Of a stretch of DNA of 64,000 bases, positions 1-64,000 are shown in pieces; positions within the stretch are counted from its first letter, which is position 1, and every line of letters begins with the position of its first letter. The stretch lies in the NCBI RefSeq assembly GCF_013402875.1, contig NZ_CP058579.1, positions 1,984,001-2,048,000 on the forward strand. The letters are read 5' to 3'. Both the position numbers and the translations under genes were made by a program. Under the pieces are notes generated by a model. That model had not been told where the DNA came from. It saw only the letters and a list, made by a program, of their open reading frames with translations, and searched no databases. The DNA comes from Halorarum salinum (GTDB taxonomy: Archaea; Halobacteriota; Halobacteria; Halobacteriales; Haloferacaceae).

Positions 1-45
1 TTTCGCGGAATCGGACGTCATGGAATCGGGGGTAGGCACGTGATG

Positions 46-405
46 TTAGCGGGAGAAGCAGTTACGAACGGAGTCGAACCGGTGTTCGTGATCGAGGGCC
101 GTGCGGGGGACGTGACAGGTCTGGCAGATCTCCTGGTCGAGCAGGGTGTCACCGGCGTCAGTGGGAGTGTAGGCGATGATGAGGTCACGGTCAATGTCGT
201 CGGGGGAGAGGATGTGGGTTTTGACGAGGCCGCGTTCCTGGAGCTGGGTGATACGGCGCCCGATGGTCTGGACGGAGCGTTTGCCGAGGCGGTCGTACGC
301 CTTCGTCTTCCACAGTGGTTCGGCATCGAGCAGACAGAGGAGTTCGAGGTCTAGCTCATCGAGCTGTTCGAGTTGAGACTCCGAAGTAGTGACAGGGTCG
401 GTCAT
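46..405 (-). CDS. Winged-helix DNA-binding protein
   Basis: A 119-residue protein. Its N-terminal two thirds read as a winged helix-turn-helix (ELDLELLCLLDAEP, then a recognition-helix region RSVQTIGRRITQLQERGLV), so it is probably a transcriptional regulator. The C-terminal part carries a C-x2-C pair (CQTC) followed by a histidine-rich stretch, perhaps a metal site. I chose the ATG at 405 rather than 441 because a TATA-like TTTTTAAAG lies about 25-30 bp upstream, which fits the leaderless starts common in haloarchaea. It is divergent from nothing visible. The replication genes follow on its upstream side. Confidence 0.65.
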   Translation of the reverse strand: MTDPVTTSESQLEQLDELDLELLCLLDAEPLWKTKAYDRLGKRSVQTIGRRITQLQERGLVKTHILSPDDIDRDLIIAYTPTDAGDTLLDQEICQTCHVPRTALDHEHRFDSVRNCFSR

Positions 406-496
406 AGGTACAACAACTACCACCGAATCTTTAAAAATCAAAAAGGAGGGTTCCAGCCGCCAAACCGACTGGAACCGAAAGAAGAATCGCGCTCAC

Positions 497-1258
497 CTAC
501 GCAAGGGCCGTGGCGTCATCCTCTTCATCGCCACTCTCATCTGCAGCCTCAGCAAGCGGATCATCGACCTTCCCAATGATGTACTTCACCGTCGAGTATT
601 CATCCTTCTCCGGATTATCCCGATTCGCATTCTTCAACTGGATCTCGACTTCCATCCCAAGAAGATTCTGCCGCAGATAGTTCTCCAACGCCGCGTTCAC
701 CGCATCATTGTCGTCCAGATCCACAGGCTCGAACGGGTTGATCGGCTCACCATCCCGGTCATATAACTGGATGGCGCCTTTATCCTCACCATCCGTGAGA
801 ACACCTTCGGCTAGACCCAGCTCGAACAACGTATCGTACAACTTTGCGTTGTTGTAACTGCCAGTGCTCCGAGTGAGCGATGCCTTGGTATACATCTTCA
901 TCGGGATGTGGCCTTCTGGGACCTGCTGAAGTGTGTCCCAGTCAATCTCCTCCCGACGCTCGTTGACCGCAGCAATCTCTTCGCGATGCGCCTCAACCTG
1001 CTCGAGGACCGCTTCTTCTTTCTCGTCATCGAGGCCGAGTTCGTCGACAGGGATGTACGTGTAGATCTGCAGTACATCCTCTTTCTCATCGTCGTTATCC
1101 GACCCCCACGCTTTCCGCGGGTAGATATCGGAGACGTGCCCGATTTTTGCCTTGTACTGGCCGTTGTGCTTAAGTTTGAATTGGAGAGGTTCGACATGTA
1201 GTTCGTCTTCGTCGTAATCGGTGCCGTTTCCGCCACCGTCTAGTGCGATATTTGCCAT
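497..1258 (-). CDS. Acidic-tailed protein, possible ssDNA-associated factor
   Basis: A 253-residue acidic protein I do not recognise with certainty. The middle reads SLTRSTGSYNNAKLYDTLFELGL, followed by a segment of the form GMEVEIQLKN...YSTVKYIIG, a pattern seen in phage proteins thought to bind single-stranded DNA. It ends in a very acidic tail (ESGDEEDDATALA), as in many ssDNA-binding proteins. It diverges from the RPA-like gene across a 210-bp shared promoter region, which supports a replication role by context only. ATG 1258 is chosen. A GTG at 1273 in the same frame is the alternative. Confidence 0.55.
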   Translation of the reverse strand: MANIALDGGGNGTDYDEDELHVEPLQFKLKHNGQYKAKIGHVSDIYPRKAWGSDNDDEKEDVLQIYTYIPVDELGLDDEKEEAVLEQVEAHREEIAAVNERREEIDWDTLQQVPEGHIPMKMYTKASLTRSTGSYNNAKLYDTLFELGLAEGVLTDGEDKGAIQLYDRDGEPINPFEPVDLDDNDAVNAALENYLRQNLLGMEVEIQLKNANRDNPEKDEYSTVKYIIGKVDDPLAEAADESGDEEDDATALA

Positions 1259-1434
1259 TGTTGATGTTGTCACCTGTTGTGCAGCCGAATTCGTGTGAGC
1301 CGGGTGTTCTGCGTGGCTCCAGGTGTTTCGGCCGATGTAACGTGAGTTTCGTATGACCGTTCACAAGACGTGGTCAGTGTCCATGAGCGACAAAAGCTGC
1401 TAGCGCTCACTACCCACCTATTATTTAACAATCC

Positions 1435-1445
1435 TTTTATATATC
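1435..1445 (+). promoter_or_regulatory. TATA box for the RPA-like gene
   Basis: TTTTATATATC lies about 30 bp upstream of the ATG at 1470, the usual spacing for a near-leaderless haloarchaeal transcript. Confidence 0.55.
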
Positions 1446-1469
1446 ATAGTTTATGCGAGGGGAGATCAT

Positions 1470-2075
1470 ATGACTATCGTTGCAATCGAGGAATCTGCCG
1501 AGACGGCCGCCGTGTCGCCAAAGGAACCAGCACCGCAGGAGGTTCGCGAATACATCTTGGACAACACCGACCTGACCGCAGATACCCTCACCGGTGCCCG
1601 GAATGAGGTGCAGGCCGAGATCTCGTTCCTCTCGGACGTGGCCGCATACTATCTCATCGCCCAGCGCCACGGCTTGGATCCGGCCGAATTCTTCCAGACC
1701 AAGAAGCAGGCGTACGCACTGAAGGTCGGCAACCTCCGGCCGGAGATGCGGTCCGCCGATCTCACTGCAACGGTGAAACAGATCACCCCGATCAACGAGT
1801 TCGAACGCGACGATGGCAGCGACGGGAAAGTCTGCAACATCATCGTCGGCGATCAGACCGGGAAAGCGGTGGTCACACTGTGGGATGAGGATACGGCCTA
1901 TGCCAGCGAGTTCGAGTCGGGCGATAAGCTCCGCATCGAGGACGGGTATACGAAGATGGCCTCCGATTTCTGCCAGAGCCGGTTCGGCTGCGAGGTAGAG
2001 TTACGTCTCGGGAACGATGGAACCTTACTGAAACAGACCGGGACCGGCGATGAATGGGTTCCAGTCACAGGGTGA
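1470..2075 (+). CDS. RPA-like single-stranded DNA-binding protein (OB fold)
   Basis: A 201-residue protein with a helical N-terminal part (about residues 20-85) and one OB-fold domain (about 90-170). Visible OB-fold signatures are LTATVKQITPINEF, then VCNIIVGDQTGKAVVTLWDE and SGDKLRIEDGYTK, as in archaeal replication protein A. It is expected to coat ssDNA during replication or repair. It has only one OB fold and no zinc finger, so it is shorter than chromosomal Rpa proteins. Its place beside the mcm/origin segment suggests an element-specific replication factor. Confidence 0.8.
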   Translation: MTIVAIEESAETAAVSPKEPAPQEVREYILDNTDLTADTLTGARNEVQAEISFLSDVAAYYLIAQRHGLDPAEFFQTKKQAYALKVGNLRPEMRSADLTATVKQITPINEFERDDGSDGKVCNIIVGDQTGKAVVTLWDEDTAYASEFESGDKLRIEDGYTKMASDFCQSRFGCEVELRLGNDGTLLKQTGTGDEWVPVTG

Positions 2076-2222
2076 GCTGGAACTAATCACGGAGTTGTTG
2101 CCTGTCTCAACTGCTGTCTGTCGAAATCTGTGCGTCAGGACTGTGATGTGGACTTCCGACTGATTTTCTTACTACTGTGGAATAATATCGGGATTGATTC
2201 CATAGGTTACAGGAAAATATAG

Positions 2223-2230
2223 TATATAAA
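2223..2230 (+). promoter_or_regulatory. TATA box upstream of the AbrB-HNH pair
   Basis: TATATAAA within an AT-rich stretch (2205-2235), placed 38 bp before GTG 2268 and 53 bp before ATG 2283. Confidence 0.5.
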
Positions 2231-2282
2231 CTAGATTACACAAGTTATCATTACGGATACGAATTCGGTGATAAACTTGCAG

Positions 2283-2657
2283 ATGGAACGAGACGATACT
2301 GTCAAATTCGAACGAAACATCATAGACAACTCAAACACGCCACAGGTGTCGATTGCCAAGGAGATGATGGCCTACCTCGGTGCACAAATCGGCGACTATG
2401 TAGGCTTCAAAAAAACCACGGGAAAATACGGCCGGTTCGGGATCATCCGCGTCTGTGCCCCCGACGACGACGAGTTCCTCGTCAAACGAAAGATCATCAG
2501 CAACAACGGAACGCCCCAGTTCTCCCTTCCTGAAGCAATCATGTCCTATCTGGATTTTCAAATGGGGAACGTTGTCAGATACCAACCTGACAAACATGAC
2601 GGCTGGAAGGCGATGACGTTCTGGAATCCCAACCAGCAGACAGGTGCTGCCGAGTGA
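2283..2657 (+). CDS. Tandem AbrB/SpoVT-type DNA-binding protein
   Basis: A 124-residue protein made of two homologous halves. The first begins FERNIIDNSNTPQVSIAKEM and the second VKRKIISNNGTPQFSLPEAI. Each continues into a hydrophobic helix and a strand (GDYVGF / GNVVRY), the swapped-hairpin AbrB plan in which two copies usually pair to make one DNA-binding unit, so this protein could act as a built-in dimer. It is likely a regulator or partition-type protein. GTG 2268 in the same frame is an alternative start. Its stop overlaps the GTG of the HNH gene (GTGA), implying coupled translation. Confidence 0.65.
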   Translation: MERDDTVKFERNIIDNSNTPQVSIAKEMMAYLGAQIGDYVGFKKTTGKYGRFGIIRVCAPDDDEFLVKRKIISNNGTPQFSLPEAIMSYLDFQMGNVVRYQPDKHDGWKAMTFWNPNQQTGAAE

Positions 2658-3091
2658 TAGATAAATGCTTCATCTGCGGGGAAGATAACGAGCACGTTCT
2701 TCAACAGCACCATATCGTCCCACGATGGCTCGACGGCTCAGACCGAGATGAGAACCTCGTTCGACTCTGCGCAAACTGCCACCAGGCAATTGAGAAAATC
2801 TACACCAGACAAGTGTTTCTCCGCCTAGAATCGAAATTCACAGACCGTGTCACTCAGCTGGTCGCAGACTTTGTGGATAAACATATCACGCACACAGATC
2901 GGGAGACCCGAACGCGGACTAGAGACGTCTACGATCAGTTCGTCGAGTACTGCCGGCAACGAGATTCCCGTCCAATTGACCGCCCTTCGTTCCATCGGGA
3001 GTTCCGAACCCTTACTACCAGCACTGTGACCATCAAGGAAAACTCAACGAAAACCCGGAAATACTACACTGATCTCCGGATTGAGCGGTGA
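2654..3091 (+). CDS. HNH endonuclease
   Basis: A 145-residue protein. The N-terminal 50 residues carry the HNH motif: CFIC zinc pair, QQHHIVPRWLDGSDRDENL with the catalytic His pair and Asn, then CANCH with the second zinc pair and last His. The C-terminal 60 residues are basic and look like a small winged helix (PSFHREFRTLTTSTVTIKE), a DNA-targeting arrangement found in homing or phage HNH proteins. It starts at GTG 2654, overlapping the previous stop by four bases. Its role (homing, defence or replication nicking) is unknown. Lying directly before the origin, a nicking function is possible but unproven. Confidence 0.8.
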   Translation: MIDKCFICGEDNEHVLQQHHIVPRWLDGSDRDENLVRLCANCHQAIEKIYTRQVFLRLESKFTDRVTQLVADFVDKHITHTDRETRTRTRDVYDQFVEYCRQRDSRPIDRPSFHREFRTLTTSTVTIKENSTKTRKYYTDLRIER

Positions 3092-3339
3092 CTTTCTGAT
3101 GGTATTCTGGACTGACACCCTTTACAAGTACGATCACGGCCGGTTCAAACACCAGAAAAACTGTCCATGCCGAACCTGTCGACGGGCACGACGAGAGCGA
3201 GGGCGGTAATATGGCATCTCACGCTTCTCGTACACCCGGTATTTCTGCCCCGTCCCAGTTCCAGAGGAAACCAACCTCCCCCCACCTCGTTTCATGTGGA
3301 GCAGAACACGAGACCGGAACCCCCCCTACCCCCAGGGGG

Positions 3340-3640
3340 AAAAGTGTAATCGGCTTCCACACCCAGTCTCCTCTCGAAATACCGCGTTTCTATAAGTGTA
3401 ATAGCGGCCAAACCCCACATGTAATAGATGTAATAGGTGTAATAGCCCCTGCACAGATTCTGAAACCCCGGAAAACCCTTCGTACAGAGCCGGAGAACTC
3501 ATTACATCTATTACACCCATTACACTTTGCATTACACTTCGGAAAAACAGGGAAAATGAACCAGAGAAACTCTCTAACTATACATTACATCTATTACATC
3601 TATAATATAATAGTAATAGTAATAGAGGGCGGTTCCACAC
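3340..3640. other. Candidate iteron replication origin
   Basis: The 590 bp before mcm hold no convincing gene. They carry three head-to-tail 9-bp units ATGTAATAG, ATGTAATAG, GTGTAATAG at 3419-3445, plus single copies at 3396-3404 and a partial one near 3345. A cluster in the opposite orientation follows at 3499-3525 (units TCATTACAT, CTATTACAC, CCATTACAC) with another ATTACAC near 3532. Two further inverted units lie at 3582-3599 and an AT-rich stretch runs to 3628. Opposed iteron clusters next to an AT-rich zone and a replicative helicase gene are the layout of a replication origin. No Orc1/Cdc6 gene is visible in the window. Confidence 0.65.
3396..3599. repeat. 9-bp iterons (TGTAATAG core), direct and inverted
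   Basis: At least four copies read RTGTAATAG on the plus strand (3396-3445) and at least five read as the complement (3499-3540, 3582-3599). Within clusters the units abut without spacers, so the array has an exact 9-bp period, close to one helical turn. Confidence 0.85.
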
Positions 3641-3682
3641 GAAACGAAGGTCTGATTCGGCAGTTAACGGAGGTTTCAAGCC

Positions 3683-5935
3683 GTGACGGACAATAATCTA
3701 ACCGAAAAGCAGAAAACCCTTATTTCGTGTGTAGAACGGTTGAACACTCCATCAACATCCGACCTCGAAGACGATGACGAAGCCAGCGACCTCTACAGCA
3801 GCCACAATTCACTGCTCAACGCACTCTCAAACCTTGCTGAAGACGACTACCTCAACTGCGACCGAGGCAACCCCAACACCTGGAGCCTGAAAGAAAAAGG
3901 CCGCCGCATCCTGCGGGCGATCCAGCAACGCCAACAACGCCAAACAGACGATATCGCCGACTTCAACGCCGTCGAAGAGTTCGCGGACTTCTTCAAGCAA
4001 GCCGCATCCGACGAACTCGCCCGCGCAGAAGCGAACGAATCACACATCTTTCTGGATCTCGATAAACTCGGCCGGTTCAACTCCGAACTTGAACAGCAGG
4101 TCCTCACCAACCCCAAGGAGATGATCGAGGACTGCCAAGAGGCACTCACAACCTACTGTGGGCTGGATGCAACCAGCCAACTCGAGGTCCGCATCAAGAA
4201 CGTTCCCGACATCTACCACAAGACCATCTCTGATCTGTCCTCCTATGACCTCGAGCAGCTCGTCACCATCAAAGGAGTCATCCAATCGGTGACCGCGCCT
4301 ATGCTGGAAGTGACCTGGGCAGAATTCCAGTGCGTCAAATGCGATAATGTCTACCCGCGAAAACAGACCGGAAGCAAAGTCAAGAAACCGTATAAGTGCG
4401 GGCAGTGCAGTGGAAAGGAGTTTCGCGAGACCGATCGCGAATACACGACAGTCCGCTTCCTCCACGTCAAAGAACAACCCGGGCAGAAAATGCGGTCAAA
4501 AATTGTGGTCGCTGTCCGCGGCAATCTTGCGATCGACGAACGGCAGAACCTCCAAGCAACCGGCTCAGGCATCAATATCACCGGGTATCTGGAACCGTAC
4601 AAAGCCCGGAAAACAGCGGATGCCTTCAAGGTCCGACTCCTCGCGAACCATGTCGAGATTGATGACGACAAATGGGAGAACGTGGAGATCACTCCCGACG
4701 ACCACGACGCAATTCAGGCCATCGCTGACGCAGAAAATACGAAGGATATCGTGGTCCGGAACCTGGCGCGTGATGCGGTCAAAAACCAGCATCTTGTGAA
4801 AGAAGCCATCGCGGTCTGGCTCCTCGGGAAAACAGCAGAAGGAAACATTCACACCCTGATTTTCGGCGACCCGGGAACCGGAAAATCAGCGATCGGGAAC
4901 TATCTGAACTCGCATATGCCACGGGTCGTCAAGTCGGTCGCGACCGGTGCCTCCGGTGTCGGCCTTACCGCATCGGTCTCAAAGGATTCATTGACCGGAG
5001 AATGGATTGCAGAAGCCGGTGCAATGGCGATGGCTGACGGGGGATTCCATATCACGGATGAAATCGACAAGCTCTCCGATTCTGAGGATATCTCGAATAT
5101 GAACGAGGCACTCTCAGACCAGTCGATCACGCTGGATAAGGCCAGTATCCACACCGAGATTAGTGCCGATGTCTCCGAGCTGGCGATCGGGAACCCGAAA
5201 GGGTCCACCCTCGTTCAACAGGAACCGGCCTACACTCAGCAACCCATCGATGATTCGAAAAGTGATCTGAAAGACCGGTTCGATATCTTCCTGTGCGTCA
5301 AGAAGAACGATCTCAGTGTTGACGAGCAGAAGCAAAAGGAACGAGAGGTTGTCCGGCATATGATCCGCCGCAACCAAAAACTCGATGTGTCTGTTCCGGA
5401 TGCTGAGAACGGTGATGATGAGGTGATGCGCGTCGATGAGGAGCTGCTGATCAAGTATTTCGCGTACGCACAGCAAGTGCAGCCGCAGTTGACTGAAGAG
5501 GCGGCCGAGTTAATGGAGGACCTGTTTTTCGGTGTCCAGAACCCTGAGACCGACGGTGAGTTCTGGGGTCGTCGGCAGGTGATGTCGCTGAAGAAGGTGG
5601 CTATCGCGTTCGCTCGGATGAATCTCTCGGAGCACGTTGAGGTTGAACACGTGAGCGAGGCCAGCGATTTCCTGCGCCGGACCTACGAGTCGATGGATTT
5701 CAACATCGGGAAGGACAGTTTAGAGAAGATGTCGAGTGCGGATATGCAAAAGCGGGAGACGGTGAAGAACGCTGTTTCGCTGCTGGAGCAGCAGAATGGG
5801 GACGAGCCTGTGGATATCGAGGATGTGCTCGAGGAGGTCTCGTTGAGCGAGGAGGAAACGGAGCGAGTGATTAACGATCTGAAGAGTGAGGGTGAGTTGT
5901 TTGAACCTGCCAATGGGAAGATAAAGCACCTCTAA
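3683..5935 (+). CDS. mcm: MCM replicative DNA helicase
   Basis: A 750-residue minichromosome maintenance helicase. An extra N-terminal winged-helix-like region (about 1-90) precedes the MCM N domain, which has a zinc site (CVKC ... CGQC, about 217-242). The AAA+ core shows Walker A GDPGTGKS (about 395-402), Walker B FHITDEID (about 455-462), an NP sensor 1 and the arginine finger KDRFD (about 530). A helical or winged C terminus follows. The start is GTG 3683, set by a strong Shine-Dalgarno GGAGGT eight bases upstream. It probably unwinds the iteron origin just upstream. The extra N-terminal domain could bind the iterons, which is inference. Confidence 0.95.
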   Translation: MTDNNLTEKQKTLISCVERLNTPSTSDLEDDDEASDLYSSHNSLLNALSNLAEDDYLNCDRGNPNTWSLKEKGRRILRAIQQRQQRQTDDIADFNAVEEFADFFKQAASDELARAEANESHIFLDLDKLGRFNSELEQQVLTNPKEMIEDCQEALTTYCGLDATSQLEVRIKNVPDIYHKTISDLSSYDLEQLVTIKGVIQSVTAPMLEVTWAEFQCVKCDNVYPRKQTGSKVKKPYKCGQCSGKEFRETDREYTTVRFLHVKEQPGQKMRSKIVVAVRGNLAIDERQNLQATGSGINITGYLEPYKARKTADAFKVRLLANHVEIDDDKWENVEITPDDHDAIQAIADAENTKDIVVRNLARDAVKNQHLVKEAIAVWLLGKTAEGNIHTLIFGDPGTGKSAIGNYLNSHMPRVVKSVATGASGVGLTASVSKDSLTGEWIAEAGAMAMADGGFHITDEIDKLSDSEDISNMNEALSDQSITLDKASIHTEISADVSELAIGNPKGSTLVQQEPAYTQQPIDDSKSDLKDRFDIFLCVKKNDLSVDEQKQKEREVVRHMIRRNQKLDVSVPDAENGDDEVMRVDEELLIKYFAYAQQVQPQLTEEAAELMEDLFFGVQNPETDGEFWGRRQVMSLKKVAIAFARMNLSEHVEVEHVSEASDFLRRTYESMDFNIGKDSLEKMSSADMQKRETVKNAVSLLEQQNGDEPVDIEDVLEEVSLSEEETERVINDLKSEGELFEPANGKIKHL

Positions 5936-6124
5936 TGCGGCTTTACGGTTCCAGTATGGGACACGGTGGAAGTCTGGTCCCGATATTTAAATCCAGCTGA
6001 GTGAGAGTCTGGTGTCGGTCGCCACGAAGCGGGCGATCGACCGTCTCCCTCCCCCCACTCTCGTTGGTTGGTGGGTTTGGGAGACAACTGAGGGGAGCGG
6101 AGCAGCAGGCATGGGTGAGATGCG

Positions 6125-6448
6125 ATGGCGAACGAATACGACCCGAACCAAGTGTTGGACTACGAAGCAGAGCTAAACGCGATGCAGCCACCGACCCGTC
6201 GGCTGGGCGTGGGTGAGGACTGGTCCCGGGACGATACCCGGTACGACAACTGTGTTGCGGTGTGGCGACACGGCTCGGGTGATGAGCTCATCGTGTATCG
6301 GCGGGCCGCAGCGGGGCCGGATGAGGACCGGTATCAGGTGGTGATGAAGTCGGCGGCATCAGGTGCGTTGCGGCCGGTTCAACCGTTTCCGTCGAGTGAA
6401 CAGGCGGAGGCGTTCGTCGAGGGAATGCTTGTAAATCTCGGTGAGTAA
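6125..6448 (+). CDS. Hypothetical acidic protein, 107 aa
   Basis: I do not recognise it. It is a soluble, acidic, Arg-containing protein with strand-like segments (CVAVWRHG, LIVYRRAA, YQVVMKSA) and an end helix (SEQAEAFVEGMLVNLG). A TATA-like ATATTTAAAT lies at about 5981-5990, roughly 135 bp upstream, so a leader is likely. The tiny gene at 6460 follows. Confidence 0.5.
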   Translation: MANEYDPNQVLDYEAELNAMQPPTRRLGVGEDWSRDDTRYDNCVAVWRHGSGDELIVYRRAAAGPDEDRYQVVMKSAASGALRPVQPFPSSEQAEAFVEGMLVNLGE

Positions 6449-6459
6449 CAGGGTTGGGT

Positions 6460-6555
6460 ATGGGGCGTGAGGAGGAGTTTCGGGTGACGCAGGCGATGTG
6501 GTGGCAGATCGAGCCGGTGGTGGCGGATGCGGTGGCGAAGCGTCGTGACGACTGA
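6460..6555 (+). CDS. Possible 31-residue micro-protein
   Basis: ATG 6460 opens 31 codons (MGREEEFRVTQAMWW...) ending in a basic RRDD tail, 11 bp after the preceding stop. The codon pattern resembles its neighbours, but nothing else supports it. Confidence 0.35.
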   Translation: MGREEEFRVTQAMWWQIEPVVADAVAKRRDD

Positions 6556-6570
6556 GGCGGGGAGCGGCGA

Positions 6571-6580
6571 CTTATTTAAA
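6571..6580 (+). promoter_or_regulatory. TATA box of the secretion-type operon
   Basis: CTTATTTAAA, the same ten bases as at 20116 and 24369. It precedes the zinc-ribbon gene by about 60 bp. Confidence 0.55.
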
Positions 6581-6642
6581 GGAGTTCTCCCCACACCGTT
6601 TTTAGATGACGTGAGGGTGAGAAATTGGATACCGGACTGATT

Positions 6643-6774
6643 GTGCATGGCTCGTGTGATAGGTGTCCACGGGAGCGTGTTGAACTGTTTTCTCGGCGGG
6701 AGCGCGGGAGTGTCCGGCGCCGGATCAAGCACGGGGCGTTGGTCTGCTGGCACTGCCTTCGTGGAGCGGGGTGA
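6643..6774 (+). CDS. Small zinc-ribbon protein, 43 aa
   Basis: From GTG 6643 (TTG 6625 possible) the frame encodes a 43-residue basic protein with CDRC near the N terminus and CWHC near the C terminus, separated by an Arg-rich segment (SRRERGSVRRRIKHG). Paired C-x2-C knuckles define a zinc ribbon that could bind nucleic acid. The longer frame on the same strand across this stretch reads as low-complexity residues, so I assign the first 130 bp to this gene. It overlaps the next gene by 14 bp. Confidence 0.5.
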   Translation: MHGSCDRCPRERVELFSRRERGSVRRRIKHGALVCWHCLRGAG

Positions 6775-7393
6775 GGCGGTTCTGGACTGGCGCGTATGGC
6801 TACTGAAATTCTTGAAGTTGAGCTGGTCAGGGACCAGACTCGGTGTGTCGCGGGTGGTCTTATTCTGGAAGGGTGGTGTCTGGACGTACGTCGGGATCTC
6901 GCTTGTTCCGGTCGCGGAGAACTGGCCGGCGATCAGTCGACTGGTCCAGGAGCGGTCGTGGGCGGCCGTTGGCAACCTGTTTGGTTCGGTCGGGTCGAAT
7001 GTTGCGGCAGCACTTGGTGAGGGGGCGGCGGCGGCACAGCAGTTGCCGTCGTCAACTGGCTGGGCCTCTGTTGAGGTGCTGGGTGTGGCTGTCCCGGTGT
7101 TGGCGTGGATGGTGTTGTTGGGGACGGTGGTCGTGTCGGTGTTTACTATTGCGTGGTATTTTCGGACGATGCATCTTGGTGTGAAGGTGTTCGGTGGGGA
7201 GAATGTGCCGCCGGTGCTGAGTTTTCTGTTTGGCGTGCTGGTCTTCGGGTTGCTGGTATGGGGTGTGACCGGGTCGTTCCCAGTCGACGAAATCGTGGGG
7301 ATGATAGAGCATCTGCGGCAGTGGCTGGATTCGGTGCATGCAGGTGATGTACCGGGATTGGAAGGGAACCGATCTGGGAATGTGACGCGATGA
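6761..7393 (+). CDS. Membrane protein, 210 aa
   Basis: Hydrophobic segments are near the N terminus (VWTYVGISLVPVAENW), in the middle (VLGVAVPVLAWMVLLGTVVVSVFTIAWYF) and near the C terminus (VLSFLFGVLVFGLLVWGVTG), giving about three or four membrane helices joined by a Gly/Ala-rich linker (GSNVAAALGEGAAAAQQ). GTG 6761 is taken as the start because upstream sequence in this frame overlaps the zinc-ribbon gene. No family is recognised. It heads a run of envelope genes with two HerA-type ATPases downstream, so it may be a structural piece of a secretion or conjugation channel. Confidence 0.6.
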   Translation: MERGEAVLDWRVWLLKFLKLSWSGTRLGVSRVVLFWKGGVWTYVGISLVPVAENWPAISRLVQERSWAAVGNLFGSVGSNVAAALGEGAAAAQQLPSSTGWASVEVLGVAVPVLAWMVLLGTVVVSVFTIAWYFRTMHLGVKVFGGENVPPVLSFLFGVLVFGLLVWGVTGSFPVDEIVGMIEHLRQWLDSVHAGDVPGLEGNRSGNVTR

Positions 7394-7410
7394 AGTCCAC
7401 AGAATTGATA

Positions 7411-7420
7411 CTTTTATAAA
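7411..7420 (+). promoter_or_regulatory. TATA box for the antitoxin-like gene
   Basis: CTTTTATAAA followed by GGAAC. An almost identical element (CTTTTATAAGGAA) occurs at 20992. Confidence 0.55.
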
Positions 7421-7456
7421 GGAACTTACAGGAATGTGTGGACAGGTGAAGGAATC

Positions 7457-7582
7457 TTGGGGGAGGCGAAGAATATCTCGGTACAAGAGAAGGTCTACGA
7501 CCGCTTAGATGAGCAACGAGCACCAGGTCAGAGCTTCTCCGGGTATATTGAACAAATATTGAATGAACGAGAGGAGGACTAA
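7457..7582 (+). CDS. Small antitoxin-like protein, 41 aa
   Basis: From TTG 7457 (GTG 7436 in the same frame is possible) the protein reads AKNISVQEKVYDRLDEQRAP followed by SFSGYIEQIL. This is the strand plus two-helix pattern of haloarchaeal VapB-like antitoxins (KNISV...VYxRL...ESFSxxI). A GGTGAAGG sequence precedes the TTG. No PIN or other toxin follows: the next gene is a 70-residue membrane protein. It could be an orphan regulator or pair with that protein. Confidence 0.5.
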   Translation: MGEAKNISVQEKVYDRLDEQRAPGQSFSGYIEQILNEREED

Positions 7583-7585
7583 CCA

Positions 7586-7798
7586 ATGTTCAGCGTTACT
7601 GAGACGGTTGAGACCCAACTGGTCGTACTCATCAAACTCCTGGTCGGTATCGTTGTTGCAGCCGGCGGCACAATCCTCTTGCACCGTATCTACGGCCCTG
7701 AAGCCGTTATTTTCGCGGTCTTGCAGACCGTCGGTGTGCTGCATCTCGTGATCGAGTATAAAGAGAGGCGAGGTGATTCGGCTGAGCCTGCAGCATAA
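7586..7798 (+). CDS. Small membrane protein, 70 aa
   Basis: It has two predicted membrane helices (LVVLIKLLVGIVVAAGGTILL and VIFAVLQTVGVLHLVIEY) and a charged C-terminal tail. It begins three bases after the antitoxin-like gene and its 3' end overlaps the glycoprotein start, so all three are probably co-transcribed. Size and topology would also suit a holin-like or small toxin protein. No direct evidence decides this. Confidence 0.6.
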   Translation: MFSVTETVETQLVVLIKLLVGIVVAAGGTILLHRIYGPEAVIFAVLQTVGVLHLVIEYKERRGDSAEPAA

Positions 7799-9557
7799 AC
7801 TCGGGTTCATCGCCGGCATTCTTGTCCTCCTTCTGGGGCTGGGCGGTGCTGCTGAGGTCTCAGTCAACCAGACCACAACCGAGCTCGAACCCGGGACGAA
7901 CCAGACCCTCGGCCAGCTCACGGTCAGCAGCGAGACGAACGACACCGAGATCCTCGACACAACCCATAATTTCCCGTTCCCGGTCTGGCTCGTGAACCAG
8001 TCCCGGACCACCACCGCCGCGAACAACACGACGCACACCCAGCTGTCGGCCGACATCCTGGTACGGCCACCACACGATTTCGAACCAGGAAACCGTTCGA
8101 ACACGTTCTATCTCATACTACCAGCGGAAAGCCACCAGATCCAGTTCGACTACGCGATCCGCGAAATCCGGAACTGGTCTGTGACCCCGACTAACCTGAC
8201 GCAGAACGTCTCGGTCGGGTCCAACGGCCTGTTTGGAACGCTGGCGGTGCACCAGGACGGTAACGCCGATCAGACCATCACAACGAATGTGACCGGCAAC
8301 CTGAGTCCGTTCCTCCGGGTCGAACCATCGTTCAGTGTGCATCCGGACACCCCGCACGAAGCGAGGTTAACATTCCAGGTCCCGGAATCGACGCGGTTCG
8401 GAAACTATTCCGGACGCCTGCTGTTGACCAGTGGTGAGGACGAGACCCGTGTGAATCTTTCAGCGGTGTTCCTCGATCAGATCTCCCCAACGATCCAGAC
8501 AATGGAGCTGCCGGAATCGGTGATGGCGACCCAGCCGGCTCCATGGCTGCTGGAGATTTCTGACAATCTTGCGGTTGACCAGGTAACGGCCAACGTGTCA
8601 AAGGTCATCACGGTCACGGAAGGCAACGACACCGTCCGTACCAACACGTCCGTGACATCGGTCGAGTTCACCCACGAGGCGAACACCGACGAGTGGACCG
8701 CCGAGTTCACCGACACCGCCGACATCACCCAGTACTACGCAAACCTCTCGATCACGGATACAGCGGGCAACACCGTCCACCGCATGCACGCATTCACGGT
8801 TGCCGGGCTTTCCGCGGTGGATATTACACAGTCAAATTTCCAGTTCACCTCGATCCGGCACAAGGAGCAGGCAACGGACCAAATCCTGACGAACAGCGTT
8901 GACTCACCGTTCTCCCTGCAGTTGGACCGGTTCGAATACGCCGGCAATGCGTCCGTCCAGGTCGGCGTGCTGGCACCGGATGAATCAACCCCGGAATACT
9001 TCGATGCGACAGGGTCCAGCATCGAGTTCACGCAACCGGGCGAGTACCAGCTCGTTGTGGATTCACGCGAGGAGGAATCCGCGTCCGGGGTGTACCGGTT
9101 TGATGGTCGCCTCACAGTATCGGTCCCGGACCAGCACGAGAACGTCTCCGACATCGTGTTCGGCGGGCAGATCAACAGTGACGAGTACCCGGAACCACGG
9201 GAGCTGCGGATCGATGAGTTCGAGGGGTTCATCGGGTATGACAACGTCCTCGAGGAGTTCGAAGCCCGGTTCGGCCCGGTGGGTAGTGATGGGAGTCGGA
9301 CGTACACGTATTTCCTGGGCCGGGTGCCGGCGGAGAACTGCCGCGGGTTCGCGAACTGGGATGGCTGCCGGACGATCTCGTTAGGCGAGCTCGAACGGGA
9401 ACTGGACGCGGCGGATACTGCACAGACCCAGCGCGACCTGGCGGTTGGACTGGCTATTGTTGCGGTGCTGGCCGCAGTGGTGTTCACGTATTGCTATACA
9501 CAGATTGTGCGGCACCGCGGAGCGATCATGGCGTATCACCCGCGGAAACGCGAGTAA
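7773..9557 (+). CDS. Surface glycoprotein with C-terminal membrane anchor
   Basis: A 594-residue exported protein. A signal peptide is visible at residues 8-29 (LGFIAGILVLLLGLGG). A long extracellular region contains repeated strand patterns of Ig-like or NEW1-type beta sandwiches and many N-x-S/T sequons (NQTT, NQTL, NDTE, NQSR, NNTT), so heavy N-glycosylation is likely. One C-terminal helix (VGLAIVAVLAAVVFTYCY) is followed by a basic tail inside the cell. GTG 7773 overlaps the previous gene by 26 bp. It may be an adhesin or an exposed part of the transfer apparatus whose ATPases lie downstream. Confidence 0.75.
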   Translation: MIRLSLQHKLGFIAGILVLLLGLGGAAEVSVNQTTTELEPGTNQTLGQLTVSSETNDTEILDTTHNFPFPVWLVNQSRTTTAANNTTHTQLSADILVRPPHDFEPGNRSNTFYLILPAESHQIQFDYAIREIRNWSVTPTNLTQNVSVGSNGLFGTLAVHQDGNADQTITTNVTGNLSPFLRVEPSFSVHPDTPHEARLTFQVPESTRFGNYSGRLLLTSGEDETRVNLSAVFLDQISPTIQTMELPESVMATQPAPWLLEISDNLAVDQVTANVSKVITVTEGNDTVRTNTSVTSVEFTHEANTDEWTAEFTDTADITQYYANLSITDTAGNTVHRMHAFTVAGLSAVDITQSNFQFTSIRHKEQATDQILTNSVDSPFSLQLDRFEYAGNASVQVGVLAPDESTPEYFDATGSSIEFTQPGEYQLVVDSREEESASGVYRFDGRLTVSVPDQHENVSDIVFGGQINSDEYPEPRELRIDEFEGFIGYDNVLEEFEARFGPVGSDGSRTYTYFLGRVPAENCRGFANWDGCRTISLGELERELDAADTAQTQRDLAVGLAIVAVLAAVVFTYCYTQIVRHRGAIMAYHPRKRE

Positions 9558-9585
9558 CACAGAGTAGAGTAGGTGACAATGAAGA

Positions 9586-10098
9586 ATGGTATTCAGCAAC
9601 GATGAGAAAAAGGAGCGGATTCCCTTAGATGACCGGATCTGGGGGATCGAAGGCATGTATCACGGGAAACGCGAAGCGAAGGGGCATGACGGGGATGAAC
9701 CGGTGTACTATGTCCAGTACAAGCCGGACGTCGAGTTCAGTTCCTGGTTGAAGTACTGGCTGGCAGTCTTATGGCCGTTCTCGTCGATTGAGGACGGGCT
9801 GTGTGAGACGCCGGAGCCGATTCCGGAGTCGATGATTCAGGATCAGAAGACCCCGCCGACTGAGGCGGAGGGGGTCCCGAAGTTCAAGAAGGTCTTGTTG
9901 CGGGATAAGAACGGGAATCAGCCGTATCAGGCCCGGCTCGAAGAGGAGCTTGGGAAGGATCTGAAAGCGGTGTCCCAGCAGAAACATGAGAAGGAAGGTG
10001 ATCGTCGACGGCAGGCCGCCAAACGTCATAAGGAACGACGGCGGAACAGCGGTGAGTCGTCGGGGTCCGCGAGTACTGCAGGAGGCGAGTCGTGGTGA
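9586..10098 (+). CDS. Hypothetical protein, 170 aa, basic C-terminal tail
   Basis: The N-terminal half includes VYYVQYKP and an aromatic hydrophobic stretch (SSWLKYWLAVLWPF) that could dip into the membrane. The C-terminal half is very charged (EKEGDRRRQAAKRHKERRR) and ends in Ser/Gly. GGTGAC lies about 10 bp before ATG 9586. It overlaps the next gene by seven bases. I recognise no family. Position suggests a cytoplasmic-face component of the same machine. Confidence 0.55.
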   Translation: MVFSNDEKKERIPLDDRIWGIEGMYHGKREAKGHDGDEPVYYVQYKPDVEFSSWLKYWLAVLWPFSSIEDGLCETPEPIPESMIQDQKTPPTEAEGVPKFKKVLLRDKNGNQPYQARLEEELGKDLKAVSQQKHEKEGDRRRQAAKRHKERRRNSGESSGSASTAGGESW

Positions 10099-11099
10099 GC
10101 GCGAACTTGTCGTATGTGGAGGATGCGCGGTCAGAGCGGTTCGGGCAGGTGATTGCAGACCTGCGGAAGGAATCGGTGGATGATGAGTCGTATGCGGACT
10201 TTGTCTCCCGGGTCGATAGCATCACCGCGCAGGTCGATGAGATCATCGAGAGCGAGCAGGAGGACCGCCAGAAGCTGCTGCAGGAACGTGAGCAGATCTT
10301 GGAGCGTGAAGGCGAGGAAGAACTGGTGCGGCTCCGGGAGGATGGGCTTGCGCCGGCTGAGTTAGAACGGGTCGAAAGTGAGCTCAGGGAGGTTACGCGG
10401 AAGATCGAGGACTGGTTTGCGTACCGGTCGGACCTCCAGAAGGTGAAGGCTGGGAAGGTGAAGGCTGTCCTGGATGAGATGGATACGCTGGATATCCAGG
10501 CCCGGGTGTACGAGGAGTTGGATGACCGTGTGAAGGACCGTGTCGACGAGGTCGAGACCGACATGGATGACTTGGAGACTGACCTGCGAACGCAGTTCAC
10601 GGAGTTCAAGGCTGAGATGAAGCAGGAGCGCCGTGATTACCGTGAGGGGTTGCGTGAGGAACGTCGGCGTGACTGGGACTTGATCTCGGAGGTGCTGCAG
10701 AAGGCGATTCAGGCGCTTGACCGCGTTGGGCTGTCACCGTCCGGGATGCAGCAGCGGGTGGCGGACCATAGTGACCGGGAGTTACCGTTGGAGGCCCCGG
10801 CAGAGGGGTTGTCCACGGGCGAGGCGGAGGCTGATCCTGCAGTCTTGGGTGATGATGCGGACGAAGGTGACGCTGCGGATGCCGATGCTGAATCGAAGTA
10901 TCGGTTCAAGGATCGACCGAGTGAGGAGCGGTTGGCCGAGTTCAAACGGTTGGTCTCGGAGGAACCGGTCCAGGAGTTGACCAAGCAGGAGATCGTGGAG
11001 TTGACTGACCTGAGTTGGGGTGGATTGTACGATAAGGAGCGAGGAACCCTGGTGCGCGTGGAGCAAGAGTTCGATATCGAGTTCCCGGAACTCCACTGA
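10092..11099 (+). CDS. Coiled-coil protein with C-terminal helix-turn-helix-like end
   Basis: 335 residues. About 30-235 form a long coiled coil rich in Glu, Arg and Asp. An acidic linker (GDDADEGDAADADAES) follows, and the last 65 residues resemble a small helical DNA- or protein-binding domain (KQEIVELTDLSWGGLYDKE). No membrane segment is present. GTG 10092 overlaps the upstream stop. The 3' end forms a perfect hairpin at 11091-11108. The role is unknown; a scaffold or tether for the neighbouring membrane proteins would fit. Confidence 0.6.
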   Translation: MVSANLSYVEDARSERFGQVIADLRKESVDDESYADFVSRVDSITAQVDEIIESEQEDRQKLLQEREQILEREGEEELVRLREDGLAPAELERVESELREVTRKIEDWFAYRSDLQKVKAGKVKAVLDEMDTLDIQARVYEELDDRVKDRVDEVETDMDDLETDLRTQFTEFKAEMKQERRDYREGLREERRRDWDLISEVLQKAIQALDRVGLSPSGMQQRVADHSDRELPLEAPAEGLSTGEAEADPAVLGDDADEGDAADADAESKYRFKDRPSEERLAEFKRLVSEEPVQELTKQEIVELTDLSWGGLYDKERGTLVRVEQEFDIEFPELH

Positions 11100-11170
11100 C
11101 CAGTGGAGAAGTGTCTACGAAAGACACGCACACGGATACGATATATTCCCGAGTGAGCGGGATATACTGC
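11091..11170 (+). promoter_or_regulatory. Structured intergenic control region
   Basis: Three successive inverted repeats occupy 80 bp. CTCCACTG/CAGTGGAG (11091-11108) spans the stop codon. GTGTCT/AGACAC (11111-11127) forms a second stem. TATATTCCCG with CGGGATATA (about 11142-11167) overlaps a TATA-like sequence. The first two could terminate or attenuate the upstream transcript. The third looks like an operator over an internal promoter for the ATPase half of the operon. Confidence 0.5.
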
Positions 11171-11208
11171 CATGCGAATTTCGTCGCGTGAGACGGAGGT
11201 GAGACTAG

Positions 11209-11559
11209 ATGGATTACAGTGTGAGAATCAGACGACCAGCAACAGCGAACGCCCGCCAGTACGGGTTCGAATACGTTCATTACACCCTCGCATACCTGCG
11301 CGACCTCCCCGACCTCCGTGGCGAAGACACGGACCGGATCCGTGAGGTCATCCAAGACCATCTCGTCGACGGACTCTCCCTTCGCGACGATGTTGATCTC
11401 GAGACCACAGAACACGTCGTGGTCATCCCCAACCCGAGCATCGGCGTCAAACACCGGAAAAACACGAAAGCGATCTACAACGACGAACTGGCGATCCCGG
11501 ACACAGTCATTGACGCCCACGAACAGGACTCACAGCGGAGGGGAGCACCATCGCAGTAG
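11209..11559 (+). CDS. Hypothetical protein, 116 aa
   Basis: A soluble mixed protein. A strong Shine-Dalgarno (GGAGGTGA) lies just upstream of ATG 11209. The sequence has a helix with Tyr and Leu (YVHYTLAYLRDLPDL), an acidic middle and a strand-rich C-terminal part (EHVVVIPNPSIGVKH). I recognise no family. It opens the second half of the operon. Confidence 0.55.
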   Translation: MDYSVRIRRPATANARQYGFEYVHYTLAYLRDLPDLRGEDTDRIREVIQDHLVDGLSLRDDVDLETTEHVVVIPNPSIGVKHRKNTKAIYNDELAIPDTVIDAHEQDSQRRGAPSQ

Positions 11560-11585
11560 ACCAGTCACTGCTTCGGCTGTACACG

Positions 11586-11738
11586 ATGATCGCCGGGTTC
11601 ATCCCACTCTTGGTCGGGGCAGCCTTCTTCCGGATCCGGTCTGACGGCCTCGGGTTCACCGTCGGCTACATCACCGGGCTGTTACTCGTGGTGGCCGGTG
11701 CCCCGCTCCTGATCGGATTGGTCGCGACCTTCGGGTGA
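11586..11738 (+). CDS. Tiny two-helix membrane protein, 50 aa
   Basis: ATG 11586 begins a frame with two hydrophobic segments (IAGFIPLLVGAAFF and ITGLLLVVAGAPLLIGLVATF) split by a short basic loop. The frame is open further upstream (from about 11540), but no standard start is found there. It ends directly against the ATG of the next gene at 11739, as expected for an operon member. Confidence 0.55.
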   Translation: MIAGFIPLLVGAAFFRIRSDGLGFTVGYITGLLLVVAGAPLLIGLVATFG

Positions 11739-12470
11739 ATGCCTCGTATGGATGATACGCTGAAACTCATCGGTGCCGCCACCGGCGTGATCGGGCTTGG
11801 CCTGCTCAGTGCCTACTATACCGGGACGTGGGAGGACGAGCTGGTGCTGTATCTTGGGCTGCTGGTGTTGGCCGGTGGCCTGCTCTACATCGTTGTGAAA
11901 CGTGGGTACCTGGAGTCGGTGACGGAGAAGCTGGAAGCGGCGGACTCGTTGACACCGGGATTCGGGACGGTGAAAGACCTCGATGTCCTGTGGGCTGACT
12001 TGCAGGCGTGGGAAGCAGAAGATCCGCGGAACACCGAGTTGGTGTGGAACCACCAACTGACCGATACCTCGATGATTGCGGTCCCCGCTGAGAACCCGGA
12101 ATTCTTCCTGTACTCGATTATGACGCCGACAAAGACGGAGGGTGAAGACCTCCATATCGTGGTAGAGACCACGACCGGGTCCATCCTGCATCACGTCTCG
12201 AACGATGAGGACTACGAGTATGAGAAGAACCGGCCGTTCGACTCCGTGCCGTTCGTCCAGGAGTTCCGTCTGGCGATGATGCTGAACGTGATGGAGCGGA
12301 AGGAAGTGAAAAACTGGTTTAAGAAGGCGTCGCTCGGCCAACTGCCCGGTGGCTACCGGCCAACACCGATGGACCGTGAGACAGAACAGGCGATGACTGA
12401 CGCGACGAACGGACAGTGGCACGCCGAGCATCCTGACGAGGGAGTCGGTGAGGCGGACCGAGATGAGTGA
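11739..12470 (+). CDS. Membrane-anchored protein, 243 aa
   Basis: Two N-terminal membrane helices (LIGAATGVIGLGLLSAYY and LVLYLGLLVLAGGLLYIVV) hold a soluble domain of about 180 residues, probably cytoplasmic. That domain mixes helices and strands (EFFLYSIMTPT, DLHIVVETTTGSILHHV) and ends in an acidic tail. It overlaps the ATPase gene by eight bases. It could be the membrane partner of that ATPase, a VirB6/VirB3-like role by position only. Confidence 0.6.
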   Translation: MPRMDDTLKLIGAATGVIGLGLLSAYYTGTWEDELVLYLGLLVLAGGLLYIVVKRGYLESVTEKLEAADSLTPGFGTVKDLDVLWADLQAWEAEDPRNTELVWNHQLTDTSMIAVPAENPEFFLYSIMTPTKTEGEDLHIVVETTTGSILHHVSNDEDYEYEKNRPFDSVPFVQEFRLAMMLNVMERKEVKNWFKKASLGQLPGGYRPTPMDRETEQAMTDATNGQWHAEHPDEGVGEADRDE

Positions 12471-13986
12471 CCACGTGGAGACTGACGACGCTGGGTTAAG
12501 CCGCGTTGTGCAGTCATCGTTCGACAGTAGCCCGAACCCGGCGTTCCGGCGGATGACGAAGAAGCCGGAGATTGAAGCGACCTACGACCCGGACCGGATT
12601 TTCATCGGGTGGAGTCTCGGAGGGAAAACACTCTTCGAGCAACTGGTTGACCGGTACAAGACCCGGTTGAAACGGCAGGGTATCACCGATTATCGAAGCC
12701 TGCGGAATGATGCGATTCTGTACGCGCTCGAGGAGTTCCCCGACCATCTTGGCAACGAGAAGTGGGTAGAACCCGTGTTCATGGACCGGGCCAGTGCGGA
12801 CGTGCTCTTGATGGGTGGACAGCGAGGCTCCGGCAAATCGTTCAACATCCGGGCGATGAGCAACCGCAGCGCAGAAGCCGGGGTCACCAACATCCTCCTA
12901 GATCCGAAGCACGAGTACTACACGAACCCGATGTACCGTGGGATTCAATCGGACCTGGCGTATCTGCGGGACGGTGAATCCCCGACCCCGATTCAGACGG
13001 TCGTGCTGATGCCGTATTTTGTGTACAAAGCCCGGCAGGACAAGGGGCTGCCCCAAAGCGGCTATGATTACGTGAACGTCTTCCAGTTCTCGTTCGACGA
13101 TCTGACCGCGGACGAGATCCACTTCATCCTCACGAACCTCGATGACCACCGGGATTACCAGGTGCTGGCCTCCGAGGTGTCCTACCGCGTCAAAGACCGG
13201 AACTATCGCGTTGAGAGCTGGGATGACGTCTTCGCTATCGCATGGGAGTTGGATGAAGAGGGTGCGTTCAACTGGGACAACGGCCAGCGCGTCCGCCAAT
13301 TGAAGAACACGGTGCGGACCACGTACCAGAACTACGAGTTCCTCGGGAAGAACCGGCCGATCGAGCGGCGGGAACCGGGGGAAGACGGCATCACCTACCG
13401 CAATCTCGCTGAGTGCCTGCAGAAGTACAACACAGTCGTGCTCTCGCTGCAGGACGGGGATGCGCTTCCCTCCAGTCTCAAGATGAAAGAACTGTACGTC
13501 GCCATCCTGATCAAGAAGGTTCGAAACCTCCGGCAGCGAAACGTGGTACCCGGCCCCATCTCCTGGCGGTTCGACGAGGCACACAAAATCGTCCCACAGC
13601 AGTACACTGTACGAGAGTATCCCTCGAAAAAGCAGGCGCGGCAGATGATCAAGGAGGACCGCTCGCTCGGGTTCCGGATCGACCTTGCAACCCAAACACC
13701 GAACGATCTGGATATGGACAACTTCCTCGACCAGCTGCGGCACGTGTTCATCCCGCAGAATATGTCGGATACGTCTCGCACGTCTGGTGAACCTAGTCCT
13801 CGGAAGATCATGCTGAGCTTGGGCCGGGTGTATGAGTCCGCGGACCGCCAGCGGGGGAAGTGGGATGCGATCTTCGATGCGATGGCAGAGGTATTCGAAT
13901 ACTCGTGGCTGTACATCGATAAGAAACGAGACTACTGGACCGTGTTACGGCCGGCCTCGCCGTTGGCAAACCATCTGCAGGAATAA
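12463..13986 (+). CDS. HerA/VirB4-like ATPase
   Basis: 507 residues from ATG 12463. The P-loop ATPase has Walker A GGQRGSGKS (about 123-131) and a Walker B-like strand ending WRFDEAHK (about 367-374). Further downstream is a Gln-rich sensor region (DLATQTPND). These features and the FtsK/HerA-type spacing place it with archaeal transfer or packaging ATPases of the VirB4/TraG group. It should power DNA or protein movement across the membrane with the neighbouring membrane proteins. It differs from the second ATPase at 15118, and two different ATPases are usual for conjugation systems. Viral packaging remains an alternative. Confidence 0.75.
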   Translation: MSDHVETDDAGLSRVVQSSFDSSPNPAFRRMTKKPEIEATYDPDRIFIGWSLGGKTLFEQLVDRYKTRLKRQGITDYRSLRNDAILYALEEFPDHLGNEKWVEPVFMDRASADVLLMGGQRGSGKSFNIRAMSNRSAEAGVTNILLDPKHEYYTNPMYRGIQSDLAYLRDGESPTPIQTVVLMPYFVYKARQDKGLPQSGYDYVNVFQFSFDDLTADEIHFILTNLDDHRDYQVLASEVSYRVKDRNYRVESWDDVFAIAWELDEEGAFNWDNGQRVRQLKNTVRTTYQNYEFLGKNRPIERREPGEDGITYRNLAECLQKYNTVVLSLQDGDALPSSLKMKELYVAILIKKVRNLRQRNVVPGPISWRFDEAHKIVPQQYTVREYPSKKQARQMIKEDRSLGFRIDLATQTPNDLDMDNFLDQLRHVFIPQNMSDTSRTSGEPSPRKIMLSLGRVYESADRQRGKWDAIFDAMAEVFEYSWLYIDKKRDYWTVLRPASPLANHLQE

Positions 13987-14106
13987 CGGTCGGTACCGAT
14001 TCGGTCACCCGGCCACAGCCCGGTTCCAGCCTGCTCCGCCCGTGGAATTCCATTCTCAGTTTTAAACACTCGCTGCCCCACACACCGCCTATTCAACACC
14101 CGATAG

Positions 14107-15118
14107 GTGATCCCCGATTCCACGCGACCTCTATACGTTCGGCAGTTTAGACGACCTCTACGAAACCGCAGACACCCTCCCTGACGCGGAGAAAACCGGG
14201 CAGATCCTCGCCGTCGACGACGACCGCGAGGACTCCCAGTCACTGGGCTGGCGCTCACCCATCTACCTAGAGGACCAGGCCGTCGGTGATGTCTCCGCGA
14301 GCGATGACTACTACCATGTCATCCAGTACGGTGACATCCTCGAGGCGGTCGGCACCGCCCTCGAACGCCACACGGATACGGTCTCTCCCCGCGGGTACGT
14401 CCGGCTCTCAGAGTCCGGCCACCGCATGACCGGGTACATCGACTTCGACGGGTTAGACGCCGAACCACAACAGGGAGATGTCATCGACCTCGGGGTCCAG
14501 GTCCAAGCCGGTCACACCGGGTTCCACGGCGTCAACTACGATATCGGTGCGGAACGCCAGATCTGCAGCAACGGGATGACCGCGTTCATCTCCGACCTGC
14601 ATTTCGACCAGACCCACAGCGAACCCTTACAATACGGGTTGGCCCAGCACGCGGTTGACTCCGTTATCGACGGGGTGGACACGGTCGAACACCGGTTGCA
14701 GGATGCGGCCGGCCGCGAGTTCGTGAACCGGGATGAAGCCATCCTCGTCCTGTTTGATACCGGGCTGGACGCGTTCTTCGATGAGCCGTACGACGTGTTC
14801 ACCGATGCGCTGGACGCCGAACTTACCGACACCGAGACTGCACCATCCTTGTATGAGACGTACAATGCGGCGACGCGGGCGGTGACCCATGGCGGTGACT
14901 TGACCGGTACCGATCGGGATCGAGCACTTGGGCAGGCCGCGACCTTGCTGGACCGGCGTGGGGACCTCCCGGAGACAGCCCTGCTCGGGCAGACCGCGGT
15001 TGAACGTCGTATCGACACCTACGCCGGTGACGGGGACGAGGTGGAGCCGTACTGGTCCGGTGAAGCGGAAACCCTGCAGGACTTGGTGGCCGCCCACGGC
15101 ACCGACTCGGCGATGTGA
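14107..15118 (+). CDS. DUF932-like protein with disrupted or non-standard start
   Basis: The frame ending at 15118 is open from 14111 and encodes about 335 residues. Sequence well before the first ATG (14426) is clearly protein-like (DLYTFGSLDDLYETADTLPD; YYHVIQYGDILEAVGTALER). The part RQICSNGM after a beta-rich stretch matches the DUF932 family of plasmid and phage proteins. No ATG, GTG or TTG is in frame upstream of 14426. GTG 14107 lies in another frame and would join it if the CCCC at 14112-14115 were CCC. So this is a frameshifted gene, a sequence error, or a rare ATT start at 14117. Function is unknown; it lies between the two ATPases. Confidence 0.65.
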
Positions 15119-17232
15119 TGGATGCGGACCGCCTCCTCCGGTTGCTGGACCGGGCTGACCTCGCGGACAATCAACGGATGCAGGAGCTGGTGCGGATCGT
15201 CTCCCAGACCGGTGGGACGCGGACCGCCGAGTACGCCGAACAGCTCATCACGCACCGTGTCAGTCAGCAACTACAGTACCCGTTTTCGGTAGACAGTTAC
15301 CCGTTAGCCACGGTCCCCGGCCCGGAACAACTGTATCTAGGAAACGTGATCGGGACCGCCCGCCAGTTCACGCTGGAAGAACAGGTGCTGCGGCGGCACG
15401 TCGAAATCGCTGGCGCCACCGGCACCGGGAAAACCACACTCCTCTACCAACTCCTCACCGGGACCAACGCACCATTCTGGGCCTTCGACCGGAAACAAGA
15501 TTATCGCCAACTCCTCCACGTCCAGCCCGATGTCTTGGTGCTGCCTTGGGAACGGCTCGGGCTGAATCCCTTAATCCCGCCGCCCGGCGTCTCCCTGCGC
15601 TTATGGACCTGGGTGTTCGCAGAACTGTTCGGTCACGTCCACGCGTTACTGTCCGCTTCAAAGAACCGGCTCAAGTACGATTTAGCCACGGTGTATCGTG
15701 ACCATGGCTTCGAGCTTCACCCGCGCCGGTACAGCGAGGATCTGATCCGGGAGGTAGTGGCGGGGACCCGGTCGATGCCGCCGGACCCGCGGCCCGATCC
15801 GGCGAATGTGACGTATCCTACCATGGTTGAGTTGCAACAGCAGGTCGAGGACGGGGGTGACGGCTCCTACAAGGACCGGCAGTACGGGGCAACGGTTGCG
15901 AACCGGATGCGGGATGTGACGGACGTTGCCGGGCCTCTGTTCACCGCTGACCGGAACCCGCCGCTGGAGCAGTTGATGACCCAGAAGGTGGTCTGGGAGT
16001 TCGGGCAGCTCGGTGCGGATATTCAGAACTTTCTCATGGAGTATTTGCTGGTCTACGTCTACACCTACCGGTTGGCGAACGATCTGCGTGATGAGGATGC
16101 GCCGCTGCTCATGTTTGTGATTGATGAGGCGAAACGATTGTTCTCCCGGCACAAGGAGCAGCAGGCCGCGGCCGGTGAGCCTCTGGCGAATGACCTCTTG
16201 GAGAAGGTGCGCGGGTTCAACATGGCTTTGCTGATCGCGTCGCAGGAACCACGGAAATTGACTGAGACGGTGCGGGCGAACACGTATACGAAAATCCTGT
16301 TCCGACTGGAGAGCGGTGATGAGCGCCAGGTTATGGCGAACGCGATGGGACTGTCGAAGCCTCAGCGAGTATTTGCGGAATCTACCCTGGACGTGGGGAA
16401 TGCGTTGGTCTCGGTCGGGCCGAATGAGGCAGTGCCAGTTGCGTTTACGAATGTGGACACCAGCGAACCCGTCCAGTACGAGGAACTCGTTGCCTCCCAA
16501 TATGCCCAATGGGATGCCGTGTCGGGTGACCCCGCTTCTGATACATCTAGCTCTACTGTACTTGGCGGTGCTGAACAGACCGAACCCACCGATACAGTGT
16601 CTGTGGCGGACGAACACGCCGAGAAACCCGTCACCGAGTCACCTACTCAGCTATCCGATGAGGCGGCGGTTCTCTTGCAGGATGTGGTTGAGCATGAGTT
16701 CCGCCCGGTCACGGAGCGGTATCCGCGGGTTGGTGGGAAGAAAGCAGGGATCTCGGCGAAACAGGAGTTGCGCGACAACGGGTTCATCCGCGAGAAGTTT
16801 GTGACGTTGCAGACTGGTCGCATGAAGTTGTTAGAATTGACGGATGCTGGTCGGACCTATTTGATGGAGCAGGGTACTGAGGTGTCGCGTGTTGGTCGTG
16901 GCGGTGTTGTCCATCGGTTTTGGCAGTACCGGGTGAAGCACCTGCTTGAGGAGCAGGGGTGGACGGCGACGCGTGAAAAGGCGGATGCCGATGTGCTGGC
17001 GGAAACCGGTGACCGGGTCGTTGCTGTTGAGGTCGCGTTGCGTGATCGAGCTCGGGAAGTTGAGCACGTTCGGGATCGCTTAGCGGCTGGTGCGGATGCG
17101 GTGATTGTGTTAGGGAAGACACGGGCGATCTGTGAAGGATTGAAGCAGAAACTCGATGAAGAGGGTTTGTTGAGGCCGAGCGTTGTGATTGAGGTCGTCC
17201 GGGCGTTTGAAGGGGTTCAGGCGGTCGAATAG
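15118..17232 (+). CDS. HerA/VirD4-like ATPase with C-terminal nuclease-like domain
   Basis: 704 residues from ATG 15118 (GTG 15115 possible). The ATPase part has Walker A GATGTGKTT (about 100-108) and Walker B LLMFVIDEAKR (about 333-343), then a motif-III-like SQEPRK, typical of conjugative coupling or HerA ATPases. An acidic Thr/Ser linker (about 465-510) leads to a winged-helix-like segment. The last 120 residues read VHRFWQYRVKHLLEEQGW ... ADADVLAET ... VVAVEVAL, a PD-(D/E)xK-like pattern with possible catalytic Asp and Glu. It could couple DNA to the transfer channel or process it. Confidence 0.75.
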   Translation: MDADRLLRLLDRADLADNQRMQELVRIVSQTGGTRTAEYAEQLITHRVSQQLQYPFSVDSYPLATVPGPEQLYLGNVIGTARQFTLEEQVLRRHVEIAGATGTGKTTLLYQLLTGTNAPFWAFDRKQDYRQLLHVQPDVLVLPWERLGLNPLIPPPGVSLRLWTWVFAELFGHVHALLSASKNRLKYDLATVYRDHGFELHPRRYSEDLIREVVAGTRSMPPDPRPDPANVTYPTMVELQQQVEDGGDGSYKDRQYGATVANRMRDVTDVAGPLFTADRNPPLEQLMTQKVVWEFGQLGADIQNFLMEYLLVYVYTYRLANDLRDEDAPLLMFVIDEAKRLFSRHKEQQAAAGEPLANDLLEKVRGFNMALLIASQEPRKLTETVRANTYTKILFRLESGDERQVMANAMGLSKPQRVFAESTLDVGNALVSVGPNEAVPVAFTNVDTSEPVQYEELVASQYAQWDAVSGDPASDTSSSTVLGGAEQTEPTDTVSVADEHAEKPVTESPTQLSDEAAVLLQDVVEHEFRPVTERYPRVGGKKAGISAKQELRDNGFIREKFVTLQTGRMKLLELTDAGRTYLMEQGTEVSRVGRGGVVHRFWQYRVKHLLEEQGWTATREKADADVLAETGDRVVAVEVALRDRAREVEHVRDRLAAGADAVIVLGKTRAICEGLKQKLDEEGLLRPSVVIEVVRAFEGVQAVE

Positions 17233-17352
17233 TGGTGTTTGCGGACCGTTCAAACCCGCCGAATTAGTGGGTACTGGAAGGAGAGATTCAGACAGGTTCT
17301 GTCAAAATATTCTTTAATTGGCGAGGGTATCGGTCACTGGGCTCGCCGTTAT

Positions 17353-17706
17353 TCAGGCTTGGTTCCTGCGACGGATTCTCCATTCGTAGCACTGTTCGTA
17401 TATGTCTCCGCTCTGAGTGAGTTCGAGGATCGCCAGTCGCGTAGCACCGCGGATGCTTCCCCAGCCATCTCCCCAGTCGGGCGCAGTCCACTGCCACTCC
17501 GCGTTCTTGTCGTCTCGCTGCCACCGGTCGTTTTCCAGCATGGTCGATGGGAGTGATCCATTGTGCCGGATGTTCGCCGGTAAGATGATTCGGGGCGGTG
17601 TTTCCGGGTGGTCTGCTGAGAGGTTGATTTGGGCCCTGATTGTTTGCGGGGTCCAACCCTCTGGAAGCTGTATGCCGGTGAGTTGGAGTGATTGGTTTAC
17701 TTCCAT
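17353..17706 (-). CDS. E2 (UBC)-fold-like protein
   Basis: 117 residues from ATG 17706, with an AAATATTT element about 30 bp upstream. The pattern GIQLPEGW ... ADHPETPPRIILPANIR, then a Trp-rich stretch (WQWTAPDWGDGWGS) and an end helix, resembles prokaryotic ubiquitin-conjugating-like proteins. I see no cysteine where an E2 active site would lie (the only Cys is near the C terminus), so it may be a non-catalytic relative. No E1, JAB or ubiquitin-like gene is adjacent. The assignment rests on pattern alone. Confidence 0.4.
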   Translation of the reverse strand: MEVNQSLQLTGIQLPEGWTPQTIRAQINLSADHPETPPRIILPANIRHNGSLPSTMLENDRWQRDDKNAEWQWTAPDWGDGWGSIRGATRLAILELTQSGDIYEQCYEWRIRRRNQA

Positions 17707-17882
17707 TGGTGGCAGAACGCGTGGCACACGGAAATATTTTCTGTTTCGGTATCTTCAAAACAGATATTGAATCAATCTGCAGGTGGGGAATCCCTTCCAC
17801 AATCATCTGATTCTGATGAGGTGGACGTGTTGTAGAGTACGATCTCACCGAAAAAGGGCCCAGTGTTCTACAGCACATTTAG

Positions 17883-18098
17883 TCAGTCATCGTCGCCGTC
17901 GTTGTTGCCGCGGAAGATAATCCACAGGCCAGCGAGGCCGAGGGCGGCTGCCCACTGTTCACGACTCGGGTTGAAATCAGCGTCTCGGATGAGGGCGTGG
18001 TCGCGGACAGCACTCCATTCGGCCAGCACCCACACCGCGGACAGGAGGAGGACAGCGAATACGGCCGGGTGGGCGAACAGGTACTCGGGAAGCGTCAT
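17883..18098 (-). CDS. Small membrane protein, 71 aa
   Basis: An N-terminal membrane helix (AVFAVLLLSAVWVLAEW) and a second hydrophobic stretch (WAAALGLAGLWIIF) flank a charged loop. It ends in an acidic tail (NNDGDDD). It overlaps the upstream gene (18095-18379) by four bases, so the two form a two-gene operon. Confidence 0.6.
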   Translation of the reverse strand: MTLPEYLFAHPAVFAVLLLSAVWVLAEWSAVRDHALIRDADFNPSREQWAAALGLAGLWIIFRGNNDGDDD

Positions 18099-18379
18099 GG
18101 CGGGGGCTGCTCTCGCTCGTGGTCAGGTGTCTCGGGCGTGACTGGGACGCGAACGAGACCGCCGTACCCGGTGAGCAACCGTGTGAGGGCTCGTGTGGCG
18201 AACAGGATCAGGCCGATGGCGGTGAGCCCGAGCAGGGGGATGCTGACCGCATCGTACATGATCGCAAGGACGACGGCACCGGGCAGCACCAGGGCGGCTG
18301 GCACGGCCGTATCTTCCGGCCCGGCGATGATGAGGAGGATGGCAGCGACCTGTACGAGTACGACCAGTGTTAGACTCAC
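18095..18379 (-). CDS. Membrane protein, 94 aa
   Basis: Three hydrophobic segments (LVVLVQVAAILLIIAG, LVLPGAVVLAIMYDAV, LLGLTAIGLILFATRAL) are followed by a proline- and acid-rich tail. It is divergent from the ArsR-type gene at 18520 and probably under its control. The 140-bp gap between them contains repeated GTGTAC-like sequences. Confidence 0.6.
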   Translation of the reverse strand: MSLTLVVLVQVAAILLIIAGPEDTAVPAALVLPGAVVLAIMYDAVSIPLLGLTAIGLILFATRALTRLLTGYGGLVRVPVTPETPDHEREQPPP

Positions 18380-18519
18380 GATACAGGTGGGTGTACGGGT
18401 TCAGCCGCGAAAAGCGTTTCGGATATAGTGTACTTCAGTAATATATGTACTCTCGTGTTTTCTTTCCGATTGTAACCTCTAGTGTTTTACAAAGCCGGGG
18501 CGAAGGCTGTGGACAAGAC

Positions 18520-18954
18520 ATGGTTGATGCGGACGATGCTGAGGTGGTTGGTGAGGTGTTGCAGGCCGTCGGGAACCCGCACAGGCTCCGGCTTCTCTAT
18601 GGCTTGGCCACTGGCCGGTCGCGACAGGAACTGGCCGGAGAGCTCCCGATCTCGGGTAGCGGTGTCACGAATCATTTGCGTGTGTTGGCGGATGCAGACC
18701 TGATTTATCGTGGTGAGGACGGGTGGCAGGTGTCACCGCTGGGTCGGGTGATCGCGGACTGGGTTGGTGGGTCTGCTGGTGACATTGTCGAGGCGAAACA
18801 CCGGCTGGGTGATGCACAGGAGCAGGCCGCGGCGGAGCTGGCTGAGGTGCCGTTGTCGGGCCAGGAATTGGAGCGGGCGGTGCAACGGCGGAAATGGGAA
18901 TTGGTGCGCGAGGAGGTCGCAGGATTGCTTGAAGACGCGGATACCGACGCGTAA
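18520..18954 (+). CDS. ArsR-type winged-helix regulator
   Basis: 144 residues from ATG 18520. The N-terminal half is a typical ArsR winged helix: LQAVGNPHRLRLLYGLATG, recognition helix ISGSGVTNHLRVLADADLI, wing EDGWQVSPLG. No cysteine pairs for metal sensing are seen. The C-terminal half is a charged helix that may dimerise. A TATA-like AATATATG lies about 80 bp upstream. Being divergent from the two-gene membrane operon, it probably represses that operon and itself. Confidence 0.75.
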   Translation: MVDADDAEVVGEVLQAVGNPHRLRLLYGLATGRSRQELAGELPISGSGVTNHLRVLADADLIYRGEDGWQVSPLGRVIADWVGGSAGDIVEAKHRLGDAQEQAAAELAEVPLSGQELERAVQRRKWELVREEVAGLLEDADTDA

Positions 18955-19082
18955 CACGTTGTTCTCCGTCGTTTGCCGCGAATGAACTCCTCGATTATTT
19001 GAACTCCCAGTGCCATGAAAAGCTAACCCGCGAAAAAGTCAGCACAAGAAACTTTTATGCCCTGACACGTGCGGTATGGACT

Positions 19083-20000
19083 ATGAAACGCCGCGTATTC
19101 CTTTCTACTGCTTCCGCTGGTACCGCCTTAATCGCTGGTTGCACCAGCAACGACGAGCCTGGGGACACCCCAGAGGAGACCGGTACTGACACCCCGCCTG
19201 ACACGGTCACAGACACAGATTCGGACACGCCAACTGAGACAGAATCGGATACCTCGACCGAGTCAACGCCGGAGTACGACGCGGTCATAGAATACACTGC
19301 CCACGTGCAGGATGACGCGAACGGCGAGTACGACCTTCCGGAACCGATTTACGATAACTGGAGTTGGATCGTGATTGACTTCGAGGTCGTGGAGGGGCAG
19401 CTGGATATGGAGGACGTTTGGTTTAACGGACTGTTTGAAACTGAGCAGCGGTATTACACGGTTTCGAAGCAGACTGACGGCGCCGAGGATGGTATCGAGT
19501 CACGAGGAGCGATCCGTCAGGGAAGTGGTGGCGTGACGCTGCACGAGTATCCGCCAAGCCCGGCGTCCGATCTTGTGGGGCCGATGTTTGCTGCGATGGA
19601 CTCGAGTATCGGTGGGGATGGTGTCGTGACGGACGGCCCGACCGACCTGTACCCTTCTGTCACAGTTGAGTATTCGGTGGAAACCGCTCAGAATCCGGAC
19701 GTGCTCCGTGACGAACACGAGGCTGAGCAGGGGAACGTGTGGGCGACTGTGAATCTAAACGTGGCTGAGGGGGTGCTCAATCTTGAGGATGTGTGGTTCC
19801 GGAGCCAGTTACTGACTGATTCTCGCGTGTACGAGTGCGACCATACGAGCCAATTTGCCGAGCAAGGGGTTCGGGCGCGTGGACTCGTCAAGCAGGGTTA
19901 CTCGGCAAACGCTCTGTACCAGATCGCGGAGAACGAGTCTGTCGAGGAATGGGGGTATCAGGAGGACAACCGGCAGGACGTTACTATCCGGAGAGTTTGA
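19083..20000 (+). CDS. Lipoprotein with duplicated beta domain
   Basis: 305 residues from ATG 19083, about 25 bp after a TTTTAT element. The N terminus (KRRVFLSTASAGTALIAGC) is a Tat lipoprotein signal with the lipobox Cys at residue 22. An Asp/Thr/Glu/Pro linker follows, typical of halophile cell-surface tethering. Two similar domains come next, marked by WIVIDFEVVEGQLDMEDVWF and ATVNLNVAEGVLNLEDVWF, each ending in a RGxxxQG-type segment (RGAIRQG, RGLVKQG). It is exported and anchored outside the membrane. The ligand is unknown. Confidence 0.75.
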   Translation: MKRRVFLSTASAGTALIAGCTSNDEPGDTPEETGTDTPPDTVTDTDSDTPTETESDTSTESTPEYDAVIEYTAHVQDDANGEYDLPEPIYDNWSWIVIDFEVVEGQLDMEDVWFNGLFETEQRYYTVSKQTDGAEDGIESRGAIRQGSGGVTLHEYPPSPASDLVGPMFAAMDSSIGGDGVVTDGPTDLYPSVTVEYSVETAQNPDVLRDEHEAEQGNVWATVNLNVAEGVLNLEDVWFRSQLLTDSRVYECDHTSQFAEQGVRARGLVKQGYSANALYQIAENESVEEWGYQEDNRQDVTIRRV

Positions 20001-20115
20001 ATCACGAGTTGTCATATGTTGTGAAGAGCAGGCTCTACTGAGCGACAGATCTAGTTAGTTGATTGTTTGATAGAGAGATTCCAATTGTTCCAACCGGTTC
20101 CAAGGTTCCCCTCAA

Positions 20116-20126
20116 CTTATTTAAAG
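20116..20126 (+). promoter_or_regulatory. TATA box with GGTTCC repeats upstream
   Basis: CTTATTTAAAG sits about 35 bp before ATG 20155. Just upstream, 20075-20110 carries three GTTCC repeats (GTTCCAA, GGTTCCAA, GGTTCCCC) at about 10-bp spacing, which could be an operator. Confidence 0.5.
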
Positions 20127-20154
20127 CAACTTTGATAGTCCTGTTTACAGGTTG

Positions 20155-20430
20155 ATGATTGATCTCGGTGTTGTACAGTTCGGAGCCGCAACAGGGCTCG
20201 TCGTGCTGGTGCTTTTGCTGGCCACGGCCATCAAGGGATCTGGGCGGGACCGAGATGCTGTTCTTCGGTATTCGTACGTTGAGCTGGTAGTGATCGCAGC
20301 ATCGGTCTATCACCAGTTTGCGGTGGTGTCACCCCAGACCGGCGTGGAGAACATTATCGATGGGGCGACGTGGTGGATTATGGGTGTCGTGATTCTGCGG
20401 CCATGGCTCAGTGATTTGGTGGATAAGTAG
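20155..20430 (+). CDS. Membrane protein, 91 aa
   Basis: Hydrophobic segments lie near residues 8-27 (FGAATGLVVLVLLLATAI) and 42-60 (VELVVIAASVYHQFAVV), with a third near the C terminus (WWIMGVVILRPWL), so three membrane spans are likely. Leader length agrees with the TATA box at 20116. No family is recognised. The following 190 bp to the next gene hold no gene I can support. Confidence 0.6.
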   Translation: MIDLGVVQFGAATGLVVLVLLLATAIKGSGRDRDAVLRYSYVELVVIAASVYHQFAVVSPQTGVENIIDGATWWIMGVVILRPWLSDLVDK

Positions 20431-20624
20431 CGCTTCGACGAGAGGTTCAACACCGTGACCAAGCACGCGCATAACGATATTGGACGGAGCCTGGTGCTCC
20501 GCCACCATGTAATTCACTGTCAGGTCCTGGGTACCCTGACTACTGATGTTCAGTTCTTACAGGATGTGGGCGTGTGGCAGCGGCGCTTTTCCGAAAACCC
20601 GTTGCTGGAGGTGAACTTCACACA

Positions 20625-20924
20625 ATGGTATTCGACCTCCTTGATCAGGTAGACGATGTAGTCTGGACATGGTTGCTACACCTCTCTGCATTCCTCGCTG
20701 GCATTCATCTCGTGTTAGTCGGGATGGAGTATTTGACGCAGCCAGCACAGTCATTGCTAGGTGAACAGCTTGCTGGGATTGGGCTACACGCATCCGGGTT
20801 AGCGCTGAGTCTGGAAGGAGCGGTCACGATCTTTGTGCTGCTGGTCGGCACGCTTCTCACACTCATCGGGCTTGGTTTCCTACTGTATGTTGGGAAGCAG
20901 GTGTTTGAGCAGTATATGGCGTAA
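20625..20924 (+). CDS. Membrane protein, 99 aa
   Basis: ATG 20625 is chosen because GGAGGTG lies about 11 bp upstream. Three hydrophobic stretches (WTWLLHLSAFLAGIHLVLVGM, GLHASGLALSLEGAVTIFVLLVG, LLTLIGLGFLLYVG) are visible. Together with the 20155 gene it forms a pair of small membrane proteins just before the long-leader transcript at 20992. Confidence 0.6.
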   Translation: MVFDLLDQVDDVVWTWLLHLSAFLAGIHLVLVGMEYLTQPAQSLLGEQLAGIGLHASGLALSLEGAVTIFVLLVGTLLTLIGLGFLLYVGKQVFEQYMA

Positions 20925-20952
20925 GCGTGGTGGAGCTAAACACCCGCTCCGT

Positions 20953-20978
20953 CATTCTTTTTCTTTCCTTTTCTCCGG
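20953..20978 (+). terminator. Pyrimidine-rich terminator
   Basis: A T/C-rich run (CATTCTTTTTCTTTCC and on) 30 bp after the stop at 20924 and just before a new TATA box, the usual form of an archaeal poly-T terminator. Confidence 0.5.
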
Positions 20979-20991
20979 GTTTTGACTGCAA

Positions 20992-21300
20992 CTTTTATAA
21001 GGAAGCTTGGGTAGTACGGTAATCAGTACGGCTCCTCTCGGACTTTCCTTCGAGGAGAGCACTCTGCAAACCCATAGGTGGATCAACGCTGACCACGACT
21101 CGTAAGCCCCGGAGCACAGGCCAAACGTCCAGCCAGCTGGTGTATGGCGCTACTACCCGCATCGACAGCCAGCCGGCCGGGCTAAATGTCGTACTCCGTG
21201 GAAGCGGTAGCGCTTATTGTAGTGTTCAATGCGGTCAGCGGTATCCATCGCGAACCCAGGTTCTCGGGCGCCCCATTGCCCGGGGGAGGTGATTATAAAA
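20992..21300 (+). promoter_or_regulatory. Promoter and long structured leader
   Basis: CTTTTATAAGG (20992-21002) is a strong TATA box, but the next gene starts about 300 bp downstream with a perfect Shine-Dalgarno (GGGGGAGGTGA). The leader contains a stem CTCCTCTCG / CGAGGAGAG with a short pyrimidine loop (about 21032-21060) and further short inverted repeats (CCAGCCAGCTGG near 21131). Most haloarchaeal genes are leaderless, so a long leader may be regulatory or may hold a small RNA. No gene is convincing inside it. Confidence 0.5.
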
Positions 21301-22383
21301 ATGGGAGCATTAGGAATGTCTACACGTGCTTGGACTGCAGTCCTTCTTGCACTCGTTGCAGGAGTTGGACTCGCAGCATCGGGTATCGTGACTATGCCGA
21401 GCGTCGGGAACTTCTCGATCGGCGACCAGACAAGCGATGAGACCCAACAGGATGGCGTCTCTGTCATCGATGCGTCGACAGACGGCCAGCTCACGTTCCC
21501 GACCTCTGCGTCGAACATGGACGTGTACTTGGCCGACGTGGAGGCAACAGATCTCTCCAGTGAAACCACTTCACCGGTTCACTACGGGGATTATGTTGAC
21601 TTCTCAGCATCCGATGCAATCAGCGGCCTGACCGAGGGAGTTGAGTACCACAAGGTCTCACTCTCCAGTTCCAAAACAGCCACCTTCGCTGATCTCGAAC
21701 CGGGCACGTATGACTTGATCGTCGTGGACAAGGCTGGTACTCGAGAGTACCACTACCACTTCGGCCAAGTTACGATGCCTGAGCGGATTAGCGAGTTCAA
21801 GGCAGAGAACAACAACGTCGTTGAGCTGACACGGAACACGGATGGCGACAAGGTCGTCTTCTTCGATCGGTGGGCCAGCTACAAGGATGACAGTTCAGCT
21901 GTATACCAGCCAGGACAGACGAAGGCTGTCGCGCTTGACGCGAACATCGACGATCCGTCCAGCAATGTGACGGACCGACAGCGCACGATCGAGCGATCAG
22001 TGACACACACCAGTGGTGTGTCGTATCTGGGCAAGTTCGTCGTGAAGAACTTCAACCCGGACGACGGAGTGTCCAAGCTCGCTGTTTCGGTATCCTGTGA
22101 GGGATCCGAGCTCTACAGCAAGACACTGCTGGACGGTGCGACCGACGAAATCGGGAGCGACAATGCGTTCAGTGAATCGCTCGTCTCTGAAGCTCAGCAC
22201 AATCCGAAGGAGTGTAATGGCGAAGTCTTGACGTCTGTTGACGTCACGTACGACGCAAGCACGCTTTCCGGGTCTGCTGACGACGACGAGATTGGTACCG
22301 GTGAGAAGATCGCTGACTTCGAAGTTCAGGACATTTACGGCAATTCACTCGGTTCCGATGGACTTGTCTCCATCACAGGCTAA
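21301..22383 (+). CDS. Secreted protein, 360 aa
   Basis: It starts at ATG 21301 (ATG 21316 gives MSTRAWTAVLLALVAGVG). A signal sequence or single N-terminal helix (WTAVLLALVAGVGLAASGI) is followed by a beta-rich extracellular region with strand pairs such as LTFPTSASNMDVYLADVEAT and KTATFADLEPGTYDLIVVDKAG, the latter like an Ig-type domain. One sequon (NVT) and two Cys occur late in the protein. It could be a pilin-like or capsid-like structural protein; the strong RBS and own promoter suggest high expression. Two membrane peptidase genes follow, so it may be their substrate. Confidence 0.65.
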   Translation: MGALGMSTRAWTAVLLALVAGVGLAASGIVTMPSVGNFSIGDQTSDETQQDGVSVIDASTDGQLTFPTSASNMDVYLADVEATDLSSETTSPVHYGDYVDFSASDAISGLTEGVEYHKVSLSSSKTATFADLEPGTYDLIVVDKAGTREYHYHFGQVTMPERISEFKAENNNVVELTRNTDGDKVVFFDRWASYKDDSSAVYQPGQTKAVALDANIDDPSSNVTDRQRTIERSVTHTSGVSYLGKFVVKNFNPDDGVSKLAVSVSCEGSELYSKTLLDGATDEIGSDNAFSESLVSEAQHNPKECNGEVLTSVDVTYDASTLSGSADDDEIGTGEKIADFEVQDIYGNSLGSDGLVSITG

Positions 22384-22439
22384 TCCCTGGTTGATGGTGT
22401 GGGGTATGGTCGGACTTGGCGTCCGGCCCCACTTTTCCG

Positions 22440-23108
22440 ATGGCGCTCTCAGTCGCAGATGGCCGCGGTCCGCTTCCGGATTCGCGGCATGAACTCCTGT
22501 TCATGGCTGTAGCTCTGGCGCTGACGGCGACCTTCGTGTTCGCAGGAGCGATGGTATACGTCCAGCAGAATCCGGGGGCACCGTGGCAGCTTGAGGCCAT
22601 GTACAGTTCGGCGTTCAGCCTCGCTGGCGATCAAGCAATCACTGCGGACACCCCGTTGGAATTGCCGCAGGAGGACGCTCAGTATCTGAATCGCGTCTAC
22701 CGCGAGCTGAACACTCGGTCGGGTGATGAGGTGGGGGAGCAAGGCTACTGTCTGGACGTCGTGAACGGTCGCCTCAGCGTCCAGCAAGCGGGCACGATTG
22801 AAGCACGGGAAGATCGAGTCACGTACACGACCGCGAACTGTCTCTTCAGGGGCAGTATCGCAGGGACAGCGCACTTTCACCCGCCATCGAGTCGACCAGT
22901 CCTGTCCGGGCCCTCGACAAGTGCCCACCCCGATTTCAATGATAAACTGGCGCTGCTGGAAAGCAGTCACCGGTTCAGCTGTGTGCAGGCCGGGCTGATG
23001 ACCACGACCCCTGGTGACCAGACGCGGGCATTCCGGTGTTACCTGAAACCGGCGAGCGGCGAGATTACTGACGAGTTCCCGGAGATTCGTGTGGAGGTGA
23101 GCGAATGA
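22440..23108 (+). CDS. Membrane-anchored JAMM-like metallopeptidase
   Basis: 222 residues from ATG 22440 (TTG 22416 alternative). One N-terminal membrane helix (LLFMAVALALTATFVFAGAMV) precedes an extracytoplasmic domain. The core TAHFHPPSS followed by a Ser and Asp about 15 residues on (STSAHPDFND) resembles the JAMM zinc motif HxHP...S..D, with a candidate upstream Glu in TIEARED. A later part (FSCVQAGLMTTTPGDQTRAFRCY) fits the JAB fold. It would cleave exported proteins. The spacing to the last Asp is not exactly canonical, so catalytic activity is uncertain. It overlaps the CPBP gene by four bases. Confidence 0.5.
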   Translation: MALSVADGRGPLPDSRHELLFMAVALALTATFVFAGAMVYVQQNPGAPWQLEAMYSSAFSLAGDQAITADTPLELPQEDAQYLNRVYRELNTRSGDEVGEQGYCLDVVNGRLSVQQAGTIEAREDRVTYTTANCLFRGSIAGTAHFHPPSSRPVLSGPSTSAHPDFNDKLALLESSHRFSCVQAGLMTTTPGDQTRAFRCYLKPASGEITDEFPEIRVEVSE

Positions 23109-24019
23109 GCGCGTTGGACTTTACCGACGAAACGTTTCAGGTTCAGAAGGTCAATATCGCGGTCTTCTGGTTGATCATCACCGGGCTCGCGATCGTCGGA
23201 TTACTGTGGATGAACACGCTTGGCGCCAACTCTGGAAACACCGCACTCACATCCACATCCACCATGTTCGCACTACTCTGGACCGCCAGTGTGATCATTG
23301 AATTCGCGGTCTACATGTTCTATCGGCATCGGTTCTGGGGCGACCGGGAGAATGAGATTGGTGCCATGGACGTCTCCCTACTCTGGTTTTATCTCGGGTT
23401 TGCAGCCATGGTAGTCGTGTCCACTGTTGGCCGATTAAGCGTGATGCAGCCGATGTCGCTTCTGTCACAAGCCGCTGAACGTGGTGCGTTAACGGACTTC
23501 CAATATCTGTATATGAACGCCTTTGTCGCCCCGACGATCGAGGAGAACTTCTTCCGGATTGCGCTTCCCGTCTTCCTGATCATCTTATTCGTCGGGATTG
23601 CAGAGAGCCTGGATATCGACTGGTTGGGTCACCCGGTCGTGCAGGTAGTTGCCGCAGTCTCGATCTCGAGCCTCGGGTTCGTTGTGTTCCATACACTGGA
23701 GGAGTCGAATCCTGAGTTCCAGCTGGTCGCGTTTGTGTTTGGCACCGTGTTGGCCGCCGTGTTTGTCGGTGATCTGGTGCTGAACGTGTTTTCGAGTGTG
23801 ACGGTGGTTCCGGCGCTGTTGGTCGGCATCCACCTGGGGAATAATGTCCTGTATATCGGGTTGCGTCGAACAGTGGATATCTTATTGAGCGGGGAGAGCG
23901 GGATTTTGCTGCCGGTAGTCGGTATCGATATTGGTGGTCATCTGATCTTGGGCATGTTCGTGGTGGGGGCGGTGATCGCCGCCCAGGAGATGGTGAGCCT
24001 AGTCAGGGAGTGGATGTAG
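23105..24019 (+). CDS. CPBP-family intramembrane metalloprotease
   Basis: 304 residues with about eight hydrophobic segments. The three CPBP (CAAX protease and bacteriocin-processing) motifs are visible: EENFFR (about 144-149), FVVFH (about 198-202) and HLGNN (about 244-248), which hold the catalytic Glu pair and metal-binding His/Asn residues. It is expected to cleave membrane or signal-bearing proteins inside the bilayer. Its four-base overlap with the JAMM-like gene and the adjacent secreted protein suggest a maturation or release pathway. Confidence 0.8.
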   Translation: MSALDFTDETFQVQKVNIAVFWLIITGLAIVGLLWMNTLGANSGNTALTSTSTMFALLWTASVIIEFAVYMFYRHRFWGDRENEIGAMDVSLLWFYLGFAAMVVVSTVGRLSVMQPMSLLSQAAERGALTDFQYLYMNAFVAPTIEENFFRIALPVFLIILFVGIAESLDIDWLGHPVVQVVAAVSISSLGFVVFHTLEESNPEFQLVAFVFGTVLAAVFVGDLVLNVFSSVTVVPALLVGIHLGNNVLYIGLRRTVDILLSGESGILLPVVGIDIGGHLILGMFVVGAVIAAQEMVSLVREWM

Positions 24020-24337
24020 ATGGAGGGAGGTACTGTTGAGGACTACATTGAGCGGATAGAAACGTATCTGGATGCGTTTGACTATGCACAGACCGAGGTC
24101 GATGTTACGGTATCCGCCTACGATTCTCTGTGTGGGACGGGGGTGGAGCCAGCGTTGCGAGTGGGTGTTCGTGATCGGACGGCTTCGCGGCCGAAGCGCT
24201 CAGGGGTCTTTGAGGCGGAGGTGTCGTGGTCGGCGGTGTACGCAGAGGCGGCGAGACGTGATGCCGTGTATGAGCAGGTGCTTGAGGAGGTTTCTGAAAC
24301 GTTCAGTGATTTATACGTGTTCTCGTCGGACCAGTGA
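24020..24337 (+). CDS. Hypothetical acidic protein, 105 aa
   Basis: It begins immediately after the CPBP stop (24019). It is soluble, with an alpha-beta-alpha pattern: YIERIETYLDAF, then TEVDVTVSAYDS and PALRVGVRD, then a C-terminal helix AVYEQVLEEVSETFSDLY. I recognise no family. Operon position suggests an accessory to the peptidases. Confidence 0.5.
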   Translation: MEGGTVEDYIERIETYLDAFDYAQTEVDVTVSAYDSLCGTGVEPALRVGVRDRTASRPKRSGVFEAEVSWSAVYAEAARRDAVYEQVLEEVSETFSDLYVFSSDQ

Positions 24338-24368
24338 GAGCCGGGAGTCAAAACTGGGCGCGAGCATA

Positions 24369-24378
24369 CTTATTTAAA
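24369..24378 (+). promoter_or_regulatory. TATA box of the large surface-protein operon
   Basis: CTTATTTAAA. It overlaps the ATG at 24378, which therefore cannot be the real start and moves initiation to about GTG 24417. Confidence 0.55.
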
Positions 24379-24416
24379 TGAATTTTGACAGGTTGTTAAG
24401 CGAGGGTCCGATCTCT

Positions 24417-26381
24417 GTGACGACTATCCCGCGGCGCACTATCCTGGCCATCCTTGGTCTACTTATTCTCGGTGCTGTCGTCGCGGTTGTTGGTCCTGGC
24501 CTGTTCAGCCTGTCCTCGAACCTCTGTCTCGAGAGTGCTGACGAGGTCCGTATCGAGAGTTCGGTGCTCGAGTTCTCCGGTGATCGGGGGTGGTCGATCA
24601 ATGCGGCGGCCGGCTGTGATAACAAGATCGTGGGCGGGACCACCACGCTCCCAAAAGACAGTATCAGTACGGATGAGGCGTCTGCGGAACGTGATTTCAC
24701 GCTTGGGTTGACGAGTTTTGATGCCTGGTTCTATCAAGGGATCAGGGACACGCGAAGCCCGGTCTATACCGTGCGGAGTGCCGTGTTTTCTGACTGCGGG
24801 TTATTCTCGGGGGATGAGTGCCCGAATTCTCAGGATGACTGTGATGCGTTCCAGGCCGAGTCATCGGAGTCGAGTCCTGCTGAATTCCGGTATACCGATG
24901 GGTCGGATCTCTATTGCTACAAGGTAGAACGCGTTGGCTCAGTGTCGGACTGGACCTTGGCCCAGGGCACTGACTTTGATGGCACATTTACTGTAGAGGC
25001 TGCTGGCCGGAGTGATACGGATACGATCTCGAAGGATGATGTGACTGCCCGGCTGCAGGTGGCTGATGTGAACGTTGACGGTGATCGGGAACATGCACAT
25101 GTGACGTGGACCGGGAGTCTGGCCGGTGAATTGCGGTCGATGGATCTCTCGGAGTTCATCGCCACCTGTGAGAATAATTGTGAGCAGCACACCAACGAGA
25201 TTTCCTGGGGTGTTGGTGCTGAATCCCAGTATTCTGCCTATTCAGCATATGATGGCGGTGGCTTCCAGTCCTGTGTCGAGACGGAGGTCGATGCGAATGG
25301 TGCGCCGCACACCTGTGTGAATGCCTATAATAATAGAGCGAGCAACGTGTTCGCCGACGCCTCGTCCGGAATCCGGTCATTCGCCGGGTTCGACGTGGCA
25401 GATGTCCGGTTCCAGGACGGCCAGATCCAGGTCGTCGCTGACCGGGGGACAGCGATCGATCGTCCCGAGTTCCGTATCCTTGTTGATGCGGACTGGATCG
25501 GGTTCTCGATTCCTACGGTCCAGCCTCGGTTTGAGTCAGTACCGGATGTGACGGTGATCGGGAACAGTCAATCGACGGCTGCGATCGATGTGCGGAACAC
25601 GGGAGAGACGGGGGAGATGCAGGTGTTTGCGGAGTGTCCCTCACCCATCAGTGGCGGCAGTGATACGGCGATGGTGCCGTCGGGTGAGACTGGCCGGTTC
25701 TTCATCCCGATCAGTGCCGGGCCGACCGAGACGCGGGATTATACGTGTACGGTGACGTCGCAGGATACAGATACCGCCGAGACGGCACAGACCACTGAGT
25801 TGACGGTGCACGCGAAGACCTCGTGTCCGGATGGGGATGGGGACGGTGTCTGTGACCAGCTGGACGCCTGTCCGGATGAACCGGGTGCCGGGTCGAACAA
25901 TGGCTGCCCCCTCGAGGAGGTCTGTGGTAACGATGTGGATGATGACGGTGATGGCCGCGTCGACGAAGGCTGTGAGGAGCCTGGTGGCAACTGGTTTGAG
26001 AACCTGTTCAGTGGGCTTCCTGCGATCGGCGGTGTTGGTACGGGGCTGGATCAGTTAGCAGGCGACCTCGGTATGCTGTTGAGTGGCGGAGGGAGCTGGT
26101 TGGCGTGGTTTGATGTCGCGTTCACGGTGGCTATCGGGCTCGCTGTGTTGATGTTGGTCAGTACTGTCCTGCTCAATTTGTTCCCGACCGCGGAGTTTGT
26201 TGACTTGCTGCCGGTGAAGGAGTGGCAGTTCCGGTTGCTGGTCGGCATCTTCTTCGGGGTGCTGGCGGCGGGCAGTGCCTACGCCTTCGTCTCGAGCATT
26301 GTCGGAAAGGTGCTCCTCCTGGTCGTCGTTGGTGGGGCGATTGGGCTGTACGCGTACGTCGAGAGCTTGGTGCCGGGGTGA
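24417..26381 (+). CDS. Large membrane protein with calcium-binding TSP3-type repeat
   Basis: 654 residues from GTG 24417, chosen because the first ATG in frame lies inside the TATA box. An N-terminal helix (TILAILGLLILGAVVAVVG) is followed by about 460 extracellular residues rich in Cys. A thrombospondin type 3-like Asp repeat (DGDGDGVCDQLDACPD, DVDDDGDGRVDEGC) should bind Ca2+. The C terminus has four hydrophobic helices, including LAWFDVAFTVAIGLAVLMLV and FRLLVGIFFGVLAAGSAYAF. This plan (Cys-rich ectodomain plus multi-helix base) suits a channel or surface spike base. It overlaps or abuts the next giant gene. Confidence 0.7.
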   Translation: MTTIPRRTILAILGLLILGAVVAVVGPGLFSLSSNLCLESADEVRIESSVLEFSGDRGWSINAAAGCDNKIVGGTTTLPKDSISTDEASAERDFTLGLTSFDAWFYQGIRDTRSPVYTVRSAVFSDCGLFSGDECPNSQDDCDAFQAESSESSPAEFRYTDGSDLYCYKVERVGSVSDWTLAQGTDFDGTFTVEAAGRSDTDTISKDDVTARLQVADVNVDGDREHAHVTWTGSLAGELRSMDLSEFIATCENNCEQHTNEISWGVGAESQYSAYSAYDGGGFQSCVETEVDANGAPHTCVNAYNNRASNVFADASSGIRSFAGFDVADVRFQDGQIQVVADRGTAIDRPEFRILVDADWIGFSIPTVQPRFESVPDVTVIGNSQSTAAIDVRNTGETGEMQVFAECPSPISGGSDTAMVPSGETGRFFIPISAGPTETRDYTCTVTSQDTDTAETAQTTELTVHAKTSCPDGDGDGVCDQLDACPDEPGAGSNNGCPLEEVCGNDVDDDGDGRVDEGCEEPGGNWFENLFSGLPAIGGVGTGLDQLAGDLGMLLSGGGSWLAWFDVAFTVAIGLAVLMLVSTVLLNLFPTAEFVDLLPVKEWQFRLLVGIFFGVLAAGSAYAFVSSIVGKVLLLVVVGGAIGLYAYVESLVPG

Positions 26382-26389
26382 GGCTGGGA

Positions 26390-29300
26390 ATGGGTGACGG
26401 AACGAGACCGGTGGCAGTAGTTCTCCGTCAATACCGACGGCTTGCAGTCCTCGCGGTCTTTCTGCTGCTGTTGAGTGGTGGTGCGGCGGGTGCTGAACTG
26501 GTCGTTGACGGGTTAACTGAGGAGAAGATCACGACCACGTTCTATGACACTGAGAGCAGTGAAATCGGGCACGTGAATTTTCAGACCGAGTACTTGGATC
26601 TGAACCTCACGTATGATGAGGTGTTCACGCACAGCAGTTGGAGTGATGATTTCAGTATGGTGCAGTTCTCGAAGAACACGATTGAACGAACCGATACGAA
26701 TGATACGATTCGGTTCCGGCCCACGCTCCGCAGTGACCAGAACGCGGACTACGGGGATGACGGACTGAATCAGGTGTTTTCTGATAACGGTGAATGGTTC
26801 TACGACGAGGAAACCACGGTAGTAACTGGGGAACTGGTGGGGGACGAGTTCAACGGTACTTTTTCACATACTAACGGAGATCTGATTGTCCGCGTTGAAA
26901 GCCACTATGAGCACCTGATCATAGAATATTCGGTCGAGTACCCGAATGGGACGGTGGCCTGGAACGGTACCGACATCTACAGCGGTAACGGTACGAACCG
27001 TCTCCCGGTGGCCGGTACCGTCGAACAGGTGAATACGACCCACGTCCGGCAGGAACTCACCTACGACAACCGGTTCGGCAGCAGCGACTGGAAGCAGCTG
27101 GTGGTCGCGCACGGTCGCGACACCAGTATCGTGAACGTCGACACCGACGGCTTGGAACAGAACACCTGCAGTATGAACTACAGCGACGTCGAGCCCGAAC
27201 TGGATGCAAACCAGGTTGACGACCGATTCCACCTGGACGACCCGGACGCGTACCAGTATTCCTGCTTCAACGTGTCCTATCCTGCTGACAGTCAGGAAAC
27301 GGTCACGGTCACATTCCGGCAGCCAGAACCCGTCGAAGAACAAGGAAACACACTGGGAGCGATAGATAGCGAGTATGACTACTTTTCCTACCTTATCGGT
27401 TCTGTTGCCAGCTTCCAGGTAAGCAGTAGTGCGGAGTGGCAGGACGGGACGTTCACGAACACGGTGGATAGTAGTGGTACCCTCCAGCTAGAACTATTGC
27501 CTGTCACAGAGGATTGGGAAGACGGGGATTACACGAATAACCCGACGTGGACGGAGCCAGAGACAGGTGGTACAGCCACGGTTCAGAGTTCAACAGTAGC
27601 GGTGGGGAATAATGCGTTAGATATTGCGACCAACGGGGGAGGGGAGCATATTCTTCTTCATGACCGAGGAACAGGCGTTACTGTTAATGACGGCGATGTT
27701 TACGAGGTATGGATGCGTGTAGAGACTAATAAAAGAGGGTACTGGTGGATAGGAGGGAACGACCTGGCCGCTGCTGACAATATAGGTATCCACTGGCAGG
27801 ACGACTTAGATACGCTTGAGGTGGATACGCAGGATGGTACGGGTGGCAATCTCGCAGATTCAGATATAATGGATTACAGCGATGTATCTGCAAACACGTG
27901 GTTACGGTTTGAAGTTGAGCTACACCCATCGAATAGTGAAGTGCTTGTGCGGGCGTATGATACGTCTGACGTACTGCAAGGAAATACCAGTGTTCAAACC
28001 AGTGGCGATGATATTCTCAGGTTTATCGGGTTGAGGAATCAAGATGCGAACACCGGAAGCGTATTCTTCGGTGATTTGACACATGCGTACGAACACAGTG
28101 CCACGGGTTCGTACACGTCTAAAATCTATAATGCCAGCGAAAAGAAGATATGGAACAACGTCACCATGGGCGGGTTGACGAACCCTGAACTGGCGAATAT
28201 CACCGTGCAAACGTCTAACGATAACTTTTCCACCATCCTAGAGCAGGATACGCTGACCGGCTTGTCGGCGGGAACCAACACGTATGATCTGTCCCTGACC
28301 GAGGGAGCGCAGCAGGTCCGGTTCAACTACTCCTTCATCGCTGGTTCAACGCCGTCAGTGGACAACACGACGGTGCAGGGGCACACTACAAACCTGGCTC
28401 CGGTACTCGCCAACACAACGTTCATCGACGACCGGCAAACCGCAGTTCGCCGAGTCAACCACTCCCTCGATGACCGGGGTGAGCAAGATATCCAGAGCTT
28501 CATCGGCAACGGCTCCCTCCTCCAATTCACAAACACAACCCTCAGCGTCGACATCACCCTCCCCTTCGACTCCTTCTTCTCAGTCACAGATTCTGCCGGC
28601 GCTACCAGCAACACCGTGGACGTGAACCTCTCTGAGACCGATACGGGAACCTGGGCAGACGACTTTGCCCACACCCTCGACACACAGCGGACCAACCGCT
28701 CGGTCACCATCCACAACCACGCAGGAGACAGCATCGACTACCAGTACAGCTTCCCCACGTGTGTCAACCAGACCAGCGAAGAATACACTGGCAGCATCAG
28801 TGCCAGCAGCTCGGTCACGAACACCCTCGTCTGCCAGGATGACTGGCTCACCAACGAAGCCGAAGTTCCCCATCGACTGGCGCAAAACCGGTCGGCCACC
28901 TCGACACTGGCCACCCAGCACATAGTCAATCAGACGGCGCTCAACGTCACGAACCAACAGTCCGTAACCTTCTCCGAGGTAAACCTCTCCTCGCACTGCA
29001 GTCTCACGACAACGGCTTCAATTGCGGGCGGCCAGACCCAGGCCACGACCCAGTGTAACAACGAGTCCGTCACCGCCGACCGCATCAACCACACGCAGTT
29101 CCGGTTCGTTCCACCGCCAGATCCTGTCACCCTCGGCGCTCCGTATCCTGGACATCGCCATATCCAGCTCACCGAGGAGGCCGGGGTTTCCTGGACGAAT
29201 ATCAACACGACAGGTGGGGTAGCCGCACCTGATCAATGTACACAGGCGAACGCGTCGACAGTCAACCTCTCTGCCGGGGCAACGACGAACGTGACCGTCG

Positions 29301-30301
29301 GCTTCAGCTGCATCCCTGGATCCGTATCCGGAACACAACTCGTTATCCGGGACGGGTTCCCGTCCGCCGACTATACGACCGAGGAATACACGACGGACCA
29401 GCTAGTGGTCCACAGCAATGCCACGGCCAACACCACGATCATCTGGCCGATACTCAAGGACAGCCTCGAGCGGTGGCGAGACCGCACCTCTACCAGTGTC
29501 TCTGCAGTCGTCGATCACTCCAGTCGAAATATCTCGGTCGTGGAAAACAATACGCACGTCCTGGTCCGGATTGGTCCAGACCATGGGAATTCCTCGCTCC
29601 ACGAAGGCGTGTACACCGCCTCCCTGTCGTACTATTATGACTCAAGCGACGGCGGCGGTCCTGCTCGCGATGAGGAACACAATCAGTCCGCACCCGGCGG
29701 GATCACGGTTGATGTCCTAGTCGTTACTGGTGCGCCGGGAGCCGACGTTGACACCAGTTTCACGATCGACAACACTGCCACCACTCGACGCATTCTCACG
29801 GTCGCACCAGCGAACGAGTCGCTGCCCGGGTGTGCGTACATCCAGTTGCAGCAATCCGAGATCAGTACCATGTACGGAGACGCAGGGGAGTATCGTGTCG
29901 GGGCCCAGGACTCCGTCTCGCCACGGGTTCGTGCAACGATCCCGGACAAACAGGTGCTTGGCACGGTCGATACGAACGAGGTCTACTGTGAGTACAACGT
30001 CTCCAGCCAGGGCCGGCACCTGACCACGTTCATCGTCACGGTCCGTGCAGATCCGTCGTGGCCGGACCGCATCAACGACGTTACACAGTCGTACTTCTTC
30101 GGCTTGGAGCTGTTCACCGAGAAAACGGTGTGCTGGCCGCCAGGCGAAGAAGCAACACGGGTGCTAGAGGAGGACTTCGAGTGTCCGGAGAAATGGCAAG
30201 AGACTATTGAGTGGTGGCCTACCCCAATAGCGGTACTTTTCGGCGCACTATTTGTCATCTCTGGGGTGTTCTCATTGCGGTTGCTCTCTCGTCGTCTCTA
30301 G
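26390..30301 (+). CDS. Giant surface glycoprotein, about 1300 aa
   Basis: 1303 residues from ATG 26390 (GTG 26378, overlapping the previous stop as GTGA, is equally possible). A signal peptide (LAVLAVFLLLLSGGAAGA) is followed by a very long ectodomain with dozens of N-x-S/T sequons and repeated beta-sandwich patterns. A C-terminal helix (PIAVLFGALFVISGVFSLRLL) ends in RR. About residues 365-580 (27480-28130) resemble a LamG or carbohydrate-binding jelly roll (YEVWMRVETNKRGYWWIG, NTWLRFEVELHPSNSEVLVRAYD) and use more A/T-rich codons than the flanks. Probably an adhesin or receptor-binding protein. Confidence 0.75.
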   Translation: MGDGTRPVAVVLRQYRRLAVLAVFLLLLSGGAAGAELVVDGLTEEKITTTFYDTESSEIGHVNFQTEYLDLNLTYDEVFTHSSWSDDFSMVQFSKNTIERTDTNDTIRFRPTLRSDQNADYGDDGLNQVFSDNGEWFYDEETTVVTGELVGDEFNGTFSHTNGDLIVRVESHYEHLIIEYSVEYPNGTVAWNGTDIYSGNGTNRLPVAGTVEQVNTTHVRQELTYDNRFGSSDWKQLVVAHGRDTSIVNVDTDGLEQNTCSMNYSDVEPELDANQVDDRFHLDDPDAYQYSCFNVSYPADSQETVTVTFRQPEPVEEQGNTLGAIDSEYDYFSYLIGSVASFQVSSSAEWQDGTFTNTVDSSGTLQLELLPVTEDWEDGDYTNNPTWTEPETGGTATVQSSTVAVGNNALDIATNGGGEHILLHDRGTGVTVNDGDVYEVWMRVETNKRGYWWIGGNDLAAADNIGIHWQDDLDTLEVDTQDGTGGNLADSDIMDYSDVSANTWLRFEVELHPSNSEVLVRAYDTSDVLQGNTSVQTSGDDILRFIGLRNQDANTGSVFFGDLTHAYEHSATGSYTSKIYNASEKKIWNNVTMGGLTNPELANITVQTSNDNFSTILEQDTLTGLSAGTNTYDLSLTEGAQQVRFNYSFIAGSTPSVDNTTVQGHTTNLAPVLANTTFIDDRQTAVRRVNHSLDDRGEQDIQSFIGNGSLLQFTNTTLSVDITLPFDSFFSVTDSAGATSNTVDVNLSETDTGTWADDFAHTLDTQRTNRSVTIHNHAGDSIDYQYSFPTCVNQTSEEYTGSISASSSVTNTLVCQDDWLTNEAEVPHRLAQNRSATSTLATQHIVNQTALNVTNQQSVTFSEVNLSSHCSLTTTASIAGGQTQATTQCNNESVTADRINHTQFRFVPPPDPVTLGAPYPGHRHIQLTEEAGVSWTNINTTGGVAAPDQCTQANASTVNLSAGATTNVTVGFSCIPGSVSGTQLVIRDGFPSADYTTEEYTTDQLVVHSNATANTTIIWPILKDSLERWRDRTSTSVSAVVDHSSRNISVVENNTHVLVRIGPDHGNSSLHEGVYTASLSYYYDSSDGGGPARDEEHNQSAPGGITVDVLVVTGAPGADVDTSFTIDNTATTRRILTVAPANESLPGCAYIQLQQSEISTMYGDAGEYRVGAQDSVSPRVRATIPDKQVLGTVDTNEVYCEYNVSSQGRHLTTFIVTVRADPSWPDRINDVTQSYFFGLELFTEKTVCWPPGEEATRVLEEDFECPEKWQETIEWWPTPIAVLFGALFVISGVFSLRLLSRRL

Positions 30302-30346
30302 TGCCGACGATTCACCGATCCGAAGATCCAGCCGAGAAATTCCATC

Positions 30347-31456
30347 TCATCCTTCTGCGTCAAAGTCCGTTGCTGTGAAACCCTTCGGCGGTCGATCATC
30401 GAAGGATTGGTGGACCCACTCGTTCCAGAACGCTTCCTGATCAGCGTACTCCACAGAATCCCAGTACGCGATCGCATACCCTCCGTCCTCCCGTGGTTGG
30501 CCACCACCGTGAGCATAGTAATGGCACTCCGCACACAGCACGGCCAAGTTCTCTTCCGAGTTCTTCCCGCCTTGACTCCGGGGAATGATGTGATGAACCT
30601 GCAACTCGTCTTCCTCCCCACAGCAGACACACGTCTGAGTGTCTCGGTCCATCACCGCCTCTCGCGTACTGTTTTTCAGCCGGTCAGTCGCGATTCCCTC
30701 TCCTGGAATCTCTTTGAACTGTCTTGCGTAGCTGATGGAGCTGTCCGTGGCTTTGGCTACGAGATCGTTGTTCTCCCGCAGGTAGGGGAACGCCTGCTTG
30801 AGCGCGATGATCTTGTCCTTCTTGTAGGGGAACGAGTTCGGTGAATCCTGGAGATAGGTTTGGTAGATGTCTACGAGGGCGGCTTCGACCTCTTGGAGCT
30901 CATTCGCCAACGCAAGCCACTCCGGATCCTTTTGCTTCAGCTCGTGTGTGACCCGCTCTTCCTTTGCTTCAAGTTCGTCCTGAACTGCCTGCATCTCCGC
31001 TGTCCACGTGATCCCTGTTGGCTCAGTTGGCTCACCGTGTGCAGACGGTTCTCGTTCCTCGAGTGGTTCCGATTTCAGGGCGACGACCCGCCAACCGGAG
31101 CCGATGCCCGTGGATTGCGTGCCGTAAGATGCTTCGTCAACGGTGAAGTCCTCGTGCTCCGATCGCTGGACGAGATAGACGCCTTCCGCCCGCCTCACAA
31201 TCCACTTCTTGAGGGGGAGCAGCAACTCCTCCTGTCTCTCGTCTTGTTCATACGGGATCCATTCTCGGCGCCGGATCAGGTCGAGATAGGGGTCGGGAGC
31301 ATTCCTGCCGAGCGTTTGTTTGAGGGCATCGACATCGCCCAGATTCCGATACCATCTGTCCGCTGTAGGCAGTGGAACCTCGTATTCCCGGGCGATTTGT
31401 TTCGCGGCGTCGTCGAAGAATTCCGCATCCTCAGCCCACCCGTCTTCCCCGTCCAT
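30347..31456 (-). CDS. HNH endonuclease with long N-terminal region
   Basis: 369 residues. The C-terminal part has the HNH core: CVCC zinc pair, LQVHHIIPRSQGGKNSEENL, then CAECHYYAH. The N-terminal 250 residues include a helix-turn-helix-like start (AKQIAREYEVPLPTADRWYR) and a coiled section (DELEAKEERVTHELKQKDPEW), perhaps for target recognition. It is convergent with the giant glycoprotein (46 bp gap). With the HEPN gene upstream on the same strand it suggests a defence cargo segment. The 254 bp between the two hold no gene I can support, but include an inverted repeat GGGCGCA/TGCGCCC near 31576-31607. Confidence 0.8.
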   Translation of the reverse strand: MDGEDGWAEDAEFFDDAAKQIAREYEVPLPTADRWYRNLGDVDALKQTLGRNAPDPYLDLIRRREWIPYEQDERQEELLLPLKKWIVRRAEGVYLVQRSEHEDFTVDEASYGTQSTGIGSGWRVVALKSEPLEEREPSAHGEPTEPTGITWTAEMQAVQDELEAKEERVTHELKQKDPEWLALANELQEVEAALVDIYQTYLQDSPNSFPYKKDKIIALKQAFPYLRENNDLVAKATDSSISYARQFKEIPGEGIATDRLKNSTREAVMDRDTQTCVCCGEEDELQVHHIIPRSQGGKNSEENLAVLCAECHYYAHGGGQPREDGGYAIAYWDSVEYADQEAFWNEWVHQSFDDRPPKGFTATDFDAEG

Positions 31457-31710
31457 TGCTTCGACGTGGTCGGTGGGAAAGTAAGAACCTATGGCTCCCT
31501 CATCACCACACTACGGGGAGATCTCCTAGGGACTCCATTCGCCGGGGGCAGCGGATGGAGGAGCTCTGATATGTGGGCGCACCTGATTGGACTCCGGAGA
31601 TGCGCCCGGACAAGGAACTCCACTTGCAGACGATAATCCTTTGGCTCTCTTACAGCTCTGCCACTTGATGGGAACGCCTTCTTAGCGCATCCGACTAAGC
31701 TGCTACTGCA

Positions 31711-33027
31711 TCATTTGATGTACTCTGAGAGGTGCATACTCTCAGTCCTCTGTTTGAGCTCCTCTCGTGCCTCATCCTCGATGGTTGCTTTTTCGAGAAG
31801 AGAACACAACGTGTTGCGTGTGCCTTTTGTCAGGGTGTCTCCTTCATGCAGGAGACAGAACCCGACGATTGACGCTCGGAGATAGTCCCAGATCTCCTCC
31901 TGAATGTCTTTCCCACTTCGATTCCGTCTTCCTCCATGCGCCCATTTGTTCCGGTACTCATCGTATCCTTGCTTTAGCGTTTTTCTCACCTCTAGTGGGT
32001 CATACTGGTCATCAAGCAGGCCTAACAAGAGCGGACAATACGCCGTGACCGTTCCCTTCCGCCCCCCGTACATCGCCTCGAGGCCGATCACTGCGAACGT
32101 CACACTCTCCCGCGTGTAGGTTCGCTTCTCGAGTGACGTCTCATAATGGTCGATCGCTGCGGAGAGTGGATAGTGGAAGTCCTTCGTATCACCGTCGATC
32201 TCTGAGTGTAGAAGGGTGAACAGGTTTTGCAGCCGTGACTCGTCGTCGCTCTCGATCTCGACTTTGGGCAGCGGGCTTGCGGATGAGATTGGTCTCCCCG
32301 TGCCGCGCTGTCCCAGATAGCCCTGCGGGATGTTTTCCTGATAGATATATGACGCATTTCCTCTGTCCACGAGTCTGAGTGCCGGCAGCAATACGTCATG
32401 GACTGGGTTTGTCGACTGACTCAGATTCGGGTGCTGCGTAGAGTGGTACCGGATGATTACTGAGTCACGGATTTCGGAGGGGCGAGTTTCGGACTGCATG
32501 CCTGGCAGGACATTTGCAAATCCGGAAACTTCGTACGTGAGCTCTTCCTCGGTGGGATGCCCGATTTCGATACTGTCAGTGATCTCAATAGGGCCATCAC
32601 TGAGCTCGATACCCGTCAGATAGAAGTTGTGAACGTATTCCGGTGTGCCTCGTTCAAGATCTTGTTTCAGGGAGTCAAGGACGGCAGCTGCCCGATCGTC
32701 GTAACTGGTGAGGTACTCTCCTTCCTCACCGAAGACGTCGTGGAGGAGTTGGTAAACCATGTACCCGGAGAGCCGAAGGTCGTATTGGTCCTCGATGGCG
32801 GTTTGGAATGACTCGGTCGGGTCTGTAGATTGGAGTGATGCTTTTCGCAGTGCCTGTTCGATGTCCGGTCGTGAGTCCGTCTTCTGGGTGAATGCAAGTT
32901 CTGTAGGTTCAACTCGGTGGATCACGTTCTCGGGGATACCAACTGCTTCGATCTGTGCTGCAGCATGGTCGATGAACTCGTAGAATGCGGGTGAGAGGTT
33001 GCCTCCCTGGTCCGGCGAACTGGTCAT
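31711..33027 (-). CDS. HEPN-domain protein, candidate defence RNase
   Basis: 438 residues. The C-terminal third shows FAVIGLEAMYGG, then YDEYRNKWAHGG, which contains the R-x4-H-type motif (RNKWAH) that marks HEPN ribonuclease domains, in the layout of the Apea-like HEPN group. The N-terminal 280 residues are alpha/beta with no motif I know (TNPVHDVLLPALRLVDRGN). HEPN proteins commonly act as RNases in toxin-antitoxin, abortive-infection and CRISPR contexts. No partner antitoxin is adjacent. It is a stand-alone gene with its start near 33027 and a divergent histone-like gene beyond. Confidence 0.65.
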   Translation of the reverse strand: MTSSPDQGGNLSPAFYEFIDHAAAQIEAVGIPENVIHRVEPTELAFTQKTDSRPDIEQALRKASLQSTDPTESFQTAIEDQYDLRLSGYMVYQLLHDVFGEEGEYLTSYDDRAAAVLDSLKQDLERGTPEYVHNFYLTGIELSDGPIEITDSIEIGHPTEEELTYEVSGFANVLPGMQSETRPSEIRDSVIIRYHSTQHPNLSQSTNPVHDVLLPALRLVDRGNASYIYQENIPQGYLGQRGTGRPISSASPLPKVEIESDDESRLQNLFTLLHSEIDGDTKDFHYPLSAAIDHYETSLEKRTYTRESVTFAVIGLEAMYGGRKGTVTAYCPLLLGLLDDQYDPLEVRKTLKQGYDEYRNKWAHGGRRNRSGKDIQEEIWDYLRASIVGFCLLHEGDTLTKGTRNTLCSLLEKATIEDEAREELKQRTESMHLSEYIK

Positions 33028-33184
33028 GACGGACGCAGTGCGTACCGTGAGTTAAACCCCGGTTGCTTAGATGGAGTAATCGAACCAGTTCTCCACGGTT
33101 GATTCCACAGAGTGAACACAGAGAAATAGGGTTACATCCCCTCTTCTCAAGGTTTATTGTCCCTGATTCTGAACCAGTATCTGC

Positions 33185-33352
33185 ATGGCAGACCTTGTGG
33201 TCAAATCCGCTGTGAAGGAGAAGCTCGAAGGAAAGAACGTCGCGGGAGACCTCTACGAGAGTCTGAACGAGGAGGTTGCTGAACTCCTCGATGATGCTGC
33301 GCGCCGCGCTGAGGAGAACGAGCGGAAGACGGTGCAGCCTCGCGACCTCTAA
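33185..33352 (+). CDS. DUF1931 histone-fold-like protein, 55 aa
   Basis: ATG 33185 opens a 55-residue protein reading ADLVVKSAVKEKL, then NVAGDLYESLNEEVAELLDDAARRAEENERKTVQPRDL (quoted here in part by pattern: VKSAVKE, LYESLNEEV, RKTVQPRDL). The final R-K-T-V-x-P-R-D-L is the classic end of histone-fold proteins and of the haloarchaeal DUF1931 family. It probably binds DNA as a dimer. A TATA-like GGTTTATTG lies about 30 bp upstream. Confidence 0.7.
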   Translation: MADLVVKSAVKEKLEGKNVAGDLYESLNEEVAELLDDAARRAEENERKTVQPRDL

Positions 33353-33503
33353 CACCGAAGAGTATCACTTAGCCTATCGGATTTCTTCTCCTAGCGGATC
33401 GAGGTATCATCGGAATAGTTGAGAAAGGAGTCTATTACTAAATAGCCGATTGTCATACTATTCCTGAATACACGTACAGGGTGTTCAACTGAGGCATCAC
33501 TAT

Positions 33504-34091
33504 ATGGTAACAATCGAACGAAGAAAGTACTTATTGGGAATTTCCACGTTCGCTAGCACCTTCGTTGGTGGCTGTATTACGGGCGATCCTAATGCTAGCT
33601 CCGGCTCTACATCTAACGAATCGACACCTACGACAGCGCCAGAGTCAGCCAGAACATCGTCTGTGCAATCTACTGCCAATTGGAGCGACGAGGATCTGGA
33701 AACATTTGCTGATTATACAGAACAACGGTTATACGAAGAGTACAAGGGTGATGTCGAGGTCCAGCCAATCTCTGTCGAAGGTAACCGCTGGCAGATGATT
33801 TATTCGTCCCCGTCGACAGAAGATAGACAAATCGCCGGTGAAGTTATTGAAATAGCCGTCGGGTATGGGAGATTTGTTGCTGATGACTTCGGTTACGTCG
33901 ATGATAGTCCGCCGACCGGACTGGACGCTACAGTCCATAGCGACTCAGAGGGGCAGGAGATTGCTTCTTGGAAGGCAGAGACCGAATGGGCAGTCAAAAC
34001 CTGGGACACTCTCGAGATCTCGTATCGAGACTATCAGACTCTCGTTCTTAACACTCTGGAAATCAAAGGCCGGTATCCGTACGAGGAGTAA
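33504..34091 (+). CDS. Lipoprotein, 195 aa
   Basis: The N terminus has a Tat-type lipoprotein signal (ERRKYLLGISTFASTFVGGC, lipobox Cys at about residue 26). A Ser/Thr/Pro linker with one sequon follows, then a compact alpha/beta domain of about 130 residues (WSDEDLETFADYTEQRLYEE ... VAVGYGRFV-like). It is exported and lipid-anchored. I recognise no family, and it has no obvious operon partner. Confidence 0.65.
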   Translation: MVTIERRKYLLGISTFASTFVGGCITGDPNASSGSTSNESTPTTAPESARTSSVQSTANWSDEDLETFADYTEQRLYEEYKGDVEVQPISVEGNRWQMIYSSPSTEDRQIAGEVIEIAVGYGRFVADDFGYVDDSPPTGLDATVHSDSEGQEIASWKAETEWAVKTWDTLEISYRDYQTLVLNTLEIKGRYPYEE

Positions 34092-34231
34092 ACTGATTTT
34101 CAGACGAATCACGAACTAGGCACGTTCTCCACTGAAGGAGTTATATACTGAACCCGAGTTCGCACCGAGTCTACTGCGATGGGCCAAGAGAAGACGCGTT
34201 TTATACAGCCCCTCAACCATATAGCGTTGTC

Positions 34232-34717
34232 ATGAGTACGAACGTGTTCCTGGCGCCGTGTGACCCGGGCAACATTGACCGGACGGTGCGTTCCCCTGTT
34301 GATCTCAGTGAGTACCCCGACCATCCGTCTGAGGTGTCAGGGATGGATACCGTCCGGTTTTGGGGAGTGCGTGATGGGTCGGACAACGAGACTTATTTCG
34401 AGAAGATGGAGAGTGGGGATCTCGTTATCTTCTACCAGGATGGGGCGTACGTGGGAACGGGACGGATCGGGACGACCTTCGAGGATGAATCGGCGTGGGC
34501 CAGTACCACGTTCTGGAACGGTGCACCATCCACGCGCATCTATACGCTCAAAGAGTTCGAGCAGGTGTCTGTCCCGAAATCCGCGGTCAATGCGATCTTC
34601 GACTATGTGGCGGACTTCAATCCGCAAGGGCTGATGCGGGTGGCTGATTCTCGAGTAAGCAATTCTCTTGCTTCGATCAAACTGGCGGTAGAGCGATTCA
34701 GCGAACGAACCAGCTAG
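34232..34717 (+). CDS. EVE/PUA-like domain protein
   Basis: 161 residues. The segment YFEKMESGDLVIFYQDGAYVGTGRIG followed by STTFWNGAPSTRIYTLKEF has the shape of an EVE/PUA-type domain, a small beta barrel that reads modified bases in restriction and related systems. Here it stands alone, as the whole protein. A TTTTATA element about 30 bp upstream supports ATG 34232 as a leaderless start. In an element that also carries phosphorothioation genes it may sense modified DNA, but this is inference. Confidence 0.5.
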   Translation: MSTNVFLAPCDPGNIDRTVRSPVDLSEYPDHPSEVSGMDTVRFWGVRDGSDNETYFEKMESGDLVIFYQDGAYVGTGRIGTTFEDESAWASTTFWNGAPSTRIYTLKEFEQVSVPKSAVNAIFDYVADFNPQGLMRVADSRVSNSLASIKLAVERFSERTS

Positions 34718-34744
34718 GCCCTGGACCTGTCGGTCGTGGCCGTC

Positions 34745-35077
34745 CTACTCATATGGTGGCTGAACATGGGCGAGTACCCGAACTTCAAATTCATCGTACG
34801 CAGGCTCATATACGGTTTCGTTCCCTGGACGTGATTTGGCGGTCCAGCGTGCGCCGTTCATGTATTCCCAGAGGATTTCACTGGTGCTTCGCTCGTATCT
34901 GATCTGTTGTCTCTCGTCGTCCCCCATCGAGTGGTAGATCACGATGTCGAACGTGCCGTCATCCCATACCCGGACGTTGCATGTCCGAGGTGCCGGGAGC
35001 TCTTCGCGGGCGAGCTGGCACATGCGATCGACAAGTGGTGCTAGCGGTTCCATCGGTGGGATTCCATCAGCTGTCAT
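34745..35077 (-). CDS. Hypothetical acidic protein, 110 aa
   Basis: A soluble protein with a helix (APLVDRMCQLAREELP), a strand-rich middle (NVRVWDDGTFDIVIYHSMG, QQIRYERSTSEILWEY) and a C-terminal strand pair (FEVRVLAHV). It is convergent with the EVE-like gene. A perfect 8-bp stem (35099-35118) lies just upstream of its start. No family recognised. Confidence 0.5.
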   Translation of the reverse strand: MTADGIPPMEPLAPLVDRMCQLAREELPAPRTCNVRVWDDGTFDIVIYHSMGDDERQQIRYERSTSEILWEYMNGARWTAKSRPGNETVYEPAYDEFEVRVLAHVQPPYE

Positions 35078-35098
35078 GGGTCTGGGTGGTGTCCGTTA

Positions 35099-35118
35099 CT
35101 CCCGCAGCCATGCGGGAG
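35099..35118. promoter_or_regulatory. Perfect hairpin CTCCCGCA/TGCGGGAG
   Basis: An eight-base perfect stem with a four-base loop (GCCA), 22 bp upstream of the 34745-35077 gene start and 180 bp past the stop of the next gene. It is a terminator for the latter or an operator for the former. The 220-bp gap holds no gene I can support. Confidence 0.45.
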
Positions 35119-35297
35119 CACCGTCAACCGGCATGAACGACCCTCGAGGGCTCTACTCACGGACGTATCTCGATGGAACGACAGAGACACCCGCGACTGC
35201 GAGAAAACGGAACGCTCAGACCATGTGTGACCGAGAACAAAAGGTCACCGGATAAGGATGATAAAGGATGGTTGGTTCTTGCAGTCTGATCTCTTGA

Positions 35298-35873
35298 TCA
35301 GCGCGTTGCGCGGCCAACCACGATATCCCACAGCAACTCCGGGAAATCGTTGTCATTCATCTCACGGTGGGCGACACCCGCGAATACTGGCCGACCTGAA
35401 ACCCGTTTGATCTCGTCCGTGGTGACGGCGTCCGCCTGGTCGAGCACTGCAACCCAGTGGACGGGAGCATGGAATTCGTGGACATCGCTGGACGCGGAGT
35501 GGAACAATCGGTGTTCCAGGGGGACCGGGTCGCTGCTTCCGTCTTCGAGTGCGATACCGACGGCGCGGAGCCCGTGGCCGTTCTCCCAGGAGTAGATCTT
35601 ATCGGCGGTCTCGATTTCCCCGATGTGGCCGCCATAATTGTCGACGTCGTCCGGGTTGTTGCTGTCGGCAAATGTCGCGACGACGCCGTGGCCGTAGACG
35701 CCCGCACCGGTCTGGCCATGGGGCAGATAGCGTTCGTTCGTGTTGAACAGGTGGTGGGCGGGAGCGTTCAGGGTTTCTTTCAGCGCTCTGCGTGAAACCT
35801 GTGATACGTTGAGACCGGCGTCTTTGGCGCGTTCGATGAGATCGTCGTCGATTGAGACGGTGGTTCGGGCCAT
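35298..35873 (-). CDS. Ribbon-helix-helix (CcdA-like) domain fused to a C-terminal domain
   Basis: 191 residues from ATG 35873, about 30 bp from a TTTTAGTT element. Residues 1-40 are a CcdA-type ribbon-helix-helix DNA-binding domain (ARTTVSIDDDLIERAKDAGL, VSQVSRRALKETL). The remaining 150 residues include RAVGIALEDG, VHWVAVLDQADAV and RPVFAGVAHREM, a beta-rich sensor-like pattern. No toxin is next to it. It more likely senses a ligand and binds the GTGCATAC repeats in its own upstream region (35920-36010). Confidence 0.6.
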   Translation of the reverse strand: MARTTVSIDDDLIERAKDAGLNVSQVSRRALKETLNAPAHHLFNTNERYLPHGQTGAGVYGHGVVATFADSNNPDDVDNYGGHIGEIETADKIYSWENGHGLRAVGIALEDGSSDPVPLEHRLFHSASSDVHEFHAPVHWVAVLDQADAVTTDEIKRVSGRPVFAGVAHREMNDNDFPELLWDIVVGRATR

Positions 35874-35919
35874 AGGCAATGTGGCGGTTATGCCCCGGAA
35901 CTAAAACTATTTCGGAAGA

Positions 35920-36010
35920 GTGCATACTCTGGACGCACCTAAATGCCTTAGTGCATACATTGTTGTCCGAGACTACAGTTCGTATGCACTGGAAGGGTGA
36001 CCCGTGCATA
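35920..36010. promoter_or_regulatory. Four GTGCATAC-type operator repeats
   Basis: GTGCATAC at 35920-35927 and 35951-35958, its inverse GTATGCAC at 35982-35989, and GTGCATA at 36004-36010, spaced about 31, 31 and 22 bp. They lie between the divergent genes starting at 35873 (minus) and 36097 (plus), so the encoded RHH protein is the natural candidate to bind them. Confidence 0.65.
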
Positions 36011-36096
36011 ATATGGGGTGGGAAGGGTGGACAGATAGTTGGGAGCGGTTTACCCGTGGTCACAAGGTTGTTTAGATCACGCTGCCTTTCTCGCCT

Positions 36097-36741
36097 ATGC
36101 CGACCGATAAGTTCGAAGATGCTGTCCCACTCCCGTTTGGAAACGAGGTGGATCCTGCTGGCCGCAAAGTCTCTGCCACCCCGATCATAGAATTCCGGAT
36201 GGACGACATCACGGTTCAGTCGTCCACGGAAAGGGGCTGGCCGACGCTCATTGTCGGAGACGATGCGGGGACCAGTGTCGGTATTGGCCTGTATTATCCC
36301 GGGGACTGGCACCCCGTCCCGGTAGACGAGATCGATCTCATTCTCAAAGAGGACCAGACCTGGGCAGTTGTTGTCGCGTATCGGACCAGACGGAAGGCCA
36401 TCTCTGACGGGAACTTCGATTTCGGTGAGTTCGAGGGATACGAATGTTATGAGTGGGCCACCGAGGCCCGGATTGAGGTCATCGAGTACTGCACTGCACG
36501 AGGCATCACCCCGATTTTCTGCAACCCAACTGCACCAGATCGGTACATTGCGTACGCCTATCAGGAGGCCGATTCCTTCAACGATCTGGACCGGATATTC
36601 GGGTTATCTCGCTATCCTACAGTGGTGGAGCGGCGGAAGAAACTGGTCAACTATGTGATTCCGCGTGATGAGCGGTGGGCGGACAAAGACACGAGCCTCC
36701 AGGAGATGGCCCAGGATATGTTCGGTGAGGACGACAGTTAA
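36097..36741 (+). CDS. Hypothetical protein, 214 aa
   Basis: A soluble alpha/beta protein. It has strand-rich segments (PIIEFRMDDITVQ, WAVVVAYRTRRKAI), a helix-Cys section (ECYEWATEARIEVIEYCTARG) and a charged C terminus ending in an acidic tail. I recognise no family. It is divergent from the RHH fusion across the GTGCATAC repeats and may be regulated by it. Its 3' end overlaps the small minus-strand genes by four bases. Confidence 0.55.
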   Translation: MPTDKFEDAVPLPFGNEVDPAGRKVSATPIIEFRMDDITVQSSTERGWPTLIVGDDAGTSVGIGLYYPGDWHPVPVDEIDLILKEDQTWAVVVAYRTRRKAISDGNFDFGEFEGYECYEWATEARIEVIEYCTARGITPIFCNPTAPDRYIAYAYQEADSFNDLDRIFGLSRYPTVVERRKKLVNYVIPRDERWADKDTSLQEMAQDMFGEDDS

Positions 36742-36866
36742 AGCGACAGCAAAAGTAGGCCGACACCGAGGTTCCAGGGGAGCAGGTGGTCCACGACCAT
36801 TGCAAGGAATACGACGCCGATGAGGGTGGCAAAGGAAAAGAGGAAGGCGCGAGTAGTATCGTTCAC
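36738..36866 (-). CDS. Tiny membrane protein, 42 aa
   Basis: GTG 36866 overlaps the preceding stop as GTGA. The protein is almost wholly hydrophobic (FLFSFATLIGVVFLAMVVDHLL and LGVGLLLLSL), giving one or two membrane helices. It is the last gene of a four-gene overlapping chain read leftward from 37509. Confidence 0.55.
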   Translation of the reverse strand: MNDTTRAFLFSFATLIGVVFLAMVVDHLLPWNLGVGLLLLSL

Positions 36867-37069
36867 TCTGTCTCTCCCTGAATGAGGCGGCGCTGGCACG
36901 CCGGGTTCTTCCGGAAGTGGACGAGTGTCTTGTCCAAATCCACGCGGTCGTTCTCGTAGTTCGTTGTCTTCGTCGGCATCGCTTCGCCGCAGAACCGGCA
37001 CGTCTTCGGCGGGTTCAACGTGTACGTATCACCGACCACTGGAGCCACCTCGTTGTTCATCCCGGTCAT
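36863..37069 (-). CDS. Small zinc-finger protein, 68 aa
   Basis: CRFCG in the middle and HFRKNPAC near the end give a C-x2-C...H-x5-C zinc knuckle, framed by charged residues. It may bind nucleic acid or protein. It overlaps genes on both sides (40 bp upstream, 4 bp downstream). Confidence 0.6.
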   Translation of the reverse strand: MTGMNNEVAPVVGDTYTLNPPKTCRFCGEAMPTKTTNYENDRVDLDKTLVHFRKNPACQRRLIQGETE

Positions 37070-37190
37070 GACGCCCAGCGAATAGCTGGTGCAGTCGTCG
37101 ACGGGCGTCCCGCCAGTACAGGCCGAGCGCTACCCCTAGTGCGAGTACGGCACTCAGGATAATGAAGACTCGAAGGAGGACATCAGTCAC
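37029..37190 (-). CDS. Tiny membrane protein, 53 aa
   Basis: GTG 37190 opens a frame with one membrane helix (VFIILSAVLALGVALGLYW), a basic segment (RDARRRLHQLF) and a charged tail, ending at TGA 37029-37031. It overlaps the regulator upstream by eight bases and the zinc-finger gene downstream by 41, in keeping with the chain. Confidence 0.55.
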   Translation of the reverse strand: MTDVLLRVFIILSAVLALGVALGLYWRDARRRLHQLFAGRHDRDEQRGGSSGR

Positions 37191-37509
37191 CGTAGCCACC
37201 CTGTTGTGCTTGGTCGAGGAGTTCCCAGTACACCATCTTCTGTCGCTGTTTCCGTCGCTCTTCTGGCACCTGTACTTCTATTATATCTTCAGCTACAAGC
37301 ACGTCAGCGATCTGTGGAAGGATTGTTTTCCGGAGACTGGCTTCCGAGTAGTTGGTTTGCCGGTCAGCGGTTTCTGCTGCTAAATCGGACTGCAATACCC
37401 TACCTTGTTCGTGGAGATATGGCCACAACGCGTGGTAGGTTTCCCGGAGACTGTCCGATCGGTCGAGTTCCGAGAAATCTGCTTCTGGTGGTTCGGTTTC
37501 TGTAGACAT
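37183..37509 (-). CDS. Winged-helix regulator, 108 aa
   Basis: ATG 37509 is chosen because the TATA box (37535-37544) is about 30 bp upstream. The middle (LWPYLHEQGRVLQSDLAAET, SLRKTILPQIADVLVAEDII) looks like a winged helix with a wing rich in Lys/Arg (PEERRKQRQKMVYWELL). It heads the four-gene minus-strand chain. The 36-bp palindrome directly beside its TATA box is a likely binding site for this protein (autoregulation). Confidence 0.6.
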   Translation of the reverse strand: MSTETEPPEADFSELDRSDSLRETYHALWPYLHEQGRVLQSDLAAETADRQTNYSEASLRKTILPQIADVLVAEDIIEVQVPEERRKQRQKMVYWELLDQAQQGGYGD

Positions 37510-37534
37510 AGTGCTGAAGAGGGATGGGGAAAAT

Positions 37535-37583
37535 TCGTTTAAATAAGTTGTTGGGCGTACAACAATTGTTGTATGTGCAACAA
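37535..37583 (-). promoter_or_regulatory. TATA box with adjoining 36-bp palindromic operator
   Basis: The minus-strand TATA box CTTATTTAAAC (about 37535-37546) abuts a large palindrome. The inner arm is TACAACAATTGTTGTA (37558-37573, perfect 16 bp), and matching outer arms TTGTTG (37548-37553) and CAACAA (37578-37583) are exactly symmetrical about the same centre. It covers the position where TFB binds, so a protein here would block transcription. Confidence 0.75.
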
Positions 37584-37712
37584 AAGCGATAGCGGCCACA
37601 GACCACCTGATTCACAGGAATACTGGACACTCGATGGTTCTTCGGGGCGTTTCGCATTAGTCCCTCAAATGAAACTTATTTAATATTGTAAGAATCTTAA
37701 AACAAATAGAAG

Positions 37713-37919
37713 GTGACAGCATTGGCAGACTATGCAGAATTTTTCGCAGTATCATTGACGAGCGGTTTCGTCTACTTTTTCTCTGGCGGTCTAATCACCG
37801 CTGGACTTGAAACAGGAGACTTACTGGTTGGCGGGATGGGTGTGTTAGGGCTCTTCGGCAGTCTCGGCGTCACTCACGAGCTCGCAAAGGAATACGGAGA
37901 GAAGGACGACGAAGCGTGA
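37713..37919 (+). CDS. Small membrane protein, first gene of the plus-strand array
   Basis: 68 residues from GTG 37713, about 34 bp after CTTATTTAAT (37675-37684). A hydrophobic section (FAVSLTSGFVYFFSGGLITAG, LLVGGMGVLGLFGSLGV) gives two helices, and a charged tail (KEYGEKDDEA) follows. Its stop lies in GTGATAGCGATG, where the next gene's GTG starts. It opens a nine-gene chain to 39497. Confidence 0.6.
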   Translation: MTALADYAEFFAVSLTSGFVYFFSGGLITAGLETGDLLVGGMGVLGLFGSLGVTHELAKEYGEKDDEA

Positions 37920-38188
37920 TAGCGATGGAGGAGATCGTATTCGAGGGCGAGGTCGAGCACAACGAAACTCCGATCGACGGAAAGCTCGGGATCTGGTTGA
38001 ACCGGAAGAGTTCCAGCTTTCTCAAAAACCTGCTGCACTGGGCCACGTTCCGTCTTTTCGGCTTAAATCGGCACGTGATTACCCTGCCAGCGGATAAGGA
38101 ACAGGCAGGAGATTGGCGATATGGAGAGACGGTCCGCGTCGTTGTTCAGAAACCGGACCTGGACGACATAGACGGTGATAGCAATTAG
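37916..38188 (+). CDS. Small soluble protein, 90 aa
   Basis: GTG 37916 (ATG 37925 alternative) starts inside the previous stop. The N-terminal strands (IVFEGEVEHNETPIDGKLGI) and a middle of basic and aromatic residues (FLKNLLHWATFRLFGLNRHV) are followed by the tail RVVVQKP...DGDSN. That tail is the array's shared junction sequence. It has no recognisable family. Confidence 0.55.
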   Translation: MIAMEEIVFEGEVEHNETPIDGKLGIWLNRKSSSFLKNLLHWATFRLFGLNRHVITLPADKEQAGDWRYGETVRVVVQKPDLDDIDGDSN

Positions 38189-38450
38189 AAGAATAACTGT
38201 AGACGACAACTTTGACTGGATCCAGGCATGTAAGCGGATAATTCAGAGACCGACGATGCAGCTGTTCCCGCTGTGGTTGGCGCACGAGATGTTCACGGGC
38301 TGGAACGACACGCTCCTCGGTGCAATCATCGATGCTATGGGCGGGTATACCGCTGCGATGGTGTTCCAGGTCCTGATCGTGTTAGCGTATCTGGTTCCTG
38401 AACATGTCGACGTACGTTTGCAAACGAACACTGAGGGTGATGCGAAGTGA
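38175..38450 (+). CDS. Small membrane protein, 91 aa
   Basis: GTG 38175, in the GTGATAGC junction, gives a basic N terminus (RRITVDDNFDWIQACKRIIQR) then two hydrophobic stretches (LFPLWLAHEMFTGW, AAMVFQVLIVLAYLV). It ends LQTNTEGDAK. It overlaps its upstream neighbour by 14 bp. Confidence 0.55.
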   Translation: MIAIRRITVDDNFDWIQACKRIIQRPTMQLFPLWLAHEMFTGWNDTLLGAIIDAMGGYTAAMVFQVLIVLAYLVPEHVDVRLQTNTEGDAK

Positions 38451-38719
38451 CATGGATTCCGAATTGCGATGTGTGCGGTGGTAATATCGATGAAGACGAG
38501 AAAACCGTTCAGATCCTCATTGGCGATTTCAAGCGCAATACCACAATCCTTGGGCGCAATAGGTTGAAGCGAGGAACCCGGTCACGTTCTTTCATTCATC
38601 GGAAGTGTATCTCCGGATTTGAGCGCGACGATCAAGGCAAAGAATGTCTCGCCATTGCTCAGCACCTCAGTAGTTCCGAAGATTCGCAACAGAAAACGCA
38701 GGGTGAGCATAGTGGATGA
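38447..38719 (+). CDS. Small zinc-binding protein, 90 aa
   Basis: From GTG 38447. CDVC near residue 9 and HRKC in the middle give a four-ligand zinc site. Between them lies a basic stretch (FKRNTTILGRNRLKRGTRSR) suited to nucleic acid binding. The tail reads QQKTQGEHSG, nearly identical to QKTQGENTG at the end of the 62543-62740 gene in the second array. Confidence 0.6.
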   Translation: MTWIPNCDVCGGNIDEDEKTVQILIGDFKRNTTILGRNRLKRGTRSRSFIHRKCISGFERDDQGKECLAIAQHLSSSEDSQQKTQGEHSG

Positions 38720-38909
38720 AGACAGAAAACTGATTGCGCGGACAGCGAACCGGCTATGCGATGAATATGAGATCCGTGGAGGCATGGCTATTGGCCGCCA
38801 CATCGCATTAAGTGAGTTCGTTGAGCGCGTATTCGATGCCAGGGAAGACGTACTGAACGACCGAGACAAACCAGAATACGTTCAGAAAGAGAGTGATAGC
38901 CCTGAGTAG
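38703..38909 (+). CDS. Small helical protein, 68 aa
   Basis: Starts at GTG 38703 inside the junction repeat. It is charged and helical (DEDRKLIARTANRLCDEYEI, ALSEFVERVFDAREDVL) and may be a small DNA-binding or helix-bundle protein. The tail is EYVQKESDSPE, the same pattern as in the next gene. Confidence 0.55.
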   Translation: MSIVDEDRKLIARTANRLCDEYEIRGGMAIGRHIALSEFVERVFDAREDVLNDRDKPEYVQKESDSPE

Positions 38910-39117
38910 CATCGTAGGAGAGATCGCTGAAAGTTCATTCCTCATCGGCGTGGCAGCGATGTTGGGACCGTTGGCCGGAGTTGTTACGGTCGGGTTGATG
39001 GGTCACTCAGGCCTTCAGGGGTTGATGGCAGCCGGTGCGGTTGGCTCATCCGTCGTTCTGATCTATAACACGTTGAAAGATGAGTTCGTCCAGAAAGAGG
39101 ATGGTAGCGGTGAATAA
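38893..39117 (+). CDS. Small membrane protein, 74 aa
   Basis: GTG 38893 lies in GTGATAGCC. It is rich in Gly and Ala, with two membrane helices (FLIGVAAMLGPLAGVVTVGLM and LQGLMAAGAVGSSVVLIY). The tail EFVQKEDGSGE repeats the array motif. It overlaps both neighbours by about 16 bp. Confidence 0.6.
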   Translation: MIALSSIVGEIAESSFLIGVAAMLGPLAGVVTVGLMGHSGLQGLMAAGAVGSSVVLIYNTLKDEFVQKEDGSGE

Positions 39118-39244
39118 CCCGTTCGTCATCTTGCTTGGTGCGGCACTCAGTCTATTGTTAGCAGTACCACTGGTTGTCTTCTTATTTTGGGTGACAGAAC
39201 GACTCACACGACCAGATTGCGTTCGGAAAGAGGGTGATAAGTAA
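39101..39244 (+). CDS. Tiny membrane protein, 47 aa
   Basis: ATG 39101 within ATGGTAGCGGTG opens a protein of one long helix (FVILLGAALSLLLAVPLVVFLFW), a charged turn (VTERLTRP) and the tail DCVRKEGDK. The stop at 39242 lies in the next junction, GAGGGTGATAAG. The size, hydrophobicity and conserved tail make it a real gene. Confidence 0.6.
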   Translation: MVAVNNPFVILLGAALSLLLAVPLVVFLFWVTERLTRPDCVRKEGDK

Positions 39245-39255
39245 TCTTCTGCATT

Positions 39256-39417
39256 GTGTACATCTTGGCCTTAGCAGCTGTCTCAATTGCAGGGCTATTC
39301 ACGGGGCATCCAGAAGCGTTGATCGTCTGGTTCATTTTGCTATTCACAGGCTGCAGGTCCGGATCGCAGGAAGAAACACCAGAACCCGTCCAGAAAACGG
39401 AAAGGGATAGCCAATGA
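39256..39417 (+). CDS. Tiny membrane protein, 53 aa
   Basis: The frame holds a hydrophobic segment (VYILALAAVSIAGLF) and another (ALIVWFILLFTG), ending EPVQKTERDSQ, the array tail. GTG 39256 is the first standard start. The frame is open back to a stop at 39238-39240, so a nearby non-standard start is possible. The competing frame from GTG 39235 is Arg-rich and lacks the tail. Confidence 0.5.
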   Translation: MYILALAAVSIAGLFTGHPEALIVWFILLFTGCRSGSQEETPEPVQKTERDSQ

Positions 39418-39497
39418 TCACGATTGAAACCACGCAGGAGGGGTTGTTCATACTCGCAGTACTGGCTTTGGCAGGGTGGATACTGTGGAAACTGTAG
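39414..39497 (+). CDS. Micro-protein, one membrane helix, 27 aa
   Basis: ATG 39414 overlaps the previous stop (ATGA). The sequence is MITIETTQEG followed by a hydrophobic helix (LFILAVLALAGWILW) and KL. It closes the array. Confidence 0.45.
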   Translation: MITIETTQEGLFILAVLALAGWILWKL

Positions 39498-39648
39498 GGT
39501 TCGTACGCAATGATGGTGGTGCTCATGATTAGGCCAATGGTTGAGTCAACGGTCAACACTTTGCTTTGGTTCCATTACAGCGCCAGTGGGACGGAGCTGC
39601 TCGAGTCAGGAGAATACGAGCGCAAAACTGGCGCAGAGGGAGATACCA

Positions 39649-39975
39649 GTGCAGACTGACTACACCGACCCCGACGACGACAACCAAGATTTCTCCAACG
39701 TCATTATCCAAGGGCCACGGCACAACCGTAAACCGGCTTGCCGGGACCACGGCGCGATGAACAAGGTGTACGTCGACGACGAGAAAGCGTTCTGGCAGTG
39801 TCAGGCCATCACCGAACGAGGAGACGGCCATCTTGAAGTCACCGAGACCTGTGATGCCGCCTGCAAAGAAGTACAGGTGGAGGATCCGGTCGGCTTCGCA
39901 TTCAATGCTGACTACGACCAGCCACGCATCGATCCCGCAAACACACCACGGTCCACGTTCCGGAAAGACAGGTGA
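39649..39975 (+). CDS. Zinc-motif protein, in frame with the integrase
   Basis: 108 residues from GTG 39649 (preceded by AGAGGGAG). It is acidic at the N terminus (DYTDPDDDNQDFSNVI). A possible zinc site follows (PACRDHG, WQCQ, TCDAAC). It ends at TGA 39973-39975. The recombinase frame continues without shift directly after this TGA and has no standard start of its own. The two may therefore be one gene of about 440 residues split by a nonsense codon, or the TGA may be read through. Confidence 0.55.
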   Translation: MQTDYTDPDDDNQDFSNVIIQGPRHNRKPACRDHGAMNKVYVDDEKAFWQCQAITERGDGHLEVTETCDAACKEVQVEDPVGFAFNADYDQPRIDPANTPRSTFRKDR

Positions 39976-39978
39976 TAC

Positions 39979-40974
39979 CTGATCGACGGCAACACACTCG
40001 CGGATATCGACGACCTCGAACCCCTCTTCAAGCAATGGTGCCAAGACTCCGGGAACAGCGCAAGCACCGCCACCACCTACTGGCAACGCATCCGCCACTT
40101 CCCATCCTTCCAGCTCCGCGACAGCGACCAGACCGAGCTCATCGGCAAACTCAACAAGGAGATCGAGACATCCGAACAGCTGACCGCCGTCCGCCAGTTC
40201 ATCCAGTTCCTCTACGAAGAATACGAGAAGAACGAGGTCTCTGATGAAGCCTACACCGCCCTCCAGATCAAGAAGAACGCGGTGCTCGCGAACCTGGAAC
40301 TCTCGAAGAAAGAGAAGGCCCGGAACCGGGACGATCGCCAGATCAAGCGCATCCAGGAACACCATCTCCACGCCGACGAGCTGGTCCGATTGCTGGAAGC
40401 AGCCGCACCTGCCCGCGCCCGCTTCTATTACCTGCTGTATGCTGGCGGGTTCCGCATCGGCGAGTTGAAACGCCACGGCCGCAAGCATCTGCGCCCGGAC
40501 TACGGAACTTACGGGGCGATCAACATCCTGCGGACACAGCACCTGCCGGGACAGGGTGAAAATCGCAGCAGTAAGAGCAAGCAGAGTCGGACCGTGGAGT
40601 TCCTGTCGAAATACCCTACCCTAATCTTGGAGGATACGCCCGTCGGGACGTGGATGGATGAGAACGACGTCGAATGGACCGAGGTGTTCTTCCCGGAGTA
40701 CTACGCGCAACTCGAGAACCACTACTTACGAAAATACTGCAACAAGATTGGCGTCCACCGGGTGACGCCGCACAGCTTCCGGCACATGCGGATCACCCAC
40801 CTCGTCCACAGTGACGACCACGAGAAGGATTGGGTGCAGCGCCGGTCCGGCCACGCCGACGGGAAGACGACCGACCACTATACCCAGACGGTGTTCGATC
40901 GTGAGCCGCAACCGCTCGAAACCTACCTTGAGGAGAACGATATCGATCTGATGGACGTGCTTGCCGCACACTGA
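39979..40974 (+). CDS. Tyrosine recombinase (integrase), start unclear
   Basis: About 331 residues. An N-terminal SAM-like domain (LEPLFKQWCQDSGNSASTAT, then TYWQRIRHF) precedes the catalytic domain, with AGGFRIGELKR (catalytic Arg), HSFRHMRITHL (His/Arg box), SGHADGKTTDHYTQ (second His and nucleophilic Tyr). All key residues are present. In frame the first codon after TGA 39973-39975 is TAC then CTG 39979; no ATG, GTG or TTG occurs before 40282, which would cut off the N-terminal domain. So it starts at CTG, or belongs to the upstream frame and is disrupted. Confidence 0.8.
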   Translation: MIDGNTLADIDDLEPLFKQWCQDSGNSASTATTYWQRIRHFPSFQLRDSDQTELIGKLNKEIETSEQLTAVRQFIQFLYEEYEKNEVSDEAYTALQIKKNAVLANLELSKKEKARNRDDRQIKRIQEHHLHADELVRLLEAAAPARARFYYLLYAGGFRIGELKRHGRKHLRPDYGTYGAINILRTQHLPGQGENRSSKSKQSRTVEFLSKYPTLILEDTPVGTWMDENDVEWTEVFFPEYYAQLENHYLRKYCNKIGVHRVTPHSFRHMRITHLVHSDDHEKDWVQRRSGHADGKTTDHYTQTVFDREPQPLETYLEENDIDLMDVLAAH

Positions 40975-41006
40975 CTATAGAATATCGCGACTAATGTTGC
41001 TGTCTC

Positions 41007-41036
41007 CTACAGTGTTGGAACAGTGAGCCACTGTAG
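41007..41036. terminator. Inverted repeat after the integrase
   Basis: CTACAGTG at 41007-41014 and CACTGTAG at 41029-41036, a perfect 8-bp stem with a 14-base loop, 33 bp after the stop. It is either a terminator or the paired arms of a recombinase core site. Confidence 0.45.
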
Positions 41037-41090
41037 TTATCGTGCGACACAGTTATTACGGCGGGGGTTGTTGTAGGGACTGGAGACGCT

Positions 41091-41474
41091 ATGAGAGTAG
41101 AAGTAACCATCGTGGCCGACGAGACCGAACTGCCTCAGATTAGATCCCTAATCGACGGGATAGAGGACGAAGCAGAACTGACTGTGACGGACGACGAGGA
41201 GAACGACCCGTCAGACCTAGATCTGACCAACGAACAGCGCTATGTCATCGCAGCACTGCAAGAGTCACCTGAGTCAGCGCTCCGTGTCGTTCATCGGGTC
41301 GCAACCGAGCTTGAAGGAACGCCCTTTGACGATTACCAAGAAGAAGACGGATGGACCGACGAACGGCAACACATCCGAGATATGCTCTGGTCCATGAAGA
41401 GTGATGGATTGGTGGATAACGACGGGCAACTGTGGTACGCAACTGATGAGGCACCTCCGTACGTGCTGGAATAG
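41091..41474 (+). CDS. Acidic winged-helix-like protein, 127 aa
   Basis: The N-terminal half resembles a small sensor (VEVTIVADETELPQIRSLID). The second half (LTNEQRYVIAALQESPESAL, RQHIRDMLWSMKSDGLVDND) reads like a winged helix. The gap before it is unremarkable except for the inverted repeat, and a TATA-like AGTTATTAC lies about 40 bp upstream. Confidence 0.5.
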   Translation: MRVEVTIVADETELPQIRSLIDGIEDEAELTVTDDEENDPSDLDLTNEQRYVIAALQESPESALRVVHRVATELEGTPFDDYQEEDGWTDERQHIRDMLWSMKSDGLVDNDGQLWYATDEAPPYVLE

Positions 41475-41718
41475 TCCCTGAAAAAGACCCTCTCCATCTC
41501 GCTGTGTATTCTCTCCTGGTCCCTATTCACCAGTTCCAACAATCCTCTGGGCCTCGTCCGGGTCTTTCTCCGTGTAGTGGTCCGTCTGTACCGAGATTCT
41601 CGTATATAGGTTCGCATCAGCAAATACAATGCGAAAGAATAGAATCTGCTCCATACCCCTGACTCAACGCTCTCAAGAAGACATCTCCGTCGATGAGGTG
41701 AGGATCCGACCCACTTGT

Positions 41719-42555
41719 CTAGGCATTCTTCGGAGGATAGTAGTTAGATACGAAATCGGCTACTAATGCCCTGACCAGGTTTACTCGGTACTGCCGGTGT
41801 ATATAGTGCGAGATGAGTCCGGTCGCGAAGAGCCCGAATATGAATACTGCGTTGTCCCAGAGTTGCATCGGGATGGTGTCGACGGTAAGGAGTACGCCTG
41901 ACCACCCATAAATCGAAAATTCGTTGCCGTTTATCCATATCAAGGGAGCTGCCACGATCCCGAGCCCTACAGAGAAGAATGCAAGGCTCCGGAATAAGTT
42001 CGCAATAGCAAAGAAGCGGTCAACCCTCTGACTCACGCCCTGATTCACCACGTATGCAAATGTGATCTGAAATACCTCTCCCGCTTGGTCTTCACCGATA
42101 CTGGATACTGTCTGTTGCATCCGAAATTGTGCCTCAAGGAGATAGATCAGTTTTGCTTCCAGCGATTGAAACCCAGGATCCTCAGAGAGCGTTGCCACCC
42201 AGGAATCAAGATCAGTATCATCAAACTCAACGGCCTCACATTCGCTATTTACCTCGGTTTGGAGATACTTCTGACGGAGTTCAGCCACACCCTCGTCCTG
42301 CAGTTTGTTTTCCAAGTCCGTCGGGAACCCAAATATCCACTTGTATAAGCGACTGGATAAGTGTTGGATCAGATGCCCGAAAACGTAGCTTACAACAAGG
42401 AATGCGAAGAAAAAGGTGAGACTGTTGAGTGTCTCCGTGCTCATTCCCAAGTCAAGTACGTGGAGGAGTATCGACGTGAAAAACAAACCCGGGATGAGAT
42501 TGACCAGTATGTCAAAGACATTGAAGTTCAGCAGGGAGACTTGATTGGTAGACAC
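41719..42555 (-). CDS. Four-helix membrane protein, candidate effector
   Basis: 278 residues. Two N-terminal helices (FDILVNLIPGLFFTSILLHV, TFFFAFLVVSYVFGHLI) and two C-terminal helices (LAFFSVGLGIVAAPLIWI, VFIFGLFATGLISHYI) flank a soluble central domain of about 120 residues (FGFPTDLENKLQDEGVAELR ... GFQSLEAKLIYLLEAQF). No known family. It is the last gene of a two-gene unit with the NDRT-like gene, five bases apart. Membrane proteins next to nucleoside-processing enzymes are common in defence systems, where they disrupt the membrane. Confidence 0.6.
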   Translation of the reverse strand: MSTNQVSLLNFNVFDILVNLIPGLFFTSILLHVLDLGMSTETLNSLTFFFAFLVVSYVFGHLIQHLSSRLYKWIFGFPTDLENKLQDEGVAELRQKYLQTEVNSECEAVEFDDTDLDSWVATLSEDPGFQSLEAKLIYLLEAQFRMQQTVSSIGEDQAGEVFQITFAYVVNQGVSQRVDRFFAIANLFRSLAFFSVGLGIVAAPLIWINGNEFSIYGWSGVLLTVDTIPMQLWDNAVFIFGLFATGLISHYIHRQYRVNLVRALVADFVSNYYPPKNA

Positions 42556-42559
42556 AACG

Positions 42560-43015
42560 TCAGATTCGTCTCACTGAGAGGAGGTTAAATATGTTGTTTA
42601 CCGCTTCTTCAAGACTCTCGTATACTGCTCGTGAGTGCCCTTCAAGGAAGAGAGGGACAGATTCCTCCGTGTCGTTCCAAATGATTACCGGGATATCATG
42701 CTCTGTTGCTACGTAGGCTTCAATAGAGGCCCCGGCAAGGTTCCGATGGCCAATCCGCCGAAGGAGAACGGCGTCTGAAGCCTTGACCATCTCAAGATCC
42801 CTGGCAATGATCTCCTCGACGTGTTCTCGTGCTTTTACTTGCGAGTGGCCGTGCTGTTCAAACGGGTTAATCCACGATATCTCCGGCCACGTCGACTGTA
42901 TCTTCTCGTGCCACTCGAAGGGGTTCGGGCCGTCGCTGATAGGTCCCGCCAGATATACCGTGTGTTTCTCCTCATTTTGGGCAACAGGGTGATTTTCCGG
43001 GGTGTTGCCAGCCAT
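42560..43015 (-). CDS. Nucleoside 2-deoxyribosyltransferase-like protein
   Basis: 151 residues. The pattern VYLAGPISDG (nucleoside-binding loop), WINPFEQ, ARDLEMVKASDAVLL and GASIEAYVATEHDIPVIIWND (catalytic Glu in SIEA) identifies the NDRT/deoxyribohydrolase superfamily. A TATA-like CATATAAACC lies about 40 bp upstream of ATG 43015. Stand-alone NDRT-like proteins can salvage nucleosides or act in conflict systems by breaking N-glycosidic bonds or making nucleotide signals. Its coupling to a membrane protein favours the second. Confidence 0.65.
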   Translation of the reverse strand: MAGNTPENHPVAQNEEKHTVYLAGPISDGPNPFEWHEKIQSTWPEISWINPFEQHGHSQVKAREHVEEIIARDLEMVKASDAVLLRRIGHRNLAGASIEAYVATEHDIPVIIWNDTEESVPLFLEGHSRAVYESLEEAVNNIFNLLSVRRI

Positions 43016-43155
43016 GCTCTTGAATAGGAATTCCTGGATATGAATCCTTGGTTTATATGAGTTGGCTGTGGTCGAGTCCCAGCGAATCTGGAGTTACAGG
43101 AGGCTATTCGCTGTCCCGTATTTCGTGTTGGATCGTACGGTATTCGACATCTGGA

Positions 43156-43719
43156 TTAACGGAGGTGCTCAAGAATCTGTAGGAACCGGAACGCTGGCTC
43201 CCCGTAATCCTTCTTCTCTTCTCCAGCAAGCTCACGGAGTTCCGTCACGCGCTCCGTGTATCCCTCGTTAATCACTAATTCAATCGTGTGATCGTTCTCG
43301 TCTTCAAAATCCTGGGCGAGCCGAGCAAGCCCATCCGTCAGATATCCCTGGGGGATGATCGGCGCCCAAAGCTGGAAGATATACTCGTCGGCGTCATCGA
43401 AGATCTCTGTAACGTACTTGTGATCGGCTTCAAACTTCTTCCAGAGCTTCTCCAGCGTGAACTGGTAGCCCTCGTTGCCGAACTCTTTCCACCGATTTGT
43501 GGATGGTGTGCCTGGATAAATCGTACCATGAAGGTGAGTGATAACCTCACAGGCGTAGATAACCTGCTCCCCATTAGTGGAATTGATACCGATGACGTCG
43601 ATCTCCGTCTGCTCACCTTGCGTTTTTGACCGCTGGTTGTAACTGACGATTTCGCAGTCGGTGATGAGTTTGTGGTAGGCACCGACGATGTGCTCACCGA
43701 GTTGGGTTTCCGACACCAT
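43156..43719 (-). CDS. Restriction-endonuclease-like (PD-(D/E)xK) protein
   Basis: 187 residues. EHIVGAYHKLITDCEIVSYNQRSK is a typical helix-strand start. It is followed by TEIDVIGINSTNGEQVIYACEVITHL, in which the Asp and later Glu before Val/Ile are likely catalytic. The second half is helical (NRWKEFGNEGYQFTLEKLWK). It could cleave foreign DNA. It lies upstream of the NDRT-like gene on the same strand, 140 bp away. Confidence 0.6.
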   Translation of the reverse strand: MVSETQLGEHIVGAYHKLITDCEIVSYNQRSKTQGEQTEIDVIGINSTNGEQVIYACEVITHLHGTIYPGTPSTNRWKEFGNEGYQFTLEKLWKKFEADHKYVTEIFDDADEYIFQLWAPIIPQGYLTDGLARLAQDFEDENDHTIELVINEGYTERVTELRELAGEEKKDYGEPAFRFLQILEHLR

Positions 43720-43812
43720 ATTTTTCTGAACGATACAGCGGGGAGATATATACCCTTGTTTTACCTCACTGACGTATAACTCTCGATGCCGAATCTGATC
43801 GCCAGCGTGTGG

Positions 43813-44673
43813 CTATGTCATGACCGGTGATTCTACATCTGTGAGATCTATGTACCGGACGCCAATGTGCGTGGCCATCCCGAACAAGATCCCGGCTCCG
43901 TGACTGACGATGTTGATGAGTCCACCGGAGCTACTCACGATTTCCGGGGGGAGCGCGATCGCAAACCCATGGACACTGACAAACGCGGCACAGACAAGGA
44001 GGACACTCAGCATGAAGTTATTCTCGGCCCACTGTGACAGTTGACCGGGCGCAGCTACGTATTCCGTGAACGTACTGGCGTACGTCACCACCCAGATACC
44101 GACACCAAGGGCCAGCGCTCCTATTCGAGAGGTTGTGGCACCTAACCACGCAAAGATATATCCGAAGAACAACCCCAGTGAGAGCATTGCAATTGGCTCC
44201 TCCTGCTCATCAGCAATCGTCTGTAGGACCGACACAAGGAGGAATCCATCGATCGCGCCGACCACACCGGAGAAGCCGCGATCGTTCTGTATGCTCAATC
44301 CCACAATCTCGTTGTATGCGATGTAACTACTCCCACTCACGATCAGTGGGCCGACCGTTAACATGAGGAGGAGTCCGGTCCAGAATCGCCGTTCTACGTT
44401 CCGGACACGGTATAGCAGCCAGCATGGGATGATCAAGATGAGATAGATCCCGATGTTGTTCAGGAGGTGGCCGTCACCAGGCCGATGATCGTGCACCAGC
44501 GAATTCGTCCAGAACGCGTACCAGCGGGGAGCGGTGTGGTCAAGCGCCAACCCGTTCTGGAAGGATAGCGAGGTCCAGTAGTAGATCGAAGCAAGGATCA
44601 CAGGAATCGAGAGCAGGAGAAGTCCCTCAGCGACGTGCCGAGGCGATACACGAGCATCCCGTGATAGTGTCAT
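43813..44673 (-). CDS. Rhomboid-family intramembrane protein
   Basis: 286 residues from ATG 44673 (ATG 44721 alternative). Six or seven hydrophobic helices. HLLNNIGIYLI provides the HxxxN-like oxyanion element. RGFSGVVGAIDG has the catalytic GFSG serine motif. NIVSHGAGILFGM has the His in the last helix. These match the rhomboid protease signature, so it should cut membrane proteins. It is on the same strand as, but not overlapping, the nuclease-like gene. Confidence 0.65.
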   Translation of the reverse strand: MTLSRDARVSPRHVAEGLLLLSIPVILASIYYWTSLSFQNGLALDHTAPRWYAFWTNSLVHDHRPGDGHLLNNIGIYLILIIPCWLLYRVRNVERRFWTGLLLMLTVGPLIVSGSSYIAYNEIVGLSIQNDRGFSGVVGAIDGFLLVSVLQTIADEQEEPIAMLSLGLFFGYIFAWLGATTSRIGALALGVGIWVVTYASTFTEYVAAPGQLSQWAENNFMLSVLLVCAAFVSVHGFAIALPPEIVSSSGGLINIVSHGAGILFGMATHIGVRYIDLTDVESPVMT

Positions 44674-44757
44674 CACCACAACCGCAAGGTGCCTCGGTAC
44701 ATGATTGTACTGACTAGACACGAAAGAGACCGACCATTCTCCGAGCCAGCTACCAGC

Positions 44758-45108
44758 CTACCCGGAGTCTTCGGCAGGATACAGCACGCACTGGCGTCGC
44801 CCCACTAACGCCTCCGGCTGCACGAACACGAGTTCCATCCCGTCTGTCAGGGTGAACGGGTCACCATCCCCCACCCTGAAATAGTTCTGCGGCAGTGCCA
44901 GCACGTCCTCGTTGATGCTGCTTGAGCCAATCCAGTGTGCATCACCTGATGCGATCAACGGGTAGCCAGCTGCTGTCAGCACGATCCCGTCGTACGCCGG
45001 ATGCGTTCCGAACTGGACCACCCCGCCTCGCACAAAAATTTCTGCGTCGAATACGGCCGCTGGAACCAGGAGGCGGCTATCACGGTACGTGGCGGTCCCG
45101 AGCTCCAT
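44758..45108 (-). CDS. Hypothetical protein, 116 aa
   Basis: ATG 45108 is chosen because AGGAGACG immediately precedes it. The protein is rich in strands (LLVPAAVFDAEIFVRGGVVQ, YDGIVLTAAGYPLIASGDAHW, GMELVFVQPEALVG) and could be a small beta barrel. No helix-membrane segment and no family. It probably shares the promoter at 45541. Confidence 0.5.
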   Translation of the reverse strand: MELGTATYRDSRLLVPAAVFDAEIFVRGGVVQFGTHPAYDGIVLTAAGYPLIASGDAHWIGSSSINEDVLALPQNYFRVGDGDPFTLTDGMELVFVQPEALVGRRQCVLYPAEDSG

Positions 45109-45157
45109 CGTCTCCTGTATGCTCAACGCCCAGCACGAAGAAGATGCACACCAGTTT

Positions 45158-45517
45158 TCATGTGTAGTCCCCGAGGAACACATACCGCTCTCGGACATCG
45201 TACTGTTGCGGATCATCAACACTGTGGGCCGTGATTACCGTCGCCGTCATCCCCTCGACCGCGACCACAACTGCTCGCGGCTTGTCGGTCTCGGCGGCCG
45301 GCTCCGGGGCAAACACCACGAACACCTCACCGTAGGTATCGTAGAAGATGCGGCCGTAGGGCTGGAGCACCATGTCTTCGACGACGGGGAACGAAAACCC
45401 GGCCCGCTGCCGCACCCGCTCATCTGCGTGATGGGAGAACTGGAGAAACAAGACCTCCTCGAGAACGCGTACGGATGGGACGTGATCCGGGACCGATTCA
45501 GCGTCCACCACCGCCAT
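45158..45517 (-). CDS. Hypothetical protein, 119 aa, RelE/barnase-like flavour
   Basis: Start ATG 45517 fits a TATA box (CTTATATAAACC) about 25 bp upstream, so leaderless. The pattern SHHADERVRQRAGFSFPVV, then YGRIFYDTYGEVFVVFAPE and AVVVAVEGMTATVITAHS recalls phage barnase/RelE-like nucleases (helix with His and Arg pairs, then an antiparallel sheet). This is only a resemblance. Confidence 0.45.
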   Translation of the reverse strand: MAVVDAESVPDHVPSVRVLEEVLFLQFSHHADERVRQRAGFSFPVVEDMVLQPYGRIFYDTYGEVFVVFAPEPAAETDKPRAVVVAVEGMTATVITAHSVDDPQQYDVRERYVFLGDYT

Positions 45518-45540
45518 AGTAGTATTCCAGTCCGAATTGG

Positions 45541-45550
45541 TTTATATAAG
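45541..45550 (-). promoter_or_regulatory. TATA box for the 45158-45517 gene
   Basis: The minus-strand sequence CTTATATAAA lies about 25-30 bp before ATG 45517. Confidence 0.6.
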
Positions 45551-45555
45551 TTCAG

Positions 45556-45813
45556 TCAGGTAGGGACGCCAGCCGGATTCACGAGCTGCCGTGTGCGTTC
45601 CCGATACCCGCGTTGCTCCTGGCGGCCCTGGTACTCGGCCACGGCCACAATCAGCATCGCTATGACCAACAGGAGGCTCGCCACGCCGAGTACCCAGCCT
45701 GCGTATGGATAGTCCAGGAAGGACAACACCTTGGACAGGAGGACGCCGCCAATCCCTGACTCAAGGAACGGCCGTGCCATCGACAACTTCACCGCAACCA
45801 CCGTATACACCAC
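45556..45813 (-). CDS. Small membrane protein, 85 aa
   Basis: From GTG 45813 (ATG 45780 gives a shorter form). Two hydrophobic stretches (IGGVLLSKVLSFLDYPYAGW, VLGVASLLLVIAMLIVAVAEY) and a very basic tail (RQEQRGYRERTRQLV). It ends the operon that runs leftward from 47635. Confidence 0.55.
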   Translation of the reverse strand: MVYTVVAVKLSMARPFLESGIGGVLLSKVLSFLDYPYAGWVLGVASLLLVIAMLIVAVAEYQGRQEQRGYRERTRQLVNPAGVPT

Positions 45814-45823
45814 AAAGAGGGCG

Positions 45824-46102
45824 TCACTGCGTGTACAACGCCCAGACCTTCCGTTTCTTTAACCGCCCGTCCGGGGTGGTTGGTACAAATAACCGGTAGT
45901 CGCGGGTCCGATAGCGATGTATTTCTCGACGGTCTTTCATCCGTTCGCCTTCGCGCTGTACCTCTCTCTTGGCCGCGGCGCCACCAATCCGGAAGAACCG
46001 GGCGTACGTGAGGGTAAGTTTCCGTCCATCAGAATCCCTGACCGTGATGGTGCGCCCCACCAAGTCTCGCGGATAGCGCGGCCGGCCTTTGCGTGCCATC
46101 AT
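45824..46102 (-). CDS. Basic hypothetical protein, 92 aa
   Basis: Its ATGATG overlaps the previous stop. It is strongly basic (KGRPRYPRDLVGRTITVRDS, KDRREIHRYRTRDYR) and has a strand-rich start, unusual in this acidic proteome. It may bind nucleic acid or the membrane surface. Confidence 0.55.
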   Translation of the reverse strand: MMARKGRPRYPRDLVGRTITVRDSDGRKLTLTYARFFRIGGAAAKREVQREGERMKDRREIHRYRTRDYRLFVPTTPDGRLKKRKVWALYTQ

Positions 46103-46566
46103 TCGGGCACCTCCGTCGGACCTGACGGCCCCAGGTCGGTTGGGAACCGGTTTTTGGCCTCGCTCACGGCATCAAGTGCGTCCTGCAGCCCGTCCTGTGC
46201 CTCAGCCGGAGCGGTCTCCTGCAGCTCGGTGAGAAGCGCCTGTGCGTTCTCCAGTCCGGTCCCATCCCGAAGACCATTCGCCTGTCCAACCGTCCGGTTC
46301 AACGCCGTGAGCGCCCGATCACGCGCCTCCGTCAGATTCGCTTCTGCAGCGACGAATGCCTCGGACGCACGTTCGTGTGCGATCTCTCCCGGCGGTTTCA
46401 CCCCGATCCGTTGGAGGGTGTCATCAACCGCGAGGTCGATGCTGTACAGGGGATGGTCTGGCCCGATCACTCCGGGATTGACGTCTCGTGGTGTTTCGGG
46501 TGCCGCTGCGCCGGAAGCGACTGAGAAAAAGAGGCTTATCAGTAGGAGTGTGGTTGCACGTTTCAT
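46099..46566 (-). CDS. Secreted helical protein, DUF5667-like
   Basis: 155 residues. A signal peptide (TTLLLISLFFSVASGAAA) is followed by PGVIGPDHPLYSIDLAVDDTL, then a long helix with Glu/Ala repeats, as in DUF5667 domains of exported prokaryotic proteins. One sequon pair (NLT, NRT). It lies 10 bp after the stop of the membrane gene upstream in the operon. Confidence 0.65.
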   Translation of the reverse strand: MKRATTLLLISLFFSVASGAAAPETPRDVNPGVIGPDHPLYSIDLAVDDTLQRIGVKPPGEIAHERASEAFVAAEANLTEARDRALTALNRTVGQANGLRDGTGLENAQALLTELQETAPAEAQDGLQDALDAVSEAKNRFPTDLGPSGPTEVPE

Positions 46567-46576
46567 AGTATCACGA

Positions 46577-47635
46577 TTACAACAGGGTGGTCAGCCAGTT
46601 CCACAGCCCGATGAACGCACCAATCACCCGCCGGTCAAGCTCCGTGTTTCCCGGCACCTCAGGTTCTGGTTCTCCGACCTGGGCCTGGATCGAGTCGCCC
46701 TCAGCCGTCCCGAGATCGACCTCGGTACAGTCATCGATCCGCTCGATCACACTGTCACGGTCGCAATCCCAGTTCACGCCTGTCCACCCGGTCGGTCCGT
46801 CAACGGTCCCGGTCATGGCGGGGGTGACGGTGACGTTCCCGAATACGCGGCTCGTATTCACGGTGAACAGGACACTGGTCTGCTCTGCTCCGTCCAGGGT
46901 CACGTCTTGTTGTTCGGTGATACAGCTGCTGCGGCCGAACGGTCCTGGAGCACAGAACTCGGCGGTGACTGAGCCGACTACTGGGGAATCATACCCGTTT
47001 GTGATGTCGATGGTGATGGTGGCGTCTTCTCCACGGGTCACGTCTGAGTCGCCGGTAGCGGAGAATTCGACCTGTTCATCCCGGTCAACCTCGTACTCGG
47101 TTGCCACCCACCAACAGGTGGTTGTGTACCTCCCCTGTGTCAAGGGGCGGATTGTGAGGTCGCCTACCTCTATCTTATCGTGGTCACCGATTCCTCGCGT
47201 CTCCGTCTCAACGAGCCTGTTTAAATTCCCGTCTTCATCAACTTCGTACACGGTCACCGCTCCACCACAGGATCGCCGGAAATTCCCATTTGGATCCACG
47301 TATCCTGAACTGGTTTTGCGCGTGTCAATCCGGTAGTCGCCGATATGGATGTTGTCGCACTGGGCGATGGGCCGGTATCCTTCGTTCTCCTCGAACTGGT
47401 CGAAGAAGTCCGGGGTGCCACAGTAGGAGATAAGTGAAGGGTCGTCGGCCTGGAGGGCGGAAAAGGAGAACAGCCCTGCTCCGCCGAGGACGGCGAGTAC
47501 GCCGATGAGCAGGATGCCGGCGGCGATACGGCCGCGGTCTGTTGAGAGGAGGGCTGTGGGGATGTCAGTATCACCGAGGACTGGGGCAGATCGATAGCGG
47601 GGTGTCTGCCTGTACCAGTGTTCGACAGAATTGGT
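46577..47635 (-). CDS. Membrane-anchored exported protein, start unresolved
   Basis: The frame is open from TAA 47636-47638 to 46577 (352 residues). A membrane helix (AAGILLIGVLAVLGGAGLFSF) lies near residue 45 and an ectodomain with Cys residues follows (SYCGTPDFF, CDNIHIGDY, CWWVATEYE), including an Ig-like stretch, then a final hydrophobic end (VIGAFIGLWNWLTTLL). GTG 47299 is the only standard start in frame and would remove the helix. The TATA box at 47634-47644 predicts a start near 47610, where the frame has none. So either a non-standard start or an indel near the CCCC runs exists. Confidence 0.6.
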   Translation of the reverse strand, partial: TNSVEHWYRQTPRYRSAPVLGDTDIPTALLSTDRGRIAAGILLIGVLAVLGGAGLFSFSALQADDPSLISYCGTPDFFDQFEENEGYRPIAQCDNIHIGDYRIDTRKTSSGYVDPNGNFRRSCGGAVTVYEVDEDGNLNRLVETETRGIGDHDKIEVGDLTIRPLTQGRYTTTCWWVATEYEVDRDEQVEFSATGDSDVTRGEDATITIDITNGYDSPVVGSVTAEFCAPGPFGRSSCITEQQDVTLDGAEQTSVLFTVNTSRVFGNVTVTPAMTGTVDGPTGWTGVNWDCDRDSVIERIDDCTEVDLGTAEGDSIQAQVGEPEPEVPGNTELDRRVIGAFIGLWNWLTTLL

Positions 47636-47644
47636 TTAAATAAG
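47634..47644 (-). promoter_or_regulatory. TATA box of the leftward operon at 47.6 kb
   Basis: Minus-strand CTTATTTAAAC, identical in core to the TATA boxes at 37535 and 24369. Confidence 0.6.
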
Positions 47645-47678
47645 TTATCTACCGTGGTGTGTCGTCCCCCTGTCCCAG

Positions 47679-48020
47679 CTAGTCGTGGTGGTTGGCCGGC
47701 CGTAACCCCTTCTCGCGTTGCTCGGCGGTGAGCCACTGCCACACCCACGGATCTTCCACGTCGTCGTTCCACATGTGGTAGCGTTTGAGCCAGACCGGGT
47801 CTTTCGCGTGCTCATCATCGTTCAACGCGGTCATCTTGTTCCGGTAGTACACAGGCGGGTTGCACGCGGTGCAGATGAACACCCCCGGCTCCTCAGAGGC
47901 ATGCCTCAGAAAGGTGGGCACACGATCATAGGCTGAGAACGAGTTCATCCCGACGAGGCCGCCGAGAACAGGTTTGAGTGGTGTAGCGCAGTCGTGTAGC
48001 TTCTGCTGGTCTGAATTCAT
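47679..48020 (-). CDS. Hypothetical protein, 113 aa
   Basis: A soluble protein with aromatic residues and a possible C-x2-C site (FICTACNPP). The end is Trp-rich (DPWVWQWLTAEQREKG) and His-terminated. It may be a small zinc protein. No family. It lies between the divergent zinc-ribbon gene and the TATA box of the next operon. Confidence 0.5.
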   Translation of the reverse strand: MNSDQQKLHDCATPLKPVLGGLVGMNSFSAYDRVPTFLRHASEEPGVFICTACNPPVYYRNKMTALNDDEHAKDPVWLKRYHMWNDDVEDPWVWQWLTAEQREKGLRPANHHD

Positions 48021-48052
48021 GGTACGATTTTCCCCTCCCCAATGGAGATGTG

Positions 48053-48166
48053 TTAGGTCCGTAGCTTAACACGGGTGAGACAGCTTGGGCAGCTTGTATA
48101 GGCCGGTGGCTGTTTCGCTCCTGTGTAGTTCCAGGTGTGACTACATCGCTGGCAGGTTAATTCCAT
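48053..48166 (-). CDS. Small zinc-ribbon protein, 37 aa
   Basis: ATG 48166 opens a 37-residue frame reading CQRC near the start and CPSC near the end, with the intervening HTWNYTG typical of haloarchaeal transcription-factor-like zinc ribbons. A TATA box (GGTATAAA, about 48191-48199) is 30 bp upstream. The stop lies at 48053-48055. The four-Cys ribbon makes it likely real despite its size. Confidence 0.65.
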   Translation of the reverse strand: MELTCQRCSHTWNYTGAKQPPAYTSCPSCLTRVKLRT

Positions 48167-48190
48167 GAACTATGTATGTATGCTAAAGTA

Positions 48191-48198
48191 TTTATACC
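48191..48198. promoter_or_regulatory. Shared TATA region between divergent small genes
   Basis: TTTATACC (plus strand) reads GGTATAAA on the minus strand. It serves the zinc-ribbon gene (30 bp) and perhaps the plus-strand genes at 48232 (36 bp). Confidence 0.45.
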
Positions 48199-48231
48199 AG
48201 TATGGTAACTGACATAAACAAGTGACACACC

Positions 48232-48363
48232 ATGGACCGAACACGACTCAACTACGACGATCTCCCGCTGCATCTACAGCGTGTCGTCGACACGATGGAA
48301 CAGGACTTCCACAAACAGACAGAACCCAACGGCCGCGTCTCCTACGCACTCGGCGGTGACTAA
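48232..48363 (+). CDS. Small protein, 43 aa
   Basis: ATG 48232 begins a charged helical protein (TRLNYDDLPLHLQRVVDTME, FHKQTEPNGRVSYALGGD). Codon use is like the neighbours. It ends three bases before the next ATG. No family. Confidence 0.45.
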   Translation: MDRTRLNYDDLPLHLQRVVDTMEQDFHKQTEPNGRVSYALGGD

Positions 48364-48365
48364 CG

Positions 48366-48536
48366 ATGACGCAGAAAGGCAACATCGAAGCCGCCCACGA
48401 TGCCGGAAAGCACGGATGGCCATCCCCAGAAACCGCCTCCCGACATAACTACCACGACGCAGAGCTGCGGGCCTGGACTGCCGGAATGAAGAAACGGTGC
48501 GAGGATCAGTACGAAGCGTTCGCGGATGCAGCCTAA
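48366..48536 (+). CDS. Small protein, 56 aa
   Basis: ATG 48366, separated from the previous stop by two bases. The sequence is amphipathic (IEAAHDAGKHGWPSPETASR, ELRAWTAGMKKRCEDQYEAF), rich in His and aromatic residues. It forms an operon with the 43-residue gene. Function unknown. Confidence 0.45.
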   Translation: MTQKGNIEAAHDAGKHGWPSPETASRHNYHDAELRAWTAGMKKRCEDQYEAFADAA

Positions 48537-48620
48537 GAAACTGCATTCCCACCTCTACCTTCTTCTCAATCCAGAGTACCGGCGAAAGAGTCTCGGAGTT
48601 CTACCGCGTATCAACAGGTA

Positions 48621-49070
48621 ATGCCGGGAGGTGTGGAGGAAACGCTCGTGCTGGTGAAGCCGGACGCCGTCGACCGCAACCTTGTCGGCGACGTCCTCCA
48701 CCGGTTCGAAGCAGCTGGCCTCTCGATCGCGGCCCTCGAGCTCCAGCATCCATCCACCACCCTTGTTGAGGAGCATTATGAGGAACACCGGGGCAAGGAC
48801 TTCTATCCCGGATTGGTGGCCTTTCTCGCGGAGAACCCGGTGGTCGCCGCCATCCTACAGGGTGAGAACGCTGTTACGACTGCACGGACCATCGCCGGCG
48901 AGACCGAACCCGTGAACGCCGAGGATGGGACGATCCGCGGCGATCTCGGCCAGGATACGCTGGAACAGGCGGATGCGGAGAACCGTGCACTGTACAATCT
49001 GGTGCACACCGCAGATAGTCCACAGGCAGCACAGCGCGAGATCACCATGTGGTTCCCGGACAACGCCTAA
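48621..49070 (+). CDS. ndk: Nucleoside diphosphate kinase
   Basis: 149 residues. Visible signatures: LVLVKPDAVDRNLVG at the N terminus (Lys and Pro of the NTP site), GENAVTTAR, GTIRGDLG (Arg of the phosphate site), and NLVHTADSPQAAQREI with the phospho-acceptor His. It transfers the gamma phosphate between nucleotides and keeps NTP pools balanced. Length matches the family. A viral or plasmid copy could supply nucleotides for DNA replication. It overlaps the convergent gene by four bases. Confidence 0.9.
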   Translation: MPGGVEETLVLVKPDAVDRNLVGDVLHRFEAAGLSIAALELQHPSTTLVEEHYEEHRGKDFYPGLVAFLAENPVVAAILQGENAVTTARTIAGETEPVNAEDGTIRGDLGQDTLEQADAENRALYNLVHTADSPQAAQREITMWFPDNA

Positions 49071-49936
49071 CGCCAGCCTTCGTGGAACTCGATGTACTTC
49101 TTGGCTGCTTCTGACTGGAATGCCATCGTTCCCTGCTCGTATTCGCCGATGTAGGCGGCTTCGAGGTCTCCACGAGAAACAAGGGGGTCACCACCGTCGT
49201 CCATCCAGATCGGTTCGTCCGGTTCTTTCACGGCCGGACCGTACCGATCGATCGGTTCTTCGTCCGGCCAGATGCCGTGGCCTTCCCAGAACTCCTTCAT
49301 CTCTTCGAGTGACCGGCGGACGGTGTCGCGGATGGATAGGTGGTCAGCGCGTTCGTACCCGGTGGGTGTCCAGTACTCCCCGAAGTACGCTGCTTTCAGC
49401 ACGCCGTTGCCGTCGAGGCCGATGATATCTGCAGGGTCGTCGTTAGTGAGCGTGGGTTGGGTCAGGAGTTGGACGATGTCGTACTGATCGGTGGGTGACC
49501 CACCAAGGATGTGGACACGGCGACCGCGCCAGTCCCGGATGGAGGAGTAGTCGAGTGGATCGATGTTCGCATACCCGTTCGGCCAGCCGATTACGGTGTC
49601 TTGTTCGATGGCCTCGAGTGCATCCCGGCACTTGGGCACGATAACAGGTTCTACCTCGCTATATATGTCTCTGATGTTGTTCGCGGCCTGTTGATAGCGT
49701 TCGGCTTCATCATACGTGGTTGCGTCACCGACCACAGCAACGTCCGGGTGATACCGGTCAACCCGTTCGAGATACCGGTCCAGATCGGGGTCGCGAAAAT
49801 CATTGTCAAGAAATCCCACCGGAGCAGCCACGTTCGCCCACGACGACTGCTGCAAGGTCTTATCTTCACGCATCCCTACCAGATACCCAAGTTCGTAAGC
49901 GTCAGTCGTGAACGGATGACGAGACGTGAATGCCAC
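49067..49936 (-). CDS. Haloarchaeal DUF6610-type protein, possibly TGT/DpdA-related
   Basis: 289 residues. The middle has alternating strands and helices (DVAVVGDATTYDEAERYQQA, EPVIVPKCRDALEAIEQDTV, VIGWPNGYANIDPLDYSSI, RRVHILGGSPTDQYDIVQLL), a TIM-barrel rhythm like that of queuine/archaeosine tRNA-guanine transglycosylases and their DNA-acting relative DpdA. I do not see the usual zinc-binding Cys set, so the link is tentative. It contains a long acidic C-terminal region (GYERADHLSIRDTVRRSLEE). Its neighbour is the phosphorothioation locus, which makes a DNA-modification role attractive but unproven. Confidence 0.45.
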   Translation of the reverse strand: MAFTSRHPFTTDAYELGYLVGMREDKTLQQSSWANVAAPVGFLDNDFRDPDLDRYLERVDRYHPDVAVVGDATTYDEAERYQQAANNIRDIYSEVEPVIVPKCRDALEAIEQDTVIGWPNGYANIDPLDYSSIRDWRGRRVHILGGSPTDQYDIVQLLTQPTLTNDDPADIIGLDGNGVLKAAYFGEYWTPTGYERADHLSIRDTVRRSLEEMKEFWEGHGIWPDEEPIDRYGPAVKEPDEPIWMDDGGDPLVSRGDLEAAYIGEYEQGTMAFQSEAAKKYIEFHEGWR

Positions 49937-50169
49937 GTACTCAGCTTGATACGGCGGTCCGTCCGGCCGATACCCATCAAGCGTCGTCTGTTCGACTGGC
50001 CATCACCGCACAATCTGGAAAACATGAATTTTATACCAGTTTTGGTTCCAACACGGCGGCTGCTTGCGGTTATTACTTTCACCCTGGCCAGGTGACCTTT
50101 TTCAGGTAATTAACCGAATAGCAAGGTAGAGAGCCCCGGCCAGAACCGCTCCCGTTGGAGGAACAACCG

Positions 50170-50571
50170 ATGCCCACATTCGAGGTCGATACCACGAAAA
50201 TACCGGCCTTCAAAGTCGAAGATACGTATCTCTTCAAACACTACTTCGATGAAGAGGACGTCTTCACTCTCCTCCAGGAATACTATTTACAAGACAAATA
50301 CCGGTTCGAAATACCGGCCAGCGACTACACCAAGGTGCAACAGCAGCTTGAAAACTACTTCTACGAACTTCAGAGAGAAGACGACCTGACACCCTACTGT
50401 GTCGTGGTAGAAAAGGGTACGGACTATGCAGACATCCTCCGAAACGCAGTCCTAACGAAAGAGCGAAGTGGCCATCTCATCTTCCTCTTGAAAGATAACC
50501 TCTCGGTGGAACAGGCAGTTGAACACGGCGCTATTCGGCTCGCAGAATCGACCCTAAATGAGGACATCTAG
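50170..50571 (+). CDS. Hypothetical protein upstream of dndC
   Basis: 133 residues from ATG 50170; the preceding GGAGGAAC is a Shine-Dalgarno. It is soluble and rich in Tyr/Phe and acidic residues (TYLFKHYFDEEDVFTLLQEY, QQLENYFYELQREDD), with a later strand pattern (YCVVVEKGTDYADILRNAVL, GHLIFLLKDNLS). I recognise no family. It lies 83 bp before dndC, separated from it by a short palindrome, so it may belong to the same module as a regulator or accessory. Confidence 0.5.
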   Translation: MPTFEVDTTKIPAFKVEDTYLFKHYFDEEDVFTLLQEYYLQDKYRFEIPASDYTKVQQQLENYFYELQREDDLTPYCVVVEKGTDYADILRNAVLTKERSGHLIFLLKDNLSVEQAVEHGAIRLAESTLNEDI

Positions 50572-50607
50572 GACTCAAAATCGACTGATCACTCCGGGGG
50601 CACCGGC

Positions 50608-50621
50608 AGCTACAAGTAGCT
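50608..50621. promoter_or_regulatory. Palindrome upstream of dndC
   Basis: AGCTAC AA GTAGCT, a perfect 6-bp inverted repeat about 34 bp before ATG 50655. The following AAAACTAAAT is the only AT-rich stretch, so the palindrome could be a terminator for the previous gene or an operator. Confidence 0.4.
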
Positions 50622-50654
50622 CGGCTAAGGCAATTCACTCACGCAAAACTAAAT

Positions 50655-52142
50655 ATGAGTACTGAGAAAGTGGAGGTTTCTGAAAGCGAGCAAGAGAAAG
50701 GCACGTCAGTCTTTGATGACAACTCGCTCTCAGACATCCACAAGGAGATTCAGGATACCTATCTTGCAGACAACCGGCCGTGGGTAATCGGATACAGCGG
50801 CGGGAAGGACTCCACGACGGCCCTCCAGCTCATTTGGTACGCTATCAAGGAACTTCCGGAAGAGGAACGAACGAAACCGGTTTACGTTATTTCTAGTGAT
50901 ACATTAGTTGAGACTCCGAAGATCGTCAACCATATCATCACGACACTGGAGAATGTTAACGAATTCTCCGAGAAAGACGATCTTCCGTTTCAGGCGCATA
51001 AGGTCACGCCCCAGGTCGATGATTCATTCTGGGTCAACCTGATTGGTCGCGGCTATCCTGCCCCGAACCAGACCTTTCGCTGGTGTACCGAACGCCTGAA
51101 AATCGACCCCGCAGACCGGTTTATCGAGGAAACCGTCTCAGAACACGGTGAAGTCGTTGTAGTCCTCGGTGCCCGAAAGGCAGAGAGTGCAACCCGGAAG
51201 CAGGTTATGGAGCTGCACGAGATCGAAGGCAGCGTCCTCTCCCGACACTCAAAATTCGCGAACGCATTCGTCTATACACCGATCGAGGACTGGCTAGTCG
51301 ACGACGTCTGGTCGTACCTCCTGCAAGTCGACTGCCCGTGGGGGAAGAACAACCGCGACCTCGCAGCCCTCTACCAGGAAGCCGATGACGAATGTCCGAT
51401 GGTGATCGACACCAAGACACCGTCCTGCGGAAACAGCCGATTCGGTTGCTGGACCTGCACCGTCGTCAGCGAGGACAAGGCGATGCAGAATATGATCGAC
51501 GAAGGCGATGACTGGATGGAACCCCTCCTCGAGTTCCGTGACTTCCTCAAAGGAACCCAGGACCCCGATAGGAAACCCCATTATCGTCAGGTCAAAGGCC
51601 GGCAGCACGGGTCGGTCCGGACGAAGACGAACGGCGATGATGGGATCATTCCCCGCGCCCACAAATTCGAGTTCTGCAAGGACCTCCTCGAGAAGCTACT
51701 GCAGACACAGAAGGAGGTGAACGAACAGCTTCCCGCAGACGAAGAGATGGACCTGATCCAGGACGAAGAGCTACGCGAGATTCGGCGTCTCTGGCGGGAA
51801 GAGCGGGCTGACTGGGCAGACTCCGTCCCGAAGATTTACGAGCGAGTGATGGGCGAGGAACTCAACTGGGTCCATGACGACCTCGGTTCGTTCGGGGAGA
51901 CTGAGGCAGCGGTACTGAAAGAGGTCTGTGAAGACCAGGACCTGCCTCCCGAACTCATCCAGCGCCTGCTCGACACAGAACTGCAGCATCACGGGATGAA
52001 GCGGCGGGCGTCTATCTACAATGAGATTGATAAGGTGATGAAAGAGGACTGGCGGATACAGGACGAGATCGTTGCTGAGATAGAGGGTGAGGAGAACGTT
52101 GAAAAATGGCATTACACCGAAACAGATCGGCCAGACCTCTGA
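50655..52142 (+). CDS. dndC: DndC, DNA phosphorothioation PP-loop protein
   Basis: 495 residues. The PP-loop GYSGGKDSTTALQL (about 43-56) activates DNA by adenylation as in PAPS-reductase-like enzymes. Cys residues in WCTERLKI and CPMVIDTKTPSCGNSRFGCWTC (about 142 and 253-273) can hold the [4Fe-4S] cluster of DndC. It takes sulfur from the cysteine desulfurase and puts it on the DNA backbone with DndD and DndE. It is the first gene of a tight eight-gene set. Confidence 0.95.
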   Translation: MSTEKVEVSESEQEKGTSVFDDNSLSDIHKEIQDTYLADNRPWVIGYSGGKDSTTALQLIWYAIKELPEEERTKPVYVISSDTLVETPKIVNHIITTLENVNEFSEKDDLPFQAHKVTPQVDDSFWVNLIGRGYPAPNQTFRWCTERLKIDPADRFIEETVSEHGEVVVVLGARKAESATRKQVMELHEIEGSVLSRHSKFANAFVYTPIEDWLVDDVWSYLLQVDCPWGKNNRDLAALYQEADDECPMVIDTKTPSCGNSRFGCWTCTVVSEDKAMQNMIDEGDDWMEPLLEFRDFLKGTQDPDRKPHYRQVKGRQHGSVRTKTNGDDGIIPRAHKFEFCKDLLEKLLQTQKEVNEQLPADEEMDLIQDEELREIRRLWREERADWADSVPKIYERVMGEELNWVHDDLGSFGETEAAVLKEVCEDQDLPPELIQRLLDTELQHHGMKRRASIYNEIDKVMKEDWRIQDEIVAEIEGEENVEKWHYTETDRPDL

Positions 52143-52148
52143 TCTCCC

Positions 52149-54179
52149 ATGAAGCTCAATAAGCTCGTCATCACAGATTTTGGCCCCTATCGGGGGCGGA
52201 ACGAGTTCGATCTGAAGACCACGCCTGAATCACCGGTCATACTGTTCGGTGGGAGGAACGGAGCAGGGAAAACGACGCTCTTCCAGGGCATCCAGATCTG
52301 TCTCCATGGCCGGAGTGCGTTAGGCCGACGGACAAGCGAGGGAGAATACAAAGATCTGGTCCGAAGCAAACTTCACGACTACCCGGACGAATCCGCTACA
52401 GAGGCCTCGATCCGGTTGGAGTTCGAGTACGCCCATATGGGCGAGGTAGACCATTACACGGTCACCCGGTCGTGGCGTGACCGAGGCAAAAGTATCGTCG
52501 AGAATCTGGATGTCCGGCGGAACGGGAACCTTCCATCAGACCTTGACAAAGAGCAGTGGGAAGACTTCTTGAAAGAACTCATTCCCCCAGGTGTCTCACA
52601 ACTGTTCTTCTTCGACGGCGAGAAAATCCAGGAGTTGGCGACTGCAATCGAGGACGACGACAGTTTCGAAGACTCTCTACTGTCGCTCCTCGGACTAGAA
52701 CTCGTTGATCGCCTCGATGCAGACCTCTCGATATATGTCTCGCAGAAGATCGATGAAAGCGGCGTTGAAGGGATTAACGAGGAGCTGAACGAACTCCGGG
52801 AGACAGAAGAGGAGTTCAAGCAGGAGATGGCGGACCTCCAAGACGCACGAACGACTAGGGAAGAGGAACTGGCGGAAGTCGAAGAGAAGATCGACTCAAA
52901 AGAGGCCCAGATTGCCAAGGAAGGCGGAGCCTATGCTGATAAACGCGAGGAGCTGAAGGACCGGCGCGTCGAGCTGGACACGAAAATCGACCGCCGGAAG
53001 GACGATATCCGTAGTATTGTCACCGGGGCGTATCCGTTCGCCCTGGCACCGGACCTGTGCCAAAGCGTTGTGGACCGGTTACAGACAGAGAGCGAGCAGC
53101 AAGAACAGGCGGCCGCCCGTGAGCGACTATCGGAGGAGCTGGATACGTTACTGGCGCAGGACAATCTGCTGACCGAGACGGATATCCCGGACGATGCCTC
53201 TGAGCAGATCACCACACGCATCAGAACGGCGATGGAGGACCGACTGGTCGAGGGGTCAACGGAAAGTAAGTTGCTCCACCAGTTCTCTGCAACCCAGCGC
53301 CAAGAGATGTACTCTCTTGTTGACCAAGCGCTCAACGATGTCCCAGCTGAACTTGGTGAGGCAACCACAGAAATGGAATCGATGGTCCGAGAGCGCCAGC
53401 AGATCGAAGAAAAACTGGGTCGGGCACCAGACAAAGAGGTGCTCTCGCCACTCGTCGATGAGCTGAACGATCTCACAGAACGCCGGGGGGCCCTCAAGTC
53501 CGAGTTAGAGGATCTGGAAGAGGAGATCGGTAAGATGGAGACGAAGCTCAGCCGGCTGGAAAACCAGATCGAGAATAAACGCAAGGAGAAGTCCGAGGTC
53601 GAAGGTGTCTCCGAACGGGCGAACCTGGCGAACCGGGTGCAGGCTGTGCTCAAAGAGTACCGAGAGGAGATTGCAGAGGAGAAGCTGCGCCAGCTGGAAT
53701 CCGTGTTGAGCGAGCGGTATCTTGCGCTCTCGAACAAGAGCGAGTTCTACGACAAGGTCGTGGTCGAGGAAGGTCAGTTGAACATCTTCGTGGAAACGAT
53801 TCACGGCAACCGTAAACCACAGTCTGACCTTTCAGCAGGAGAACGCCAGATTTTCGCAACGTCTCTCTTGTGGGCGCTTGCAGAGATTTCCGGCCGGCCG
53901 CTACCGTTTATTGTTGACACGCCGCTTGGTCGTCTTGACCAGCCGCACCGTGAGAACCTTGTTCAGAACTTCTTCCCGGAGGCTTCCCACCAGGTGCTCG
54001 TGTTCTCGACGGACACGGAGATCGACAACCAGCATTACGATGACCTATCCGAGTCGGTGGCACAGGCCTACCACCTGGACTATAACGAGATGGACGGCTG
54101 TACGGACGTGTCCACCGGATATTTCTGGTCGGGAAACCCTGACTCGGAGAAAGCCAGCATCGAAGGAGTGACGCAATGA
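52149..54179 (+). CDS. dndD: DndD, SMC-like ATPase of phosphorothioation
   Basis: 676 residues. Walker A GGRNGAGKTTLFQGI (about 34-48), a central coiled coil, a signature LSAGERQIF (about 561-569) and Walker B PFIVDTPLGRLD (about 583-594). DndD-type proteins use ATP to reshape DNA for sulfur insertion. It follows dndC by six bases and overlaps dndE by four. Confidence 0.93.
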   Translation: MKLNKLVITDFGPYRGRNEFDLKTTPESPVILFGGRNGAGKTTLFQGIQICLHGRSALGRRTSEGEYKDLVRSKLHDYPDESATEASIRLEFEYAHMGEVDHYTVTRSWRDRGKSIVENLDVRRNGNLPSDLDKEQWEDFLKELIPPGVSQLFFFDGEKIQELATAIEDDDSFEDSLLSLLGLELVDRLDADLSIYVSQKIDESGVEGINEELNELRETEEEFKQEMADLQDARTTREEELAEVEEKIDSKEAQIAKEGGAYADKREELKDRRVELDTKIDRRKDDIRSIVTGAYPFALAPDLCQSVVDRLQTESEQQEQAAARERLSEELDTLLAQDNLLTETDIPDDASEQITTRIRTAMEDRLVEGSTESKLLHQFSATQRQEMYSLVDQALNDVPAELGEATTEMESMVRERQQIEEKLGRAPDKEVLSPLVDELNDLTERRGALKSELEDLEEEIGKMETKLSRLENQIENKRKEKSEVEGVSERANLANRVQAVLKEYREEIAEEKLRQLESVLSERYLALSNKSEFYDKVVVEEGQLNIFVETIHGNRKPQSDLSAGERQIFATSLLWALAEISGRPLPFIVDTPLGRLDQPHRENLVQNFFPEASHQVLVFSTDTEIDNQHYDDLSESVAQAYHLDYNEMDGCTDVSTGYFWSGNPDSEKASIEGVTQ

Positions 54180-54586
54180 GCAAGGAGTTCAACCGCGTGC
54201 AGATCGGGTCTGATGCTACGACCCGGCTCCGCATGTTGAAGGGGGATACTCAGATCACCCCGAATTTCCTGTGTCGAATCGGACTGTGCTATTCGTTGAA
54301 TGAGCCCCGACCGCCGAACCCGGCTCAGTATGATTCCGATGGCCAGACGTTCAATCGGTACACGCTCCTGGGGGAGCACGATGCGCTGTACATGGCGATG
54401 CTGAAAGAGCGTCTGCTGCAGGAAGGCCTGGATCCGGAAGAAGACCTTGAAGACCAGTTCGTGGCTCACCTGAACCGCGGCGTGATCCGAGTATTCGGGA
54501 ATATCGACAATCTCGATGACTTCTATAACTTGATTCCGAACGGGCTCAAGGAGACGTCAGTTGATGCAGCCGGTGATGCAGAATGA
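54176..54586 (+). CDS. dndE: DndE, DNA-binding phosphorothioation protein
   Basis: 136 residues, the usual DndE length. It has the pattern RVQIGSDATTRLRMLKGDTQ, then PNFLCRIGLCYSL (helix with a conserved Leu/Cys core) and QTFNRYTLLGEHDALYMAML, typical of DndE, which binds nicked or modified DNA as a tetramer. It overlaps dndD and dndA with ATGA junctions. Confidence 0.9.
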   Translation: MSKEFNRVQIGSDATTRLRMLKGDTQITPNFLCRIGLCYSLNEPRPPNPAQYDSDGQTFNRYTLLGEHDALYMAMLKERLLQEGLDPEEDLEDQFVAHLNRGVIRVFGNIDNLDDFYNLIPNGLKETSVDAAGDAE

Positions 54587-55767
54587 GCACCGGGGATACG
54601 GACCAGGCGATCTACCTTGACCATCACGCCACCACTCCGGTTGATGAGCGGGTCGTGGAGTCGATGCAGCCATACTTTACCGAGCAGTTCGGGAATCCGG
54701 CGAGTGATGACCACCTGTTTGGTGCCAAGGCGAAGCAGGGTGTTGAACAAGCACGTGAACGGATTGCGGACGCTATCAACTGCCGGAAAGAGGAGATCAT
54801 CTTCACCAGTGGGGCGACGGAATCCGATAATCTCGCGATCCGCGGTGCGGCAGAGCATGCGAAGAAACACGACAAGGGAAACCACCTGATCACGACCGCT
54901 ATCGAGCACGAGGCCGTTCTGGAGACGTGTGAAACCCTTGAGGACGACGGGTTCGACGTTACATATCTCCCTGTTGATGAGGAGGGCTGTGTCGATCCGA
55001 CGGCGGTCGAGGACGCGATCCGCGAGGAGACGATTCTGGTCTCAGTGATGGCGGCGAACAACGAGATCGGGATCGTTCAACCGATCGCAGAGATTGGGCA
55101 GCTTGCCAAGGACAACCAGGTGCTGTTCCATACAGATGCGGTCCAGGCGATCGGCTACCTTCCGGTTGATGTGGCTGAGATGGGGATCGACTTGATGTCT
55201 GTCTCGGCACACAAGATCTACGGGCCCAAGGGCGTCGGTGCACTGTACGTTCGGCGACGCCGGCCAAAGGTGAAGCTCCAGCCCTTGCTCCACGGCGGGG
55301 GCCACGAACGTGGCTGGCGGTCAGGGACATTGAACGTGCCAGCGATCGTTGGGTTCGGAAAGGCGATGCAACTGGCGGACCAGGAGCAAGAGGACCGCAC
55401 GCAGCACGTCGACGAACTGACGTCCTATATGTGGGACCGGATCAGCGACGAACTTGATGACATCGTTCTCAACGGGAGCGAGGAACTGCGGCTCCCGAAC
55501 AACCTCAACATCAGTTTTCTCGGTGTCGAGAACAAGGCCTTAGTGAAGAGCCTGCAACCTGACGTCGCTGTCTCTGCCGGGTCCGCGTGTACGACGGGGA
55601 AAGTGGAGGCGTCGCACGTACTCCAGGCACTTGGCGGTGATGAGGACCGCTGGCACTCGGCCATCCGGTTCGGTGTCGGAAAGGACAACACCACGGAGGA
55701 AATCCAGCACGTGACCGACCGTGTGATTGAGAGTGTCACGCGGCTACGCAAACTACAAATAAAGTGA
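54583..55767 (+). CDS. dndA: Cysteine desulfurase (DndA/IscS type)
   Basis: 394 residues of a class V aminotransferase. YLDHHATTPVDERVV at the start, TSGATESDN, then HTDAVQAIG, SAHKIYGPKGVGALY with the PLP-binding Lys (about 210), and SAGSACTTGK with the catalytic Cys (about 334) are all present. It releases sulfur from cysteine and passes it to DndC. Placement after dndE is the archaeal order dndCDEA. Confidence 0.93.
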   Translation: MSTGDTDQAIYLDHHATTPVDERVVESMQPYFTEQFGNPASDDHLFGAKAKQGVEQARERIADAINCRKEEIIFTSGATESDNLAIRGAAEHAKKHDKGNHLITTAIEHEAVLETCETLEDDGFDVTYLPVDEEGCVDPTAVEDAIREETILVSVMAANNEIGIVQPIAEIGQLAKDNQVLFHTDAVQAIGYLPVDVAEMGIDLMSVSAHKIYGPKGVGALYVRRRRPKVKLQPLLHGGGHERGWRSGTLNVPAIVGFGKAMQLADQEQEDRTQHVDELTSYMWDRISDELDDIVLNGSEELRLPNNLNISFLGVENKALVKSLQPDVAVSAGSACTTGKVEASHVLQALGGDEDRWHSAIRFGVGKDNTTEEIQHVTDRVIESVTRLRKLQIK

Positions 55768-55796
55768 CGAGAAGCTACTCTAGGTAATTAGATTAA

Positions 55797-57968
55797 ATGT
55801 CAGGTGACACCTCGGAGCCCTCCGAATCCGAACAACCGGAGGAGAACGGGCTTCAAACTCTTGACCTGAGTATCAGCTACAGGTCTGGACGGAACGATCT
55901 TCTCAACGAGTTCTACATCCCCTGTTTGAAACAGGCCACCCACTACGACAGAGCTGCTGGCTACTTCGACAGCAAGTCGTTAGTACAAGCCGCACAGGGA
56001 ATCTCCGGGCTGATTCTGAACGACGGGCAGATGCGCCTACTGGTCAGTCCACGACTCAGCCCCGAAGACATCCGTGTACTCGAACAAGCAGCAGACGAGG
56101 ACGAGGAGGAGGGAGATACGGAGGGAGTGATCGAACACGCACTCCACCGCGGGCTGACCGAAGAACAGTTCGCAGATTACCTCAAGCGTGACCGCTTCCG
56201 GTGTATGGCGTGGATGTTGAAAGAAGGGCTGCTCGAAATCCGGATCGCATATCTTTCGGACGCTAATACTCCGGAGGAGGCTAACCCGTTCCGCCATTAC
56301 CACGAGAAAATCGGTGTGCTGTCCGATGACTACGGGAACAAAGTCTCGTTCACTGGGTCGATCAACGAAACCGAGCTCGGGTGGACAGGGAACTACGAGT
56401 CGTTCAAAGTCTTTCCCAACTGGAAGCCCGGCTTGGGGATGGTAACGGTCGAGGACGAAGACGACTTCAACCGACTGTGGGAGAACCGGGATCCGAAAGT
56501 CACGGTCAAGGAACTGCCCGATGCTGTTGAGACGGGATTAGAAGAACACAGTCCGGACACGGTAAACGGCCGCCCTGACCTGGAACAGTTTGAGGACGAG
56601 GATGACGGTGGGTCTGGTGATACACCGGGCGATATCCCACTGTGGGACCATCAACAGGAGTCCATCGACCGATGGATCGCCAATGACTACCGCGGGATTT
56701 TCGCGATGGCAACCGGGACCGGGAAAACGCGGGCCGCGATTAGTGCGGCGAACCTCGGTGCTGACACGCGGCTGTCGGTGGTTGCTGTGCCCAGTTCACC
56801 GCTGCTCACCCAGTGGAAGGAAGACATTCAGGAGTTAATCCCGAAGGCTGAGGTCCTTGTCTGCAACTCTGATACGAACTGGCGCAAGCGCATTTTGGAC
56901 GTGGTGAGCCCCTACAAATTGGGCGAGCCCAAGTATATCCAGGACCGGCCGAAGCAGTTCATTGTCACCACGATCGACACGGCAATCGGTGATACGTTCC
57001 AGAGCTTCGTCCGTGACATCTCATCTGAACACATCCAGGTGGTTGCAGACGAAGTGCACGGGTATGGTGCGGACACGTACAGGCAGCTTTTCGATATCGA
57101 TGCCGGGCGGCGGGTTGGCCTCTCCGCGACCCCAGAACGACGGTTCGATGATGAAGGAAACCAGGAGATTATGGGGTACTTCGACGATATCATCTTCCGT
57201 TTCGAGACGGCTGAGGCCATCGAAAACGGGTATCTCTCTGAATACGATTATCACCCGCTGATCTGTGAGCTGGATGAAGAGGAGTACGAGGAGTATCGGA
57301 AGTACAGCCAGATGATCGCCCAGGTGCACAGCAAGTTGCAGAAAGCCAAGGCAGGGTCCAAACGGGAGCTCCGGAAGAGGGATGAGCGGCTGAAACGCGA
57401 CCGGGCGAAGATGCTGAAGAAGGCAGAGGCGAAACCCGGGCGCTTCGGGAGGTTCCTGGACACTGAACACCCGACGCCAGCCATCATCTTCTGCGAAGAT
57501 AACGAGCAGGTGGACGCGATCCAAGATCAGCTGCGGTCCAAAGGAAAATCGTTCGCCGTCTATGTCTCAGACATGGATGATGAGAAGCGGGCCAGCTCGT
57601 TTTACAAATTCGAGAACGATATGGTGGACTACCTGCTCGCGATCAACTGTCTTGATGAGGGTATTGACGTCCCCAAGTGCCCGACAGCAGTAATTATTTC
57701 AAGCTCCAGTAACGAGAGACAGTTCATCCAGCGAAGAGGTCGCGTACTCCGAAAAAGTGAAGAGAAAGCGAAGGCCGTGCTATATGATATGATTACGCTG
57801 CCGGGACTATCCGCTGAACAAGGCGATGAATCAGCACGGCGGTTCATCGAAAAGGAGCTCAAGCGAGGCAAAGTGCTGATGGAGGCAGCGAACAACCGGG
57901 AACAGGTCAGACTTGATCTCCGGGGAGAATTACAGCCCTACGGATTCGGTCACCTTGCATACCTATGA
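55797..57968 (+). CDS. PLD-domain SF2 helicase, PbeA-like
   Basis: 723 residues. The N-terminal third has a phospholipase-D-type nuclease pattern: RAAGYFDSKSLVQAAQGISG and HEKIGVLSDDYGNKVSFTGS (His/Lys and Asn/Ser box, about 168-187). An SF2 helicase follows, with MATGTGKTRAAIS (Walker A, about 304), VVADEVHGYGA (DEVH box, about 416), LSATPERR and QRRGRVLRKSE (motif VI, about 643). It starts the restriction half of the locus, 29 bp after dndA. In the archaeal Dnd-Pbe system the partner genes block the replication of unmodified viral DNA. Confidence 0.85.
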   Translation: MSGDTSEPSESEQPEENGLQTLDLSISYRSGRNDLLNEFYIPCLKQATHYDRAAGYFDSKSLVQAAQGISGLILNDGQMRLLVSPRLSPEDIRVLEQAADEDEEEGDTEGVIEHALHRGLTEEQFADYLKRDRFRCMAWMLKEGLLEIRIAYLSDANTPEEANPFRHYHEKIGVLSDDYGNKVSFTGSINETELGWTGNYESFKVFPNWKPGLGMVTVEDEDDFNRLWENRDPKVTVKELPDAVETGLEEHSPDTVNGRPDLEQFEDEDDGGSGDTPGDIPLWDHQQESIDRWIANDYRGIFAMATGTGKTRAAISAANLGADTRLSVVAVPSSPLLTQWKEDIQELIPKAEVLVCNSDTNWRKRILDVVSPYKLGEPKYIQDRPKQFIVTTIDTAIGDTFQSFVRDISSEHIQVVADEVHGYGADTYRQLFDIDAGRRVGLSATPERRFDDEGNQEIMGYFDDIIFRFETAEAIENGYLSEYDYHPLICELDEEEYEEYRKYSQMIAQVHSKLQKAKAGSKRELRKRDERLKRDRAKMLKKAEAKPGRFGRFLDTEHPTPAIIFCEDNEQVDAIQDQLRSKGKSFAVYVSDMDDEKRASSFYKFENDMVDYLLAINCLDEGIDVPKCPTAVIISSSSNERQFIQRRGRVLRKSEEKAKAVLYDMITLPGLSAEQGDESARRFIEKELKRGKVLMEAANNREQVRLDLRGELQPYGFGHLAYL

Positions 57969-58177
57969 GTACTGACGAAGCCGACATCGACGACAAAATT
58001 CTGGAACTCATCGCCGAACAGGCAGACGAAAAGAACATCCCGGAAGACCTTCTCATCGAGATCTACAAGCTCGAGGATCGGATGGTCGAGATGGGGCGGA
58101 GAGAGGGACTCCCCAAAAAACTCCGGAAAATCCTCCAGGGCTACGTCGACGAGGATAATGAGATCAGCAAATCATGA
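57965..58177 (+). CDS. Small helical protein, PbeB-like
   Basis: 70 residues, highly charged (DDKILELIAEQADEKNIPED, IYKLEDRMVEMGRREGLPKK), helical throughout. It overlaps both neighbours by four bases (ATGA), so it is a real gene of the locus. It could bridge the helicase and the SMC-like ATPase. I have no family name for it. Confidence 0.75.
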   Translation: MSTDEADIDDKILELIAEQADEKNIPEDLLIEIYKLEDRMVEMGRREGLPKKLRKILQGYVDEDNEISKS

Positions 58178-60240
58178 AGATAGTCAATGTTACTCTGAAG
58201 AATTTCTTGCCGTACTACGGCGAGATTGAAGTTCCTCTCCAGACGGATACGGACGCTCCACTGATTCTGATGGTCGGGGAGAACGACCGGGGGAAAACAG
58301 CGTTCCTGAACGCGCTTCAGTGGTGTCTCTACGGGTTTGACGGGAATCCTCCCGAGAAGCGGGCGAAGCGGCGCAGTGCGATCAATCGCCGGGCTGCAAC
58401 CGAAGGGGACGGGGAGACAAGCGTCACGGTGGAGTTCACGCATCACGGGACGGTTCACCGCATCCGTCGCTACATCACGTTTGAAGGGGTGGATGACCCT
58501 GACGACCGTGAACCGGGTGACAGCGCGGTAATCGTTGAGCGACCAAGTTCTGGGAGTGGCTATGAGACGGTTATCTCGAAGCGGGATAGCACCGAGGACT
58601 ACAATGAGTTTATGAACAGCATCCTTCCGGAGACTGCTTCTGATTTCTTCTTCTTTGACGGTGAGAAGGTTGGCAGCCGGTACGCGGGGACGCAGGATGG
58701 TGAACGTGACAAGGACGACATCCGGAAAGCCATCGAGACCGTTCTCGGTATTCAGCAGATCCAGAAGTCGATCGAGGATCTGGACCGGTACGGGCGGAAG
58801 CACTACAGTAAGCTGTACCACGAGGCTGAGTCGAACGTTGACGATCTGCAGGAGCTGAAAGACAATATCGCGGACAAAGAGGACGAGCTCCAGGCTCTTC
58901 GGACGGAGAAGGACTCTGAAGATCAGCGGTTAGAAACCCTGGAGGAGAGTTTGGCTGCTGTCAAGGAGGATATCGCTGAAGCTGCAGGGTATGAGGAAGC
59001 TCACAATGACATCCAGGAGCTGACTGAAGCACTGGAGGGTGACGATGAGGATGAAGAGGACGAGGGCCTTTACGGGGAGCTACAGGCCAAAGAAGAGGAG
59101 AAAAAAGAGTACCACACCCGGCTTGGGTCTCTTATCACCGGGATTGGGTCAGAGCATATTGATGACGAGATAGAGGTCGAAGGCGTCAGTGGGGAGGTTG
59201 AGATCATCCGATCGTTACTCGAGGAGCCCCGGTGTGTGTGCGGCACCAAGATCGGGGAGAAGGAACGGGAGAACCTAGAGGACGTTCTCGAAGAGATGCA
59301 GACCGATGATGGACGGCAAATCATCGATCTGAATGATACGGCCTCCAAGCATATCGACTGCCTGCGGGAGGAGAGCGGTGGCAAAGACGTCCGAGGAACC
59401 AAGGTCAGCTACCACGAAATCCGCGAAGATATCAATCGGATTGATCAGGAAATCGAGCAGAGCGAAGGCCGGATCGAGGAACTCAAAGAGGAGATTGAGG
59501 ACATCAATGTCACTGGTGAAGACCTGCAGCGACTCCGGAAACAGGAGGAAGATCTCAACGACCAGGTCATCGATACCAAGGCCACTATTGAACGGCTTGA
59601 CCGAGACATCAACAAGCTTGACTCCAAGATCGACCAGTTGAAGGACCGGGAGGACTCGATGGAGGGCGCGACTGACGAGGAGGAACGGTATCGTACCCTC
59701 CGCAACCTCTCCGAGAAATGCCGTGATGCTTGGGAAGAGATCAAAGAGGAGTACGTTAAGACGCGTCGCCAAGACGTTGAGGACCACGCCTCCAGTGTCT
59801 TCACCCGGCTAACGAACAAGAACGAGGTCTACAAGGGCTTGGCCATCAGCGAAGATTACGACCTGGATATCATCACCAAATCTGGGCGGCGGTCCATCGA
59901 GGAGCAGGACCCGAGTAAAGGTGCTCGGCAGATCATCGCGTACTCGTTCATCGCTGGCCTCAACAAATACACGGCACGTGACGCTCCGATCGTCATCGAC
60001 ACGCCCATTGGGCCCTTGGACAGTACTCACAAGCACAACCTGATCGATTACCTTCCCGAGTTCAAGGACCAGGTGGTCATCCTGTACCAGCCGGAGGAGC
60101 TCCACCAGAGTGACCTTGACCAGATCGACCAGCATACGACGCGTCACCTCCAGATCCGGGTGTCTGAGGAGGACCCGGAGTGCTCGGTGGTTGAAGAAGT
60201 CGAGCCGAAGGTTGATCTTGGGGAGGTGTTGGTCCAATGA
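58174..60240 (+). CDS. SMC-like ATPase (second DndD-type protein), PbeC-like
   Basis: 688 residues. Walker A VGENDRGKTAFLNAL (about 35-49), a long coiled coil interrupted by RCVCGTKIGE (CxCG zinc-hook-like, about 352), a signature-like SKGARQIIAY and Walker B PIVIDTPIGPLD (about 604-615). It is homologous in plan to DndD but has a hook-like turn as in Rad50. It may sense or bring together unmodified DNA for the restriction module. Confidence 0.85.
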   Translation: MKIVNVTLKNFLPYYGEIEVPLQTDTDAPLILMVGENDRGKTAFLNALQWCLYGFDGNPPEKRAKRRSAINRRAATEGDGETSVTVEFTHHGTVHRIRRYITFEGVDDPDDREPGDSAVIVERPSSGSGYETVISKRDSTEDYNEFMNSILPETASDFFFFDGEKVGSRYAGTQDGERDKDDIRKAIETVLGIQQIQKSIEDLDRYGRKHYSKLYHEAESNVDDLQELKDNIADKEDELQALRTEKDSEDQRLETLEESLAAVKEDIAEAAGYEEAHNDIQELTEALEGDDEDEEDEGLYGELQAKEEEKKEYHTRLGSLITGIGSEHIDDEIEVEGVSGEVEIIRSLLEEPRCVCGTKIGEKERENLEDVLEEMQTDDGRQIIDLNDTASKHIDCLREESGGKDVRGTKVSYHEIREDINRIDQEIEQSEGRIEELKEEIEDINVTGEDLQRLRKQEEDLNDQVIDTKATIERLDRDINKLDSKIDQLKDREDSMEGATDEEERYRTLRNLSEKCRDAWEEIKEEYVKTRRQDVEDHASSVFTRLTNKNEVYKGLAISEDYDLDIITKSGRRSIEEQDPSKGARQIIAYSFIAGLNKYTARDAPIVIDTPIGPLDSTHKHNLIDYLPEFKDQVVILYQPEELHQSDLDQIDQHTTRHLQIRVSEEDPECSVVEEVEPKVDLGEVLVQ

Positions 60241-60734
60241 GCACGACACAGGTGATCAAAACCGCTCGTCGAGACATCTACCGGAACTTGGTGCTGCGGA
60301 CGGCGCGGCTCGAGTTGGATGATGGTGAAGAGCTGGATAAGGACCCGTATGAGTATCCGTTCGACTACGGGTATGAGTTGTTCGCGGCGGGCTTGGCTAT
60401 CGGGTTCCTGCACAAGGATTATCGGGAGGAGTCCAAGGGCAGTTACAGTCAGGATTTCACTGATGTCGATAGCGTGTCCTCGGATGAGGTGCGGACGGCG
60501 ATCACGTTCATCTGGGAGTTGATCAAAATGGAGGAGGATGAGAAAACTGAGACGGAGGCGTGGGAGTTGGCCCGGCAGTATGCTGATGCGGGTGTTGAGC
60601 GGATTTCCCGTGATATGGAGGTGAAGGATCAGTTCGATCTGCTCGGGTTTATGAATATGGCTGAGAATCGGTGGGAGGACCGAGTTGAAGATGTGGTTGG
60701 GTCTGTAGAGTCTGAGGAAGTTGCGTCAGCCTGA
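60237..60734 (+). CDS. Helical acidic protein, PbeD-like
   Basis: 165 residues. The first half is basic and helical (TTQVIKTARRDIYRNLVLRT) and the second has SVSSDEVRTAITFIWELIK and GFMNMAENRWEDRVEDV. DndE-like size but without clear DndE motifs. It overlaps the SMC-like gene by four bases and closes the locus. Confidence 0.75.
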   Translation: MSTTQVIKTARRDIYRNLVLRTARLELDDGEELDKDPYEYPFDYGYELFAAGLAIGFLHKDYREESKGSYSQDFTDVDSVSSDEVRTAITFIWELIKMEEDEKTETEAWELARQYADAGVERISRDMEVKDQFDLLGFMNMAENRWEDRVEDVVGSVESEEVASA

Positions 60735-60924
60735 TCTCTGTGTTCTTAGCGGGGTGCTCGGATCTCTCCCGGGTTTGCCTCAATCGGCTTCCTCCGCCAT
60801 TCCTGTACGCCGGATAAACCCTGCGACGCCTCGCTATTCAATAGCCAGAGAAGGGACAGATTCGATTTGAAGAAGGATAGGACAGAGGACGGGTTTAATT
60901 GCTGTTGTAATCGTCGGGCCTTCC

Positions 60925-61458
60925 ATGCCTGCAAATCGACCATACCGCACTCAACGACACGGCGAGAATGTCGTGGAATTCAGGGTCAACGGAGATCTGG
61001 AGGATAAACGGACTGTATACTTCACCGACCAGGAACCCTGTTTCCAGATCACTGTTGAAAATATCGGTGATCGACCAGTCGAAGGAAAAACGATCGCCAG
61101 GATGACCTACGAAGAATCCTCATCAGCGTACGAACGCGGCGAACACAAAACTCTGGACATCGATCTAGCGCCTGGTGAGAAGGAAACACTCGATTTTCAA
61201 CTTGAGATGTTGTCTTATCAAGGAAGCGCAGCCGTTGCCTTCGATCGCATACGGCTCCGCGACAAGAACGACTATTGGGAAATGAAGAAGAATTCGGGAC
61301 CCTCCTTATTTCGAGCATATACGTTCATGGTGTACGATCGCGATTATTACAAAGTCAACTACTTGAGGCCGAGGATTGCACAATATGTAGCGGCAGGTCT
61401 TGCAATCCTGATTGTCGCAGTCGGTGTCATTCAGATACTTATCTTCCTTTTCTCATAG
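60925..61458 (+). CDS. Tail-anchored protein with beta domain
   Basis: 177 residues. ATG 60925 follows a GGTTTAATT TATA-like element by about 30 bp. The first 145 residues are strand-rich (VVEFRVNGDLEDKRTVYFTD, FQITVENIGDRPVEGKTIAR, CARDB-like), with a C-terminal helix (YVAAGLAILIVAVGVIQILIF). The beta domain probably faces outward or the cytoplasm. It is not in the Pbe operon (190 bp gap). Confidence 0.6.
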   Translation: MPANRPYRTQRHGENVVEFRVNGDLEDKRTVYFTDQEPCFQITVENIGDRPVEGKTIARMTYEESSSAYERGEHKTLDIDLAPGEKETLDFQLEMLSYQGSAAVAFDRIRLRDKNDYWEMKKNSGPSLFRAYTFMVYDRDYYKVNYLRPRIAQYVAAGLAILIVAVGVIQILIFLFS

Positions 61459-61552
61459 ATGGGGGATGGAGATCAAACCAAATGCTAACATCCTGATAAG
61501 CAGCAGAACTAGTCTCAAAAAATCTTGGCGCCATTCTCGGCATTATCCTCAC

Positions 61553-61582
61553 CCGTATGCTCTACCACTGAGCTATACGCCC
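61553..61582 (-). tRNA. tRNA 5'-half remnant (acceptor and D arm only)
   Basis: Read on the minus strand from 61582: GGGCGTA, TA, GCTC AGTGGTA GAGC, A, TACG. This is a textbook tRNA acceptor strand plus D arm. No T arm (GGTTCRAATC) or matching TACGCCC acceptor strand follows, so only the 5' half is left. It stands just before the second small-gene array and may mark an integration or recombination boundary. Confidence 0.6.
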
Positions 61583-61601
61583 GTATCTTCGTCTTTGAAA
61601 C

Positions 61602-61838
61602 CTACTCATCCGCTTTCCGTGCCAGTTCATCCAGCAATCGATCGGTGTAGTTGCTGATGACCTGGCCGAGTGTGCCGCCAAGCATCTCTGTGTGGTTGCC
61701 CATCAGTTCGCTTAGTCGCTCACACTCTGCTTGCAGCTGCGAATCCCCGGTTTTACTCAGAGCCTCCGCTGCTGCCCCGTACTTGTTGTTTTGAACGTAA
61801 GTCACCGCATCCTCGTAAAATGTGTTCTCAAGCGTCAT
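61602..61838 (-). CDS. Small helical protein, 78 aa
   Basis: The sequence is charged and helical (LENTFYEDAVTYVQNNKYGA, CERLSELMGNHTEMLGGTLG, DRLLDELARKADE). Its ATG lies in GGTGATGATGAATGACG. It is the last gene of the minus-strand array. Confidence 0.55.
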   Translation of the reverse strand: MTLENTFYEDAVTYVQNNKYGAAAEALSKTGDSQLQAECERLSELMGNHTEMLGGTLGQVISNYTDRLLDELARKADE

Positions 61839-62074
61839 TCATCATCACCGTTCTGTGAGTTGTGTAGGATAACTGGGTTCTCACGGCCCTCTTGTTGTTC
61901 TCGGATGTACTCTTTCACCCGCTCAACCGTCTGAAAACCACAGTCATCACAAAGGTCAGGCTCCTCATGCTTAACGCAATCCTCGTTCATCCACACGAGT
62001 CCTATTCCGTCTCCGTTCTTCGTTTCTTCACCACATGCTCGGCACTCGAATGTCGCACTACCCACGATATTCAC
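61835..62074 (-). CDS. Small zinc-ribbon protein, 79 aa
   Basis: CRACG and CDDCG, 31 residues apart, form a zinc ribbon. A helix at the end (ERVKEYIREQQEGRENPVIL) follows. It starts at GTG 62074 within GGTGAATATCGTGG, the array's junction. Probably nucleic-acid- or protein-binding. Confidence 0.6.
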   Translation of the reverse strand: MNIVGSATFECRACGEETKNGDGIGLVWMNEDCVKHEEPDLCDDCGFQTVERVKEYIREQQEGRENPVILHNSQNGDDE

Positions 62075-62315
62075 CCTGAGATTCGTCTCGGAACCCTACC
62101 TTGTCGAACATCGTTTCCACATCACCGGATAGCCCGGTTATCGCAATATCTCGGAGATCGGCCTGTTTCACCGCTTCATCCGCGAACGCCCGCCCAACGA
62201 ACTCCACAGCACTGAAGTCTACTTCGTCGTCTCCCTGTCTTTCTGCATTCTTCATCAGGCGCTTGGCTTCGTTCCGTGTGCTCAGTGTGCCCAGCTCAAT
62301 TTCCAGCGTTCTCAC
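62058..62315 (-). CDS. Small protein, 85 aa, MRTL start
   Basis: It begins MRTLEIELGTL from the GTG in the repeat GGTGAGAACGCTGG (62303-62316). It is charged, helical and strand-rich (RNEAKRLMKNAERQGDDEVD, VKQADLRDIAITGLSGDVET). It reads like a STAS-type or regulatory domain. It ends QGEYRG. Confidence 0.55.
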   Translation of the reverse strand: MRTLEIELGTLSTRNEAKRLMKNAERQGDDEVDFSAVEFVGRAFADEAVKQADLRDIAITGLSGDVETMFDKVGFRDESQGEYRG

Positions 62316-62562
62316 CCTCTATTTCCATGTACTCTGGATGCTGTAGCTGGAACAGCGTCACGACACCTGCTTCGAACTTTGCGTCCGGATCGTGTAGCGT
62401 GTGGCCGCAGGCCAGTTCGTAGCGTTTCGCGTAGTGGTAGTCATCGTCCTGCTTCGGCCCGACCACGGCCTTGTGAATGCCTTCTTTCGCACCGCATACC
62501 TCGCATGTCGGGTACAGTGCGGGACCTTTCCGTTCCGTGATTTCAGCGTCCAGTGTTCTCAC
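62296..62562 (-). CDS. Small zinc-finger protein, 88 aa, MRTL start
   Basis: It starts MRTLDAEI from GTG 62562 in GGTGAGAACACTGG. CEVCG near the start and CGHTLHD later give a zinc site. It ends IEGENAGN, the array tail (the same bases read in another frame as the start of the next gene). Confidence 0.6.
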   Translation of the reverse strand: MRTLDAEITERKGPALYPTCEVCGAKEGIHKAVVGPKQDDDYHYAKRYELACGHTLHDPDAKFEAGVVTLFQLQHPEYMEIEGENAGN

Positions 62563-62740
62563 CTTGCGTTTTCTGTCCGAACTCTCGAATACTTCTATAG
62601 TACAACCAAAGCAGATACGACCCCATTACACCGGTTACGATAGCGGTATGAATATTTTGTAAACCCACTTGATCAGGCATACTTCCAAGCACAACTACTC
62701 CCAAGACGAACAACACAAAATTCCAGTATTCCTCATTCAT
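62543..62740 (-). CDS. Small membrane protein, 65 aa
   Basis: ATG 62740 opens MNEEYWNFVLFVLGVVVLGS, a helix, then a second (IHTAIVTGVMGSYLLWLYY) and the tail GQKTQGENTGR, nearly the same as QQKTQGEHSG in the plus-strand array at 38719. Confidence 0.55.
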   Translation of the reverse strand: MNEEYWNFVLFVLGVVVLGSMPDQVGLQNIHTAIVTGVMGSYLLWLYYRSIREFGQKTQGENTGR

Positions 62741-63080
62741 CACTACCACCAGCGTTCGCTCCGGAAACTCGTTCTCGTTTACGCTGAACCGTCCAGCTGC
62801 ATGAATCACACCAAGGGCCAATGTCCTCTTCTTTGAACCCTGTCCATTCGTTTCCAGATTTCTCTACATCATTACGAAATATCTCTGCCGTGCTGCCTCC
62901 CGCATCCTTACCAACGTCTTCGTCGTCAACGTAGTAGCCGCCGAATCCGGAATCAAACAAGAGGCCGCAATTCCGGCATCTCATCAAATCACCGCACAAC
63001 TCAGAGCATTCCTTCTCATGCTCTCGCCTGTCTTTGATCTCTTCACCACAAGCTACACATTCATCTCCCAGCGTTCTCAC
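62733..63080 (-). CDS. Zinc-binding protein, 115 aa, MRTL start
   Basis: It begins MRTLGDECVACG from GTG 63080. Several Cys pairs (CVACG, CSELC, CRNCG, CDSC) suggest two zinc sites. Acidic throughout, ending SGANAGGSDE. It overlaps both neighbours by eight to twenty bases. Confidence 0.6.
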   Translation of the reverse strand: MRTLGDECVACGEEIKDRREHEKECSELCGDLMRCRNCGLLFDSGFGGYYVDDEDVGKDAGGSTAEIFRNDVEKSGNEWTGFKEEDIGPWCDSCSWTVQRKRERVSGANAGGSDE

Positions 63081-63315
63081 CTTCTTTCTCTGCGGAAACT
63101 GGCTCGTACCCGTTTTTCCAGATGCGACCCTCCTTCAATAGATGCAGATCGACAACGTAGGTGAGTTCTTCGTTTGCTTTCTCAAGCTTCCGATAGAAGT
63201 CCGCTACATGGTCAAGACACAGCGGCTTGTCCTGAATCCTTCCGTGGACAAGGTACTTCATCAGCACCGTCGCGTCCTGATGGCACTCCTCGTGTAGATA
63301 ATCGCATTCAGTCAT
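63061..63315 (-). CDS. Small protein with Cys/His residues, 84 aa
   Basis: MTECDYLHEECHQDATVLMK then LCLDHVADFYRK, possibly a zinc site, and a helical second half (LEKANEELTYVVDLHLLKEG). It ends EKEGENAGR, the tail encoded by the junction. Confidence 0.55.
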   Translation of the reverse strand: MTECDYLHEECHQDATVLMKYLVHGRIQDKPLCLDHVADFYRKLEKANEELTYVVDLHLLKEGRIWKNGYEPVSAEKEGENAGR

Positions 63316-63560
63316 TGATTCTCACCTTTCTCGCGGAACTCTTTCGCCTTCTCCATCGTTTCCTCCGTCTCCTCCCGAAGCTTCTCAACCGTCAAATCTC
63401 CGTGTCGCAAATCCTGAATCGCATTCGTAGCATTCTGCCGAAGCATCACCAACGAGGATTCCTTCTCCTCATACCGAGGGTGGTGCAGGAAATACTCTAT
63501 CCGGGCTCTCATGTACCCGATCACCGCACTCAGCTCCTCACCCATTTCGCTCTCATCCAT
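63312..63560 (-). CDS. Small helical protein, 82 aa
   Basis: Almost entirely helical and charged (EELSAVIGYMRARIEYFLHH, TVEKLREETEETMEKAKEFR), ending KGENQ. Its stop lies in GGTGAGAATCAATGAC, where the next gene starts. Confidence 0.55.
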   Translation of the reverse strand: MDESEMGEELSAVIGYMRARIEYFLHHPRYEEKESSLVMLRQNATNAIQDLRHGDLTVEKLREETEETMEKAKEFREKGENQ

Positions 63561-63587
63561 TCAGTCATCACCAGTATTATTCCGGAA

Positions 63588-63788
63588 TTAGAGCGGGATC
63601 TCGCGATCCCACCACCACGTGAGCCGGTTCGACAACTCCTTCTTCGCCACTTCGCCTTCCGCAAGCATCTCGTGGAGATCGTCGTTGACGGATTTCCAGT
63701 GTTCGTCGACCGTGTCCGCTACCTGGTTGGTGGAGAGCGGCTGGTCGGCGTCCTCGAGCGCCTGGAGTATGCGTTGTTTGCGGTCCAC
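63588..63788 (-). CDS. Winged-helix regulator, 66 aa
   Basis: From GTG 63788 (the longer frame reaches 63845, but the TATA box lies inside it). DRKQRILQALEDADQPLSTN, QVADTVDEHWKSVNDDLHEM and GEVAKKELSNRLTWWWDREI form a winged helix. It is the first gene of the array and probably controls it through the palindrome GAGAACGTTCTC that overlaps its own promoter. Confidence 0.6.
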   Translation of the reverse strand: MDRKQRILQALEDADQPLSTNQVADTVDEHWKSVNDDLHEMLAEGEVAKKELSNRLTWWWDREIPL

Positions 63789-63803
63789 GTTACAATCACT
63801 GAC

Positions 63804-63832
63804 GAGAACGTTCTCACGGAGTTTTATATACA
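63804..63832 (-). promoter_or_regulatory. TATA box and palindromic operator of the minus-strand array
   Basis: TATATAAAAC (minus strand, about 63822-63832) and the perfect 12-bp palindrome GAGAACGTTCTC (63804-63815), preceded by GT. The half-site GTGAGAACG is the same as in the gene-junction repeat. Confidence 0.65.
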
Positions 63833-63933
63833 CCACCCATGCCACTCCTCAGTTCTCAAAACCAAGTCTCTACTGATGAGTAATGAGCAGGGACAATGTT
63901 TAAGCATACTCGGACATAAGCATAGAGTGTCGT

Positions 63934-64000
63934 ATGACCGTGACCGTCACCATCTCCGGCGAAGGCATCGAATTCGAACGCGAAATCACCGAGAACACCG
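63934..64000 (+). CDS. Partial gene at window end
   Basis: ATG 63934 opens MTVTVTISGEGIEFEREITE and continues off the window. A TATA-like GTTTAAGC lies about 35 bp upstream. It is strand-rich and acidic. Only 22 codons are visible. Confidence 0.5.
   Translation, partial: MTVTVTISGEGIEFEREITENT

Follow-up and report, generated by a model that had tools for sequence, protein, structure and literature searches.

Predicted Shine-Dalgarno joints and single-gene exchange in small-gene arrays of haloarchaea

Organization of the small-gene array

In the 64,000 nt of the Halorarum salinum genome analyzed here (the window), very small genes on the plus strand follow each other with overlapping ends, and similar sequences recur where one gene passes into the next. 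The question raised by this locus is whether the joints resemble each other as edges of exchangeable gene cassettes, as had been proposed from the letters alone (the sequence-only reading), or for a more ordinary reason.

The array is carried by a haloarchaeal genome of 4.26 Mb. From the sequence and the ORF list, 11 small plus-strand genes were identified at 37722-39975, most of them overlapping, followed by an integrase gene (Table 1). The sequence-only reading had described nine tiny overlapping genes with a shared junction. The array and the recurring joint were confirmed, but the count was too low, since 11 genes are present up to the integrase. Its statement that the products are unrelated was borne out by the ORFs from 37713 onwards. 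The distance between stop and start ranges from an 11-nt overlap to a 5-nt gap in 10 of the 11 joints, the spacing between genes 9 and 10 (a 12-nt gap) being the outlier.

For the small array genes, no family above noise was found in Pfam, PHROGs or NCBIfam, and the divergent small gene (37183..37509, minus strand) likewise matched no family. By tblastn, the array genes were without a match to known haloviruses among 50,697 phage records, and phage and plasmid searches using the array DNA and the concatenated proteins were also without a match. Among genomes of the same genus, no syntenic empty site was found that corresponds to the sequence on the right side of the array. Elsewhere in the window, PADLOC models identified a DNA phosphorothioation defence island (50155-60734; DndC, DndD, DndE, DndA, PbeA, PbeC, PbeD), and two HerA/mads_8-like ATPases are located at 12448-13986 and 15115-17232 in an apparent large mobile region.

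Table 1. Genes and joints of the array and its surroundings (positions in the window; SD, Shine-Dalgarno).
Feature	Position	Strand	Joint and start	Remarks and basis
SD-like sequence and gene 1, membrane protein	37709..37919	+	GAAGGTGAC; TTG 37722 (SD spacing) or GTG 37713	Stop 37919; sequence, ORF list
Joint 1 and gene 2	37913..38188	+	CGTGATAGCG then ATG 37925	Sequence, ORF list, SD duplex energy
Joint 2 and gene 3, membrane protein	38173..38450	+	GGTGATAGCA then ATT 38184	Putative ATT, from spacing
Joint 3 and gene 4, CxxC protein	38432..38719	+	GAGGGTGATGCGAA then GTG 38447, 4-nt overlap	dG -12.4
Joint 4 and gene 5, helical protein	38692..38909	+	CAGAAAACGCAGGGTGAGCATA then GTG 38712, 8-nt overlap	Tail VQKESDSPE
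Joint 5 and gene 6, membrane protein	38883..39117	+	CAGAAAGAGAGTGATAGCC then CTG 38902, 8-nt overlap	Tail VQKEDGSGE
Joint 6 and gene 7, membrane protein	39091..39244	+	CAGAAAGAGGATGGTAGCG then GTG 39110, 8-nt overlap	Tail VRKEGDK
Joint 7 and gene 8, membrane protein	39224..39417	+	CGGAAAGAGGGTGATAAGTA then ATC 39244; next in-frame GTG 39256	Tail VQKTERDSQ
Joint 8 and gene 9 (27 aa)	39391..39497	+	CAGAAAACGGAAAGGGATAGCCA then ATG 39414	
Gap and gene 10	39498..39659	+	12-nt gap without motif, then ATG 39510	Tail GAEGDTSAD; dG -4.7
Joint 10 and gene 11, zinc-type protein	39636..39975	+	GAGGGAGATACCA then GTG 39649, 11-nt overlap	Exchanged module
Joint 11 and tyrosine integrase	39969..40974	+	AGGTGATAC then CTG 39979 or ATC 39982	Pfam PF00589, E 9.9e-12
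Divergent small gene	37183..37509	-	GGTGGCTACG then GTG	Winged-helix-like by eye; tail QQGGYGD
Three more small overlapping genes	36738..37199	-	Tight SD joints of similar kind	ORF list

Conservation of the joint sequence

Variants of GAGGGTGATA(G/C)C were found in 10 of the 11 joints. The exception is the one preceding gene 10 (39497/39510), which has no motif and a dG of -4.7. With up to two mismatches, AGGGTGATAGC was matched 24 times in the window compared to 12.3 expected matches, and the matches cluster, seven of them following each other on the plus strand between 37710 and 39647. The motif also occurs before gene 1 (AAGGTGACAGCATTG at 37710), where no upstream gene exists; it is thus not purely a gene-gene joint. 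The mean pairwise identity of the joints in the array was 0.64 in the core and 0.35 just upstream. No two joints are identical over the full 18 bp, strong sharing being confined to the core. The claim of conserved joints in the sequence-only reading therefore holds for the recurring core, but not for the complete sequence, nor for every joint, nor for joints exclusively.

The sharing of exact 6-8-mers among the joints was not significant compared to host junctions. A search for the CAGAAAGAGGGTGATAGC pattern with 2 mismatches in 392 genomes resulted in scattered matches and no second cluster, and an IMG/VR scan for GAGGGTGATN{2,6}TGAGTGA was unspecific.

The joint core as a Shine-Dalgarno site

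The 3' end of the 16S rRNA in this genome is ..GGATCACCTCCT (also given as ..CTGGATCACCTCCT), so that GGTGAT represents a perfect SD sequence of 6 nt. GGTGAT is followed by the start of the next gene after 4-5 nt in almost all joints. The SD duplex energies of the array joints (median -9.3 kcal/mol) match those of closely spaced gene pairs of the host (n = 73; median -9.4 kcal/mol), the host statistics being drawn from 400 kb with a home-made gene caller. Within-gene controls were weaker than both (median -6.45) in an initial comparison with preliminary array starts. The register of the SD differs from that of the host: GTGAT was found in 6 of the 11 array joints and in 3 of the 73 host pairs (p 8e-5), whereas GGAGG, present in 14 of the 73 host pairs, never occurs in the array. 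In the upstream frame, the SD reads GAG GGT GAT and encodes E-G-D, which explains the acidic tails.

From these data, the joint core appears to be primarily a site of ribosome binding in coupled translation, formed by an SD site and a stop/start overlap. This ordinary cause was overlooked when the joints were taken to be conserved as cassette junctions; SD sites combined with stop/start overlaps are also found in host operons and haloviruses.

In Haloferax volcanii, termination-reinitiation was shown experimentally at overlapping gene pairs with an intragenic SD (Huber et al. 2019, PMC6728339), although SD motifs were dispensable or partly needed in some pairs (PMC6728339). The array described here resembles these coupled pairs in the stop/start overlap, the position of the SD inside the upstream gene, the haloarchaeal host and a comparable SD strength. 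It differs from them in the run of ten joints, the near-uniform SD register, the apparent near-cognate starts and its location in a mobile element.

The early arrays of the haloviruses BJ1 (AM419438) and HF2 (AF222060) likewise consist of small genes (about 30-160 aa) with overlaps of 1, 4, 8 or 11 nt, while neither has sequence homology to the array. BJ1 shares the strong SDs in the gene tails (median -11.3; tails QEV, QEGD and RQEGDDA) but has mixed SD registers. HF2 differs by weaker SDs without GGTGAT, so that a uniform register cannot be taken as the rule. Since both haloviruses have similar arrays, translational coupling would account for most of the pattern. The BJ1 integrase was considered as a close relative of the integrase adjoining the array and was rejected on comparison.

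Arrays in other haloarchaeal genomes

A longer array was found in genome G347, which belongs to another family of the order. Its joints include GAGGGTGATACC, GAGGGTGATACG, GAGGGTGATATCG, GAGGGTGGTAGCG and GAGGGTGATAACG as well as further ones, and the GTGAT register is present in 8 of the 15 junctions listed. Further arrays of the same architecture and register are located in G428 and G349. The core identity between joints of different arrays was 0.69, compared to 0.64 and 0.72 within arrays; such an equal likeness is as expected from a shared function. In addition, GAGGGTGATANCNNTGA is scattered in other haloarchaeal genomes, with 17 matches compared to 2 for the reversed control. The large gene preceding the G347 array (L054 10300-11976) is HerA/VirD4-like by eye.

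Exchange of single genes at the joints

Gene 11 was found again in the G347 array with a protein identity of 67% and a DNA identity of 73%. The homology begins at the SD core (window 39639), and both the upstream sequence and the upstream genes are unrelated between the two arrays. A decayed copy in G366:C4 (L236 about 1117-1248, minus strand) is interrupted by a stop, has a third upstream sequence and also begins at the joint. The upstream neighbour of gene 11 is a different one in each of the three genomes, and the last residues of the upstream frame (GDTSAD, GDIGAD and GDTGTD) are written by the SD and start of gene 11 itself.

The other case is a G347 cassette of about 135 aa, absent from this window, which recurs in G349, of the same genus, with a DNA identity of 75%. 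The homology spans from AAGAGGGTGATA to AGGGTGATACGC, i.e., from one joint to the next, and beyond these points the identity is at background level. The flanking genes are unrelated on both sides, and 12 bp are identical at each edge. The edge of homology coincides with a joint on both sides of this cassette and on the 5' side of gene 11 (n = 2 modules). When gene 11 and the G347/G349 cassette were used as queries in alignment-based scans of contigs from viruses and genomes, no confirmed relative was obtained. IMG/VR matches to gene 11 (L082-L084) were discarded, as they contain no arrays and represent bacterial-phage-like contigs sharing only the KPACRDHGAMN zinc motif. The short zinc-motif proteins with GKPACRDHGAMN encoded there are similar to gene 11 in its N-terminal part.

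The check suggested in the sequence-only reading, a search for the same joint next to different genes elsewhere, was thus positive for gene 11 in three genomes and for the G347/G349 cassette. By sequence comparison, single-gene mosaic exchange with edges at the joints is shown for two cassettes. The proposed cassette exchange holds in the form of joint-precise gene swaps in this class of arrays, for gene 11 alone in the present one, whereas a dedicated mechanism that would use the joint is not supported, as neither a cassette recombinase nor, by eye, an inverted-repeat site was found. The core identity is already about 0.69 among unrelated joints of these arrays. The SD constraint alone would give an equal identity at the edges, so that the likeness of the joints is no proof that the joint causes the exchange. 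Exchange edges would also be found at joints because only those exchanges that keep the SD survive.

Similar single-gene swaps at gene boundaries, with unrelated neighbours and shared C-terminal tails, are described for the mosaics of lambdoid phages and mycobacteriophages (Island3 gp67/gp68, PMC3029335). The haloarchaeal arrays differ from these in that the boundary is an overlap of SD, stop and start, in their archaeal origin and in the many joints of the same type per operon.

Start codons behind the joints

Where SD and start are 4 nt apart, the GTG contained in the SD precedes the start by exactly 9 nt and shares its frame (ATG 37925, ATT 38184, CTG 38902 and GTG 39110). For this reason, ORF callers as well as the sequence-only reading take this GTG as the start. 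The GTG within GTGATAGC most likely belongs to the SD instead. The idea that the junction sequence supplies a GTG start is accordingly disfavoured, as the GTG (e.g., 38175) would sit inside the SD with the starts 9 nt downstream.

Near-cognate starts (CTG, ATT or ATC) are predicted for several genes. ATT 38184, CTG 38902 and ATC 39244 are placed at the right SD spacing and are read as putative starts. In the G347/G349 cassette, the two genomes differ at the CTG codon, which is CTA in one of them, but share the ATT behind it, pointing to ATT as the probable start. In the G349 array (L250 about 8223-8245, minus strand), a second joint with an apparent ATT start was observed (GGTGATAGCTG then ATT).

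From the stop at 39973 up to residue 102 (40282), the integrase frame is free of ATG, GTG and TTG codons. Homology to the integrase of G036 already sets in at residue 17, ahead of the first GTG. Since the homology precedes the first ATG, GTG or TTG, the integrase would start at CTG 39979 or ATC 39982 behind AGGTGAT, or the TGA would be read through. Gene 11 and the integrase are in one frame, with the TGA alone between them (39973-39982).

C-terminal QK/RK tails

Directly before the SD part, [QR]K was found in 8 of the 11 tails (VQKE, VQKT, VRKE, ERKT, FRKD and others). In tail shuffles a mean of 1.7 was expected, and none of 20,000 shuffles reached 8, the motif having been chosen after the data were seen. 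Elsewhere, [QR]K occurs 4 times in 578 body residues and in 14 of 403 host tails. At the DNA level, CAGAAA, the upstream part of the joint, is present in 5 of the 11 joints and as a 6-mer is not significant compared to host junctions (p about 0.10). A codon-level check of AAA nucleotide conservation in the tails resulted in 11:4 versus 7:8 (p 0.13). The tail-encoding CAGAAA described in the sequence-only reading therefore exceeds the shuffle expectation as a protein motif, but not significantly as DNA. A similar tail is present in G349 (PVKEGDS) and none in the G347 joints. The part of the tail beyond the SD is unexplained by the SD.

In the mycobacteriophage Island3, the unrelated neighbours gp67 and gp68 have 18 C-terminal residues alike, which was explained via recombination between short repeats (PMC3029335). 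By analogy, such recombination may be one possibility for the shared tails of the array.

Weighing of the explanations

That nothing beyond ordinary translational coupling is needed, with the SD making the joints alike and exchange occurring by the usual illegitimate recombination independent of the joint, has about an even chance. The SD strength matching that of host operons agrees with it, as do the equal likeness of joints between and within elements and the scattered occurrence of GAGGGTGATANCNNTGA mentioned above. The GTGAT register, far more common than at host joints, and the QK/RK tail go beyond this explanation, and both exchange cases are edged exactly at joints, though selection alone could produce the latter. 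The shared QK(E) tails as footprints of exchanges or of tandem duplication are a rather doubtful explanation. The identical 12 bp at the edges of the G347/G349 cassette and the resemblance to the shared Island3 tails argue for it; the edge identity is hardly above that of unrelated joints and gives little independent signal, 12 bp are short for homologous recombination, and two cases are known, only one of them in this array. A joint of dual purpose, in which the SD overlap would act in translational coupling and also as a handle for recombination, so that a family of haloarchaeal mobile elements shuffles one-gene cassettes and rewrites the upstream tail with the QK(E) tails as footprints, is considered unlikely.

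The tails could also represent a functional protein motif (a targeting or interaction tag) with a secondary likeness of the DNA. The excess of [QR]K in the tails over shuffles and over the protein bodies fits such a tag, which is nevertheless quite improbable: the proteins bearing the tail share no topology (membrane and soluble), the EGD part alone is conserved in the G347 array, and the motif was picked after inspection. Least probable by a wide measure is an integron-like site-specific system with the joint as the recombination site of the adjoining tyrosine integrase. Like integron cassettes with their attC sites, the array combines exchangeable small genes, a shared joint and a tyrosine recombinase gene alongside, which ends the array behind a joint of its own and is weakly similar to integron integrase models. 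This similarity is far below the cut-off (TIGR02249, 35.5 bits compared to 265). In contrast to integrons, the joints are coding and serve as SD; they are directly repeated in overlapping coding sequence and, read by eye, have no inverted-repeat arms of the attC type. The motif moreover precedes gene 1 and occurs in the arrays of G349 and G428, next to which the stretch read shows no integrase.

The array is probably best explained, on the basis of its sequence, as an operon of small genes within an integrated mobile element, in which SD-overlap joints couple translation and which evolves as a cassette mosaic edged at the joints. It would belong to a haloarchaeal provirus or integrative element and adjoin the integrase of this element. 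Each gene ends in codons (typically ..E-G-D-..) whose bases (GAG GGT GAT) provide the SD of its successor, with the start 4-5 nt further on and usually overlapping the stop. As in Haloferax volcanii, ribosomes finishing one gene may be captured by the SD and reinitiate on the next. In related arrays, single genes have come to lie beside other neighbours, the homology being edged exactly at the joints, so that the operon probably evolves as a mosaic of cassettes. An incoming gene would have to bring or rebuild an SD that is in frame as the tail of its upstream neighbour. Because the SD of the incoming gene must also serve as this tail, selection may keep the joint uniform and mark it as the only tolerated point of exchange. 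Arguing against this explanation are the QK/RK tail, which an SD does not call for and the G347 joints lack, the motif-free joint between genes 9 and 10, the small number of exchanged cassettes (two, one of them in this array), the lack of a uniform GGTGAT in HF2, and the H. volcanii pairs in which the SD was dispensable or needed in part.

Implications

The results caution that a joint conserved among unrelated genes may be an SD site and not a recombination site. If the joint marks exchange points, the cassette edges in archaeal mobile elements would be predictable from SD overlaps. Tiny genes behind joints that start with ATT, ATC or CTG, which are missed or mis-started by callers restricted to ATG, GTG and TTG, could then be found systematically. 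One short sequence would thereby link translational coupling with the modular evolution of mobile elements, which are usually studied apart.
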